Of a stretch of 64,000 nt of DNA, positions 1-64,000 are shown in pieces. Each line of letters opens with the position of its first letter. The first letter of the stretch is position 1. Source of the stretch: Zygnema cylindricum (taxonomy: Eukaryota; Streptophyta; Zygnematophyceae; Zygnematales; Zygnemataceae); contig JBBHKE010002363.1 of assembly GCA_037447655.1 (NCBI GenBank), forward strand, positions 129,286 to 193,285, read 5' to 3'. The position numbers and the translations under genes were made by a program. The notes under the pieces are model-generated. The model did not search any database and was not told where the DNA came from. It saw only the letters and a program-made list of their open reading frames with translations.

Positions 1-857
1 TTTGGTTCCTGCGAAATATCTTAAGACTTTCCTTGCTGCATCACGGTCAAATTTTCTCGGATTCTTTAGACTTGTGCTGAATACCCCAACTGCTGCAGCA
101 ATGTCAGGACGGGTACAATTCATGAAATATATTAAACCTCCCACTATCTGTCTGTAAGGTATTAGTGTCATAGGATCATCCTCCCGTTACTCTATATACT
201 CACTAATAATAACACCCAGTTTTGTCTCTTCTCCCTCTAACGTCTGCCGAAACTCCATTGGAGTTATACACCTTTTTGCCCCCTGCATTCCATACTCATC
301 TAACATACTTCCAATAGCCTTCTTTTGAGTCAATTTTAACAATCTGTTATTTCTCTCCCTTTATACCTGAACACCCAAAAATATATTTCGCCTCACCGAG
401 GTCTTTCATCTCAAACCGTGAATTTAAGGCAGTTTTAATTTTATTAATTTCAACCATTGATATGCTAATTAGTAATTAATCATCTACATACCCCGCTATA
501 TACAATATCCCATCCTCACCCTTAAGAACGTAAACAAAATGATCAAAACATATCCACTTAAATCTTAGGCTAGTTAAAAATTCATCAAGCTTCAGATTTC
601 ATTGCATAAGGGCCTATTTTAGGCAGTACAGAGATTTTAAAAACTTGCATACTTGTTGCTCTTTTCCTGGCACTGCATACATTTCTGGCTGCTGCATGTA
701 AATGGTCTCTTCTAGCTCTCCATGTAGGAAGGCTACTTTTACATCCATTTGATGCATACCCATATCTTCTATAGCAGTTAGGGACAGCAAAATCCTAATT
801 GTTGGAGATCTTACAACCGGAGAAAATGATTATTCAAAATCAATTCCTTTCTTTCGA
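1..857 (-). pseudogene. Copia pol relic A: reverse transcriptase and start of RNase H
   Basis: The minus strand reads as the C-terminal half of a Ty1/copia polyprotein. From right to left it shows the KEGIDFE-like RT block, [17 protein letters not shown], the YVDD active site followed at once by a stop, EAKYIFG, and MNCTRPDIAAAVGVFS before the window edge. Several in-frame stops (for example after YVDD and in the LKSLY region) show that it is dead. It is more diverged from elements B, C and D than those are from each other, so it belongs to another copia subfamily. No LTR is visible on either side. The relic stops near 857, next to a duplicated non-coding block. Confidence 0.85.
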
Positions 858-878
858 TTACACCGCTTTGCCACAATG

Positions 879-1075
879 TCGTGCATGAAGGCAAGCAAGA
901 GCAAACATGCTTTACAACCAGCGAAGTCATGCATGCCAACGCATATAGAAATGAAAATGATACTTGACAAACATAGACCAACAAAAATATATACACAATG
1001 AGAAAGAAGGAGTGTAAATATGACAAAAGAAAGAAAAGGGAAGAATACCCCCTAAAGTTATATGAGCCCAATAAT
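879..1075. repeat. 197-bp direct repeat, copy 1
   Basis: This block recurs as 2157-2208 joined to 14661-14805, which are the two sides of the element B insertion site. Copy 1 is therefore the uninterrupted version of the sequence into which B jumped. The shared sequence has no coding similarity that I recognise. Confidence 0.8.
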
Positions 1076-2156
1076 TATACCAAGCCACGAGGTAGCCACT
1101 AGGCTCTTGGGTCTTCAATGTATTCTTTACAAGAGTTATATCACACGAAAGCAACGAAGCAAAACACACACTTCCAACCAAACCAAGAAATTTGGATTCG
1201 GTAAGAAAAGCACTTTTCCATGACAACCAAAATGCCACATAAATAAATACACTCAAACACACCGTCAAGTTGTCCGGAGAACGGCATAGCCCAATACCAG
1301 ATGCCACGCCTCAAGCCTCCACTCCACAAATCGCCAAAAAGGAAAATTTGGAGGGAAACCTTCCAGAATTGGCCGAAGCCGTGTGGATTAAAAACGAGGC
1401 AGAACACAAGGAAAGAAAAATCCGTACACTAATTAGCATCAACCACCAACTAACAAGAAGAAAAGAAAATAGTGCGCAATTGGTGGCAAGGAGGAAGCAA
1501 GTAAATAACTCCACCGCCAAGAGAAAATTCTTATCCAAAAGCTAGAAATTCTAAGTCTGAAAATAGACTATATATTAGCTACTCTACTCTTACGCAAACC
1601 CTAACCTAAATCTTGGCTAGTTCACATGAATGAACTACTTAAGATGTTTGGCCAATAGGCGGCCAACATCGTTTGCCGTATGCATAACAAAATCCACCAT
1701 TCGTGGGTAAAATAAATGAAATGTATCGTAGCATCGCCAATATGCCAAGGAATTGCGATTTGTCGCCAAACGATACTTGGCGTCTATACTTTTAAATCGC
1801 GTATATACGAAACGAAACATATTGCATGAAATACTCCAAAAATCGCGACATGTCGCCTAAACGATATTCGTGTCTATACTTGAAATTCCGTACCTATGAA
1901 CGAAACAACACAAATCACACTAGATAAGTACATGTTCCATTAGACGTGTACACGAATTGCGTACACGTCACAAAAAATGAACCGACGGTATCACATAAGC
2001 GACGTAAACGAAAATCATATGTGCGTGCATAATATCGTGTTCGCGTGCAAAAAATCGTAAGTGTGTGCAAAATATCCTATATGCGTGCAAAATATCGTAC
2101 GTGCGTACAAATATCGTACGAGCGTGCTAACCCATATCATGCGGCATGACAGTTGT
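1076..2156. other. Unassigned non-coding stretch with degenerate tandem repeats
   Basis: No recognisable gene. A 91-codon plus-strand reading frame at 1270-1545 is lysine/arginine-rich and matches nothing I know. Two diverged copies of a roughly 95-bp unit lie at about 1745-1820 and 1845-1915 (shared ATCGCGACATGTCGCC-like and GTCTATACTT blocks). From about 2020 to 2125 an imperfect 20-bp tandem repeat of the form GTGCGTGCAAAATATCGTA runs for about five units. These look like satellite-type or decayed LTR sequence. Confidence 0.6.
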
Positions 2157-2208
2157 CGTGCATGAAAGCAAGCAAGAGCGAACAGGCTTTACAACCAGCA
2201 AAGTCATG

Positions 2209-3203
2209 TGTTGAAATTATTAGTTTTATATAGTATTTTCAAGGTCTAAATTTAGAAGGAAAAAGGCGGACAGCCTGTCTCCACCTCCTCTCTCTACCCA
2301 CCATACTTGCCGTAGTCACTGAGGGATAGAGAGGGTGGTTGAGCCATGGCTATCATAGCTTAAGCAGGCAGGGCTAAAGAGTGACCTATGTCACTCTTAA
2401 CAAAAGGTTGAGTCCGACAAGACTCGAACCTCCGACCGCTACTACGCGGCGTAGCCGTTAGCTCTAGCCAGTTTGTCGTAGAAGTCCGTTAGGATACACT
2501 AGGTTTGATATATATTTAGACAGTGATACGTTCATGAATTCGATTAACGGAATGAAAAACGAAGGAACATATAACCAAGTATTATATAGTGCGAACATTT
2601 TCTCGCACGAAAACAAATGAATCGGGCATTTGTTTTGACGACGAACATTTAATGTTGGATTTAATCTGACGGTGTATATCACTGCCGAGATCGCGTAATG
2701 GTCACTTTGGCGTTTATGGATGTGGCTTGACGTGGCGCCACGCGGAGGGATGACATTTGGTTGTAGGAATTCGGTCAAACATAAGAACAAGTTAAAAGTG
2801 GACACGCGTCCACTTAATGGTGTTGCCGTACATTGGCAGTACAGTAAGTACATCAACCATAATACTTTTCTATACCTTACAATGATCTGATAGGTTCGAA
2901 CTTCAATAGATAAGGGTTGTGAGAGGGATTTAGGACTTAGAGAATTTGGTAGATATGTACCTCTCTCCCTTTGAGAGTTTGTATAAACTTGGCATTTTTG
3001 CCGACTCATAACCAATCGGCTTGTTGGCCGTTTTCTGTGATTCTTTATGCTACCGACTCAAGGGAGTCCACGCTACATAGGGGTGCAGTCAAATTGTCAG
3101 TTGGCCTTCCAGGACAGCAGTGGTTGTGGCTTGAAGTGGGTTAGTTAAATACTATCTAGAGGCTTCCTGTATTCTGTGGTCTAATGGAGGACACAGAATT
3201 GCA
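2209..3203 (+). repeat. 5' LTR of element B
   Basis: Starts TGTTGAAATT and ends GAATTGCA. A TATAAA box lies at 2982-2987. The last 20 bp of the LTR (3184-3203) contain the gag start codon. A tRNA-like segment in reverse orientation lies at about 2410-2500, with a B-box-like GGTTCGAGTC on the minus strand. Confidence 0.93.
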
Positions 3204-4419
3204 GGTTATGGGCCCACCCTCTAGGGTGCCCACCTTCAATGGATCTGGGTTCATCTATTGGGAAGCCATTATGATGGAAGTTTTGTGCGAAAAACGATAC
3301 TGGGGTATCGTGAGTGGACAAGTGAAACGTCCACCTTCGGGAACTCCACCGGGATTTGGAATAGTAAGGTTTCTTGTAGCAACGCGTGCCTCAGCAGAGG
3401 AGGTAGATGATGGGGACAACAGTGTGTCCGAAAAGGGGAAAGGGAAGGAGACATCCCTCACTCCTTTTGCCACAGTAACGGGAGCAACGACCTGAAGACT
3501 ATGTAGAACGATACTCAAATGTGGGAGGATGTAAACATGGCTGCCAAGAACTTCATTCTATGTCACCTCACTCAAGGTTTGGCCACTCCTCATCTTCACA
3601 TTCACAAGGCCGAGGAGTTGTGGGTGAGTTTGGTGGAGATTTATAGAGCTGGAACTATTCAAGAGCTCCAGAGTTGTGAGCAAAAGCTAGTGAATTATAA
3701 TTACAAAAGAGGAAAGATGTTAGATTACTATAATGATCTTTCTTGTTTATATATATAGATGGAAAGTGTTGGGTGGAGAGGTAAAATGAAAATAAAAGTT
3801 AACACCCTATTCATGAAGTTACCAGATGAGTACGAGAACATAGTGTACCGAGTACAGGAAATGGCTGATAGTTCATGGAAATGGAACACATTGGTCAAGA
3901 TGATACTTGTGCAGGAAAACACAAAGGAGATTAGGAGAGGAGGAAAGAGCATTCAAGCTCTAGCAGCAGAAGGGGACCAATAGGGGAAGGACCCGAAGAA
4001 ACTATACAAAGGGGAAAGAGATCATTCTTGAGGACCGTGGCCCCCAAACGGTCTTTGTCATTTTTGTAAAAAGCCGAGACACTTCATCGCAGATACTGTC
4101 AAGCTGTAGCAGCTGTGGCTCCAAGAGAACAATGGAGGGGGTTCTTCTAAAGGGAAGAAAAAGGCACTTGTGGTTACAAAAGTGACAGAAGAAACCGAGG
4201 ATGAGTCTTCTGAGGAGGATAGGGAGCTTGTTCTTGACGACAATTTCGAGGAGAAAGAGATCCCTCGGAGATAGAAATGTGACCTTTGAGCAATTCGGGA
4301 AGCTCCACAAGAAGGATGGATCATCAACTTTGGTGCATCCATACATATGTGTGGTGATAAGGAACTCTTCACTAAGCTAAGAAAGATCCCTACTGTAGAG
4401 ATAGAGTATGGGGATGGGA
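3184..4419 (+). pseudogene. Gag and protease start of element B (degenerate)
   Basis: Opens with ATG inside the LTR (MEDTELQVMGPPSRVP) and follows the copia Gag pattern: IYWEA...EKRYWGIVSGQVKRP, AAKNFILCHLTQGLATPHLHIHKAEELW, KLPDEYENIVYRVQEM. A CCHC zinc knuckle (CHFCKKPRHFIAD) has lost its last cysteine. Protease begins around 4318 with I-N-F-G-A-S in place of D-S-G-A-S. There are stops after residue 103 of gag and at about 3758, 3981 and 4272, plus frameshifts. At 4419 the frame is cut by the insertion of element C, and it resumes at 10771. Confidence 0.88.
3204..3218 (+). promoter_or_regulatory. Primer-binding site of B, complementary to half of initiator tRNA-Met
   Basis: GGTTATGGGCCCACC begins directly after the LTR. 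It is the exact complement of GGUGGGCCCAUAACC, which spans the anticodon arm of plant-type initiator tRNA-Met. This is the Drosophila copia and yeast Ty5 mode of priming, in which a tRNA cleaved in the anticodon loop is used instead of the intact 3' end. The same bases encode gag residues V-M-G-P-P. Confidence 0.85.
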
Positions 4420-5423
4420 TGCAATTCTGTGTCCTCCATTGGACTACAAAATACATGAAGCCTCTAGATAGTATTTAACTAACCCACTTAAAGCCAAAAC
4501 CAGTGTTGCCCAAAAAGACAAACTGATAATTTGACTGCACCGTTGTGCAGCTTGGACTCCCCTGAGTCCGTAGCAAAAAGAATCACTGAAAACGGCCAAC
4601 CAGCCGATAAGTTATGAGCCGGCAAAAATGCCAATTTATACAAAGCTCTCTTAGAGAGAGGTGACTATCTACCATAATTTCCTAAGTCCTAAACCTCTTT
4701 CACAACCCCTATCTACTGAAGTTCGAACCAATCATATTACTGTAAAGTACATAAAGGTACTACAGCCGATGTTTTTTTTGTACGGCCGGTGTACGACAAG
4801 GCTACTTAGTGGACGCGTGTCACTTTTCCACTCGTTCGTATATTCTCCGGAATTCTCGAGACCGAATGTCATCCTTCCACTCGGCGCCACGTCATGCCAC
4901 GTCCATAAAATCGAAAGTAACCATTCCGCGATCTCGGCGATGATGTGCGCCGTCAGATTAAATCCGACATTGAATGTCGACCGTTTAAAACAAATGTCTG
5001 TTTCATTTGTTTCGTCCGAAATGACGTTCGCACTAAACCTTAACAGGTTCTATGTCTGTTCGTCCATATTTCAGTTAAATGGTTTCTGTATTATACAACA
5101 GTTTAAATACTAATGAAACATTATATCTCCTAACGGACTTCTACGACAAACTAGATAGAGCTAACGCCTACGCCGCGCTCTGCCGGTCGGGGGTTCAAGT
5201 CCTGCCGGACTCAACCTTTTGTTGAGAGTGATTTAAGTCACTCATTAGTCCTTCCTATAGAGCTGAGGCAGCCATGGCTCTATCGCTCTCTCTCTCCTTC
5301 AGTGACTACAACAAGTATGGGGGCAAGAAAGAAGAGATGGAGGCAGGTTGCCTACATTTTCTATATGGTTCCGCTAATTAGTTTTAGACCTAGAAAATAC
5401 AACAAAAACTACTTATTTCAACA
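4420..5423 (-). repeat. 3' LTR of element C
   Basis: 1004 bp, reading TGTTGAAATA...GAATTGCA on the minus strand. It pairs with the LTR at 9765-10770. The polypurine tract GGGGAG borders it at 5424 onward. Confidence 0.93.
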
Positions 5424-5437
5424 CTCCCCTTATTTTC

Positions 5438-8400
5438 AAGTCGAATTTAAATTTCAGTTTTAATCCACAAATTTCTCTGCATTATTTTAACTTAGGAGAA
5501 GGCACCGAATTTGTCATCATATCAGCCACCATTTTCTCATTAGATCTATATACAAGATTCACGATTTTATTCTCAACTTTTTTCTCTTACAAAACTAAAT
5601 CTTATGTCCATATGTTTAACCTTAAAATGATTTTTTGGATTAGCCGCAATTGCAATGGCAGCTTGATTATCACAAAACACTTCATGCACTCCCTCCTTCA
5701 TATACCCCAGTTCTTGCAGCAACGACTTGACCCACATCAACTCTTTCAAAACAGAACAAGAGGCCGTGTATTTAGCCTCCATAGTACACTGTGCCACCAC
5801 TTTTTGTTGCTTACTGCTCCAACAGCAAGCACCTTCCCCAACATACAACACATACCCAGAAGTGCATCTTCTCATAGGTGCGTCCCCATAACTGGCATCA
5901 CTCCAAGTAGTGATGTCAGTGTGCTCCCCTCCCAAATGCAACCATGACTCTGTGGTTCCCACTAGATATCTCATGACTCTCTTGGCTGCCTCCCAGTCTC
6001 TCTTCTTAGGATTATTAAGACTCCTACTGAGTACTCCAACTGCTGCCGCTATGTCCGGCCTGGTACAATTCATAAAATAGATTAAACTTCCTACGACCTA
6101 TCAATAAGGGATAGACTTCATAAACTCTCTCTCCTCTAGACTCATTTGATCGTCGAAGATCATCACTCCTCCTTCTACACTCCCATCACTTACTTCTTTC
6201 AAGTCCATGGGAGTGGTACAACTGTAAGCATTTTCCATCTGGAATTTCTCAATCATATTACCTATTGCTTCTTTCAGAGTAAATTTGATAATCTTCTTCC
6301 CCCTATCACTCTCCATTTGAATCCCCAAAATATATCTTGCCTCCCCTAAATCCTTCATATCAAATCTGCTTCTAAGCTCTTTCTTTAACTTATCGAGTTT
6401 TTCCAAAGATTTACTCAACATAAGCAGATCATCCACGTAAATTGAAATAAAAATGACACCATTCTCATATTCAAACATATAAATAGAATGGTCAGAGCTC
6501 ATCCGGATATATCCCACACTGATGAGAAACTCATCTAGTTTCTTATTCCACTATTAAGGAGCCTGCTTCAGTCCATATAAGGACTTTATGAGCCTGCATA
6601 CTTTTTTCTCTTCTCCTTCTTCCAGAAACCCCTCGGGTTGCCTAATGAAAATTTCTTCCTCTAACTCACCATTGAGAAAAGCAGTCTTAATGTCCATCTG
6701 GTGTATCTCCATGTCTTCCGCTGCTGCCACACTAAGAAGAATTCTTATTGAAGGGAATCGAACAACAAGAGCAATGGTCTCCTCATAGTCAATCCCCTCT
6801 TTTTGGGTGAACCCTTTCGCTACCAATCGAGCCTTATATCTCTCAATGGTATTATCTGGGTTCAGTTTTAATTTAAATACCCATTTACATCCAATAATTT
6901 TTTTGTTTGGAGGATAATCCGCTAGTTCCCAAGTATTTGCTTCCATGATTGAGGCCATCTCATCATATATGGCTCTAATCCATCTTTCTTTTTCTGGACT
7001 ATTTACTGCTTCTGAGTAAGACTGAGGCTCATCTATGTGAGATAGCTTAGTTACCTTATGAGCGGGTTGTTTTTCCTGTATCGTTTTGCTGCTCCTTCTT
7101 CCTCCCCCAAACTCCGAAGCTGGAATGGATGGAAGTCTTAGATTTCTTCTCACTGTCTCATCTGCACCCCTGTCTAAGGGAGCCGGTTCTGGTCCCATGT
7201 CTTCTATCTCTTTGAAGTCCATAAGTGTTTGTGAGATTTTTGGTGAGTCTCCTGTATCTTAGATCTCCTTTGAATTTGCAATCATGTTTTCACTTATGTT
7301 CGTTTTGGGAACAACCGAGTTCTCCTCACTTTCTGACTCAAATATGATTCTTATCTTCTTGGTATATTTGAAGGGGTTAAATGACTTCCCTTCATCCATG
7401 ACAACTAATTTTTTGACCAGAATGATATATTTCTTTGCTAAGTCATAGACTCTATATCCCTTAACATCCTCATCATATCCCACAAAGTATCCAGGTTTTC
7501 CCTTACCATCTAATTTCCAGTTTTTCTTATCTGTGTCAAGACTGTATACTTGGCTACCGAATACTTTAAGGTGTGAGATATCAGGTTTCCTTCCAACCTA
7601 TCTCTCATAAGGTGTCACTCCCTTTACAGCTTAGGTAAGGACTCTATTCTTTATGTAGTTAGCACAGTTCATTCCTTCTGCCCAACATCTCTTTCCTTTT
7701 TTCTTGTGAACTAACATACTGCATACACTATCTCCTAGTGTTCGATTCAACCTCTCAGCTACCCCATTTTGTTCCAGAGTTATATAGTACAGTTTTCTGG
7801 TGCTGCACTCCATAATCTCTCAGATATTCCTCAAACTAGTTAGAGGTATATTCCCCCCTATTATCACTCCTTATCCTCTTAATATGGGTTTCATGCAACT
7901 TCTCACTCTATGCTTTATATTCTTTGAAGTAAGTTGATGCTTCAGACTTTGTTTTTAGAAAGTAGACTCTAGAGTATCTAGACCAGTCATCGGTTATTGT
8001 CATCATAAACCTCTTCCTCCAACCGAAGGTACTTTTGCAGGTCCCCAAATATCTGTGTGGACCAAATCTAAAACTTTCTCACCTCTAAATGTGGCGGCTT
8101 TGGGAAAGGGAAGTCTGTGAGCCTTACCTTGAGCATAGCCACTACAATCATCCATCATTTTGTTATCCCCAAACTAAATGCCTTCTACTACCCCAAGCTT
8201 TGTCATTTCCCTCAACCTATCAAAATGCGCTGGTCCTAACGGCTTATGCCAAATCATCAACTTAGGAACACTGACATTGGTAGCATTATTCTTTTCATTA
8301 CTCAGGTTAGGCCTAAACATTCCTTTGCTACCCTTATCTGCCGTGAAGTAAACATTATCCCCATACGTAGTTATAAAGACTCCCTTTCTAGTGAAGGTAT

Positions 8401-9784
8401 CAAACTCTTTGTCATCTAACACAGATGTAGAGACAAGATTTTTACTCAGCCGAGGAATGTAGAGTACATCTGAGAATGTAGGTATAGAATTCTTACCCTC
8501 CACTAAGACTTTCAAATCCAGTGATCCCACTAGATCTGTAGTAACCACTCTCCCATCCTTATACTCTATCTCTACAGTAGGGATCTTTTTTAGCTTAGTG
8601 AAGAGTTTTTATCACGACACATATGCATGGATGCACCTAATTCGATGATCCATCCTTCCTGTGGAGTTTCCCGAATTGCTCTAAGGGCACATTTATGTTT
8701 TCGAGGGATCTCCTTCTCCTCCAGACTCTCGTGAAGAAGAAGCCCCCCATCCTCCTCAGAAGACTCATCCTCGGTTTCTCTTGTCACTTCTGTAACCACA
8801 AGTGCCTTTTTCTTCCCTCCGCAATAACCCCCTCCACGGTTCTCTAAGAGCCTCAACTTCGACAGCTTGACACAATCTGCGTTGAAGTGTCCGGATTTTT
8901 GCAAAAATGACAAAGATCCTTTGGAGGCCTCGGTCCTCCAGAATGATCTCTTTCCCCTTTGTACAGTTTCTTTAAGTCCTCCCCCCATTGGTCCCCTCCT
9001 GGTGCTAAAGCTTGAATGCTCTTTCTTCCTCTCCTAATTTTCATTGTGTTTTCCTGCACAAGTATCATCTTGACCACAGTGTTCCATTTCCATGAACTAT
9101 TAGGCATTTCGTGTACTAGATACACTATGTTTTTGAACTCATCTGGTAACTTCATGATAAAAGTGTTAACTTTCATTTTCATTGTACCTGTCCATCTAGC
9201 ACTTTCCATCTCTATATACAAACAAGAAAGATCATTACAGTAATATAACATCTTTCTTCCTTTGTAAGTGTAACTCACTAGCTTTTGCTCAACCAACTGG
9301 AGCTCTTGAATAGTTCAGCTCTATAAATCTCCACCAAACTCACCCACAACTCCTCGGACTTGTAAATGTGAAGATGAGGAGTGGCCAAACCTTGAGTGAG
9401 GTGACATAGAATGAAGTTCTTGGCAGCCATGTTTACATCCTCCCACATTTGAGTATCGTTCTACATAGTCTTCACGGTCGTTGCTCCCGGTACTGTGGCA
9501 ATAGGAGTGAGGGGTGTCTCTTTCCCTTTCCCTTTTTCGAACACACTGCTCTCCCCATCATGTGCCTCCTCTGCTGAGGCACCCGTTGCTGTTGGAAACT
9601 TTACTCCTCCAATCCTTGGTGGCGTTCCTAAAGGTGGATGTTTCACTTGTCCACTGACAATACCCCAGTATCGTTTTTTGCACAAAGCTCCCATCGTTAT
9701 GGCTTCCCAATAGATGAACCCAGATCCGTTGAAGGTGGGCACCCTAGAGGGTGTGCCCATATCCTACAATTCTCTGTCCTCCAT
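5438..9784 (-). pseudogene. Gag-Pol polyprotein of element C (degenerate)
   Basis: On the minus strand, right to left: Gag (MGTPSRVPTFNGSGFIYWEA near 9760; UBN2-type Gag to 8990), a zinc knuckle around 8880-8930, protease region at about 8600-8650, the GAG-pre-integrase domain (8170-8550; IWHKPLGPAHFDRLREM), integrase core (8060-7600; the first catalytic Asp of HTDIWGP is intact), RT (7222-6101; [27 protein letters not shown]) and RNase H (6073-5573; WSDASYGD, FCDNQAAIAI). The LTR-borne start is followed by a TAG at the LTR/primer-site junction. Double stops (TAA TAG before WNKK, and TGATAG before VVGS) and a +1 A frameshift in REKS are identical in B, so they predate the transposition of at least one copy. 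Confidence 0.9.
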
Positions 9785-10770
9785 TGGACTACAAAATACA
9801 TGAAGCCTCTAGATAGTATTTAACTAACCCACTTAAAGCCACAACCACTGCTGCCGAATAAGGCAAACTGACAATTTGACTGCACCAATGTGCAGCTCGG
9901 ACTCCCCTGAGTTCGTAGCAAAAAGAATCACTGAAAACGACCAACCAGCCGATAAGTTATGAGCCGGCAAAAATGCCGATTTATACAAAGCTCTCTTAGA
10001 GAGAGGTGACTATCTACCATAATTTCCTACCTTCTAAACCTCTCTCACAACCCCTATCTACTGAAGTACAAACCAGTCATATTAGTGTAAAGTACATAAA
10101 GGTATAACGGCCGATGTTCTTTTTGTACGGCCGGTGTACGACAAGGCTATTTAGTGGACGCGTGTCACTTTTCCACTCGTTCGTATATTCTCCGGATTTC
10201 TCGCGACCGAATGTCATCCTTCCACGTGGCGCCAGGTCATGCCACGTCCATAAAATCCAAAGTGACCATTCCGCGATCTCGGTGATGATGTGCGCCGTCA
10301 GATTAAATCCGACATTGAATGTTGACTGTTTAAAACAAATGTCCGTTTCATTTGTTTTGTGCGAAATGACGTTCGCACTAAACCTTTACAAGTTCTATGT
10401 CCGTTCGTCCATATTTCAGTTAAATGGTTTATGTATTATACAATAGTTCAAATACTAATGAAACCCTATATCTCCTAACGGACTTCTACGATAGACTGGT
10501 TAGAGCTAACGGCTAAGCCGCGCTTTGCTGGTCGGGGGTTCGAGTCCTGCTGGACTCAACCTTTTGTTGAGAGTGACTTAAGTCACTCTTTAGTCGTTCA
10601 TATGGAGCTGAGGCAGCCATGGCTCTATCGCTCTCTCTCTCCTTCAGTGACTACAACAAGTATGGGGGCAAGAGAAAAGAGATGGAGGCAGGCTGCCTAC
10701 ATTTTCTTTATATGTTTCCGCTAATTAGTTTTAGACATAGAAAATACAATATAAACTACTTATTTCAACA
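9765..10770 (-). repeat. 5' LTR of element C
   Basis: 1006 bp. Its terminal TGCA has mutated to TACA at the gag side. A TATAAA box on the minus strand lies at 9980-9985. On the plus strand, antisense to the element, 10490-10560 is tRNA-like: an A-box-like TGGTTAGAGCT at 10497-10507 and an exact B-box GGTTCGAGTCC at 10537-10547. Confidence 0.92.
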
Positions 10771-13700
10771 TGGGAGAGTGGTTACGAAACATCTAGTGGG
10801 ATCAGTATATGTGAAAGTCTTAGTGGAGGGTAAGACTTTTATACTTCTATTCTCAAATGTACTCTACATTCCTCTGCTGAGTAAAAATCTTGTCGCTACG
10901 TCTGTGTTAGATGACAAAGAGTTTCATACCTTTACTAGATAGGGAGTCTTTACAACTAAGTATGGTGATGAAGTTTACTTCACGGCAGATAAGGGTAGCC
11001 TAGGAATGTTTAGGCTTAACCTGTGAAATGAAAAGAAGAATTCTTACTATGATGGTGTTCCTAAGTTGATGATTTGGCATAAGCGGTTGGGGCATGTACA
11101 TTTTGATAGGTTGAGGGAAATGAAAAATCTTCGGGTAGTATAAGGCATTCAGTTTGGGGATAATGAACTGATGGATGATTATAGTGTCTGTGCTCAAGGT
11201 AAGGCTCACAGACTTCCCTTTCCCAAATACGCCACATATAGAGGTGAGAAAGTATTAGATTTGGTCAACACAAATATTTGGGGACCTGCAAAAGTACCTT
11301 CGGTTGAAGGAAAAAGGTTTATAATGACGATAACCGATGAGTGGTCTAGATACTCTGGAGTATACTTTCTAGAACCAAAGTTTATGCATCAACTTACTTC
11401 AAAGAATATAAAGCATGGAGTGAGAAGTTGCTTGAAACCCCTATTAAGAGGATAAGGAGTGATAATGGGGGGGAATATACCTCTAACTAGTTTGAGGAAT
11501 ATCTGAGAGATGAGGGAGTATAGCACCAGATAACTGTACCATATAACTCGGAACAAAATGGGGTAGGTGAGAGGTTGAATCGAACACTAGGAGATAATGC
11601 ATGCAGTATGTTGGCCGACAAGAAAATAGGAAAGAGATTTTGGGCAGAAGCAATGAACTGTGCCAACTACATTAAAAATAGAGCATTTACCTCAGCTGTA
11701 AAGGGAGTGACAACTTATGAGAGATGGGTTGGAAGGAAAATAGACATCTCACACCTTAAAGTATTCGGTAGCCAAGTTTACAATCTTGACACGGATAGGA
11801 AAAACTGGAAATTAGATGCTAAGGGAAAACTTGGATACTTTGTGGGATATGATGAGGATGTTAAGGGATAAAGAGTCTATGACTTAGCAAAGAAAGATTT
11901 CATTCTGGTCAAACACTTCGTTGTCATGGATGAAGGGAAGTCATTTGACCCCTTCAAATATACCAAGATGATAAGAATCAGATTTGAGTTCGAAAGTGAG
12001 GAGAACTCGGTCATTCCCGAAAGAGACATGAGTGAAATGGTGATTGCAGATTTAGGGGAGATCTGAGATACTGGAGACTCACTGGAAACCTCACATACCC
12101 TTATGGACTTCGAGGAGATAGAAGACGTGGGACTAGAACCGGCTTCTATGGACAGGGGAGCCGATGAGAGAGTGAGGATAAATCAAAGACTTCCATCTAT
12201 TCCAGCTTCGGAGTTTGAGGGAGGGAGAAGGAGCAACAAACGGATACAGGAAAAATAAGCCGCTCATAAGGTAACTAAGCTATCTCACCTAGATGAATCC
12301 AGTGTTACTCGGAGGCAGTGAATAGTCCGGTGAAAGAAAAATGGATTAGAGTCATAAATGATGAGATGGCCTCCATCATGGAAGCAAATACTTCATAACT
12401 AAAGGATTGTCCTCCCGACATAAAAACCTATTGGGTGTAAATGGGTATTTAAACTAAAACTGAACTCAAATAATACCATTGAGAGATATAAGGCTCGATT
12501 GGTAGCAAAAGGGTTCACCCAAAAGGAGGGCATTGACTATGAGGAGACCTTTGCTACAGTTGTTCGGTTCCTATCAGTAAGGATTCTCCTCAGTCTGGCA
12601 GCAACGTAAGACATGGAAATACACCAGATCGACATTAAGACTACTTTTCTTAATGGTGTTGTAGAGGAAGAAATTTTCATTAGGCAACCCGAGGGGTTTC
12701 TGGAAGAAGGAGAAGAGAAAAAAGTATGCAGGCTCATAAAGTCCTTATATGGACTGAAGCAGGCTCCTTAATAGTGGAATAAGAAACTAGATGAGTTTCT
12801 CATCAGTGTGGGATATATCCGGATGAGCTCTGACCATTCTATTTATATGTTTGAATATGAGAATGGTGTCATTTTTATTTCAATTTACGTGGATGATCTG
12901 CTTATGTTGAGTAAATCTTTGGAAAAACTCGATAAGTTAAAGAAAGAGCTTAGAAGCAGATTTGATATGAAGGATTTAGGGGAGGCAAGATATATTTTGG
13001 GGATTCAAATGGAGAGTGATAGGGGGAAGAAGATTATCAAATTTACTCTGAAAGAAGCAATAGGTAATATGTTTGAGAAATTCCAGATGGAAAATGCTTA
13101 CAGTTGTACCACTCCCATGGACTTGAAAGAAGTAAGTGATGGGAGTGTAGAAGGAGGAGTGATGATCTTAGACGATGAAATGAGTCTAGAGGAGAGAGAG
13201 TTTATGAAGTCTATCCCTTATTGATAGGTCGTAGGAAGTTTAATCTATTTTATGAATTGTACCAGGCCGGACATAGCGGCAGCAGTTGGAGTACTCAGTA
13301 GGAGTCTTAATAATCCTAAGAAGAGAGACTGGGAGACAGCCAAGAGAGTCATGAGATATCTAGTGGGAACCACAGAGTTATGGTTGCATTTGGGAGGGGA
13401 GCACAGTGACATCACTACTTGGAGTGATGCCAGTTATGGGGACGCACCTATGAGAAGATGCACTTCTGGGTATATGTTGTATGTTGGGGAAGGTGCTTGC
13501 TGTTGGAGCAGTAAGCAACAAAAAGTGGTGGCACAGTGTACTATGGAGGCTAAATACACGGCCTCTTGTTCTGTTGTGAAAGAGTTGATGTGGGTCAAGT
13601 CGTTGCTGCAAGAACTGGGGTATATGAAGGAGGGAGTGCATGAAGTGTTTTGTGATAATCAAGCTGCCATTGCAATTGCGGCTAATCCAAAACATCATTT

Positions 13701-13888
13701 TAAGGCTAAACATATGGACATAAGATTTAGTTTTGTAAGAGAAAAAAGTTGAGAATAAAATCGTGAATCTTGTATATAGATCTGATGAGGAAATGGTGGC
13801 TGATATGATGACAAATTCGGCGCCTTCTCCCTACTTAAAATAATGCAAAGAAATTAGTGGATTAAAATTGAAATTTAAATTGGACTAG
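10771..13888 (+). pseudogene. Protease-integrase-RT-RNase H of element B (degenerate)
   Basis: Continues the frame broken at 4419: the protease tail (DGRVVTK), GAG-pre-integrase (FHTFTR; IWHKRLGHVHFDRLREM, 11080-11130), integrase (the first catalytic Asp is lost, NTNIWGP at 11268-11285; later GDNACSMLADKK), a linker, RT from 12440 ([20 protein letters not shown]) to YVDDLLML near 12890, and RNase H 13252-13752 (WSDASYGDAPMRRC; HMDIRFSFVREK). Stops include a double TAATAG at 12769-12774 and TGATAG at 13222-13227. A polypurine tract AAAATAAGGGGAG at 13889-13901 precedes the 3' LTR. Confidence 0.9.
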
Positions 13889-13901
13889 AAAATAAGGGGA
13901 G

Positions 13902-14655
13902 TGTTTAAATTATTAGTTTTATATTGTATTTTCTAGGTCGAAATTTAAATCAAATAGAAGAAGGAAAAAGGCGGACAACATGTCTCCACCTCCTCTCTCT
14001 ACCCACCATATTTGTGGTAGTCACTGAGGGATAGAGAGGGTGGCATAGCCATGGCTGTCATAGCTTAAGCAAGCAGGGCTAAAGAGTGACTTATGTCACT
14101 CTTAATAAAAGGTTGAGTCCGACAAGACATGAACCTCCGACCGCTACTGTGCGGCGTAGCCGTTAGCTCTAGCCAGTTTGTCGTAGAAGTCCGTTAGGAT
14201 ACACTAGGTTTGATATATATTTAAACAGTGTTACGTTCATGAATTCGATTAACGGAATGAAAAACGAAGGAACATATAACCAAGTATTATATAGTGCGAA
14301 CATTTTCTTGCACGAAAAGAAATGAATCGGACATTTGTTTTGACGACGGACATTTAATGTCGGATTTAATCTGATAGTGTATATCACTGCCGAGATCGCG
14401 TAATGGTCACTTTGGCGTTTATAGATGTGGCTTGACGTGGCGCCACGCGGAGGGATGACATGTGGTTGTAGGATTTCGGTCGAACATAACGACAAGTTAA
14501 AAGTGGACACGCGTCCACTTAATGGCGTTGCCGTACATAGGCGTACAGAAAGTACATCGGCCATAGTACTTTTCTATACCCTACAGTGATCTGATTGGTT
14601 CGTACTTTAATAGATAGGGGTTGTGAGATGGTCCAATGGAGGACACAGTATTGCA
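13902..14655 (+). repeat. 3' LTR of element B, internally deleted
   Basis: Starts TGTTTAAATTATTAG and ends ACAGTATTGCA. Compared with the 5' LTR, about 240 bp is missing just before the terminal GGTCCAATGGAGG, which removes the TATA box and most of R/U5. Confidence 0.9.
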
Positions 14656-14660
14656 TCATG

Positions 14661-14805
14661 CTTACTAACGCATATACAAACGAAAATGATACTGGACGAA
14701 CATAGACCAACAAAAATATATACACAATGAGAAAGAATGAGTGTAAATATGACAAAAGAAAGAAAAGGGTAGAATACTCCCTAAAGTGATATGAGCCCAA
14801 TAATT
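14661..14805. repeat. 197-bp direct repeat, copy 2 (right part)
   Basis: Matches 931-1075. Together with 2157-2208 it makes up the second copy of the 197-bp block, interrupted by element B. Confidence 0.8.
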
Positions 14806-14820
14806 CCCCCCCCCAGCTCT

Positions 14821-15060
14821 TTAGCCTGCAGAAAAGCTGGCCAACTCCGTCGGCAGTTCACAACACCCATGGCAAAACGAATGGCTAGCTAGCACAGCTG
14901 TCAATGGAGGGACTAGGCACTCCATATGGAACCCATAATTGCAATGGTCGCACAAGAGCATGGAGGTCTCGCCGTCTGCTCGTCGGAAAATGGTACATTC
15001 TGTCGCCTCTGTGATTGGCATCCTCATCTTTTCCATATCTTGTGACAAATATGGTAAGTA
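14821..15060 (-). pseudogene. PHD finger at the C-terminus of relic O
   Basis: The minus-strand reading TECTIFRRADGETSMLLCDHC...GFHMEC...SFCHGCC fits the PHD zinc finger Cys4-His-Cys3: C-x2-(C, here Phe), C-x2-C, H-x2-C, C-x2-C. One zinc ligand (the second Cys) is replaced by Phe. The block follows the integrase C-terminal region, 25-30 residues after an APCYLP motif that is APCHLR in element H. PHD fingers read histone H3 tails. By analogy with integrase chromodomains it may have steered insertion to marked chromatin; that role is inference. Confidence 0.75.
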
Positions 15061-15189
15061 ACAAGGTGCATAGTTCTTTCAAAGATGTCGAATTGTCCTT
15101 GTGTCCTTACCTTGCAAACCAAACATCCCGTTAGAATCCATTTCCACCACACGAAAAATGTATGGTGAAACATCCATGTCTAAAGTGTC

Positions 15190-16128
15190 AAGAGATTTTT
15201 ATCGAAGGTACACGTAATCACCGACTCGGTAAGATTTCTGTTGAGGCTTGTAATTGCCACTTCGCGTTGTGGCAAACCGCAAAAAACCCCGATGTTGGGC
15301 AATCTGCAAATTATCAAAAGCCATAGGCATCTCACGAGCAAAAAGCAAAGCACGGCGAGTTAATTCTTCCAAAATTATGGTGTCAAAAATTAGAGGCAAA
15401 GGTAAACTGACCACTTTCTCAATATTCCAACAAGGGAGCTCGACCAAAAAGAATATAATAAGGGCTGAAATTTGCCAGACTAGCTTGAACAGTCATCCGG
15501 TAGCCCATGGTGATGTAGTCTAATGATTCGTCCTAGACAGAAATGGGTTTCTCTAAACAATGCTTTCGAAGAGCCCGCTTGAAAGTCTGGACAGCTCGTT
15601 CCGCCAAGCCGTCGGTTTGAGGGTGATCACGACTTGTTCGGCGATGATAAATTCCCCTCGGAAATCCCTTCCTTGATTAGTAAGAACCTCTACAAGAGCT
15701 CCATAACGCATGAGGACGAGCTCTTTGAAAGCAGCGGTCGTGAGTTTAGCTGTCTTATGGGGAAGAGCGACCACCTCTATGCATTTGCTAAAATTTTCAA
15801 TCATTATCATGATATATTGTTTCCCCCTTTGAGAGATGGGAAACGGGCCGGCAAGATCCACGGACCAGCGATAAAACAATCCCCTAATGGGCAATGGTAG
15901 GAGAGTCGCTTGCCGATTAGAGAAAGAGGTGCGTAACCGATCACATGTGCAGCATTTGGGGAGAATGGCCGCCACATATGCCTCCATTCCGGACCACCAA
16001 CAGCGTGCCTGTACAAGGCTTAATGTGTACTTGGTCCCGTAATGTCCGACCTCGGTATGTATTTGCTCAATTAAAGACAAGCGCTCGGTTGGTCGGGGGA
16101 CATGCCGATGATTGCTGTTTGCCAACAA
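15190..16128 (-). pseudogene. Integrase of relic O
   Basis: Minus strand: an H-x3-H type zinc domain (IHTEVGHYG ... CCTCDR), then the catalytic core with SVDLAGPFP (first Asp intact) and VLTNQGRDF, where the second catalytic Asp is Asn. The frame breaks near 15553. The C-terminal part continues at 15447-15199 (REMPMAFDNLQIAQHR ... YRVGDYVYLR). Two changes, the Asp-to-Asn and a frameshift, make it inactive. Confidence 0.85.
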
Positions 16129-16444
16129 CCGAACTAAAGATCCGTCGAGCCATAGATAATTTTTGGCCCGTTTCTTTACTCGGTCCTCCTCATCAGCGGT
16201 GGGTCTTGATCAAAAAGTTTGAGAAGATAAAAGTAGGATGAGGGGCCCATTTTGCCACGGATCCGCAACCGAACAAGAATTCGGTATGGAAGCTAAACAA
16301 TGTGTGAGGTAGGCACCAACCGATAGGGACGTTACCTCTTCGTCATCGAAATCTTGCAGGTCTCCGTTGTCTGTGGTTCGTGGCAAAGGATTTCGGGAGA
16401 TTCCGTTAGTGTTGAGGCTGTGAAAATCCGATCAGTGAATGATT

Positions 16445-16728
16445 TCAACATCGTATTCTTGCAAAATTAGGGCCCATAGGGCGAGCTTCCTGAAAAGCTT
16501 GTCGTTCATCATCAACCAACGGAGGGGGTTGATGGTCAATTAGGAGTGTAAAAAGCTTGCCGTAAAGATAATGTCGGAAATGGAGGATACCCCATACAAC
16601 AGCGAGACATTCACCCTCATAACTACTATAATTCGATTCAGCCCGGTTATTGCTTTGGCTCGCATATGCAACTATGTACTCCTCCCCGTTCAACTCGCTT
16701 TGTTTAAGAATAGCCCTGATGCCTGGCT
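16445..16728 (-). pseudogene. RNase H C-terminal part of relic O
   Basis: Reads NGEEYIVAYASQSNNRAES then SSYEGECLAVVWGILHFRHYL, a Ty3-type RNase H. The catalytic Glu of YEGECLAVVW is present. It is cut at 16728 by the LTR of element E. After this block the frame degenerates through the linker to integrase. Confidence 0.85.
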
Positions 16729-17728
16729 TGTTGAAATTAAAGGTTTACTTAGGTATTTTCTAGGTTACTTAAATGATCTAAATAGGAGCAAGAAAAAGCA
16801 AAGGCAACTTGCTTCTAACTTCTCTCTCTAGCCCCCATACTTGCCGTAGTCATTGAAGGCTGGAGAGGAAGCTAGAGCCATGGCTGCCTATGCTTCCCCT
16901 AGAGTCAAAAGGCAGCCCTTTTGGTAAACTTACCAAAAAGGTTGACGGACCCAGGATTTGATCCTGGTACGTACTGTCCGTCAAGTAGTCTAGTGTTGTT
17001 ACCATGTAGCCTAGCACCTGTGTTGAAGAATATAGGGTACGATAACTACTTGAAGACGTGGAAATAGAGAAGTTCATTTAACTGATGAACGACCACAATC
17101 ACATAGACAGTTAGATAGAATCATATAAAAAAGTACTGCTTGTATTTTAAACGGCTATAAATTAAGGCCGATATCAATCGAATGGCGAAGGAAGAAGCCG
17201 GGATCACGGAATAGGCGATTTGGCGGTTTGTGGTCACAGCCACACTGAGTGACACGTGGCAACATAACATTGGATAGCGACATCAGCGAGACATACCATG
17301 GGGAACGCGGATATGGCAAGCTTTGTCTTCTTGGCCATGTCGTACAATGGTCGTACAGAAAGTACTCCGGGCCAATTAACTTTCTGTACTTTACAGTGAA
17401 TTGATTGGCTCAGTACTTTTGTAGTTATGGGATTAGAGAGGGGTTTAGGACTTAGGAAAATTATAGGTAGCCCCCTCTCTCTCCCAAAGAGCTTTTGTAT
17501 AAAAGGTCATCCTTGACCATTGATAATTAACTGTTCAGGGGAGCAAATTCAAGGATTCTTTTTGTGGCAGACTCAGAGGAGTTAGCTCTTTTAAATGGTG
17601 CAATTTGGTTTGTATGTATTTTGTCAGGGTGTCAACAACACTCATACAAAAACTAAGGGATTGAGGTTATCCTAGAGGCTCCTGGTAAGCTGCCTACTCT
17701 GAGTACTAATGGAGGTCTCAGAGTTGCA
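16729..17728 (+). repeat. 5' LTR of element E
   Basis: TGTTGAAATTAAAGG ... CAGAGTTGCA. TATAAAA box at 17498-17504. Hairpin with 9-bp arms 16942-16950 and 16976-16984 enclosing CCAGGATTTGATCCTGG. Gag ATG at 17709, inside the LTR. Confidence 0.93.
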
Positions 17729-20700
17729 GGTTATGGGCCCATCCTCCAGGGTGCCTATATTCAATGGGACTGAGTTCATCTATTTGGAGAGTATGATGAT
17801 AGGAGCCCTATGTGAGAAAAGATTTTGGGGAATAGTGAGTGGGCGAGTACAGCGCCCATCCGGTCCTGCTATCTCTCCAGGATTTGGAGGAAGCAGATTT
17901 GGTAGGAAATCAGATCCACCTCTATCAAAGGACTCAGAAGACGAAGAAAGCATTGTGATGGAAAAGGGGAAAGAAAAAGAGAAAACCACACCTATAGCAA
18001 CCGGATCTGTTTTCTTGTCTCTTATTTTGAGGAATGAGGAGAATGACATCGATACCTGAACTACAACAACATGGCGGCCAAGCATTTTATCCTCCGTCAT
18101 TTCACACAAGGACTCGCTGATCCTCATTTGCAGGTGGAAAGGGCATCCGATTTGTGGGATGCCCTTATAGAGATGTACCGTAGCGGTACTATTTAGGAAC
18201 AAAAGCTAGCTGATCAAAGGATCAATGGATATTTTCACAAAGGAGAGAAGATGCTTGATTTCTTCAATGAGCTGGCTATACTCTTCATGGAGTTAGAGTG
18301 TGCCGGAAAAGTAGAAACCGAGAAGGCAAAGATTCACAGCTTACTCATGAAACTACCCTATGAGTATAAGAACATTGTGAACCGGGTACAGGATCTGCCA
18401 GACTCTAGGTGGATATGGTATTCGGTAGTTGGTATGATCCTCGTACGAGAGAATACAATCAAAATCCGGAGGGGAGTTAAGAGTGTACAAGCCTTGGCGG
18501 CCGGAGCATGTTGGAGAAACAAAGATTCATGAAAACCGTTTGGAAGTCATAGAGGGGAAGACCAGAAAAATCAATCCAATGAATCCGGAACAAGGGGACC
18601 GAAGGGGCTTTGTCGTTTCTGCAAGAAACCCGGGCATTACATGGCGCAATGTACCAAACTAATCAAGCTTTGGATAAAGGAGGGGCATACCGAGGTCAAC
18701 CACGAGGGAAGAAAAAAGCACTTGTCACACAGATTCTCGAGGAGTAATCCAATGAGGAGGATGACGAACTTCTTTTGGATGAGGAGTTGGAGGCAAAGAC
18801 AGAAGTCGAAATTCCACGAAAGCATAAATGTGCTTTCGGTGGACTGAAAGGTGAAGGAGGTTGGATTGTGGATTCAAGTGCCTCTATGCACATGTGCAAC
18901 GATAAGCATCTGTTCACTAAGTTGAGAAAGATCCCTACAGTAGAGATTGAATATGGGGATGGGAGGGTAGATACCACTACTTATGTAGGATCGGTAGATT
19001 TGAAAGTCATAGTGGAGGGAAAAACCTCAATAGTTACGTTCTCCGATGTATTGTTTATTCCGATGTTAAACAAAAACCTTATCTCTACATCTGTATTGGA
19101 TGATAAAGGTTTTGAAACTAGTAGCAGAAAGGGAGTTTTTACATCTAGCTTTGAGGAAGATGTGTATTTCACTGCTGAGAAAGGTAGCCAAGGAATGTTC
19201 ATGCTTGCTTTAAGTAATGAAAAACTCAAACTTTACTATGCTGGTGTCAATGATATTATGTTGGGGCATAAGAGACTAGGGCATGTGAATCTAGAAAAAT
19301 TAAGAGAAATGAAAAAGTTGGGAGTAGTTGAATGGATACGCTTTGGGGAAAATGATAATGTGAGTGATTGCAGTGGGTGTGCTCAAGGTAAAGCACACAT
19401 ATTACCATTCCCAAAGGAAGCAACCTATAAAGGAGAAAAAGATCTTGATTTGGTACACACGGACATTTGGGGACTAGCGAGAGTGCCATCACCCGGAGGC
19501 AAAAGATTTATGCTAACCATTACTGAAGATTAGTCCCGCTACTCCCGGGTATACTTTCTGAAAAATAAATCAGAATTTTCGGAATATTTCAAACAATATA
19601 AGGCATGGGTCGAGAAACTTCACGAGACCTCAATAAGGAGAGTAAGAAGTGACAATGGAGGGGAGTATACCTCCAATCAGTTTGAAGTGTTCTTAAGGGA
19701 GGATGGTGTTCAACATCAAAAGACAGTTCCAGAAAACCCGAAACAAAATGGTGTTGCCGAAAGATTAAATAGGACACTAAGTGATAGAGCGCGAAGTATG
19801 TTGTCTGATAAAAGGATAGGAAAAAGATTTGGGGCCAAAGCTATGAATTGTGCTAATTATTTGAGAAGCAGAGTTCTAACTTCGGCGGTGAAAGGCCAAA
19901 CTCCATATGAGAAATGGACCGGTCGAAAACCAGATCTATCTCACTTAAAGGTTTTCGCTAGTAAAATTTTCAGTTTAGATACAGATAAATCAAACTGGAA
20001 ACTAGATCCTAAAGGGAAACCCGGATACTTGCTAGGATATGATGAGGATGTAAAAGGAAATAGAGTGTATGATCTAAAGAGAGAAGATATAATTTTAGTA
20101 AAACATGTGGTAGCTATGGATGAAGGGAAGTCAATAGATCCCTTTAAATCCTCAAAATCAGTCAAAATCAGAGTTGAGTTAGACAATTCTGATGACTTTC
20201 ATCTCCCTTACTTTCCGGGTTTTCAAGAAGACGGTTCTTTTGCAGGTTCGGACGATATCCTTGCAGATTCAAAACAGACAGAGAAAGACTTCAACTTGGA
20301 AACACTTATGACACGAGCGGAAGACGTGGTGGAAACGGATATGGATCCAAGGGACTGGGGAGAAGCCGTGGTGAATCAAAAGAATCCACGAGAACCATCT
20401 ATTCCAGCAGCAGATTTCAAGGGAGAGAGAAGAAGCAGCAAAAGGCTTTAAGAGAAACAAGTTATAACAAGGTAACTAAACTATCTCACCCGGTCATCCT
20501 CAAACATATGAAGAGGCAATGTAGTGTTTGGAAAGAAACCGGTGGAAGACGGCCATCAATTAAGAGATGGCTTCAATCATGGCAGCTGATACATGGGAGC
20601 TGGTGGACTGTCCACCCGATAGAAAAACAATTGGATGTAAGTGGGTTTTCAATCTAAAACTAAATCCGGACAATACAATTGAGCGATATAAGGCTCGGTT

Positions 20701-22020
20701 AGTGGCAAAAGGTTTTACTCAGAAAGAGGGAATAGACTACGAAGAAACCTTCGCTCTGGTCGTCAGATTTCCCTCGGTCCGAATACTTCTCAGGCTGGCA
20801 GCTGTAGACACCAGATGGACATCAAGACAACCTTCTTACATGGAGAACTAGAGGAGGAGATCTTCATGCGACAGCCGGAAGGATTCGTGGAACAAGGAGA
20901 GGAAAGTAAGGTATGCCGGTTGATCAAATCTCTCTAAAGTTTGAAACTGGCGCCCAGACAGTGGAACAAGAAACTTGATGAGTTCCTTATCGGTCTGGGA
21001 TACATCCAGATCAGTTAAGATCATACAATTTATGTTTTTGAAGATAAGAAAGGTGTAATCTTTATTGCAATTTACGTTGATGATTTGCTGCTTCTGAGTA
21101 AGTCAATGGAGAAAATCATCAAACTAAAAATAGATCAAAACGGAAGATTTGAAATAAAATACATGGGGGAGGCAAGATATATTATAGGAATAAAAATAAA
21201 GAGAGATATAGAAAAGAGAATAATAAGACTAACTTAGAAATAGGGAATTGGAAACAGGTTGGAAAAATTTCTGATGGACAAAGCCAACAGTTGTACGACT
21301 CCTATGGATCTAAAGAAGGGAAGTGAGGGGAGTGAGGAACGAGATATCCTAATTCTAGATGATGAACCAGGTCCAGAAGAGAAGAAGTTTATCAAGACTA
21401 TCCCATATAGACAGGTAGTGGGCAGTCTGATTTATTTTATATATTGTACCAGACCGGATTTGGCAGCAGCTGTAGAAGTGCTAACTAGGGGTTTGAATGC
21501 TCCTACCAAAAGGGATTGGGAAGCAGCTAAGAGGGTCCTTAGATATCTCATAGGAATTAGGGATCTATGGCTGCATTTGGGTAGGGAAAATACTGACATC
21601 ACCAGTAGGAGTGATGCCAGCTATGGGGATGCTCCGATGCGAAGATGTACATCTGGATATGTGTTGTATGTGGGGAATGGTGTTTGTTGCTAGAGCAGTA
21701 AACAACAAAAGGTCATTGATCAGTCTACCATGGAGGCAGAGTATATGGTATCTTGTTCTGCTCTGAAGGAATTAATGTGGGTTAAATCTTTGCTTAGTGA
21801 ATTGGGGCATCTTAAGAGTGGAATTCAAAAAATATTCTATGATAATCAAGCAACAATTGTAATAACTGCTAATCCGAATCATCACTTTAAAGTAAAGCAC
21901 ATGGATATTATACCTAGCTTTGTCAACGAAAAGGTGGAGAATAAAATAATAAGTCTAGAATATAGACTAGACTGTGGCAGATATGATGACAAAGCCTATA
22001 CCCTCTCATAAATTATTTTT
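17709..22020 (+). pseudogene. Gag-Pol polyprotein of element E (degenerate)
   Basis: Gag 17709-18530, zinc knuckle CRFCKKPGHYMAQC near 18612-18653, protease with D-S-S-A instead of D-S-G-A (18870), GAG-pre-integrase (LGHKRLGHVNLEKLREM), integrase with HTDIWGL (first Asp kept; 19455-19475) and SDNGGEY, RT ([20 protein letters not shown] at 20687; YVDDLLLL at 21076), RNase H 21430-21990 (DASYGDAPMRRC; STMEAEYM). At least three frameshifts and stops such as 18058, 19531, 20449 and 21691 disable it. It is the only well-preserved copy here in which the codon after QAP is still Arg rather than a stop. Confidence 0.9.
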
Positions 22021-22072
22021 TGCAAAGAGAAGTGTGGACTTAAATTTAAAAGTGACCAGAAAATATAGGGAG

Positions 22073-23073
22073 TGTTGAAATTAAAGGTTTTCTTAGGTAT
22101 TTTCTAGGTTACTTAAATGATCTAAATAGAAGCAGGAAAAATCAGAGGCAACTTGCTTCTAATTTCTCTCTCTAGCCCTTATACTTGCCGTAGTCACTAA
22201 AGGCTGGAGAGGAAGCTAAAGCCATGGCTGCTTATGCTTCCCCTAGAGTCAAAAGGCAGCCCTTTGGGTAACTTACCAAAATGGTTGACGGACCCAGGAT
22301 TTGATCCTGGTACGTACCGTCCGTTCAAGTAGTCTAGTGTCGTTACCATGTAGCCTAACATCTGTGTTGAAGTACATAGGGTACGATAACTACTTGAAGA
22401 CGTGGAAATAGAGAAGTTCATTTAACTGATGAACGGACCACAATCACATTGACAGTTAGATAGAATCACATCGAAAAGTATTGCTTGTATTTTAAACGGC
22501 TGTAAATTAAGGCCAGTATCAATCGGACGGCGAAGGAAGAAGCCGGGATCACGGAATAGGCGATTTGGCAGTTTGCGGTCACAACCACAACGGGTGACAC
22601 GTGGCAACATGACATTGGATAGCGGCATCTCTGGGACATACCATGGGGAACCCAGATATGGTAGGCGTCAGCTTCTTGGCCATGTCGTACAATGGCCGTA
22701 TAGAAAGTACTGTGAGCCAAAAACCTTTCTGTACTGTACAGTGAATTGATTGGCTCGGTACTTAAGTAGTAGAGGGATTAGAGAGGGGTTTAGGACATAG
22801 GAAAGTTAAAGGTAGCCGCCATTTTCTCCCAGAGAGCTCCTGTATAAAAGGTCATCTTTGACCATTGATAATCAACTTCTCAGGGGAGCAAATTCAAGGT
22901 TTATTTTTGTAGTAGACTCTAGGGAGTCTGCTTTTCCAAGGGCTGCACTCTGGTTAGTTTGTATTTTGTCAAGGTGTCAGTAATACTCATACAAAGACTA
23001 AGGGATTGAGGATATCCTACAGGCTTCTAGTAAGCTGCCTACTCTGAGTACTAATGGAGGTCTGAAAGTTGCA
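22073..23073 (+). repeat. 3' LTR of element E
   Basis: 1001 bp, TGTTGAAATTAAAGG...GAAAGTTGCA, colinear with 16729-17728. The LTR-borne ATG is followed by TGA two codons later. Confidence 0.92.
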
Positions 23074-23640
23074 TGGTCAACAGCTAGAACTAAGTGACCA
23101 AGGTTTTGGGGACTGCCACAGTGTTTGATGTAGCTATGATCGGATCAAGAGCCCACAGAGTTTCGGGCTTATTAGACCAACTTGGTTCCTCTTCCCATCC
23201 TCCAACAGCTATTAAAAACACAGGTTCTCCATCCCAACATCACAGTTTAACAGATTCTCAGACCAAGGCGAATGGCTACCACTATGATCATAGCCGAACG
23301 AGCACCCTTCTTTCGTTGTAATCAACCCGGAAAATCAACATCGGGCCTTACCAACCCTGGTATCTTTCCATAGCAGCCATGGTTACCACAAAGGCGCACT
23401 AGGAATGATCTTCGACAGTACGGCCGCTACGTGGACAACACCAAGTATTGAGGAACGGGAACGAGAAATGGGATTTTGATTAGCAACCACAACAGCACCA
23501 CGGGTCTGAACCTCCAAAAGGTGTAGTTTAATCGGGCAAAGTATGGATTTGAACGCAATTTCATGGGCGCTGCAACATTCTTTGGCATTCTCCAACCTCC
23601 AGTCTCCAAAGTCACAAGCAAAATACCTTCAAGCTCCACA
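23074..23640 (+). pseudogene. C5 DNA methyltransferase, C-terminal motifs (relic F)
   Basis: Reads VFDVAMIGSRAHRV at 23118-23160, equivalent to the A-H-R-A-R-Y-F-W block of DNMT3-type enzymes. It continues through LGMIFDSTAATWTTPSIEE at about 23400-23455 to EREREMGF and GQSMDLNAISWALQHSLAFS, the motif IX-X end. Each block has a matching block in element H (MGSRANRVRAYW; MIFDSKAGLWTTPTI; GQSVDLNSITWILKHAL). The catalytic motif IV half is missing because copia E borders the fragment at 23073. Confidence 0.7.
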
Positions 23641-24039
23641 GTTGTTGGCCATGTAAACTACTCTACACCTTGAGGGGGGGAGAGAGGCAAGAAGGGAAAA
23701 ATTCACCCAATTTCATTCAGATAACAGAATGAACCTAAGAGTTTCCTAAGTGGGGGAAAGCGGAGGCTTAGAAAAGATCAGCTTACGGAAAGTTGTCAGC
23801 AGCAGCGTTTTAGCTGGTGAGCAACGGACACATCCACAGGTAGATCTAGAATTCAACATCTCCCTCTAGGGTCGTCCACCGCAAGCATTGGCGGCAGTGG
23901 AACCCGAGAAGATGGATTGGAATATAAGGGAACAACTAGACCCAAAATAGAAGGTCTCGCTCTCCTAGTTGTTAGAGGAGAACTAACAGGTGTTCTCTTG
24001 GTCTGACATAGATGTAGGGATCTATAAAGGGACCCCTTT

Positions 24040-24262
24040 TCGGATAATCCTGACCAACAATACTGCAACAATACCCTTTCAGCTTCAAGGAGAAAGGAGT
24101 TCATCATTGCAAAGCTACAGACTTTGGTGGACGCAAGGCTCGTGCAGGAGAGTATAGGGCTACATGGGTTTGCCTCTTTAGCAGTAATCTCGCCAAAGAA
24201 AGACTCCTTCGGAAAACTGTAGATTTTCGGATGTGTGGGGACTATCAGATGTGTCGAGCCTA
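24040..24262 (+). pseudogene. Reverse transcriptase N-terminal block (relic F)
   Basis: EFIIAKLQTLVDARLVQES then GLHGFASLAVISPKKDS matches the finger region of Ty3-type RT and the H copy at 47878-48078 (EFITANVQTLVKAGLVQES). A TAG follows the GKL codons near 24220. No downstream RT remains before 24496. Confidence 0.75.
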
Positions 24263-24496
24263 CCTAGGAAATATTGGAGAAGGGCCCATCGCTAGAAGTA
24301 CAGTGTATTAAGTCTTGAAAACCGGGAGGTTTAGGGGAGATGTCCGAGAAAGGTGTGCATAGAAGACCTGCAATCCACCCCATATACTGATGCGGTTCCG
24401 GATGTGTGATTGTGCCCTTTCCTGTACCTCTCTTCCGCGGGAATATGCATAGGTAATAATGAGGGAGCGAGTGGAAGAGGAAAAAGTATCCTATAC

Positions 24497-25541
24497 TGTA
24501 GAAATTAATGGTCTTTTAAAGTATTTTCTAGGTCTGCATAGAAATAAGAAAGAAGCCGAGGCAGTCTACCTCTAACTTCTCTCTCCAACTCTCAAACTTG
24601 TCGCAGTCACTGAGAAATTGGAGAGGGAGCTAGAGCCATGGCTACCTAGGCTATCCAGAGGTTTACAGGAATATATATTTTAGTTAGGGGTTTAATTTAC
24701 TAAAAGATATGTGCCGGCCACAGGATTTGATCCTGGTACGTACCGGCCGGCAGACAGCCGGTAGCCGTTAGCCTTAGCCGTTAATTCTAGAAGTACTTTA
24801 GGGTTTGATATTTATTTAAACATTTAAACGTAGGATAGTTCATTTAAATGTAACTGTTTACGGGAGACATACATCCAGTAAATGTAAAAGTACGGATTCC
24901 GGTACGAATATGAAACCAATACCGCGCATTTATTCCTTCAGTGAAACGAATACCGCACATGTATTTATTACGGCTACGATTAAATGTGAATTTAATCGGA
25001 CGGCCGGAATTAACGTCGAGATCGCAGAAGAGGATTTCGGTTGTTTGTGGTCATCGCCACATCGGATGACACGTGGCGGAATGACATTAGATCGCGGCAT
25101 CTCCGAAGATTAAGGGAGCGAATCCGGACATACCACGTGTCGACATTTAGGCCATGTTGTACAATGGCCGTACAGAAAGTACACCGGCAGCTATACTTTT
25201 GTGTACAAAACCGAAATCTGATTAGCTCCGTTTATCAGTAGATAGAGTCTGTGAGAGAGATACGACTTTGAAAAATTAGAAGATAGGACCCTCTCTCCCA
25301 AAGAGCTTCTGTACAAAAGGTCAACTTTGATCCTCCATAACTTACTGCTCAGAGGAGCAAATTCAGAGATTCTTTTTGCTATCGACTCAGGGGAGTCTTG
25401 TCTTAACAGGGGTGAAGTTGGTCAGAGTTTTTGTCTGCCATGATGGCAGTTATTTTTGCTGAAACACAAAGGGGTCAAGTTATCCCAGAGGCTTCTTGGA
25501 AGCTGTCCACTCTGAGGACTTATGGAGGTCTCTGAGTTTCA
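24497..25541 (+). repeat. 5' LTR of element M
   Basis: 1045 bp ending GAGTTTCA. Hairpin arms GCCGGCC 24713-24719 and GGCCGGC 24745-24751 enclose CAGGATTTGATCCTG. The TATA position reads GTACAAAA. Gag ATG at 25522. Primer-binding site AGTTATGGGCCCACC at 25542-25556, one change from consensus. Confidence 0.9.
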
Positions 25542-28500
25542 AGTTATGGGCCCACCCTCTAGGGTACCAATCTTTAATGGAACTGGCTTTATATACTAGG
25601 AAAGTATGATGATAGGAGCTCTATGCGAAAAAAGGTTTTAGGGGATAGTGAGTGGACGGTTGGGGCGTCCATCAAGTCTTATAATTCCTCCAGGGTTTGG
25701 AGGAAGCATATTCACCAGAAAAAAGGATCCACCTTCAACGGAGGAAACAAAAGAAGGAGAGGTGGTGGACAAAGGAAAGGAGAAGGAGGCGACCACATCA
25801 ATAACAACTGGTTCGGCATTCATGTTACGTATTCCGAGGAACGAGGAGAATGATACTGAAACGTGGGACTTCAACAATATGGCGGCAAAGCACTTCATCC
25901 TACGCCATCTCACTTAAGGACTTGCATGTCCCCATTTGCAAGTAGAAAGGGCATCCGATCTTTGGATGGCTCTCATAGAGATGTACCGAAGTGGTACGAT
26001 TCAGCAACAAACGTTGGCTGATCAGAAAGTTAAGGTGTATGTATACAATGGGGGGAAGATGTTAGATTTTTGCAATGAGCTTGCTACACTTTTCATGGAG
26101 CTAGAGAGTGCGGGAAAAGATTTTAGTGAAAAAGAAAAGGTTAACTATTTACTGATGAAGTTACCCGATGAGTTAGAGAACATAGTCAACCCTGTGTAGG
26201 ACTTGCCTGACTCAAGGTGGATATGGAACTCAGTGGTTGGGATGATTCTCGTTCGGGAGAATACGATTGAGATCCGAAGGGGAGGAAAGAGTGGGCAAGC
26301 CTTGACAGCTGCGACCGATTAGAGGAACAAGGATTCTTGAAGACCGGTCAGAAACTATAAGGGGAGGGAGCACAAAAATCAAACCGACGAGTTCGGACCA
26401 AGGGCTCCCAAAAGTTTATGTCATTTTTGTAAGAAATCGGGGCACTATATGGCGGAGTGCACTAAGCTAACCGAGCTTCGGTTAAAGGAGGGGCGGACCG
26501 CTGGAACCCCGAAAGAAAAGAAAAAAGCCCTTGTGACACAGGTGCATGAGGCAGAATCCGAGGACGAGGACGATGAGCTTCTTTTGGATGAGGAGTTGGA
26601 GGCAAAAAATGAGGTCGAAATTCCACGAAGGCAGAAATGTTCTTAAGATGGATTGAAGTGTGAAGCAAACTGGATTGTAGATTCAGGTGCCTCTACGCAC
26701 ATGTGTAAGGATAAGCACCTGTTCACTAAGATAAGAAAGATTCCCACCGTAGAGATAGAGTACGGGGATAGGAGGATAGTCACTACTACTCTTGTACCAT
26801 CGGTAGATCTGAAAGTGCTAGTAGAACGAAAGACATCTATAGTAACATTCTCCGATGTATTGTTTATTCCGGAGCTGAACAAAAACCTCATCTCTACATC
26901 TATATTAGATGATAAGGATTTTTTCACTAGCACTAGGGAAATTGTCTTTACTGCTCGTTTTGAGGAGGAGGTCCATTTCATTGCTGAGAAAGGTAGCCAA
27001 GGGATGTTTAGGCTGATTTTAAGTAATGAAAAGAAGAAACTTTATTATGGTGGTGTTCATGATGTAATGATGTGGCATAAGAGGCTTGGGCTTGTGAATC
27101 TAGATAGGTTAAGAGAGATGAAAAAGATGGGAGTGGGGGAAAAAATGGATTCAGTGAGAGTGATAATATAAGTGATTGTAGTGGATGTGCTCAAGGTAAA
27201 GCACACAGATTACCCTTTCCCAAAACAGCCACCTATAAGGGAGAAAAAATTCTAGATTTAACACACAGAGATATTTGGGGACCGGCTCAAAGTGCCCTCA
27301 CCGGGGGGGAAGAGATTTATAATGACTATCACTGATGATTGGTCTCAATATTCCATGGTGTATTTTTTGAAAAACAGGTCAAAAGCTCAGGATTGTTTTT
27401 TAGACAATATAAAGCATGGAGCGAAAAACTCCATGAAACTCTAATCAAGAGAATAAGGAGTGACAATGGTGGAGAGCATACTTCTAACCAGTTTGAGGAT
27501 TTTTCTGAGGGAAGATGGAGTCCAACACCAAAAGACAGTTCCAGAAAACCCGGAACAAAATAGGGTAGCTGAAAGGTTAAATAAAACACTAAGTGATAAT
27601 GCTAGAAGTATGTTGTCAGATAAGAAGATAGGAAAAAGGTTTTGGGCAGGAGCAATGAATTGTGCTAATTACCTCAAAAATAGAGTTCTTACTTCAGCTA
27701 TAACAGATCAAACGCCTTATGAGAGATGGACAAGCCGGAAACCAAACATATCTCACTTAAAGGTTTTCGATAGTCAAGTATTAAGTCTAGATACAGATCG
27801 GTCTAATTGGAAGTTAGATCCTAAAGGAAAACCGTGATACTTATTAGGATATGATGAGGATGTTAAAGGATATAGAGTTTATGATCTAAAAAGGGAAGAT
27901 ATAATCTTAGTAAAGCATCTAGTAGTTATGGATGAAGGAAAGTTTGTGGATCCTTTCAAGTATACAAAGTCAGTAAAAATCAGATTTGAGTCAGAAAATT
28001 ACGATGACTTTGAGCTTCCTAACTATCCAGGTTTTAGAGAAGATGACATTTTTGCAGGTACAAATCAGACCGAAAAAGGACTCGGTTGCGGAAACTCCAG
28101 TGACAACTCTACCCGAAGCGGAAGATGTGGTGGAAACTGATTCAGAATCAAGGGACAGGGGAGAAGCCGAGATTGTTCGAAAGAACCCACGAGAACCATC
28201 TATTCTGGCTACAAATTTTGAGGGGGGAAAGAGAAGAAGCAAAAGATTGCAAGAAAAACAGGTTAATAACAAAGTAACTAAACTATCTCATCAAGATGAA
28301 CCTCAGATTATGGAGAGGCGATGACCTGTCCAGAAAGGAACCGGTGGAAGACAACCATCAATGAGGAGATGGCCTCAATTATGGCAGCCGATACTTGGGA
28401 GCTGGTGGATTGTCCACCTAACCGAAAACCAATCGGTTGAAAGTGGGTTTTCAAATTAAAACTGAACCCAAATAACACGATTGAGCGCTACAAGGCCCGA

Positions 28501-29141
28501 TTAGTGGCAAAGGGATTTACACAAAAGGAGGGAATTGACTACGAGGAAACCTTTGCCCCAGTCGTTAGATTTCCTTCCGTCCGCATACTTCTCAGTCTCG
28601 TAGAGGAAGAAGACAAGGAGGTGCACTAGATGGACATCAAGACAGCCTTTTTGCATGGAGAATTGGAAGAGGAGATCTTCATGCGAGAACCCGAAGGATT
28701 TGTGGAGGAAGGAGAGGAGAGTAAGGTATGCCGGCTGATTAAATCTCTTTATGGTTTGAAACAGGCGCCTTGAAAGTGGAATAAGAAGCTTGATGAGTTT
28801 CTTACCGGTCTGAGATACATCCTGATCAGCTCACATCACTCAATCTATGTTTTTTAAGATGAGGAAGGTGTTATATTTATTGCAATTTATGTTGATGATT
28901 TACTTGTTTTAAGTAAATCAATGGAAAAAATTAATAAACTGAAAACCGATCTTAAGGGGAAATTTGAAATGAAGGATATGGGGGAAGCAAAATATATTTT
29001 GGGAATTCAAGTAGAAAGAGATCGAAAAAGAAAGATTATAAGATTGACACAAAAGGAAGCAATAGGGAACATGATTGAAAAATTTCAGATGGATAAAGCT
29101 AATAGTTGTACAACTCCATTGGAGTTAAAAAAGGGAAGTGA
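25522..29141 (+). pseudogene. Gag-Pol of element M, first part (degenerate)
   Basis: Gag from the LTR-borne ATG; stop at 25597 (IYW to IY-stop). Zinc knuckle CHFCKKSGHYMAEC about 26420-26460. Protease keeps D-S-G-A-S (WIVDSGASTHMC near 26677). GAG-pre-integrase (MWHKRLGLVNLDRLREM), integrase with THRDIWGP and SDNGG, RT ([20 protein letters not shown] near 28490; YVDDLLVL near 28893). Frameshifts near 27150, 27285 and 27480, plus stops such as TGA at 27836, TGA after NRKPIG (28440) and TGA after KQAP (28772). RT is cut at 29141 by solo LTR N. Confidence 0.88.
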
Positions 29142-30167
29142 TGTTGAAATAAGTAGTTTTTATTATATTTTCTAGGTCTAAATTTATTAGAACACATGAA
29201 AAGGAAATATAGGCAGCCTGCCTCTATATCTTCTCTCTCTCGCCCCCATACTTGTTGTAGTCACTGAAGGAGAGAGAGAGAGAGCAATGGAGCCATGGCT
29301 GCCTCAACTCCATAGGAAAGACTAACAAAAGGTTGAGTCCGGCATGACTCGAACCCCCGACCGGCAGAGCGCGGCGTAGCCGTTAGCTCTAACCATTGTG
29401 TCGTAGAAGTCCGTTAGGAGATATAGGGTTTCATTACTATTTATACTATTGTAATGTACTAGATTCATTTAACTGAAACTCTTAACGCCACGCATAGATA
29501 CAGTTCTACAAAATACGAAGTACTGTACTTGTTTGAAATGGATATCGCGCATTTTGTTTCGACAGCGAAACAAATATCGCGCAAGTATTTATTACGGCCG
29601 AGATTGAATTTCGCGTCAAATCTAACGGCGCACATCATCGCCGAAATCCCGGAATGGTCATTTTGGCATTTAGTGACGTGGCATGACCTGGCGCCACGTG
29701 GGAAGACATCATTCGATCGCGGGAATTCCGAGGAACGTACGGACGAGTGGAAAGTGGACACGCGTCCACTTAATGGCCTTGTCGTACAGAGGCCGTACAG
29801 AAAGTACATCGGCAGTATTGCTTTCTAGTACTATACAGTTTGGTGATTGGTTCGTACAGGCAATAGATAGGAGCTGTGAGAAGGAATTAGGAAAAACTAG
29901 GACTTAGGAAAATTTAGGTAGATAGTCCTCTCTCTCCGAGAGTTTGTATAAATTGGCATCTTTGCCACCCTATAACTTATCGGCTGGTTGGCCGTTTTTA
30001 GTGATTCTTTTTGCTACGGACTCAAGGGAGTCCAGGCTGCACAGGGGTGCAGTCAAATTGTCAGTTTGCCTTCTTGGGCAGAAGTGGTCGTGGCTTAAAG
30101 TGGGTTAGTTAAACACTATCTAGAGGCTTCCTGTATTCTGTAGTCCAATGGAGGACACAGAATTGCA
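29142..30167 (+). repeat. Solo copia LTR N inserted in element M
   Basis: 1026 bp, TGTTGAAATAAG...GAATTGCA, flanked by a perfect 5-bp duplication AGTGA (29137-29141 and 30168-30172). It belongs to the B/C subfamily. TATAAA box at 29947-29952. No internal region is present, so it is the product of LTR-LTR recombination. A pure (GA)n microsatellite lies at about 29265-29284. It still carries the gag ATG (30149-30151), which now reads into the M sequence. Confidence 0.93.
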
Positions 30168-30899
30168 AGTGAGGGGAGTGAGGAAGAAGGAGTCATAATC
30201 TTAGACGAGGAATTATATCTTGAAGAAGAGAAGTTCATGCAGACTATTCCTTACAAGCAAGTAGTGGGAAGTTCAATCTATTTTATGAATTGTACCCGGC
30301 CGGATTTAGCCGCAGCTGTAGGAGTGCTGAGTAGAAGTCTAAATGCTCCCACTAAGAGGGATTGGGAGGCAGCTAAGAGAGTCCTTAGATATTTGATAGG
30401 AACTAGGGATATATGGTTGCATTTGGGTGGGGAGAATGCTGACATCACTACTTGGAGTGATGCTAGTTATGGTGATGCTCCGATGAGGAGATGTACTTCT
30501 GGATATGTATTATATGTGGGTGATGGGGCTTGCTGTTGGAGTAGCAAACAACAAAAGGTTATTGCTCAGTCTACCATGGAGGCTGAGTATATGGCCTCTT
30601 GCTCTGCTGTAAAAGAATTAATGTGGGTCAAGTCTTTGCTTGGTGAGCTTGGTCACCTTAAAAGTGGTGTGCACAATTTTTTCTGTGATAATCAGGCAGC
30701 AATCCCTATATCTGTCAATCCTAAACATCATTTTAAAGCCAAACACATGGACATTAGACTCAGCTTTGTTAGAGAGAGAGTAGAAAATAAAATAATCAGT
30801 TTAGAGTACCGACCAAATGACGAGATGGTAGCAGATATGATGACCAAACCAGTGCCTTCCCCTAAGCTAATTTTCTGCTGTGAGAAGTGTGGTCATAAA
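30168..30899 (+). pseudogene. RT end and RNase H of element M
   Basis: Continues the M polyprotein: RT tail (EELYLEEEKFMQTIPYKQVVGS), then an intact RNase H run from 30237 to about 30890 (MNCTRPDLAAAVGVLS, WSDASYGDAPMRRC, STMEAEYMAS, FCDNQAAIPI, MVADMMTKPVPSPKL). Catalytic residues Asp of WSDAS, Glu of MEAEY and Asp of CDN are present. This is the longest unbroken coding piece of M. Beyond CEKCGHK the frame runs into the TRIM-like element. Confidence 0.88.
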
Positions 30900-31314
30900 T
30901 GTGAATGTACTAACCACTGTACCACCAGCTCAGATGTTACGCTGGTGGGTCCAATTTTATATAGGTTTTAGTGTGGATATTACCACAATTCCGGGTATCG
31001 AGCGATACACTTTTCGTACGTCAACACCCCCGCTCGAGAGGTAGCCGGTCATAATTGTCCATTTAAGCCTGGTCCCTCTGGCTCTTATGCCATGTTAAGA
31101 TTCCTAGAATCGGGGGATAGAATGGACGATCCCAATAAACGGATTGATGAGCCGGCCAGGATTTGAACCTAGGACCTTCACTTTAGTTGTGAATGTACTT
31201 ACCACTATACGACCAGCTCAGATGTTACGCTGGTGGGTCCAATTTTATATAGGTTTTAGTGTGGATATTACCACAATCTCGGGTATCGAGCGGTACACTT
31301 TTCGTACGTCAACA
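30900..31314 (-). mobile_element. TRIM-like miniature element with 127-bp terminal direct repeats
   Basis: Two direct repeats of 127 bp (31188-31314 and 30900-31026; minus strand TGTTGACGTACG ... GTACATTCACA) flank a 161-bp non-coding centre. Repeats start TG and end CA, contain CTATATAAAATTGG, and the second is preceded on the minus strand by the purine-rich GAGCGGGGG. This fits a terminal-repeat retrotransposon in miniature. The flanks ATAAA and CCCTC are not a duplication. An alternative is 1.4 copies of a 288-bp tandem repeat. Confidence 0.6.
31149..31219 (-). tRNA. tRNA-like cloverleaf (probable tRNA-derived pseudogene)
   Basis: Minus strand, 71 nt. Acceptor GAGCTGG/CCGGCTC 7 bp (one G-T), D stem GTAT/GTAC with loop AGTGGTAA, anticodon stem TTCAC/GTGAA with loop AACTAAA, variable GGTC, T stem CTAGG/CCTGG with loop TTCAAAT. 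All four arms fold, and the B-box GGTTCAAATCC is exact. By position the anticodon would be CTA, but position 33 is A, not the near-universal T, so a working tRNA is unlikely. The cloverleaf straddles the end of the right terminal repeat of the miniature element. Confidence 0.6.
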
Positions 31315-33314
31315 CCCTCTTCACTCGACAACGTTCGGAAAAAGAAGAGAGAGAGAGGCCTTGGTCTAAGGCCCTAGGAAAGCATCACCCAATGGCAGGC
31401 CAAGTTCACACGTGTGATATGGGGAATCAAAAGAGTGGGGCATTAATGATCCTCTTTGTCGTCACGTTGCTAAGCGCACACACATGTAAGGGGGGAGATG
31501 TAAGGGGAAGGGGGCCGGGAGGGGAGGTGAGGGGAAGGGGAGGCGATAAAATTGGTGATTATCTACAAAACCTGATTAAGGGCGTGGGGTAGGGGAGAAG
31601 GGAGGGGAGGGTGAGGGGGGGAGGAAAGGGGTGGTGAAGGGGAGTTGGAGGGAGGGGGTGAGAGTCAAGGAGAGATTAACCGTCATGAGGAGTCGTAGGA
31701 AGTGGTTAAAAGAGATAATTGATAAGGAGGTAATTTGAAGGGTGGTACAAAGGAGAAAAAACAATTTTTTGAGGAAATAGTGGAGGAACAGTGAGGACTT
31801 CGAGAAGGTAAACAAATAGGGGGGGAGGGGGAGTGTAGTTGGTAGTTATTTTGGGGAGGAGGGGTTGTTTCAATTTTCATTTTAACGTTTTTTTTAAGTC
31901 CCATTGTCATTCCATGACCTCCATTCGTCGTTACTTGCCATTTTTTTGACTCCGTTTTTCCCTTCCAAACTTGACTTTTATTTTTACTAACATTTTTTTC
32001 TTATTTCTCTTATGTTTCCTTTCTCTCCCTTCTCTTTCTCTCCCCGTCCTACCATTCACTGGTTTTATTCTTTCCGAATGTTCTTCCCCTCTCTAGCTCT
32101 CATCACCTTCCCATACCTTTCACCTCTACCTTGTCTCTCTGGCCATTCCCTCTTATCTCTCTCCCTTTCGCTTTCTCCCCCCTCTCTTCCCCCCCTCGCC
32201 CCCTCCCTCGAATCACCTTCCACCACCACCACCTTTCTCACCCGATTCCTCTTACCTCCAGGATTGATGAATTTGTCCCTTCCGCTGGTTATCCGTGCGT
32301 ATTCTCTCCGGATATCCGAGGCATTTTCCCCTCCTCGAGCATTCTTTAAATCGCAAGAGGAATTCCTGACGGATGGTGGTGTGGAGATACCGTGTTTCCT
32401 ATGCCATATTACGATGGACATGTAGCGTTCCACCGTGTGTTTTACATTAGACAAGGTACATTCACATAGTGTACGGATATTATCTTTAGACCGTACTCAA
32501 GCATGTGCGTCTTGGCGTTTGCTTACAGCTCGAAGCATAGCTCGCTTACGTTTTGCTTCTCGCCTGTTTCTATTCGAGAATGCTTACCATAGAGGTACCA
32601 AACGTATGGATTTTCACTTTTTGCATTAAATTTTTAAAATTTTGAAATTTTCGTAAAATTCGTAGCTTTCGTGTACGGATTTAATGTACGAACAAAATGT
32701 ACGGAATTATCAAAAAAAGGTTAAAAGTACACCGTGAATCGCTGTTAAAATTAAGGAATCGATACACGTTCCCATGTTTTTAAGGTAGCCGCGATACTCC
32801 GTGTTCACATATTTGATGCCTGAACATGTGAGAACAGGTCACCGCAATTTTCCTTCGTCTTTATTACTTGAAATCAAATATGAATACGCTTTTCTGCGCG
32901 ACGCACTCAATCTTCCCGATCGACTCGATAATTTGACACTTATTTTGAACATCTGTACGAAATAATGAGAAATTACAGTACGAACTGACACATTTCGTAC
33001 ATTACACTACCTAAAAATATTCGGCATTAGAGTAATTAACGCTACCGTAGTTTAAACAGTTCCAATATTAACGTAATTTTTTTTTTGAGTTTGGGTGAAG
33101 TTACATTTAGGGTTGAAATTTGAAAATGTGGTTTTTTACTGCTGTATGTTTTGTTTCAGTCTTTCAGACAATGCTGTATCAAAACATTTTTTTCTGTTAG
33201 AAAAACTAAGTTAGGGTAAGGTTCCATTAGAGAAAAATGCCGTTGTTTACTGAAAACCGTACTCTTTCGTACAGTACCGTACAAAAAAAATAAAATGTCA
33301 GAAAAACAAGCGTA
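31315..33314. other. Retroelement-free stretch: purine tract then pyrimidine tract
   Basis: No recognisable gene. About 31480-31860 is strongly purine (G/A) rich on the plus strand, and about 31980-32230 is strongly pyrimidine rich. The short reading frame 31392-31592 (66 codons) starts with a hydrophobic run ALMILFVVTLLSAHTC resembling a signal peptide and then becomes Gly/Arg-rich; I cannot assign it. The frame 32012-32425 is a by-product of the pyrimidine tract (Ser/Pro/Leu). From 32640 to 33060 the sequence is AT-rich with recurrent GTACGG words. Confidence 0.55.
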
Positions 33315-33470
33315 CTGAATAAGGGATTTGATTGGCCACGTTTATGGGCGTAAACGTACACCGTCGGATGCATAATCGGATACGACAAATGTATTGAATG
33401 AGGGATTTGATTCTCCACGTTTATGGGCGTAAACGTACACCGTCGGATGCATAATCGGATACGCCATTGT
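33315..33470 (+). repeat. 78-bp tandem duplication
   Basis: Two copies in tandem (33315-33392 and 33393-33470), each containing CACGTTTATGGGCGTAAACG and TACACCGTCGGATGC. They differ at few positions. Confidence 0.85.
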
Positions 33471-34285
33471 CTGACACTTTCAGTTCGCAACAAGTGACCC
33501 GGAGTACATCAATTCTTAGCGCCTGAACGAATAGCATCGTGCCTCGTGGAAAAGTAAACAAATATCCACGACGACCACGCACTAGGTGGGTACACGTCGT
33601 ATATGACATGTGCCTCCCGCCAGGGAGGATGGGAGGCCACCCAAATCCGCAAGAAAATCTTTGACGGAGGATATTGTTTCATGCGTCTGTTGCCATCCAC
33701 TAACCATTTTGACATTTTTGTACGCTTTTACAAATCTTAAGTTTCGTCTGTCCGTACAGATTTTATTCAATGCGTCGTACGAGTCACTTCTTACATTCGC
33801 TGGTACAAATATGTGGTCACAATTTGCTGTCACAGATTCTTTAAAGATTTCCAGAATCGTATTAATATATTACGTGGACCAATAAAATTTTATCACGCAA
33901 ATAAAGTGTCGGTTACTGACCCGACACAATGGAACGATAGCTTCAGTAAACGAATTTTTGACGTTTATTGAGACCGCCTAATGGAACAACGCTCTTAACG
34001 GATGACCGATTTCATTCTCCAAGGTTATGGGCGGAAACCTTGACCGTCGGATGAAAAATCGGATACGCCGTCGGCAAAACCTTTCAGTTTGCAACAAGTG
34101 GCATGAAAGAGCTCAATTCTAGGAGCTTGAACGAATAGCATTGCGCCTCGTGGAAAAGCAAATAAATATCCGCGACAAGCGCGCGATTATGTGGCTACAT
34201 GTAGTAGAGGCAATGTGCTTTCCGCCAGCGTGGATGCAAAGCTAGCGGAAGCCGCGGGAAATTTTTTGACGGAAGATATACTAAA
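33393..34285 (+). repeat. Pair of diverged ~285-bp direct repeats
   Basis: 33393-33675 is repeated at about 33995-34280. The shared blocks, in the same order, are a GGATTTGATTCTCC-like start, TTATGGGCG, the ACCGTCGGATG word, GCAACAAGTG, TGAACGAATAGCAT, GCCTCGTGGAAAAG and TTTGACGGA. The 600-bp spacing sequence is unrelated. They may be promoters, decayed LTRs or parts of a MITE. Confidence 0.7.
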
Positions 34286-34539
34286 AAATCGGTACTTTTA
34301 TTCATGGGCGTATGTCCTAAGTTGTTGTAGTACTTTTGATTAAATGTTTTTTATTTTTTATTTTGTTATGAAGTCAAAGTCGGTCAACGCATTTTAAAAA
34401 AATTGCATGTGTTCCGTGCGCATATATCATTATTTTTTCGACGTTTCATGCGTGCGTTTAAAACGCTTGGTACCTCTATGATGCTAACTTGTCTGCGAGA
34501 TTAAACTTATCATAATTGTCGTTTTGTGCATGTGTTGAC

Positions 34540-35400
34540 AGTTCCATCGCCACCACCCCCAAGTACCCCTCCTCCCCCAAGTTCCCCCCCTCCCCCCGCA
34601 TGTGTATTTTATTCGTACTTGAACTTCACTACATTCGTTCCTTTGCATTTTTATTTGTAAATTTTGGCTTTAAAGTTTTCCTTTAGATTTACTTCTTAAA
34701 ATTGCTAATGGACATGACAAATAATATTTAACACGACAACCTCCTCCTTCTCCTGCAACTACCGCTACCCCTCCTCTCTCCTCCTTTTTCCCTCCTCCCT
34801 CAATCTTTCAAACTTTCTCAAATACCACACTATTGAATGGACCTTGTCTTTCTTCACATCCGTTTTTCAAAACATTGCAGGAATTGTGTTTTTTTTCCAT
34901 TTCTTTTATTTCCATGCGAACAAAATGTAGACACGAGCTTTTTGTGTTACTGTACCTATAATTGACACAAAAATTGAAATTCACATACACATTCTGGGAA
35001 CTTTCTATTTTTGTGTTTCAAAATAACCAAAAAAATTATACGCTTTCTATGAATTCCGAATCACAAAGAGTCAATGAGGAATGCCTCGTAATGGTACCTC
35101 AACCCTAGAAAAATCTAAAAAAGACTGAAAATCCCTACAAAAAAATTGCAAATAATTAATTAGAAACCCTAAGCAGTGTAAAATCCCAAAAAAATCCATA
35201 AATAAGCCCTTTTTTTTCTGTTGTAAACCCCAGGGGGCGGAACTACCATTGCCATAATAGGAAGAGTATTCGGAGGGGTTATCATCTTGTTGCTTATTGG
35301 AGGTCTAATTCTTTTTTTCTACTTCAGAAATAAAAATAAAGAAAATGGTTTTTCAAACCTTACGTTGAACCTGCTGAGAAACCTCGGACTTTGTAGATCA
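34540..35400 (+). CDS. Possible spliced host gene fragment: proline-rich exon(s) and transmembrane exon
   Basis: Three short stretches look exonic. After an AG at 34550, a frame reads PSPPPPPSTPPPPSSPPPPPA and is followed by GT at about 34604. At 34738-34800 a frame reads QPPPSPATTATPPLSS. After a T-rich tract and CCCCAG at 35210-35233, a frame reads TIAIIGRVFGGVIILLLIG then GLILFFYFRNKNKEN, a textbook single membrane span with a basic stop-transfer. This order (Pro/Ser-rich outside, one membrane span) resembles plant PERK-type proline-rich receptor kinases, but no kinase domain follows within the window. No acceptor is evident for the middle piece. Exon limits are guesses. Confidence 0.3.
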
Positions 35401-35599
35401 TTCTTATACCACAAAGTATTTCACATCATTGAGGTTTGAGAATAGATTCACTTCTAAATGTTTTATTAGGTTGCAGGTTATTATCACTTTTTCGGACTTT
35501 GTAGATCATTCTTATACCACAGAGTATTTCACATCATTGAGGTTTGAGAATAGATTCACTTCTAAATGTTTTATTAGGTTGCAGGTTATTATCACTTCT
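35384..35599 (+). repeat. Near-perfect 108-bp tandem duplication
   Basis: 35384-35491 and 35492-35599 start TCGGACTTTGTAGATC and differ by about one or two bases. A recent event, lying just after the putative transmembrane exon. Confidence 0.92.
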
Positions 35600-36907
35600 T
35601 AAAATTGAAGACTTAAATGATAAAATGACAAGATTAATGGCAATTTGTATGTTTTTTGAGATAAAAAAAAAAGATAAAAAAGTTAAATTTTCTGTAACCG
35701 ATTTCTGTTTCTTTTTGTGCCAAAAATCCAAAATGTGAGCATAGCTTTGCAACTATACCTAGAATTTTGCAATATTAAATTGGACTTTTTATACTAGATA
35801 TTGCGATCCTAGTTGGAATTTTGCAACCCGAGATTAAATTCAGTAATTCTTACATTAACTTTACAATTCTAAGTTGTTTTTTGCAGGTATCGTACAATTA
35901 ACCGCTTCAAAGTAAATGGAAGAATCATGTGTTTTGCAAAATAATTCGAGGAATTTTTTGGCAGCTGGTTGTTGTTTGTTAAGGGTAATTTAGTGTTGTG
36001 TTATTTTCTCATTGACTCATTTCGTCCACTTTAAATCTGCTAGTCCGTATTCCACTTGTTTAGTACGCTCTCCAGCCATTACGTTTTGTCCTTTGTCCAT
36101 TACTATTTCTTCTATGGCGTCGGTTACATTTGTCCCGTAGATTTTGTCTTTACTTACTTTCGTAGTTAGCCGCCCAAATCTTGCTTTATGTAATGACTTA
36201 CATTTATTGATCCCAGTTATTAGTATTTTTGACATTGTATGAATGTACTCTTTTCCTTAAATGAAAATCAATCTATAAATGGAAACCCAAATGCATTGAT
36301 TTACTCTGTCAACCACCTCCAATAATATTAAATGATGTGTATAGTTGATCTATTCATTAAGAACATTTTTGGCAAATGTTTGTAATGACCACAACACTTA
36401 TGGGGTAGGCTTACCATGTTTTTTTTAAGATAATGTTTCCAAATTTTTATTTTATTTAATGTCATCATGTTAGAATGACAAGCTATTTTCTTTTACCAAT
36501 TTGCAAAAACTTATTTGTTATTCCTTGATCCTTTATATTTAACACCTTTGTCCGAAATTATATCTATTTCTTTCTTTTCCGAAAGAGAACACAAAGTAAT
36601 GTCGCAGAAGCACTCAAAATAGACACATTTACATCACGTTGAAGAAGAAAGATTTCAAAGAAAAAATTCTCCCATTATAAAATACCAGAATCATATACTA
36701 TTTCTTCATTCCTTTCACTTTATAAACTAACTTCTCTCACATAACAAAAAAATGCATTCTGCTACAACATCCATTTTTTAACAAACCAATAAATGGCACA
36801 TTTTTCTATCCTCTCCCCCCTCCCCCTCCCTCCCCCTCCCTCCCCTACCCCTCCCACACCCCTTCCCCCTCCCCAAGTCCATATATGGCACATTTTTCTT
36901 TCCTCTC
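35600..36907. other. AT-rich stretch, no supported gene
   Basis: Nothing recognisable. A 72-codon minus-strand frame at 36017-36235 (MSKILITGINKCKSLHKARF...) ends in a plausible charged tail but matches no family I know. From 36800 to 36900 there is a C-rich tract (CCCTCCCCCTCCCTCC) directly left of the LTR fragment. Confidence 0.5.
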
Positions 36908-37186
36908 CTGTCGAGCATGCCTGAGTAACGTGAGGGAAGGGCCCACAGCCGAGTCGTCGGCATCGGAGTCCTGCAAATAACCCCCAAATACGATTGCTTC
37001 CCAGAATGATGATCATGCCCAATGCTGCCCACATCCCTCCCATAGATATGCACGCAAAATATGAGAGACGCTCGGACAGAGAAAAGGAATGAGTGTATGG
37101 GAAGGCGAAAGGAATCCCCTCCCCCTTCTTTTCCCCCACCTGGCCGGGGAAAGGGTTTGGGGTCTCGTTAGTGGGATGATATCCCA
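36908..37186 (-). repeat. Truncated LTR of the element H family
   Basis: On the minus strand it starts TGGGATATCATCCCA at 37186 and matches the 3' LTR of element H (43596-43876) over about 280 bp. It is cut off near 36908. The first 15 bases are an inverted repeat (TGGGAT-ATC-ATCCCA). No polypurine tract precedes it, so this is the outer end of an LTR whose element is gone, or a truncated solo LTR. Confidence 0.75.
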
Positions 37187-37207
37187 ATTTTAAACACAAG
37201 ACCTAAT

Positions 37208-38855
37208 GTGAAGGGTTTAGGTGCAGATTTACCTTCTGGACTCCCTCCGGCTCTTCGGGGAGAGACTACCTTTGTCTTGGTGGAGGTGTCTACTGCCGTG
37301 GAGGCTTTTTTGGAGTTACGACCTGACGAGAGGATTCACATTCCGTTGAGGAAGCCAACGCCTCCTTCCAATTCTCCCAGAGGATCTTCGGAGCTCCCAC
37401 CTTCTCCTCCTCCGCCTTATTCCTCTCACTCCGCGAGACCCACCACAGAGCCCCGAGAGTGTCCCGCCTCCTCTCCTTCGCCATCCGTTTCTTGTGCTGC
37501 ATCTATCCGTGGGTCCCCTAGTCCGCGTATGTTACCCTACAAATATGACGTACCCGCCTATTCACCTCCTCACCGACGCTCTCCTTCCTCCAGCTCCGGA
37601 ACTCCACCTCTCGAGACCTCTAGGAGGCGAGCCAAGAGACAGACACCTTTTCCCACCAGGGCTATGCAGTCTCCGTCTCCATCTCCTTCCCCGTCTCCGC
37701 CACCGGCCATCCCACAAAAGCATTTGAACAAGCCTCGTCTCCACATTCTTTCGGTGGAAACCGTGCTCCAAAAGGCACAATATTCTTCTGGATATAGAGG
37801 AGTAGTGGGGAACATCCTTCCTCCAACCATATTTTTAAGCTCAAGTACTTCCTCTGTGGGAGGGGGATTCACACCTCTCAAGCCGCACCTTCTACCAGCA
37901 GAGGACTCGGTTCCGGGCCCGAGGAAGAGGATACCGGAGTCATCTCGCTAGCTCACTTTCTAAGCCCCACCGGGCCTTCCTCTTCCCCTTTCACCAATTA
38001 TGGAGAGGAAGAAAAAGAAATGGGGGATATCCGGATCTTTACAGGAGATACCTCGGGGATCACATTTTTCAGATTTTGAGTTGTTGTGGAAATCTTTCAC
38101 ACAATCCGAAATCAATAAGTACTGGGGAGGAGCCATCCCGGATGACTTCGAAAACACCCTCTTTCCCATGATGGTCAACTACCTTTCTGGAGAGGCGTTG
38201 GCGGATTAAAACCAGCGTCAACCTCTTTTGATGTCTCCTAGCATCAACATCTCGGATCCCGCCTTTGATGCTGCAGTTTTACAAGCTGAGGCTAACTTGG
38301 CTGCGGCGGCCACAACTCTTGTGACGGCTACCTTCACACAGGACATGAAACTATAGGCACAGGGTATCGCCTATGTTAACCAGCTGCAAGTAATCCAGGC
38401 AGCCCAGGCAGCAATTCGCATGGTGGCCAATCCCAACCCTTCTACAACCCTACTTAACATCTAGAGACTCCTTTACATGGAGATGAATGAGTTTGCAATC
38501 AAGGAATTGACGAAATTCCGATGTTTGAATAACGAGACTCCGCAGACCCTCTTTAATCGACTCTCCAGCCTTTGTTAGAAGACAAAGCTGTCCACTATTG
38601 ATCTTTCGACGATGGCCACCAAATATTTCATCGCCGTCCGTAATTCATTCGGGCCAATTGGGCAGACTGCTCTAAACAATTGGATTGCCGGACAGGCAAA
38701 TCAGGACATTAATCCCTCAGTCAAGGAAACTTTGCTGGTGGCGATGAAGTTGTACGACCACTTCGTCCACAGTGTGGCAAGGGAGAAAGCCGTGACCGGC
38801 AAGTCCCTCGCTAATTTTGCAAGATTCTCCTTGGAAACCTCCTAGAGTGAGGAGG
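37208..38855 (+). pseudogene. Gag-like region of Ty3 relic G
   Basis: The first frame (37208-37951, 247 codons) is Pro/Ser-rich and low complexity. A second at 38000-38209 reads HFSDFELLWKSFTQSEINKYW and is followed, with stops at 38207, 38356, 38463 and 38577, by an Ala/Gln-rich helical region (38240-38460) and LSTMATKYFIAVRNSFGPIG (38604 onward) up to 38844. Helix-rich, with no enzymatic motif, which fits a Gag/capsid region. The N-terminal Pro-rich part resembles the acidic/Pro-rich N-terminus at the right edge of the window in being low complexity, but not in sequence. No protease or RT follows, so the element is gag only. Confidence 0.5.
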
Positions 38856-39039
38856 AGAAATCTGAACTTCAAGCTTTCGGAAGCTCAAAGGGAAGCAAGT
38901 GGATGAGAGCGGGTCACAGCCTGCAATCAGAGTAGACGAAAGAGTTTTTCTTAAAAATTGCTTCCTCTACGGAAAGTTGATCACACTTGTTCCCTCAAAA
39001 CCCACTGTCTTGATCCAAGGGGTTTCAGTTTACTCAGCG

Positions 39040-39316
39040 ATGGTCACTCCAAAGCAAAGAGAACTCCAGATGAAGACACAAATGCACTACCACGTACAAA
39101 TATATAGGTAATAGGATTAGCTTTCTAGATTTAACAATATCACCTTGCCCCAGAAAAGAGAATAAATGAAAGAGCATGTGAAAAATATTAATGCAAGCTT
39201 AACATACCCCAGCAATAAACGATGACAATGAGAGAAAAAGGCGACCCCTTTCCAGGTAGTATCGTAAATAGGTATGGTGCGCCTTGAACCTCCGGGGTCC
39301 GCAGCTCGGAACCGAC
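39040..39316 (+). repeat. ~280-bp dispersed repeat, copy 1
   Basis: Matches 42498-42785 in the same orientation (ATGGTCACTCCAAAGCAAAG ... GCAGCTCGGAACCGAC). One copy lies after gag relic G and the other beyond the 3' LTR start of element H. It is probably part of a Ty3 LTR or leader; its boundaries are not resolved. Confidence 0.75.
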
Positions 39317-41508
39317 AGTAGAAATCGATGGTTATTTTATTATTTTCTAGGTCTAAATTGGAATATAGAAAGAAACCGAGGAATTCTGCCTCTTACTTCT
39401 CTCTCCAACTCCCACACTTGTTGCAGTCACTGAGAAGTTGGAGAGGAAGCTAGAGCCATGGCTACCTAGGCTATCCAAAGGTTTAAAGGAAATTGATTAG
39501 TTAATTTACAGATAGGTAGGTTTATTTACTAAAAGGAGTATGTCAGTAACAAGATTTGATCCTGGTACATGCCGACCGTCAGAACGCCAGTAGCTGGTAG
39601 TCTTAACCGTTAATTCTAGAAAATACGATACATACTATAGGGTTTGATATTTATTTAAATGTTAACACGTAGGAAAATTCATTTAACGGCGGATGTTTAC
39701 GGTTACATAGATCCCGTTATGTAAACGTACAGATTTCGGTATGGACAAGAAACAAGAACCGCGCATTTTGTTTCTTTTACAAAACAAATACCGCACAAGC
39801 ATTTATGACGCCTACGATTGAAATTTGCATTCAATCGGACGACAGAAAGGAAAGTCGAGATCGCGAAAGAGATTCTCGGCGGTTTGTGGTCATTGCCACA
39901 TCGGATGACACGTGGCACGATGAATTTGGATCGCGGCATCTCCGAGAATTATAGGACTGAATCTGGATATGACATGTGTCGACATTTAGGCCATGTCGTA
40001 CAATATCCGTACATAAAGAACACCGGCAACTGTACTTTTATGTACGGCAGTGTAATATGATTGGTGCCATACACCAGTAGATAGAGCTTTAGAGAGAGAT
40101 AGGACTTAGAAAAATTGGTAGATAGGACCCTCTCTCCCAGAGAGCTTTTGTATAAAAGGTCAAATTTGACCCTCTATAACTTACTGCTCAGTGGAGCAAA
40201 TTCAGAGATTCTTTTTGCTATCGACTCAGGGGAGTCTTGCCTTCACAAGGGTGTAGGTGGTCAAAGCTTTTGTTTGCCAGGGTGGCTGTTATTCGTGCTG
40301 AAAGACAAAGGGGTCAGGGTTATCCTAGAGGCTTCGTGTGAGCTGCTTACTCTGAGTTCATATGGAGGTCTCAAAGTTGCAGGTTATGGGCCCACCATCT
40401 AGGGTGCCCATATTCAATCGAGTTGGCTTCATATACTGGGAAAGTTTGATGATAGGAGCTCTATGTGAGAATATGTTTAAGGGAATAATAAGTGGAAGGG
40501 TGAGGCGTCCATCCAGTCTTGGGATACCTCCATGGTTTACAGGAGGCAAATTCTCTAGAGATGCAGATCCATCTTCAACGGAGGAGACAAAGGAAGGAGA
40601 GGTGGTGGACAAAGAAAAGGAGAAGGAGACGACCACACCAATAGCAACGGGTTCGGCATTCATATCACCTATTCCGAGGAACGAGGAGAATGATATTGAT
40701 ACCTGGGAATTTAACAATATGGCGGCAAAGCACTTTATCCTCCCCCACCTTACTCAAAGACTTGCATGTCCTCATTTGCAGGTAGAAAGGGCATCCGATC
40801 TTTGGATGGCTCTCATAGAGATGTACCAAAGTGGTACGATTCTACAGCAACAGTTGGCTGATCAGAAAGTTAAAGAGTACGAATACAAAAGGGGGAAGAT
40901 TTTGGATTTTTGCAATGAGCTTGCTACATTTTTCATGGAGCTAGAGAGTGCTGGAAAAGATTTTAGTGAAAAAGAAAAGGTTAACTGTCTACTGATGAAG
41001 TTACCCGATGAGTTTGAGAACATAGTGAACCGTGTGCAGGAATTGCCGGACTCAAGGTGGATATGTAACTCAGTGGTAGGAATGATTCTCGTTCGGGAGA
41101 ATACAATTGAGATCCGAAGGGGAAGAAAGAGTGGGCAAGCCTTGGCAGTTGAGACTGACTGGAGGAACAAGGATTCTCGGAGAACGGTCGGAAATTACGG
41201 AGGGGGGGAGCACAAAAATCAGACCGACGAGTTCGGACTAAGGGCTCCCAAGGGTTTAAGTCATTTCTGTAAGAAACCAGGGCACTATATGGCGGAGTGC
41301 ACTAAACTAAACGAGCTTCGGTTAAAGAAGGGGCAGACCGGTGGAACCCCGAGAGGAAAGAAAAACGCCCTTGTGACACATGTACATGAGGTGGAATCTA
41401 AAGACAAGGACGATGAGCTCCTATTGGATGAGGAGTTGGAAGCTACAAACGAGGTAAAAATTCCACGAAAGCAAAAATGTGCTTTCGGTGGATTGAAAGG
41501 TGAAGCGA
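39317..41508 (+). mobile_element. Truncated copia element I
   Basis: The LTR is 39317-40381 (1065 bp; first bases AG instead of TG), followed by an exact primer-binding site GGTTATGGGCCCACC (40382-40396) and gag, then truncated at about 41508. M subfamily. TATAAAA box at 40151-40157. Confidence 0.88.
40362..41508 (+). pseudogene. Gag of element I, truncated before protease
   Basis: The longest open copia gag of its subfamily here. The ATG lies in the LTR (MEVSKLQVMGPPSRVPIF), then EFNNMAAKHFILPHLTQRLA, LADQKVKEYEYKRGKILDF, KLPDEFENIVNRVQELPDSR. The zinc knuckle reads SHFCKKPGHYMAEC, with the first cysteine changed to serine. Copia similarity ends after CAFGGLKGEA (41505), exactly where the D-S-G-A protease should start. 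The frame then runs on to 41561 in foreign sequence. Confidence 0.85.
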
Positions 41509-42497
41509 CAGGTGGCATTTATGGAAAAGGACGCGACGGTACAAAGAATCCTATTTTATAAGAGTACTTAAAATTGGTAAGCGTAATTTATGGCGAAGTA
41601 CGTAATTGCGGTACGGACAAATTTGGATGGTTTGACGTCGTTTCGTCAAGTGGAATTTGGGATTACGTGGCGCGACATCGAGGGTGCCGAACAAGAGCGA
41701 CGGACGGTGGACAAAGGCCGCCGGTATTTTTCAAGTAGTGGTGACGCGAAATAGCGTCAATCACACAATATCTATTTTTGGACGGCTCGGATTGTTTTAC
41801 GAGATTCGTGGAGTCTTGTTGACTTACACGCAATGACTCATTATACGATTTTGTTGTCGGTGTAAATATTTGGTTAAACATGGTTTTGTCTTTTTGTGAA
41901 TTAGTTATTAGTGTACTTTTACTCATTTTGACATACCTTGAAGTATTCGGGTATATTAACTTTAATTGAGGTAGCTGGTAGATAGCGTACGGCTGGTATG
42001 TCCCCGTACATTTAGTAGTGAGCTCTAGTTTATATTTGTAGGACTTAGTCAATTTAAGACATAGGAACTTTCTGTACCAAAAACTGTTTATGGTCATTTT
42101 TGATAATTGTGTGTGAGTATTGCTCTCAGATCTGTTGGCAAAATTATATGAAATTTTGCATGTATGTTCCTCCTTGTATTGTTTACGTTGCTAAAGATTT
42201 CAGGCCTATTGTGTGACTGGTCTGTGTTTTATTTCATTGTGAATCTGCCGGTTTTATCAAAGTTATGGCAGTCTGTTTTTCTGCAACTTTGACCAGATGA
42301 TGTGATCACTCTGTTCATTATATTTGTCTAAAACTTTGCGAGGTTATTTTGTAGCCTAGAAACTATCAGTGTTTGCAGTTTCAGTTTGTTTTGATAATTC
42401 TGTAGAATTCTGTGTTGATTCAAAGTAGGCTGTTTTTGGGTAGTCTGTGGTGCTTCCGAGGGTAAATCCATGGCTGAAAATGGCTATGGACAACACG
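41509..42497. other. Unassigned sequence between relics I and H
   Basis: No coding similarity recognised. GTAC-rich words and GTACGTAATTGCGGTACGG resemble LTR U3 sequence, so it may be an LTR of an unrecognised family. Confidence 0.4.
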
Positions 42498-42785
42498 GGA
42501 TGGTCACTCCAAAGCAAAGATAACTCCAGATGAAGACACAAATGTACTACCACGTAGAAATATGTATATAGGTAATAAGATTGGCTTTCCAGATTTAACA
42601 ATATCACCTTGCCCCCGAAAAGAAAATAAAGGAAAGAGAATGTGAAATATAGCGAAGCAAGCTTAACATACCCCAGCAATAAACGATGACAATGAGAAAA
42701 AGGCGAACCCTCTCCCGATAGGATTGTAAATAGGCATGATGCTCCTTCAACACCTGGTGTCCGCAGCTCGGAACCGACCAGACTC
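42498..42785 (+). repeat. ~280-bp dispersed repeat, copy 2
   Basis: Matches 39040-39316. It probably belongs to the 3' part of the H LTR on the minus strand. Confidence 0.7.
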
Positions 42786-43595
42786 TTCTCTGTTTCAAAC
42801 AGCAAAAAGTCCAAAAATCACCCAAAAAGCAGATAGTGCCAACTAACTGCCCGGATTGTGATTCCCACAAAAGACAAATCCAAAACCAAGATGGCAATAG
42901 ATTCAAAACAGAACAAAAATTCTCCAAAAGAAGGTTTGTTGGTTTTTTGAGGGTTTTCACAGGAAAGAGTACTGAAAAGCAACCTGTCTCCTTCGTTCCC
43001 AAGTGCCTTATACATCAAAGTTTGTCAAATTGCAGGCCCAAAAGTCAAAGCTACGCTATTAACCAATGAGCGGCAAGCAAGTGCAATTGAACTAGCAGAA
43101 GACTGAATAATCCGTACTTCACTCGGGGCAAAAAGTTCTGCTCCGGACTGCGGCTAGATCCGCGGCCGGAAGTAATTTTTTGGTCCACTATAATATGACA
43201 AAGTCCTGAAAAGGACACTAACTTGCCAAACTTAGACCTAACGTAATTAATGGACAAAAAGTCAGCTGAGCTTGAGCTAAATTCCTACTGATGGCTAACA
43301 GCATAATCTAGATGCAAATATAGAAAGTTACGTGGCAATCCACAATGTACCCCCCACGGAGGCTGTCGCAAACTGGTCCCATGTAACAGAATTGCAATCT
43401 TTGAAGCGGTAGAACTTGGTCATTTGGCCTCCGTTAGACGCGAAATAACGTGTGTTCTGCTCAGTTTAGGAAATACAAGGATCTCCTCTCGCTTGGTGCG
43501 CTCATTCCTCCGTTTTGTGAAGAATGTACAGGGTAAAAAGGGTTCGAAATCCTTGGTGAAATACGGGTGTGCCTGAAAAGCATACGAGCTTGACA

Positions 43596-43876
43596 GCTAT
43601 CGAGCGTGCCTGAGTTACTTGAGAGAAGGGCCCACAACCAAGAGTCGTCGGCATTGGAATCCTGCAAATAACCCCCAAATGCGAATGCTTCCCAGAATGA
43701 TGATCATGCCCAATGCTGCCCACATACCTCCCATAGATATGCATGCAAATAGGAGAGAAGCTCAGACAGGGAAAAAGAATGATCGTATGGGAAGGCGAAA
43801 GGAATCCCCTCCCCCTTCCATTCCCCCACCTGGCCGGGGAAAGGGTTTGGGGTCTTGGTAGTGGGATGATATCCTA
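43596..43876 (-). repeat. Start of the 3' LTR of element H
   Basis: On the minus strand it begins TAGGATATCATCCCAC (terminal TG mutated to TA), directly after a polypurine tract, and matches the truncated LTR at 36908-37186. The LTR must continue left of 43596, but its end cannot be placed; 42498 is a candidate. Confidence 0.75.
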
Positions 43877-43919
43877 ATTTCCCCCACTTTTAGTCAACCG
43901 TGACTAAGACATAAAATTA

Positions 43920-44303
43920 CCCGTCCTATTTGCAGTTCCCACATAACCATGTGATGGAGGGTAGAGAGCGTGGCTCCCAAGAGGATGGGAGACAAGCTAA
44001 ATGCGAGCTTTGACCACAATGATTGCAGATCAATAAGTCGAGCAGCTAGGAGGAGTGATTGTAAACTGATGAACATGAAGGAGGATCGGTAAAGTACGTT
44101 AAGTGAAAAGTGGGTTCATCCTCTAGTCCCCGAAGATGGCAAGGGGCCACATTGATCTGATTATCTTTAATTCTTCGACCATCCTTTCCCTCCAATATAA
44201 GCACCCCTTTATTGGAAACCTCAACCACTTTCAAAATTACTCGCCTGGCATAAATATCCCGCGTGTCCTTTAGTTCCATCCGATAAAAAAAGTTCCCCGA
44301 CAT
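43920..44303 (-). pseudogene. Integrase C-terminus and PHD finger of element H
   Basis: VILKVVEVSNKGVLILEGKD leads to APCHLRGLEDE, then, in the same frame across one TAG (about 44046), CNHCGQSSHLACLP and WLCGNC before a stop near 43922. The spacing C-x2-C-x4-H-x2-C ... W-x-C-x2-C is that of the second half of a PHD finger. An upstream C-S-S-V would be the first ligand pair with one Cys lost. It is the orthologue of the PHD finger in relic O. The polypurine tract follows within about 40 bp, so PHD is the very C-terminus of the polyprotein. Confidence 0.72.
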
Positions 44304-44306
44304 AAA

Positions 44307-45315
44307 TCATCGCTGACGTGGCACATAATTCCCGCTCAGGCGCTGAGAATACCACAACTGATTTCGGTGTTGAGCCGCTTGCAAATATCCCATGGCAAAA
44401 GGCATCTCTCGGTGAAATATTTTGGCTTTGTCCGCGATCAGTTTTGCGACTGTTCCCTTGTCATCCATCTCTGGGAGGCCCACCGCTGGGGCCGATGGAG
44501 CCCCGGGAAGGATGGGATGCCGTCCAAATAAAATGAAGTAAGGACTATAGGAGTTGAGAGAAGCGTGCTTGCTGAAGCTGTAACCCATAGCAATCCACGG
44601 CACCCTCTTGTCCCACTCCCCCAAATCTTCTTCAACTGCAGATTTTTGTAGTGATCTCTTCTGTGTTTGTACGCACCTTTCGGCCAAAGCGTCGCCTTGT
44701 GGGTGGTCACGGCTGGTTAGCCTATGGTCTACAAGGCATTTTTCCAAGAAGTTGGAAAATTCGCTGGCATATTCGGAGCCTTGGTCGGTTAGAACTTTTG
44801 TAGGCGCTCCGAATTCGGTTAAAACCCTCTACAATAATGCATCTGCAATAGCCTTGGACTCCTTTTGGGGAAAAACCACCAACTCGATCCACTTGGAAAA
44901 ATGTTCTATCATGACCAGCACGAAGTGGTTCACCCGCCTGCAGGTCGGAAGAGGTCCCAAAAGATCCAAAGACCACCGATAAAACATTCCCCGGATAGGA
45001 AGCCAATGAAGCTCAGTCTCGCCCATTTTGTCAAAAGCTGCCTTGACTCGGTCGCATGAGGAGCAAGTCTGCACAATTCGGTTGACTTATGTTCGCAACC
45101 CGTGCCACCAATAAGAGCTCGTAACCAGGGACGTGGTCCGCTTGAGTCCGAAGTGTCCACATTGCTGATGGAGATTGGAAATCAAAGTTTCTCAGTGTGA
45201 GTGGGGGAGGAACCACTTTCCTGGTGCTGTCTGACCATTTCCGGAGGAGAACTCCTCGGTCCCAATCGTACGCAGCCATTTGAGTCTGCACTCGAGATAA
45301 TTGGATTCTAATCAA
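44307..45315 (-). pseudogene. Integrase of element H
   Basis: HHCC zinc domain (HQQCGHFGLKR ... VQTCSSCDR, 45160-45040), core with WSLDLLGPLP (first Asp), VLTDQGSEY (second Asp, near 44780) and LAERCVQTQK (Glu, near 44680). All three catalytic acids are present, but a frameshift near 44830 splits the core. The run ends with REMPFAMGYLQAAQHR. Confidence 0.85.
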
Positions 45316-45369
45316 GTGGGGAAGGGGTTCCCCTTGCTGGATAGATTGGAGGGAATCGGGATCGTTTTA

Positions 45370-46518
45370 GGTATCCTTACGATCGACCCATATGGGCGCC
45401 TGCCCCTCCACGTTTGCCGAGAAAGTTGGCAGTTCCTCCCCATATTCGGGAAGCCACATGAAGGCAGAGGATGCTCGAATGAGTCCCACAGGGATTTTCG
45501 GGTCCTCATAATGCCGGGCCCCGGTGGATTCCATGGTGGAGGGATCGGGATTGCGGCTAAGTCCGTCGGCATTGCCATGTATTTCCCATGCCCGGTGAAC
45601 AATGTCGAAATCATATTCTTGCACGATGAGAACCCATCTGGCGCGTTTGCCCGTTAACTTGCTATTTTCCATGATCCATTTTAAGGGTTAGTGGTTCGTG
45701 ATCAGGGTGAAATGGACCCCGTTCAAATAAGGCCGGAAATGCTGGATTGGCCAAACCGCTGCGAGTAGCTCTCCGTGGTAACTGCTATAATTTCCCTCTG
45801 CTTTGTTGTTGCTCCACTTGGCGTAGGCCACCACATATTCAGCTCCGGCATCAGTGACTTAAGCCAAAATTGCTCCCAATCCAAACCTGCTCCAATCAGT
45901 GTAAAGGAAGAAAGGCCTCTGGTGATCAGGCATACGGAGCACTAGGTGTTGCTATAGAGCATCCATCAAGAACTGGAAGGCAATCTTTTGTTCTTCGGCC
46001 CACTACCATTCTTGGTCATTCCGCAATTGCTAATTGAGGGGCTGTGCGTGACTACTGAACTCGGGGATAAACCGACAATAGTAGTTGGCCAGACCCAGAA
46101 AGGTGCGAAGGGCCGAGATGTCCTACGGTGGGGGAAGAGCGTCAAGGGCTGCCACCTTGACCATGTGGGGACCCACAGTCCCGAGAGTCACCTCATGTCC
46201 AAGTTAGATGATCTTCGGTACCCCAAAAATACCTTTGCCCGGGTGATATTTCAAGCTCGCTGCTTGGAGTGCCCGGAGAACAATCTGGACATGCTCCAGG
46301 TTTTCCTCAAAAGTCTTGGAGAATATGATAACGTCATCAATATAGCACCGGGCACAATCGATTCCTCATAGCGTTTTTTCCATTGCCCGTTGGAATTTGG
46401 CTAGTGCATTCTTGAGCCCGAATGGCATGTAAATCCATTCATATAGTCTAAAACCAACCCAAAATGCGGTTCTCTCCCAATGATTCAGTTCCATGGCAAT
46501 CTGGTGAAAACTGTTCTT
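45370..46518 (-). pseudogene. RT palm/thumb and RNase H of element H
   Basis: Resumes left of solo LTR P with NSFHQIAMELNHWERTAFW and IYMPFGLKNALAKFQRAMEKTL. The active site is CYIDDVIIFSKT (about 46340). The thumb carries TFLGLANYYCRFIPEF. RNase H has FFLYTDWSRFGLGAILA, SSYHGELLAAVWPIQHF and the tail GNADGLSRNPD. At least six in-frame stops. Confidence 0.85.
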
Positions 46519-47759
46519 TGAAACTCTGAGACCTCCATTGGCCCTCAGCGTATGCAGATCCAAAAGAAGCTAATCTAGATAGTGCCGACTCCAAGTTAAT
46601 ATAAACCCAAGTGACTGACCCCTTGACAGTCAGAACCCCAATATAGATTCACCCCTGTGAAATAACACTTTCTGTGTGCTCAGTTCCACCACAGAATGCA
46701 AAGTTAGAATATGAGATTTGGACACATTCACCCACTTTGACTTTCCCTTAGAAATACAGCCACCCTGGCAGACAAAAACTCTGACCGACTACACCCCTTT
46801 GTAGCCTAGACTCCCGTGAGTCCGCAGCAAAAAGAATCACTGAAAATGGTCAAGTAAATTGATAGTTATGGCTGCCCAAAGTTAGCCATTTATACAAGGT
46901 GCTCTCTGGGAGAGACAGCTATCTACCCAAAATTTCCTAAGTCCTATTCCCCCTCTAAAACTCTATCTACTGAAGTACGGCACCAATCAAATTACTGTGT
47001 CGTACATAAAAGTACAGGTGCCGGTGTACTTTCTGTACGGCCATTGTACAACATGGCCAAATTGTCGACACGTGTCATAGCTGGATTTGTTTCCGCAATC
47101 TCCGGAGTCGCCGCAATCCAACATTGTCGCGCCACGTGTCACATTACGTGGCGATGGCTGAAAAAACGCCAAAAGTACATGTTCCGTGATCGCGGCACCT
47201 ATCGTGGCCGTCCGATCAAAATCGGCTACAATCCTAGCCGCTGAAATTCGACGCGCGGTATTTGTTTCGCTATCGAAACAAATGCGCGGTATTTGTTTCG
47301 CTGTCGAAACAAATGCGCGGTATTTGTTTCGCTATCGAAACAAATGCGCGGTATCCGTTCTGCCCCCATTCCGTACTTCGTACTAAATTAAACCGTATCT
47401 ATGTACTAAGTATCTATTAGCCGTTAAACGGATTAATCTACATATGACGATTTATATATCTGTCAAACCCTATGTCGTAATATCTGTTCTAGACATAACG
47501 GCTAGAGCTAACGGCTACTGAGGATTGACGGACGGTAGGTACCAGGATCAATTCCTGGGTCCGTCAACTACCTTTTGGTAAGTCTACCTAATTTACCACC
47601 TGTCTTCTCTAGAGAGCCTAGGCAGCCATGGCTCTAGCTCCCTATCCAGCCTTCAGTGACTACAACAAGTATGGGGGCTTGGAAAGGGGAGTTAGAGGCA
47701 GACCGCCTCAGCTCTTTTTCTATCCTAATACAGACCTATAAAATACTCAAATATCAACA
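46519..47759 (-). repeat. Solo copia LTR P inserted in the RT of element H
   Basis: 1241 bp, minus strand, E/M-type terminus (TGGAGGTCTCAGAGTTTCA), flanked by a perfect 5-bp duplication TTCTT (46514-46518 and 47760-47764). Removing it rejoins the RT sequence. TATAAA on the minus strand at 46889-46894. It is about 200 bp longer than its relatives, partly because of a triplicated 31-bp palindromic repeat. Confidence 0.93.
47253..47354 (-). promoter_or_regulatory. Three tandem 31-bp palindromic repeats in U3 of LTR P
   Basis: Units at 47253, 47284 and 47315, with a partial fourth at 47346. Each contains ATTTGTTTCG-CTAT-CGAAACAAAT, a perfect 10-bp inverted repeat (the middle unit has CTGT in the loop). 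Related LTRs carry one degenerate copy (for example N at about 29550-29580). This resembles amplified enhancer units in retroviral U3 regions. Confidence 0.85.
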
Positions 47760-48430
47760 TTCTTCATGTCCAGAGTGGAGAATATAGTGGCGCCAGCAAA
47801 AAGTCAAATATCTCTTACGGGGTTGGCATCGGATATCAGTCAGAGATGGTGGCAGTATTCAGCAACCGATAATCTCCTCACATTCGGAAATTTACAGTCT
47901 TCTTGGACGAGTCCTTCTTTGGAGGAAGAAATGTCGCGGAAGCGAACCCATGAAGTCCTGTGCTTTCTTGAACCAATCCGGCTTTCACCAAAGTCTGGAC
48001 ATTTGCCGTAATGAATTCTTTCTCTTTGAAGCTGAAAGGATACTGCTTTTGCCAAACCGTAGCCGTCTCGTCGAACAAATCTATTCAAAAAGGTGTTCTT
48101 TTGTAAATACCGACATCTGTTTCGGACCATGAGAACACCTGTTTATCTTCAGGCCAACATTTTGGAAAGCAACGCCTTTTGCTGAGTGTCCAACTGCTCC
48201 CTAAGGGTCCAAACCATTTTCCCCGACTCAATGGCAACCTAAGCTTCCGTCGGTCTACCCAGAGGTTAATCTTGAATTCCAACCCTACCAGTTGATCTGC
48301 CTCAACCTCTCTGGCTAGGACACTACTGTTGACAACTTCCGCTAAGCTGTCGCCATCCAAGCCGCCGCCCCCCCCTGACTAGGAAAACCTGCGGCGATGA
48401 AATGTGAATTTATCTTTTTCTTCTCCTTTA
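47760..48430 (-). pseudogene. RT N-terminal part of element H
   Basis: Linker EVVNSSVLAREVEADQLVGL, then a KQVFSWSETDVGIYKRTPFE spacer, then FSFKEKEFITANVQTLVKAG and LHGFASATFLPPKKDS, continuing through CGDYRLLN-like and IFDFLLAP to IFSTLDMK at the LTR P boundary. Frameshifts near 48085 and 47880 and several stops. Confidence 0.85.
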
Positions 48431-48439
48431 TCTCCCCCC

Positions 48440-49520
48440 CTAAAGCTGCAAAGCTGCCTTTATCGCTAAAAACTGAGGAGCTTGAAGGTAAATATCCCTT
48501 GATTCCGGGGACTTGAGACTAGAAAAGGCGAGTGCATGCTTGAGTATCCATGTGATCGAATTCAAATCCACACTTTGCCCAATAAGGCTCCCACCTCTGA
48601 TGGTCTGACATACCTGGTGCTGCAGTTGTGCCTTTATGAAATCCCATTGCTTCTTCTCGTTCGGCAATCGTCGGTGTTGTCCAGAGTCCCGCCTTGCTGT
48701 CAAAAATCATTCCTGCTGCTCTTTTCTGATAAGCGTGACTGTGAGGAAAAGAGACCAATGTCGAGAGTCTTCTCTGTGGGAATCCCGATTTTGTTGCACC
48801 GAAAGAAAGGGGGGCGGTCTGGTCGAGTCACAAGGGTGGCCATTCTACCTTCCCCAAGTATTTGCTGCACAAAATTTTGCGGGTCGGGGATTCCCTACTC
48901 CAACTGTTGCCGGAGGAAAAAAAGCGAGATCATATTGGTCCAATATGCCCTGACTCTATTTGCCCGGGATCCCATCTGGGTGTAGTCGAAAACCAAAGGA
49001 GCTCGTAAATTTCGTGTCACGTAATTCCAGCTGTCCGCAACCTGTTTGCGTTTATCATCTCCCGGGTGGACATTTTTTAGAACGTACCCCACCGATGTGT
49101 CTTGGAGCTATTGAAGCCAGGAGACTAATTCGATCAACCGGTAAAATGTTCCACTTCTACGGTCTTGATGCCCTTTTCCATGTCCTGCTAGGGAGTATCC
49201 CTGACAAGACCAACCTGCCAACACCAAATCCACTCTCGCCGAATTGGCCAGATGGGTCGCCATGATGTCTTCTACATTTTGGGAAGACTTCGTTGAGCTT
49301 TTGAGAAGGCTGAAACTGGAAGCTATTGAGGATATAACTGGTGAAGTTGGTGGAGTCGATGTTTGCTGACAACCCGTGCATTGGGTGATATCTCCACGGC
49401 TGTATATGACTCCTCCCGATATCCTGTTTTAAGAACAACTTCAAAATCTGAATTGATTCCAAAAAAATAGAGATAAAATTCGGAGGCCAGAATGTAGGAC
49501 TGTCAATGACACCACATATC
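48440..49520 (-). pseudogene. C5 cytosine DNA methyltransferase, DNMT3-like, inside element H
   Basis: Minus strand, in canonical (not DRM-permuted) order. Motif I region LRILSLF followed, after a one-base frameshift, by GYREESYTAVEISPNARVV (49490-49370). Motif IV VDLVLAGWSCQGYSLAG, with the catalytic Cys codon at 49204-49206. Motif VI YVLKNV, where the catalytic ENV Glu is Lys (49075-49077). Motif VIII MGSRANRVRAYW (about 48980-48940), then IFDSKAGLWTTPTI and IGQSVDLNSITW near 48520. The family transfers methyl groups from S-adenosylmethionine to cytosine. It lies between protease and RT of a Ty3 element, and relic F repeats the arrangement. A TAG follows SWLQ (about 49110), and there are two or more frameshifts. 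Glu-to-Lys alone should abolish activity. Confidence 0.82.
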
Positions 49521-50580
49521 GGTTGAATTTTTCATTATTGGACCTGGTTCTGGAAACATCATACAGGGGTATTGAAACGGGTTCTTTTAATGGTAAAACC
49601 GAGAAAGTTTGATCCACTCCCCGCCGAAGTGTCGCCACCAGTAATAATCTATTCTTGTATTCCTCTTCCCACCGCTTGGAAATGAGGAATTGCTAGATTT
49701 CTTCGACTATATCGGTGGAATTGCCAAATAGTTATGTCAAAGATGATGTAGCATACACCCAGTAGCAACCAAACACCGGGATATTTGTCTTCTCTCGGTT
49801 CCATAAATCTAAAGGAACCACCACTGTGGTTCCTTCGGGATTTCCGAGGTTCCGAACGGTAAACTGTTCCTTCCACACACTCAAACTCATATTTAGCCTG
49901 GTCCAAGTAGCCATTCCCAACAGAATATCGAATTAAGTCCCCTCCACCACTAAGAAGGGAAGCTTAATTTTTACCCATTTTCCTCCGTCATCAGAAAACT
50001 CGAATTCCATTGCCTTGAAAATCCCATGGACGCGCTGACTGCCGTCGCTTAAGGTGCTTAAGCAAATATTGCTTGGGAAAATTTCGGGCCGGAGTTCCTT
50101 CGGCATTTTCTGCAAAGCGGAGGTGATGATGAGATTTGGGAGCGCTCCGGTGTCGACCACAACGTTATGGTATCCTGCGTACCCGTTGAGCTTAAAGTGT
50201 CCAGTTTGGTTTAGTAAGAGAGCCAATGATAAGGCTTTGTATTCCCTATCCACTATAGGGGTTTTCAAATCTATGGACAAAAAGACTACAGTTGGCGGAG
50301 TGGCCTTGTCAGGGATAGCCTTGTTGACCCTCCTTTTTCTAGAGTGGATCTCTTCTCCCGATGACTGAATGAGGAATTCTTCGGGCAGGTTATAGGAGGA
50401 TGCAAGAGTCTTTACGTGGGTGAGGGCGTATGGCATGAGGTGCCGGATTAGCATGATAGAAGGTTTGGAGGAAAGTGTTGATTTCGGAAAGCTTTAAGTC
50501 TCGGTATATTAGTGTGAGGGCAGAAAGGTAGTAATTTGCAGCGTAAGTTTCATAAAGATATGCGTCATCACTAGAGTGTA
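49521..50580 (-). pseudogene. Gag C-terminus and aspartic protease of element H
   Basis: The leftover gag end reads ETYAANYYLSALTLIYRDLK, then KLNGYAGYHNVVVDTGALPN with D-T-G-A at the active site (about 50160). Then FEFSDDGGKWVKIKLPFLVV and a LLGMATWTRLNMSL-like flap/core to 49730. The 400 bp between this and the methyltransferase (49521-49920) reads as a linker with VVVPLDLWNRE and DVSRTRSNNEKFNR. Frame interruptions at about 49935 and 49735. Confidence 0.75.
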
Positions 50581-50679
50581 GTACAGAACAACGTAGCTGC
50601 TATGCAGACAGAGCAGCGCAGCTGCTATGCTGACAGAGCAGCGCAGTTGCTATGCAGACAGAGCAGCGCAGGAGCGAAG
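50581..50679. repeat. GCAGC-rich 24-25-bp tandem repeat
   Basis: Three copies of GCAGACAGAGCAGCGCAGCTGCTAT-type units, split from its right part (57101-57190) by the insertion of element D. Similar GCGCAGC/CGCAGC-rich sequence recurs at 58255-58375 and 63290-63420. Confidence 0.8.
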
Positions 50680-51718
50680 TGTTGAAATATATAGATTTCT
50701 AGAGTATTTTCTAGGTTTAAATATGTTTTTATAAAAGGAATAAGGGAAAGGACGGACAACCTGCCTTCACCTTTGCTCTCTAGCTCCCATACTTGTTGTA
50801 GTCACTGAAGGTAAGAGAGAGAGGTTGATCCATGGCTGCCTTAGTCCAACAGACAACTATTTTTAGTAGGTTACTAAAAATATACTTGACGGACCAGAGA
50901 TTTGATCCCGGTACCTGCGGTTCGTCAAGTTGACCGGTAGCGGTCAGCTTTATCCTAATAGACTAGGACCAATGCTAAGTGCTATGGTATGTGATAGATA
51001 TATATTTAGTTCGAGTGGATAAAATTTATTTAACTAGAACTTTATACGGCGTACATAGATTCAGTTTTATAAAGTACGTCGTACGACGTTAATTCAAAAC
51101 GGATACCACGCATTTTATTTCGACATCGGAACAAATGCCGCGCAAGTATTTATTACGGCTAAGATTGCGTTTCGCATAAAATCCAACGGCCCATATCATC
51201 GCCAAAATCCCGGAGTGGTCACTTTGGCGTTTTGTGACGTGGCATGATCTGGAGACACGTGGAGAGATGACATTCGGTCATAGGAATTCCGAGGAACGTA
51301 CGGACGAGTGAAAAGCGGACACGCGTCCACTTAATAGCCTTGTCGTACATAGGCCGTACAAAAGGTACATCGGCAGTAGTACTTTTGTGTACGATACAGT
51401 AATCTGATTGGTCCGTACTTCAGTAGATAGGAGTTATTAGAGAGAATCAGGACTTAGAAAATTTTGGTAGGTAGTCACCTCTCCCTTTGAGAGTTTGTAC
51501 AAATTGGCATTTTTACTGCCTCATAACTTATCGGCTGGTTGGTTGTTTTCAGTGATTCTTTTTGCTACAGACTCAGGGGAGTCTAGGCTGCACAGGGGTG
51601 CAGTCAAATTGTCTGTTTGCCTTCTAAGGCAGAAGTGGTCGTGGCTTAAAGTGGGTTAGTTAAATACTATCTAGAGGCTTCCTATATTCTGTAGTCCAAT
51701 GGAGGACACAGAATTGCA
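50680..51718 (+). repeat. 5' LTR of element D
   Basis: TGTTGAAATATATAG ... GAATTGCA. Hairpin arms 50885-50895 and 50919-50929 (11 bp, one G-T). The TATA position reads GTACAAA (51498-51504). Gag ATG 51699-51701 lies inside the LTR. Confidence 0.95.
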
Positions 51719-54700
51719 GGTTATGGGCCCACCCTCTAGGGTGCCCACCTTCAATGGATCTGGGTTCATCTATTGGGAAGCCATGATGATGGGAGCTTTG
51801 TGTGAAAAACGATACTGGGGTATCGTCAGTGGACAAGTGAAACGTCCACCTTCGGGAACTCCACCAGGATTTGGGGGAGTAAGGTTTTCTGCAACAACGG
51901 CTGCCTCAGTGGAGGAGGCAGATGATAGGGACAGCAGTGTGTCCGAAAAGGAAAAAGGGAAGGAGACACCCCTCACTCCTATTGCCACAGTATCGGGAGC
52001 GGCGACCGTGAAGACCGTGGAGAACGATACTCAAATGTGGGAGGATGTAAACATGGCTGCCAAGAACTTCATTCTGAGGCACCTCACTCAAGGTTTGGCC
52101 ACTCCTCATCTTCACATTTACAAGGCCCAGGAGTTGTGGGAGAGTTTAGTGGAGATTTATAGAGCTGGAACTATTCAGGAGCTCCAGTTGGCTGAGCAAA
52201 AGCTATTGAGTTACACTTACAAAGGAGGAAAGATATTAGATTACTGTAATGATCTTTCTTGTTTGTATATGGAAATGGAAAGTGCCGGGTGGACAGGTAC
52301 AATGAAAATGAAAGTTAACACCCTTATCATGAAATTACCAGATGAGTTCGAAAACATAGTGTACCGAGTACAGGGAATGCCTGATAGTTCATGGAAATGG
52401 AACACAGTAGTCAGGATGATACTTGTGCAGGAAAACACAATGGAGATTAGGAGAGGAGGAAAGAGCATTCAAGCTCTAGCAGCAGGAGGGGACCGATGGG
52501 GGAAGGACCCGAAGAAACCTTATAGAGGGGAAAGAGATCATTCTGGGGGACAGAGGCCCCCAAAGGGTCTTTGTCATTATTGCAAAAAGCCGGGACACTT
52601 TATTGCAGATTGTGTCAAGCTATCAGAGCTGAGGCTTCAAGAGAACCGTGGAGGAGGTTCTTTCGGAGGAAAGAAAAAGGCACTTGTGGTTACAAAAGTG
52701 TCAAAAGAAACCGAGGATGAGTCCTCTGAGGAGGATGGGGAGCTTCTTCTTGACGAGAGTCTGGAGGAGAAGGAGATCCCTCGGAGGTAGAAGTGTGTCT
52801 TAGGAGCAATTCGGGAAGCTCCACAGGAAGGATGGATCATCGACTCAGGTGCATCCATGCATATGTGTCGTGATAAAGAACTCTTCACTAAGCTAAGAAA
52901 AATTCCTACTGTAGAGATAGAGTATGGGGATGGGAGAGTGGTTACTACAGATCTAGTGGGATTAGTAGATATGAAAGTCTTAGTGGAGGGTAAGACTTCT
53001 ATACTTACATTCTCAGATGTACTTTACATTCCTCAGCTGAGTAAAAATCTTGTCTCTACGTCTGTGTTAGATGACAAAGAGTTTGATACTTTCACCAAAA
53101 AGGGAGTCTTTACAGCTAAGTATGGGAATGAAGTTTACTTCACAGCAGATAAGGGTAGCCAAGGAATGTTTAGGCTTAACCTGAGTAATGAAAAGAAGAA
53201 TGCTTATTATGTTGGTGTTCCTAAGGTGATGATTTGGCATAAGCGATTGGGGCATGTGCATTTTGATAGGTTGAGGGAAATGAAAAAGCTTGGGGTAGTA
53301 GATGGCATTCAGTTTGAGGATAATGAAATGATGGATGATTGTAGTGGTTGTGCTCAAGGTAAGGCTCACAAACTTCCCTTTCCCAAAGCCGCCACATATA
53401 GAGGTGAGAGAGTGTTAGATTTGGTCCACACAAATATTTGGGGACCTTTAAAAGTACCTTCGGTTGGAGGAAAGAGATTTATGATGACAATAACTGATGA
53501 GTGGTCTAGATACTCTAGAGTCTACTTTCTGAAAACAAAGTCTGAAGCATCAACTTACTTCAAAGAATATAAAGCTTGGAGTGAGAAGTTGCATGAAACC
53601 TCGATTAAGAGGATAAGGAGTGATAATGGGGGAGAATATACCTCTAACGAGTTTGAGGAATATCTGAGAGATGAGGGAGTGCAGCACCAGAAAACTGTAC
53701 CATATAATCCGGAACAAAATGGGGTAGCTGAGAGGTTGAATCGAACACTAGGAGATAGTGTGCGCAGTATGTTGGCAGACAAGAAAATAGGAAAGAGATT
53801 TTGGGCAGAAGCAATGAACTGTGCCAACTACATTAAGAATAGAGTCCTTACCTCAGCTGTAAAGGGAGTGACACCTTATGAGAGATGGGTTGGAAGGAAA
53901 CCAGATATCTCACACCTTAAAGTATTTGGTAGCCAAGTGTACAGTCTTGACACAGATAGGAAGAACTGGAAACTAGATGCTAAGGGAAAACCTGGATACT
54001 TTGTGGGATATGATGAGGATGTTAAGGGATATAGAGTCTATGACTTAGTAAAGAAAGATATCATTCTGGTCAAACACTTAGTTGTCATGGATGAAGGGAA
54101 GTCACTTGACCCCTTCAAATATACAAAGAAGATAAGGATCAGATTTGAGTCCGAAAGTGATGAGAATTTGGTAGTTCCCGAAAGGGACATAAGTGAAACT
54201 GTGATTACAGATTGAGGGGAGATCGAAGATACAGGAGACTCACCGGAAACCTCACATACTCCTATGGACTTCGAGGAGATAGAAGAAGCGGGACAAGAAC
54301 CGGTTTTCATGGACAGGGGAGCCAATGGGACAGTGAGAAGAAATCCAAGACTTCCATCCATTCCAGCTTCGGAGTTTGAGGGAGGAAGGAGGAGTAGCAA
54401 AAAGATACAGGAAAAACAAGCTGCCCATAAGGTAACTAAGCTATCGCACCCAGATGAGCCTCAGTCTTACTTAGAGGCAGTGAATAGTCCAGAGAAAGAA
54501 AGATGGATTAGAGCCATAAATGATGAGATGGCTTCTATCATGGAAGCAAATACTTGGGAACTAGCGGATTGCCCTCCAGACAGAAAACCTATTGGATGTA
54601 AATGGGTATTTAAACTAAAACTGAACCCAGATAATACAATTGAGAGGTATAAAGCTCGATTGGTAGCAAAAAGGTTCACCCAAAAAGAGGGGATTGACTA

Positions 54701-56048
54701 TGAGGAGACCTTTGCCCCAGTTGTTCGGTTCCCATCGATAAGGATTCTCCTCAGTCTGGCCGCAGCGGAAGACATGGAAATACACTAGATGGACATAAAG
54801 ACTGCGTTTCTTAATGGTGAGTTAGAGGAAGAAATTTTTATGAGGCAACCCGAGGGGTTTGTGGAAGAAGGAGAAGAGAGCAAAGTCTGCAGGCTCATAA
54901 AGTCCTTATATGGACTGAAACAGGCTCCCTGACAGTGGAACAAGAAACTAGATGAGTTTCTCACCGATCTGGGATACATCCGGATCAGCTCTGACCATTC
55001 TATCTATATGTTTGAAGATGAGAATGGTGTCATTTTTATTGCAATTTATGTGGATGATCTGCTTGTGTTAAGTAAGTCTTTGGAGAATATCAATAGGCTA
55101 AAGAAAGATCTTAGGGGCAGATTTGATATGAAGGATTTAGGGGAGGCAAAATACATTTTGGGGATCCAAATGGAGAGAGATAGGGGGAAGAAGATTATCA
55201 GACTTACTCAGAAAGAAGCAATAGGTAATATGCTTGAGAAATTCCAGATGGAAAATGCTAACAGTTGTACCACTCCTATGGACTTGAAAAAAGTAAGTGA
55301 TGGGAGTGTAGAAGGAGGAGTGATGATCTTAGACGATCAGATGAGTCCAGAGGAGAGAGAGTTCATGAAGTCTATCCATTATAGACAGGTCGTAGGAAAC
55401 TTAATCTATTGTATGAACTGTACCAGGCCGGACATAGCGGCAGCAGTTGGAGTACTCAGTAGGAGTCTTAATGATCCTAGGAAGAGAGACTGAGAGGCAG
55501 CGAAGAGAGTCATGAGATATCTGGTTGGAACCAAAGAATTATGGTTGCATTTGGGAGGGGAGCACACTGATATCACCACTTGGAGTGACGCCAGTTATGG
55601 GGATGCACCTATGAGAAGATGCACTTCTGGATATGTTTTGTATGTGGGGGAAGGTGCTTGCTGTTGGAGCAGTAAGCAACAAAAGGTGGTTGCTCAGTCT
55701 ACTATGGAGGCTGAGTATATGGCGTCTTGTTCTGCTGTAAAAGAACTAATGTGGGTGAAATCATTGTTACAAGAACTGGGATATATGAAGGAGGGAGTGC
55801 ATGAAATCTTTTGCGATAACCAAGCTGCAATTGCAATTAGAGCCAATCCAAAACACCATTTCAAAGCAAAACATATGGACATAAGATTAAGCTTCATAAG
55901 AGAAAAAGTTGAAAATAAAATTTTGAATCTTGTGTAAAGACCTGATGAAGAAATGGTGGCTGACATGATGACCAAACCTGTGCCCTCTCCTAAACTAAAA
56001 TATTGTCGGGAAAAATGCAAGTTGAAAGAAAAATTAAAATTAGACTAG
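51699..56048 (+). pseudogene. Gag-Pol polyprotein of element D
   Basis: One continuous frame of 1449 codons, broken only by stops at 52788, 54213, 54786, 54930, 55491 and 55935; true stop TAG 56046-56048. Gag 1-290; zinc knuckle CHYCKKPGHFIADC residues 292-305; protease D-S-G-A at 382-385; GAG-pre-integrase about 510-555 (WHKRLGHVHF ... CSGC); integrase DDE with the first Asp changed (HTN, residue 579) and Asp642, Glu678 kept (35-residue spacing); RT with YVDD at 1117-1120; RNase H with Asp1297 in WSDASYGD, then STMEAEYM and FCDNQAAI. The first seven residues are LTR-encoded and the next five come from the primer-binding site. Dead through nonsense and the integrase Asp-to-Asn change, but by far the easiest family member to align. 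Confidence 0.95.
51719..51733 (+). promoter_or_regulatory. Primer-binding site of D (half initiator tRNA-Met)
   Basis: GGTTATGGGCCCACC, abutting the LTR, an exact 15-nt complement of the anticodon-arm 5' half of initiator tRNA-Met. Confidence 0.87.
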
Positions 56049-56061
56049 AAAATAAGGGGAG
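56049..56061 (+). other. Polypurine tract of element D
   Basis: AAAATAAGGGGAG directly before the 3' LTR. The same sequence precedes the 3' LTRs of B (13889-13901) and C. Confidence 0.85.
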
Positions 56062-57100
56062 TGTTGAAATTTATGGATTTCTAGAGTATTTTCTAGGTTT
56101 AAATATGTTTTTATAAAAGGAAAAAGGGAAAGGACGGACAGTCTGCCTCCACCTCCGCTCTCTAGCTCCCATACTTGTTGTAGTCACTGAAGGTAAGAGA
56201 GAGAGGTTGATCCATGGCTGCCTTAGTCCAACAGACAGCTATTTTTAGTAGGTTACTAAAAATATACTTGACGGACCAGAGATTTGATCCCGGTACCCGC
56301 GGTTCGTCAAGTTGACCGGTAGCGGTCAGCTTTATCCTAATAGACTAGGACCAATGCTAAGTGCTATGGTATGTGATAGATATATATTTAGTTCGAGTGG
56401 ATAAAATTCATTTAACTAGAACTTTATACGGCGTACATAGATTCAGTTTTATAAAGTACGTCGTACGACATTAATTCAAAACGGATACCACGCATTTTAT
56501 TTCGACATCGGAACAAATGCCGCGCAAGTATTTATTACGGCTAAGATTGCGTTTCCCATAAAATCCAACGGCGCATATCATCGCCGAAATCCCGGAGTGG
56601 TCACTTTGGCGTTTTGTGACGTGGCATGATCTGGAGACACGTGGAGAGATGACATTCGGTCATAGGAATTCCGAGGAACGTATGGACGAGTGAAAAGCGG
56701 ACACGCGTCCACTTAATAGCCTTGTCGTACATAGGCCGTACAAAAGGTACATCGGCAGTAGTACTTTTGTGTACGATACAGTAATCTGATTGGTCCGTAC
56801 TTCAGTAGATAGGAGTTATTAGAGAGAATCAGGACTTAGAAAATTTTGGTAGGTAGTCACCTCTCCCTTTGAGAGTTTGTACAAATTGGCATTTTTACTG
56901 CCTCATAACTTATCGGCTGGTTGGCCGTTTTCAGTGATTCTTTTTGCTACGGACTCAGGGGAGTCCAGGCTGCACAGGGGTGCAGTCAAATTGTCAGTTT
57001 GCCTTCTAGGGCAGAAGTGGTCGTGGCTTAAAGTGGGTGAGTTAAATACTATCTAGAGGCTTCCTGTATTCTGTAGTCTAATGGAGGACACAGAATTGCA
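56062..57100 (+). repeat. 3' LTR of element D
   Basis: 1039 bp, same length as the 5' LTR. It ends ATGGAGGACACAGAATTGCA, so an ATG reads out into flanking DNA. Confidence 0.95.
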
Positions 57101-57229
57101 CGAAGCTGCGGTTACTTTCGATATGATCCGTACAGACAACGCAACTGTTGCTGTCTTGGATATGATTCGGTGCGGGACACCGCAGCCGCGGGTGATGTGA
57201 ATGTGATCCAATAATGGACAACGCAGCTG
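57101..57229. other. Right flank of D: GCAGC-type sequence
   Basis: Continues the sequence cut at 50679. A diverged repeat (GATATGATCCG-ACAACGCA / GATATGATTCGG-ACACCGCA) and no gene. Confidence 0.5.
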
Positions 57230-58113
57230 GGATTGATATGAATCAAATCAACGGACGAGATTCATAAGAGTATCACAAGTGACTTAGCCGACAAGTATTT
57301 GTACAATCACTTAATATATATTCTGAGTAATATTGACTATACCATGATAGATTGGGTTGGCACGATTAGGAACACGTAGATCACAGTAGATGGGTTGATT
57401 TTGGACGTACCTCTCAGGTACACTTGTCTCGGCGATAGAACACCGAAAGTGTAAGAATTAGGACTTAGAGCTTTTTAATGTATCCAGACTTCTAAGTAGT
57501 AAAACTGCAAACAGTTTTTTGGGAAAATTTTGAGTATTATATCTTGAGTGTTGTCGGGCCAATTGTGCTAATACTTTGGGAGTTGATAGTTTTTATAATA
57601 CTCTATATTGTGTTATAGTTTTGTGAGGTTTGGATGTTTTTGCAAGAAATGGTGAGCACTTGAAAACAACTATTTGGTAAGATTCTTGATAGCTTCTGAG
57701 AGTGTATCATGTCTACTTCTACTACTACTGCTGCTCCTCAACCTGCACCGTTGGTCGTAGATTAACAGGTTATGGGCCTTTCTTCAAGAATTCCTATCTT
57801 ATCCGGGGAAAAGTATGTTTACTTGGTCAATATGGTGGAGACACATTTTGAGAATGTCAATCTTTTTGATATATTGGATGGTTCGCTGGATGAATCTGAT
57901 CCGTCATGGTCTAAGAAAAATACACACGCTCGTTCTATTCTAAAATTTTGTATATCTGAGGACTTAGCTATGTCTCGGATAAAAATGAAAAAAGCAATTG
58001 ATATCTGGAAATCCTTTAAAAATGATTATGAAAAGGCTAATGTCCAGGACGAGCTTCTATTGGCTGGAAAAATTTGGGACAATAAATACACTGGCGGTAC
58101 AATGGCTAAATAA
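57230..58113 (+). mobile_element. Copia fragment K (different family): LTR, primer site and gag start
   Basis: The LTR end is placed at 57767 because GGTTATGGGCC (57768-57778), the half-tRNA primer site, follows it directly. The LTR start near 57230 is a guess. A gag frame follows to 58113. No further copia domains are seen, so the rest is lost. Confidence 0.65.
57709..58113 (+). pseudogene. Gag N-terminus of fragment K
   Basis: ATG at 57709 in the LTR. MSTSTTTAAPQPAPLVVD, one TAA (57763-57765), then QVMGLSSRIPILSGEKYVYL crosses the primer site in frame. It continues with FDILDGSLDESDPSWSKK and DIWKSFKNDYEKANVQDE, typical of copia Gag (UBN2), to a TAA at 58111. The sequence is clearly different from B-E-M Gag except for the primer-site-encoded VMG. 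Confidence 0.75.
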
Positions 58114-58682
58114 TCTAACAAATTTCGCATTCTTGTAGATGCACATGTTTGTGTAGGTGGTGTGTTTCCTCTGTTTCAACAGGCAACTTTGCTCATGAGT
58201 GTAATAGGGTTACAATTTTCGGGTACTTTGTAGCTAGGGATATGCTGCTATAGTTGCGGTTCCAGAGTAGCGCAGCTGCGATTCCAGACCAGCGCAGCGT
58301 AGCAGCATAGCAACTTAGCGGCGTAGCAATTTAGTAGCGCCGCAACATAGCACCGCAGCATAGCAACGCCGTAGAATTTAGAATGAGCAGTATGGGTCTG
58401 GAAGAATGTTTGGATAGATCTAGGTTGACCGGAAAGGTCCACGTGTACAGTTGTACGGTACTAGTTTGACTAGCAGCTAGTTAGTTTAAATAGTCAGGTA
58501 GGCTTGTGAATAGAGCACTTCAAGTAGACCTACGCAGCGAGCGCAACCTTGTACTCTCTTCCAAGTAATAAAGCGCAACCTTGTCTGCTAGTGCTGTGTG
58601 CTCCTACTGTTGCTACGGGAAGATCCTTGGTGATTTCCGCTGTGCATTGTGGTGTGGTGTGTGCACCATTGACCCTTTTACA
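58114..58682 (+). repeat. Probable 5' LTR of Ty3 element L
   Basis: Ends TTTTACA at 58682, one base before a TGGTATCGGAGTC primer site. Contains AATAAA (58569-58574), a duplicated AGCGCAACCTTGT word (about 58536-58590), and a GCAGC/TAGC-rich segment (58255-58375). The left end is not resolved. Confidence 0.55.
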
Positions 58683-58683
58683 C

Positions 58684-58696
58684 TGGTATCGGAGTC
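58684..58696 (+). promoter_or_regulatory. Primer-binding site of L (3' end of initiator tRNA-Met)
   Basis: TGGTATCGGAGTC is close to the standard plant TGGTATCAGAGC complement of the tRNA 3' end. It contrasts with the internal half-tRNA sites of the copia elements in the same window. Confidence 0.75.
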
Positions 58697-58716
58697 ATTT
58701 CCCGTGACTCGACAGG

Positions 58717-59650
58717 ATGGATGAACACGGCGTATCCACTACAGAAATGTTGGCGCAAGTTCTCAAGGAGTTGGAAAGTGTGAGATTACAGAACTCGCAG
58801 CTGAGCAACACCGTCGCAACCTTGGAGTCTCGTCTAGGGGAGCGACCTCATGGAGGCATAGAGAGAGACTCTAGAAGACCGAAATTAAGGCTTCCTGATG
58901 AGTTTGACCCTGCAAGACACAAGAACCTTGACACATGGCTATTCTCCGTTGCGAACTATCTCGAGAATTTTCTTAGCCTATCGGATCGTGAGAAGATTCA
59001 CTACGCGGGTGGCCTTGTTAAAGGGGCAGCGGGGGCATGGTGGAGGACATTGGTGGAGAACAATGAGATACTGACCGTCTGGGCGCTCTTCGTTCAACTT
59101 CTCTGCGACACTTGGCAGCCCGTCAAAACGGTGAAGGCGGCAAGAGATAAGGTCGCAGTATTGAAGCAACGAACTTCAGTGATGGAGTTTACGCAGCGAT
59201 TTTTGGAGTGCAAAGTTCAAATACCTACGATGACGGAGAATGAAGCCGTGGATCGCTACGTGAAGGGGTTAAATCGTCTTTTCGTAGGGATGTGGAAGAA
59301 TGGCTTGCTCGGGAAAGCACGACTCCTACTCTCTCGGCAATCATCCAGTTTGTGGAGCCGACCGATTCGGTCGACTTTAATTTCCGGAGACCTTATCACT
59401 ACGGGTCGAGCAGTAGCGGAGGAAACCGAGAGATGAAGGTCCAACCCCCATGGAGCTCGGCGCAATTAATGAGGATAAGGAAGTGGTCAATGTCCTGCGG
59501 AGAAAGAAGAAACCTACCAAGACCAAGACCAATGACTTATCCCCCGAGGAAATCCTGCGGAGGAGGCAAAATGGCCTATGCTTCTAGTGCGGTTCCCCAG
59601 ATCATATGGCTCGAGAATGTTCAAAGCGGAAAGGTCCAAAAAACGGAAAA
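58717..59650 (+). pseudogene. Gag of element L
   Basis: MDEHGVSTTEMLAQVLKELE opens a coiled-coil-like start. Then a retrotransposon Gag domain: FDPARHKNLDTWLFSVANYL, HYAGGLVKGAAGAWWRTL, VMEFTQRFLECKVQIP, ENEAVDRYVKGLN. The frame shifts near 59290 (VEEWLARESTTPTLSAIIQF) and again near 59450. A CCHC knuckle at 59579-59620 reads C-F-stop-C-G-S-P-D-H-M-A-R-E-C, with TAG in place of one residue. Two frameshifts and one stop disable it. Confidence 0.85.
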
Positions 59651-60098
59651 CTTACCGTTATGAGATTAGCCGGTGAAGGAGGAGACCCTTTGATATTTCG
59701 GGGTCAAATAAGAATGAGCGCAGCTAACTTTATGGTGGACTCCGGATCATCGGGGAACTTCATTAACGAGGCGACGGTGGAAAGGTTGAAACTTCCTCTT
59801 GTGGTACTAAAGGATCATCAGTCGGTACAATTGGCCGACGGAAGTTCCTTATCGATTACCCATCGTACCCTAAGGTTACGCGTTGGTATTGAGAAATTTT
59901 GATGGTACGACACGCTTCATGTATTACCTGTTGTGGACCATGAGGTAATCTTGGGGAAGCCGTGGCTGCAAAAAAGGAATCCGACGATCTATTGGAGAAG
60001 TGGCGCCATGAGAGTCAAGAAAGGTGAAAAAGAGTTTGAGGTAAAAGCGGGGAGCGGCTGGTAAGGAAGCGGAAGAGGGACGCCTGCTTTCGGCCTTA
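59651..60098 (+). pseudogene. Aspartic protease of element L
   Basis: MRLAGEGGDPLIFRGQI, then FMVDSGSSGNFINEA (D-S-G active site near 59740) and ADGSSLSITHRTLRLRVGIE. TGA at 59900, continuing LPVVDHEVILGKPWLQKR. A stop and a frameshift near 60060 separate it from RT. Confidence 0.85.
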
Positions 60099-61778
60099 GT
60101 GCTGAAGAGGGCACTCAAGAGAGGGGAAACGATTAGTATGGCGATCGTCCAGCTAATGGAGGAGGCGAAAGAGGAGATTCTGGAAGAATGGAAGAAGAAG
60201 GACTCCGAATTCGACTCAAAAGAGTGGGATGACGTAGGAAAGACTTCCGAAGAGGCCCCAAAAGTCGTGACAAAACTTCTCGAGGAGTACGTAGACGTAT
60301 TTCCCCCTAAGCTCCTTGAAGGATTACCTCTAAAGCGCGAGGTAGACCATAAGATAGAGCTTGTTCCCGGAGCGGTACCCCCGGCTAATCGGATGTACAA
60401 GATGAGTTACACCGAGTTAGACGAGCTCAAAAAGCAACTCGCGGAGTTGGTCGAAGCCGGAGCAATCGAAATGAGCAAGTCATTGTATGGAGCCCCCGTT
60501 CTCTTCGTAAACAAGAAAGATGGAGGTTTCTTTATGTGTATAGACTATCGAGCGGTAAATAAATTAACGGTGAAGAATGCGTACCCTTTACCGAGGATTG
60601 ACGAGTTATTGGATCGACTGCGCGGTGCTAAATATTTTTCCAAGATAGACTTACGGAGCGGTTACCACCAGATCAATATTGCCGAGGATGATGTGGAAAA
60701 GACGGCATTTAGAACTCGGTACGGTCATTTCCAGTTTCGGGTAATGCCGTTAGGGTTGACTAATGCACTGGCAACTTTTATGCATTTAATGAATTCCATC
60801 TTTCGGCAATATCTGGACGTGTTTGTAATCGTCTTCCTAGACGACATCTTGGTGTATAGCTAAACGCAGGAGGAACATATCACACATCTGCGGATGGTCC
60901 TACAAGTCCTTCGGGAAAATAAGTTGTATGCAAAGAGAAGCAAATGTGATTTCATCAAGGAGAAAATTGATTTTGTGGGCCATGTGGTGAGCCAAGATGG
61001 AATCGCAGTGGATCCGAACAAAACGAGGGCAGTAAGAGAGTGGCCGCAGCCGGCGAATATTACGGAATTAAGGAGCTTTCTTGGATTATGCTACTACTAT
61101 CACCGTTTTGTAGAAGGTTTCGCAAAAATCGCTGCACCCCTCACTCAGTTACTCAAGAATGGCGTGCCCTATGAGTGGAAATCGGCGCAAAGGGCAGCCT
61201 TTAACACACTAAAGGAGCGGTTGGTCACCGCCCTTGTGTTAGCTGTTCCCGACCCGGACTTACCTTGGATGATAATCAGCGACGCGAGCGATACGGCTAT
61301 TGGAGCAATCCTTATGCATGATCAAGGAAAAGGCTTTCAACCCATTGCCTACGACAGTCAGAAACTAAAGGCAGCCTAGCTTAACTGGGCCACCCATGAA
61401 AAAGAGACTATTGCAATCATCAATGCGCTGGAGGTTTGGAAATGTTACGTCCAGGGAAAACGGATCACAATTATCACGGATCACCACGCCCTACAATATC
61501 TGCAAAACCAGCTGAAGTTGTCCAAGAAACAAGTGCGATGGATGACGTTTCTTCAGACCTTCGGACCGGAACTTGTCATCGAGTATAAGCCGGGCAAGAC
61601 GAACCCGGCGGATGCGCTTTCAAGAAGACCCGGAGTCGCTGCGCCAGTAGCGGAGCAACTACCGCAAGCATCGCAGCATGTACACGTGAACTTTGTGAAA
61701 GAGAACACCGCAGCGTCGACCCCAGCGCAGGATCCGAAACTCAGCGCAGTCACCAGTACTGTGCAAGTGGACGAATAG
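60099..61778 (+). pseudogene. Reverse transcriptase and RNase H of element L
   Basis: Single frame with stops at 60861 (TAA), 61377 (TAG) and 61776 (TAG). [80 protein letters not shown]. Thumb: [17 protein letters not shown]. RNase [36 protein letters not shown], and the tail KPGKTNPADALSRRPG. All catalytic residues are present; only the nonsense codons block it. Confidence 0.9.
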
Positions 61779-61868
61779 TGGTAACGCAGAATAAAGGCCG
61801 CCTACGGCGACGACGACACACTGAACGAACTCATTAAGCGGAAGGTAGTAATTCGTACCGCCAACAGT

Positions 61869-63656
61869 ATGTGGCGGTACAGACCGAGTAAAACAATACG
61901 ACTGTATGTTCCGACAAATATGGAGTTACGACATACGATTCTTAAAATGAGTCACGATGAGCCGCTCAGTGGACATTTTGGGCGAGATAAAACAATAGCG
62001 CGTGTCGCTGAGGCGTATTACTGGCCAAACATGACTCGCGACATTGCGGAATATGTCCGAACGTGCGACTCCTGTAACAGGAACAAATCGGAACCAGGCA
62101 ACAAGGTCTGTTACAACCCCTTCCCCATACCATCTGTTCCTTCGGAAGCAATCTCGATGGATTTCATCGTAGCTCTTCCGCTGACGAAGGAGGGCTACGA
62201 CTCAATCTTTGTCGTCGTGGATTACTTAACAAAAATGGCCCATTTCTTACCCACGTCCACCACAGCCACTGCACGAGATATCGCGGACTTATTCTTTCGA
62301 GAGATATTCCGCCATCACGGACTTCCGAAGAGGATCTTCAACGACCGCAACCGCACATTCGTGAGCCACTTTTGGCGAAATGTATTTGCGCTGTGTGGCA
62401 CGCATTTGGCCATGTCCACAGCCTACCACCCTCAAACTGATAGTCAGACTGAAAGGGTGAATCGAACTCTAGAGGAAGCGTTGCGGGCTTATGTCTCGGT
62501 GCACCAAACGGATTGGGTGGTCCATTTAACGGCAATCGAGGTGGCGTACAACAGTGTCGTGCACTCGTCTACGAATGCTACGCCATTCTCATTAAATGGA
62601 CGACAGCCCACTCTTCCCCAAAACTTATTGGTAGTGGATTGCCATAAGCCAGCAGCTCTAGATTTTGCCAAAACGCTACAAGGGAACCTGGAAAAGGCGA
62701 CCAAGGCACAACAGTTAGCAAAAGATCGCCAGAAGTCGCAGGCCGACGCTCACCTGAAGGAAGTCGTCTTTGGTGTGGGGGAAAAAGTTCGCCTTAATTT
62801 GGCCAACCTCTCCTTGCCGGGTGCCCTCTCCAAGAAATTGACACCGAAATTCACGCGCCCGTTCACAGTTCTCTCCCGTGTGGGAGACGTGGCTAATAAG
62901 TTGGATATTCCGAAGGATTGGCATATCCATAATGTCTTATATGTTTCCCTCCTTAAACCATTCCGCGACCCTGATTGGTTGTTTCCTAATCGACGACAAA
63001 ATACTCCTTTACCACCTGTTCAGGGTACCTCAGACGAGTATGAGGTGGAAGAGATCCTACAGTCGCGAAGCTCTCAAAATTCCAACTCCAGCAAATATTT
63101 GGTGCGTTGGAAGGGCTACGGTGCTGAGGATGATTCTTGGGTGGACGAGGAGGATCTGCATTCCTCTGAGTTGTTGCACCGGTTTCACCAGAGTGCGGAC
63201 ACTCGGCTACAACGAAAGGGCAATCACAGGGGCCAAAATAAAGGAGCAAAGAGCGGTGTCGCAACCATCGCAATTATATTGGGGACACGGCAAAGGAACG
63301 CAGCAGCAATGTTACCGCACCGCAGCGCTATAACAACGCAGCCACCGCAGCGCAACATGGTTAAGATGCTGTCAGAGGATCGCAGCGCCACCGCTGCGCT
63401 GACAGGGAAGCGCAATGGCGCAATTGTGTTTCACCACGTCGGTAAAAACGAACCCTCGGTAAAGCCGCAGCGGGGCAGCTTCATAAATGTTGGACGCTGC
63501 GATACCCTCGCACGTTGCGACGCTTCGCAGTGTCCAGAAGTGAAACCCTCAACCCTTGTTGATAGAGCAACCATCCACCCTCGCGAACAACCTAGTCTCG
63601 GCAATTTAGAAATTGCTTCCCTCCTGCAGTCAGTTTGCCTTCCCTTGTGCAACTAG
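61869..63656 (+). CDS. Integrase with chromodomain, element L (longest open frame in the window)
   Basis: 595 codons without a stop. HHCC zinc domain (MSHDEPLSGHFGRDKT ... CDSCNRNK, residues about 28-78), core with ISMDFIVALP, IFNDRNRTF and DSQTERVNRTLEEAL as the D-D-E residues, then a GKK-like end FGVGEKVRLNLANL and LLKPFRDPDW. A chromodomain at residues about 390-440 (YEVEEILQSRS, YLVRWKGYG, DDSWVDEEDL) marks a chromovirus; it binds methylated histone H3 and guides insertion. The 150 residues after the chromodomain are low complexity and GCAGC-rich in DNA, and may be read-through of non-coding sequence. Upstream the same frame is the RT frame. Confidence 0.88.
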   Translation: MWRYRPSKTIRLYVPTNMELRHTILKMSHDEPLSGHFGRDKTIARVAEAYYWPNMTRDIAEYVRTCDSCNRNKSEPGNKVCYNPFPIPSVPSEAISMDFIVALPLTKEGYDSIFVVVDYLTKMAHFLPTSTTATARDIADLFFREIFRHHGLPKRIFNDRNRTFVSHFWRNVFALCGTHLAMSTAYHPQTDSQTERVNRTLEEALRAYVSVHQTDWVVHLTAIEVAYNSVVHSSTNATPFSLNGRQPTLPQNLLVVDCHKPAALDFAKTLQGNLEKATKAQQLAKDRQKSQADAHLKEVVFGVGEKVRLNLANLSLPGALSKKLTPKFTRPFTVLSRVGDVANKLDIPKDWHIHNVLYVSLLKPFRDPDWLFPNRRQNTPLPPVQGTSDEYEVEEILQSRSSQNSNSSKYLVRWKGYGAEDDSWVDEEDLHSSELLHRFHQSADTRLQRKGNHRGQNKGAKSGVATIAIILGTRQRNAAAMLPHRSAITTQPPQRNMVKMLSEDRSATAALTGKRNGAIVFHHVGKNEPSVKPQRGSFINVGRCDTLARCDASQCPEVKPSTLVDRATIHPREQPSLGNLEIASLLQSVCLPLCN

Positions 63657-63682
63657 TAGAATTGTCTTGTACAGTGGTGTCT

Positions 63683-64000
63683 ATGGCGTCGTCGTTCTCT
63701 CCACCACCGAAAAGGAGGAGACTTGTACGAGTGGGGCAAGAAGATGTGACCCGTCCCCAGAGATTATTAAGGGCGGCGGAGGCCATGGTAGAGGCAAACC
63801 GGAGGGGAGAGGTAGAAGCGCAGCCGGAACCAGAAAAAACCGCCAGTAGCGAGGCAGGGCCGGCAGGGACCAATGGAGAGGAGGGGTCGGAAAACTCACA
63901 GGACTCCGAATACACCCCAACTCGAGAACGGGATCAGGAATATAAAGAAGATCATGAGCTCTCGGAGGCGGAGGAACCAGAACGAGAACCAACGCCTCCG
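63683..64000 (+). CDS. Start of an acidic, Pro/Arg-rich ORF running off the window (likely Gag)
   Basis: ATG at 63683 opens 106 codons with no stop before the window ends: MASSFSPPPKRRRLVRVGQE, an alanine/arginine stretch (LLRAAEAMVEANRRGE), then a very acidic tail with EEGSENSQDSEYTPTRE. PPPKRRR looks like a nuclear localisation signal. It starts 30 bp after the stop of element L's frame. A new Ty3-type gag is the likeliest reading from position and composition, but no family motif is visible in this part. Confidence 0.55.
   Translation, partial: MASSFSPPPKRRRLVRVGQEDVTRPQRLLRAAEAMVEANRRGEVEAQPEPEKTASSEAGPAGTNGEEGSENSQDSEYTPTRERDQEYKEDHELSEAEEPEREPTPP

Follow-up and report, generated by a model that had tools for sequence, protein, structure and literature searches.

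The closest described system is KnitGypsy-Dnmt3 of Klebsormidium nitens, in which the Pol open reading frame of a Ty3/gypsy element carries an unrearranged Dnmt3; purifying selection was reported for this element, and its repeats were called DIRS-like (de Mendoza et al. 2018, PMC5890265). When KnitGypsy-Dnmt3 was assayed in yeast, there was no methylation, which the authors considered inconclusive, and SymbioDIRS-Dnmt3 catalyzed de novo CG methylation in yeast (PMC5890265). SymbioDIRS-Dnmt3 and SymbioLINE-Dnmt of dinoflagellates are likewise retrotransposon-borne DNMTs, but belong to other classes (DIRS and LINE, respectively) and are independent according to the authors (PMC5890265). A 2019 opinion (PMC6338049) refers in general terms to Ty3 and DIRS elements of green algae and charophytes that bear a DNA methylase, PMC12344493 speaks of Copia and DIRS, and PMC9998398 reports finding no DNMT3 among the MMETSP green algae. 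In the accessible portions of this literature, a worked-out DNMT-bearing gypsy element was found for one alga only.

Here, we analyzed a stretch of 64,000 nucleotides of Zygnema cylindricum DNA (contig JBBHKE010002363.1, positions 129,286 to 193,285; hereafter, the window). The minus strand at 50472–43929 contained a decayed Ty3 pol in the order protease (PR), DNA methyltransferase (DNMT), reverse transcriptase (RT), RNaseH, integrase (IN), and PHD finger. As a whole, this locus is probably best explained as a dead copy of a Ty3-like family with a captured DNMT3-type cytosine methyltransferase, for which we infer the methylation, PHD, and circle steps set out below. The original prediction had named retrotransposon-borne DNMTs as the precedent, and KnitGypsy-Dnmt3 and the dinoflagellate elements are such cases (PMC5890265). 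KnitGypsy-Dnmt3 and the present family have in common a Dnmt3 inside the gypsy Pol, DIRS-like repeats (which we take to be split direct repeats), and purifying selection. A PHD finger and a protease are not mentioned for KnitGypsy-Dnmt3 in the main text, and there were neither target duplications, a palindromic junction, and chlorophyte members, nor a second DNMT position, in the accessible part of its description (PMC5890265). Compared with that part, the present analysis adds 26 relatives, the named ones in Streptophyta and Chlorophyta, two places of the DNMT, the PHD finger, split repeats around a palindrome, TG..CA ends, and 4-bp duplications.

Decayed element in the window

The features of the element are listed in Table 1. 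A match of the minus strand to PF00145 had been expected, and the piece at 49428–49111 matched this family significantly (E = 7.5e-6, 26 bits; curated cut-off, 22). The same piece matched TIGR00675 (dcm) at 7.9e-9 with 35.6 bits, below the model cut-off of 100.65. The pieces carrying motifs VI/VIII and IX/X showed no family match of their own in the profile search, in which the pieces were read separately; our reading of them was confirmed because the tblastn matches of the intact sister P0003 cover the stretch. Residues 1–651, 654–1092, and 1071–1520 of P0003 aligned to 49692–47773 (44%), 46518–45202 (82%), and 45281–43920 (74%), respectively.

The motifs lie on the minus strand at the positions originally reported, but are split over two or three frames with stops. 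The reported bounds of the methyltransferase, 48440–49520, agree with the estimated domain in Table 1. The order PR-DNMT-RT was as claimed, with the correction that the RT is split by a copia LTR fragment, and the PHD finger reported for the same element was recovered. The L013 protease ORF used to locate the protease region gave 22.3 bits with PF13650, below the cut-off of 24.3. The window copy has kept the catalytic Cys and lost the motif VI Glu; because of this loss and of the stops and frameshifts, it should be dead.

Table 1. Features of the decayed element and of related fossils in the window
Feature	Position	Strand	Basis
Protease region with HNVVVDTGALPNLI, decayed	49696..50472	-	tblastn, L013 protease ORF: 66%, 259 columns
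DNMT3-class methyltransferase domain (by profile and predicted fold), decayed, several frames	48491..49512	-	PF00145 26 bits; alignment to P0003 residues ~61-400; ends estimated
Catalytic Cys codon in WSCQ	49204..49206	-	WPCQ in the clade's intact sisters
Motif VI codon, Lys in YVLKNV	49075..49077	-	Glu in 39/39 related rows
Motif VIII GSRANRVR	48949..48972	-	GSRAHRVR in the clade's intact sisters
Reverse transcriptase 5' part, start estimated	47758..48043	-	blastn to L013, tblastn
copia fragment (LTR + leader) splitting RT	46510..47757	-	similarity comparisons
Reverse transcriptase 3' part, end estimated	46168..46509	-	RVT_1 19.2 and 22.5 bits, each below cut-off 29.6; tblastn 82%
RNase H, ends estimated	45598..46002	-	PF17917 50.1 bits, cut-off 24.8
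DDE integrase, ends estimated	44578..45222	-	rve below cut-off in pieces; tblastn 74% to P0003
PHD finger, end of pol	43929..44045	-	PF00628 30.4 bits, cut-off 24
G run directly preceding B1 (8-12 G in other copies)	43881..43885	-	comparison with other copies
Repeat B1	43598..43880	-	position and homology to C1374
GATAGCTGTC, remnant of palindromic junction GACAGCTGTC	43592..43601	-	comparison with other copies
Repeat A2, far end estimated	42411..43595	-	blastn to C1374 A2: 43310-42546 70%; junction 43612-43568 84%
Second fossil of the same family: DNMT end to RT start	23073..24258	+	tblastn 58-77% to P0003
L009-clade fossil: RNaseH-IN-PHD	14824..16738	-	tblastn 59-87% to P0002

CpG decay was not raised in the window fossil (71/388 CG, 107/534 CHG, and 220/1358 CHH sites with transitions), and these counts led us to reject CpG-biased decay of this copy. 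The second fossil showed a mild CpG excess (CG 20/88, CHG 36/151, and CHH 46/374).

Other elements were also present in the window. A copia element at 50678–57100, on the 5' side of the fossil, had end repeats of 1041 bp that were 97.6% alike. At 36908–39316, stretches 88–91% like the B1 and A2 repeats of the fossil flanked an opposite-strand frame that was 53% like a 716-aa ORF of L013. A Ty3 element on the plus strand at 58717–63656 had gag-like, RT, and integrase frames and an end judged by eye to be chromodomain-like; its RT was 90% like an RT in L022, and tblastn found no DNMT match at this chromovirus.

Copies of the family in the same genome

A PF00145 search of the genome assembly (352,776,454 bp) gave 782 first-look candidates, of which 123 were scored, all above the cut-off; these at least 123 matches may include host genes. 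Eighteen of the 123 loci were fetched, and the sample leans to intact copies because most were picked for a long open frame or a high rank. The existence of intact copies, raised in the original prediction, was borne out: at five of the 18 fetched loci, DNMT and RT were in a single open frame of 1520–2395 aa, in which PF00145 scored 41–49 bits. That the DNMT is a host gene adjoining an element was rejected, since DNMT and RT share single open frames.

Intact copies used one to three open frames to encode, in this order, protease, DNMT, RT, RNase H, DDE integrase, and PHD, with the DNMT3-class methyltransferase between protease and RT, the placement claimed for the window. The 2395-aa frame of L009 comprised a gag knuckle, protease, DNMT, RT, RNaseH, H2C2/rve integrase, and PHD, the zinc knuckle and protease matches being below their cut-offs. 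L013 and L012 had DNMT through PHD in one frame, with PHD scores of 17.5 and 21.5 bits, respectively, below the Pfam cut-off of 24. The gag-like part upstream was represented by the weak zinc-knuckle match in L009 and was assigned by position only in L013, where the 716-aa upstream ORF had no Pfam match. The RT was downstream of the DNMT, in order, at 16 of the 18 fetched PF00145 loci, and L024 and L025 had the DNMT alone. The order RT-RNaseH-integrase (rve) was as in Ty3/gypsy; L009, L010, L012, and L013 had an rve + H2C2 integrase, and no tyrosine recombinase families were listed at E 0.1 for five ORFs and the next ORF of L010.

A search of the genome with P0003 gave 9812 first-look candidates, of which 31 were scored, with 38 matches. 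Sisters without a DNMT between protease and RT had been named as evidence against the claim. None was seen in this small sample: the DNMT was beside the RT in all six readable places with an RT match beginning inside or after the DNMT. The seventh place (C961) has an assembly gap upstream, and a 5743-aa frame around C961 was rejected as an assembly gap read as N.

Relatives and phylogenetic analysis

A search with the P0003 DNMT identified 26 public proteins of approximately 1077–2487 aa. The named relatives were Klebsormidium nitens P0024 (KFL_009030040), Closterium sp. NIES-54 P0029, Haematococcus lacustris P0028, and "Chrzof1" P0023, the last presumably Chromochloris zofingiensis. In the NCBI taxonomy, Klebsormidium nitens and Closterium belong to Streptophyta, and Haematococcus lacustris and Chromochloris to Chlorophyta. 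Seven of the 26 relatives had the DNMT before the RT (type A) and 13 had it after the RNaseH, and before the integrase where both were seen (type B, known from proteins alone); the others showed DNMT-IN only (4/26) or DNMT only (2/26). PF00628 was listed in 16 of the 26. The P0029 gene model may be a fusion, because copia domains are present upstream as well. Residues 737–780 of the type B protein P0023, which lie between its DNMT and its integrase, were a G-patch domain (23.6 bits; cut-off, 22). P0024, with the order DNMT-RT-RH-IN and no PHD match in this partial record, is in our reading a copy of KnitGypsy-Dnmt3; it sits in another clade than the window's family in both trees described below.

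In the tree of RT-RNaseH (31 rows), type B formed one clade (100/99), the window's family was grouped with P0005 and P0006 (97/93), and both the L009 clade and the pair of K. nitens and P0009 were recovered at 100/100. The DNMT tree (40 rows, with a DNMT3A piece as outgroup and without host DNMT3) recovered these groups again, with support of 97/98 for type B plus the partial rows, 96/74 for the window's family, and 100/100 for the others. At depth the trees disagreed: the RT tree made K. nitens and P0009 the sister of type B (86/80), and the DNMT tree placed this pair deeper.

The DNMT at two pol positions might reflect two separate captures of DNMT3 rather than one capture and a move. For the RT tree, a monophyletic type A was not rejected (p-AU 0.414), the two trees arrange the clades differently at depth, and as the trees lack a host DNMT3 outgroup, a common retroelement clade is not proven; all of this is compatible with two captures. 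However, the main clades agree between the RT and DNMT trees, and the alignment of types A and B together (alignment A1) had 35 invariant columns and 35–49% identity to its first row, compared with 24–28% identity over aligned positions between the predicted model of P0005 and the catalytic domain of DNMT3A/DNMT3B. We consider two captures somewhat unlikely. A direction of the move from A to B was rejected as a conclusion: the RT tree nests B in A (86/80), but type A as one clade was not rejected by the AU test.

Methyltransferase domain

By profile and by predicted fold, the enzyme is of the DNMT3 class: among the structures listed, those of DNMT3 gave the predicted model of P0005 higher scores than the remaining C5 methylases did. 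DNMT1 was not among the matches listed, and we draw no inference from that absence. C5 methylases of phages and giant viruses also matched the model, one phage methylase at 1.1e-15 in the viral library. A protein homologue search with the window's decayed domain found none at E up to 1, and a search of viral contigs with two window pieces gave no match. The profile of alignment A1 found 18 loci (L027–L044) in viral contigs, 28–48% identical over short segments, and 48 pattern stretches in genome contigs with no relative among them.

The motifs are in the unrearranged order I-IV-VI-VIII-X, unlike that of DRM. Motif IV of the family is WPCQ or WECQ, whereas DNMT3A/DNMT3B have SPCN, and also unlike these enzymes, the family has a PHD at the polyprotein end and no ADD or PWWP was seen. 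The original prediction had proposed WSCQ as a functional variant. This was rejected: among 39 related rows, the residue before the catalytic Cys was Pro in 17, Glu in 21, Cys in one, and Ser in none. The Ser of WSCQ and the Lys of YVLKNV are explained as decay, since WPCQ and YVLENV are what the clade's intact sisters carry. Glu in place of the motif IV Pro occurred in type B, in P0017/P0020, and in the L009 clade. Glu before the catalytic Cys is unusual for C5 methylases.

This Glu, together with IEHV in place of ENV in K. nitens P0024 and the lack of activity of KnitGypsy in yeast (PMC5890265), raises the question of whether the enzyme targets RNA or some other substrate, or has lost methylation and persists as a structural domain of pol. 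Such a role is quite improbable in our estimation: the catalytic-motif Cys (38/39), the motif VI Glu (39/39), and both Arg residues, that of motif VIII included (39/39), are nearly invariant across clades, and the higher scores of the model with DNMT3 structures also speak against it.

The DNMT is under purifying selection, with dN/dS of 0.14 (L013-L012), 0.16 (L013-L024), 0.175 (L009-L018), and 0.26 (L013-L021), that is, 0.14–0.26 in four of five close pairs; the fifth, L011-L017, gave 0.62 with few changes. Between clades, synonymous sites were saturated (pS 0.78–0.85), and pN was 0.11–0.36.

Element ends

There were no plain long terminal repeats at both ends of the copies; split direct repeats were found in eight copies, all in this one genome. 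In C1344, A1 (85514–86444) and A2 (94981–95911) were identical over 931 bp with 0 mismatches, and B1 (94737–94978) and B2 (95912–96154) were 99.6% identical, in the order A1-ORF-B1-A2-B2. At least one insertion in the family is recent. The layout A1-ORFs-B1-A2-B2 was also found in C829, C1915, C1374, C2602, C1811, C449, and C1100, the C1374 copy being broken by a 3.7-kb interruption. The joint of B1 and A2 was GACA-GC-TGTC in all eight copies, approximately 190–250 bp past a run of 8–12 G, and C1407, whose A1 was not found, had the same joint. This 10-mer had eight exact matches, compared with 0.17 expected, in 178,218 bp of the 18 fetched loci. A stretch beside C544 had GACAACTGTC.

The outer ends of the copies were TGTC... 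and ...GACA. Exact 4-bp target duplications flanked C1344 (TTGG), AAGG was found at C829, CCCT at C1915, and CCCC at C2602; the chance of four exact duplications in eight is 1.6e-8, the length of 4 having been chosen after the ends were seen. Three of four letters agreed in C1811, C449, and C1100, whose repeats were more diverged, and C1374 had no target duplication. At C544 (G000:C544:116589-132288), a solo A-B unit lay inverted upstream of a full copy with the flanks swapped, and the duplications (GAAC and AGCT) were exact once the swap was allowed for; this arrangement suggests that a full copy and a solo A-B copy took part in an inversion.

Proposed mechanism

In the mechanism that we propose, the DNMT would travel with the new cDNA and methylate the double-stranded product of the RT ahead of integration, and each new copy would thus enter the genome marked like host DNA. 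The absence of methylation by KnitGypsy-Dnmt3 in yeast (PMC5890265) and the CpG decay of the window fossil, which was not raised, count against this proposal. Alternatively, the DNMT might serve self-restraint, methylating the element's own genomic copies or nearby chromatin and so reducing both its own expression and the damage to the host, instead of protecting cDNA. Self-restraint is one option of the 2018 authors, who found CHG/CHH methylation on silent K. nitens copies (PMC5890265), and the retention of the DNMT under purifying selection is consistent with it. Cheating copies should, however, lose a purely restraining domain, and the DNMT was present in every readable place of the small sample, making self-restraint unlikely in our judgment relative to marking of the cDNA.

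The PHD finger has the position that the chromodomain has in chromoviruses, which likewise carry a chromatin-reader-like domain after the integrase, and it may steer the integrase to chromatin through the H3 tail. The nearest PDB fingers to the L009 PHD were those of PHF12, BAZ2B, WSTF, and KDM5-type proteins, some of which read the H3 tail.

Should the G run be the polypurine tract, the reverse-transcribed repeat would be B-GC-A, and its joined ends, A|B, would be the A2-B2 joint. A two-repeat circle opened at one GACA|GC|TGTC would then give A1-ORFs-B1-GC-A2-B2, and if a DDE integrase cut the palindrome after each CA, this would fit the TG..CA ends and the short duplications. Since the integrated form is circularly permuted, with its opening precisely at the palindrome, the integrase may work on the circle junction. 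Integration at circle junctions was once proposed for retroviruses and later abandoned.

The same split direct repeats, A1-ORFs-B1-A2-B2, occur in PAT-like/DIRS elements, which have a tyrosine recombinase and no target-site duplication (TSD). It is accordingly quite possible, if short of probable, that copying of the split repeats follows a PAT/DIRS-like path, with B1-GC-A2 serving as a splint to template circle closure, in place of standard LTR reverse transcription and circle opening. DIRS likeness was stated for KnitGypsy (PMC5890265), and the repeat order is that of PAT elements; a TGG (tRNA-like) directly after A1 was not seen in four copies read by eye. Unlike PAT-like/DIRS elements, however, the family combines a DDE integrase with TG..CA ends and TSDs of 4 bp, which are features of LTR elements, as is the polypurine-tract-like G run right before B1. 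Returning to circle opening, we tentatively propose, with more doubt than confidence, that a widespread green-lineage Ty3-like group integrates from a circle: its DDE integrase would open a two-repeat circle at GACAGCTGTC, formed by the joined B and A ends, and the captured DNMT3, found in two pol places across Chlorophyta and Streptophyta, would mark the double-stranded circle before insertion.

Implications

The DNMT-bearing gypsy elements described here form a broad group, which has two pol layouts and includes named chlorophytes, and one genome holds many copies, at least one with identical repeats. The old question of whether such elements methylate their own DNA can now be tested with intact domains that have retained both WPCQ and ENV. 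To our knowledge, split direct repeats as a rule accompany tyrosine recombinases; their occurrence together with a DDE integrase, TG..CA ends, and 4-bp duplications runs against this rule and provides a system for testing integration from circles. If the proposal is true, either the association of DNMT3 with these elements would predate the split of the green lineages, or the elements would have moved horizontally.
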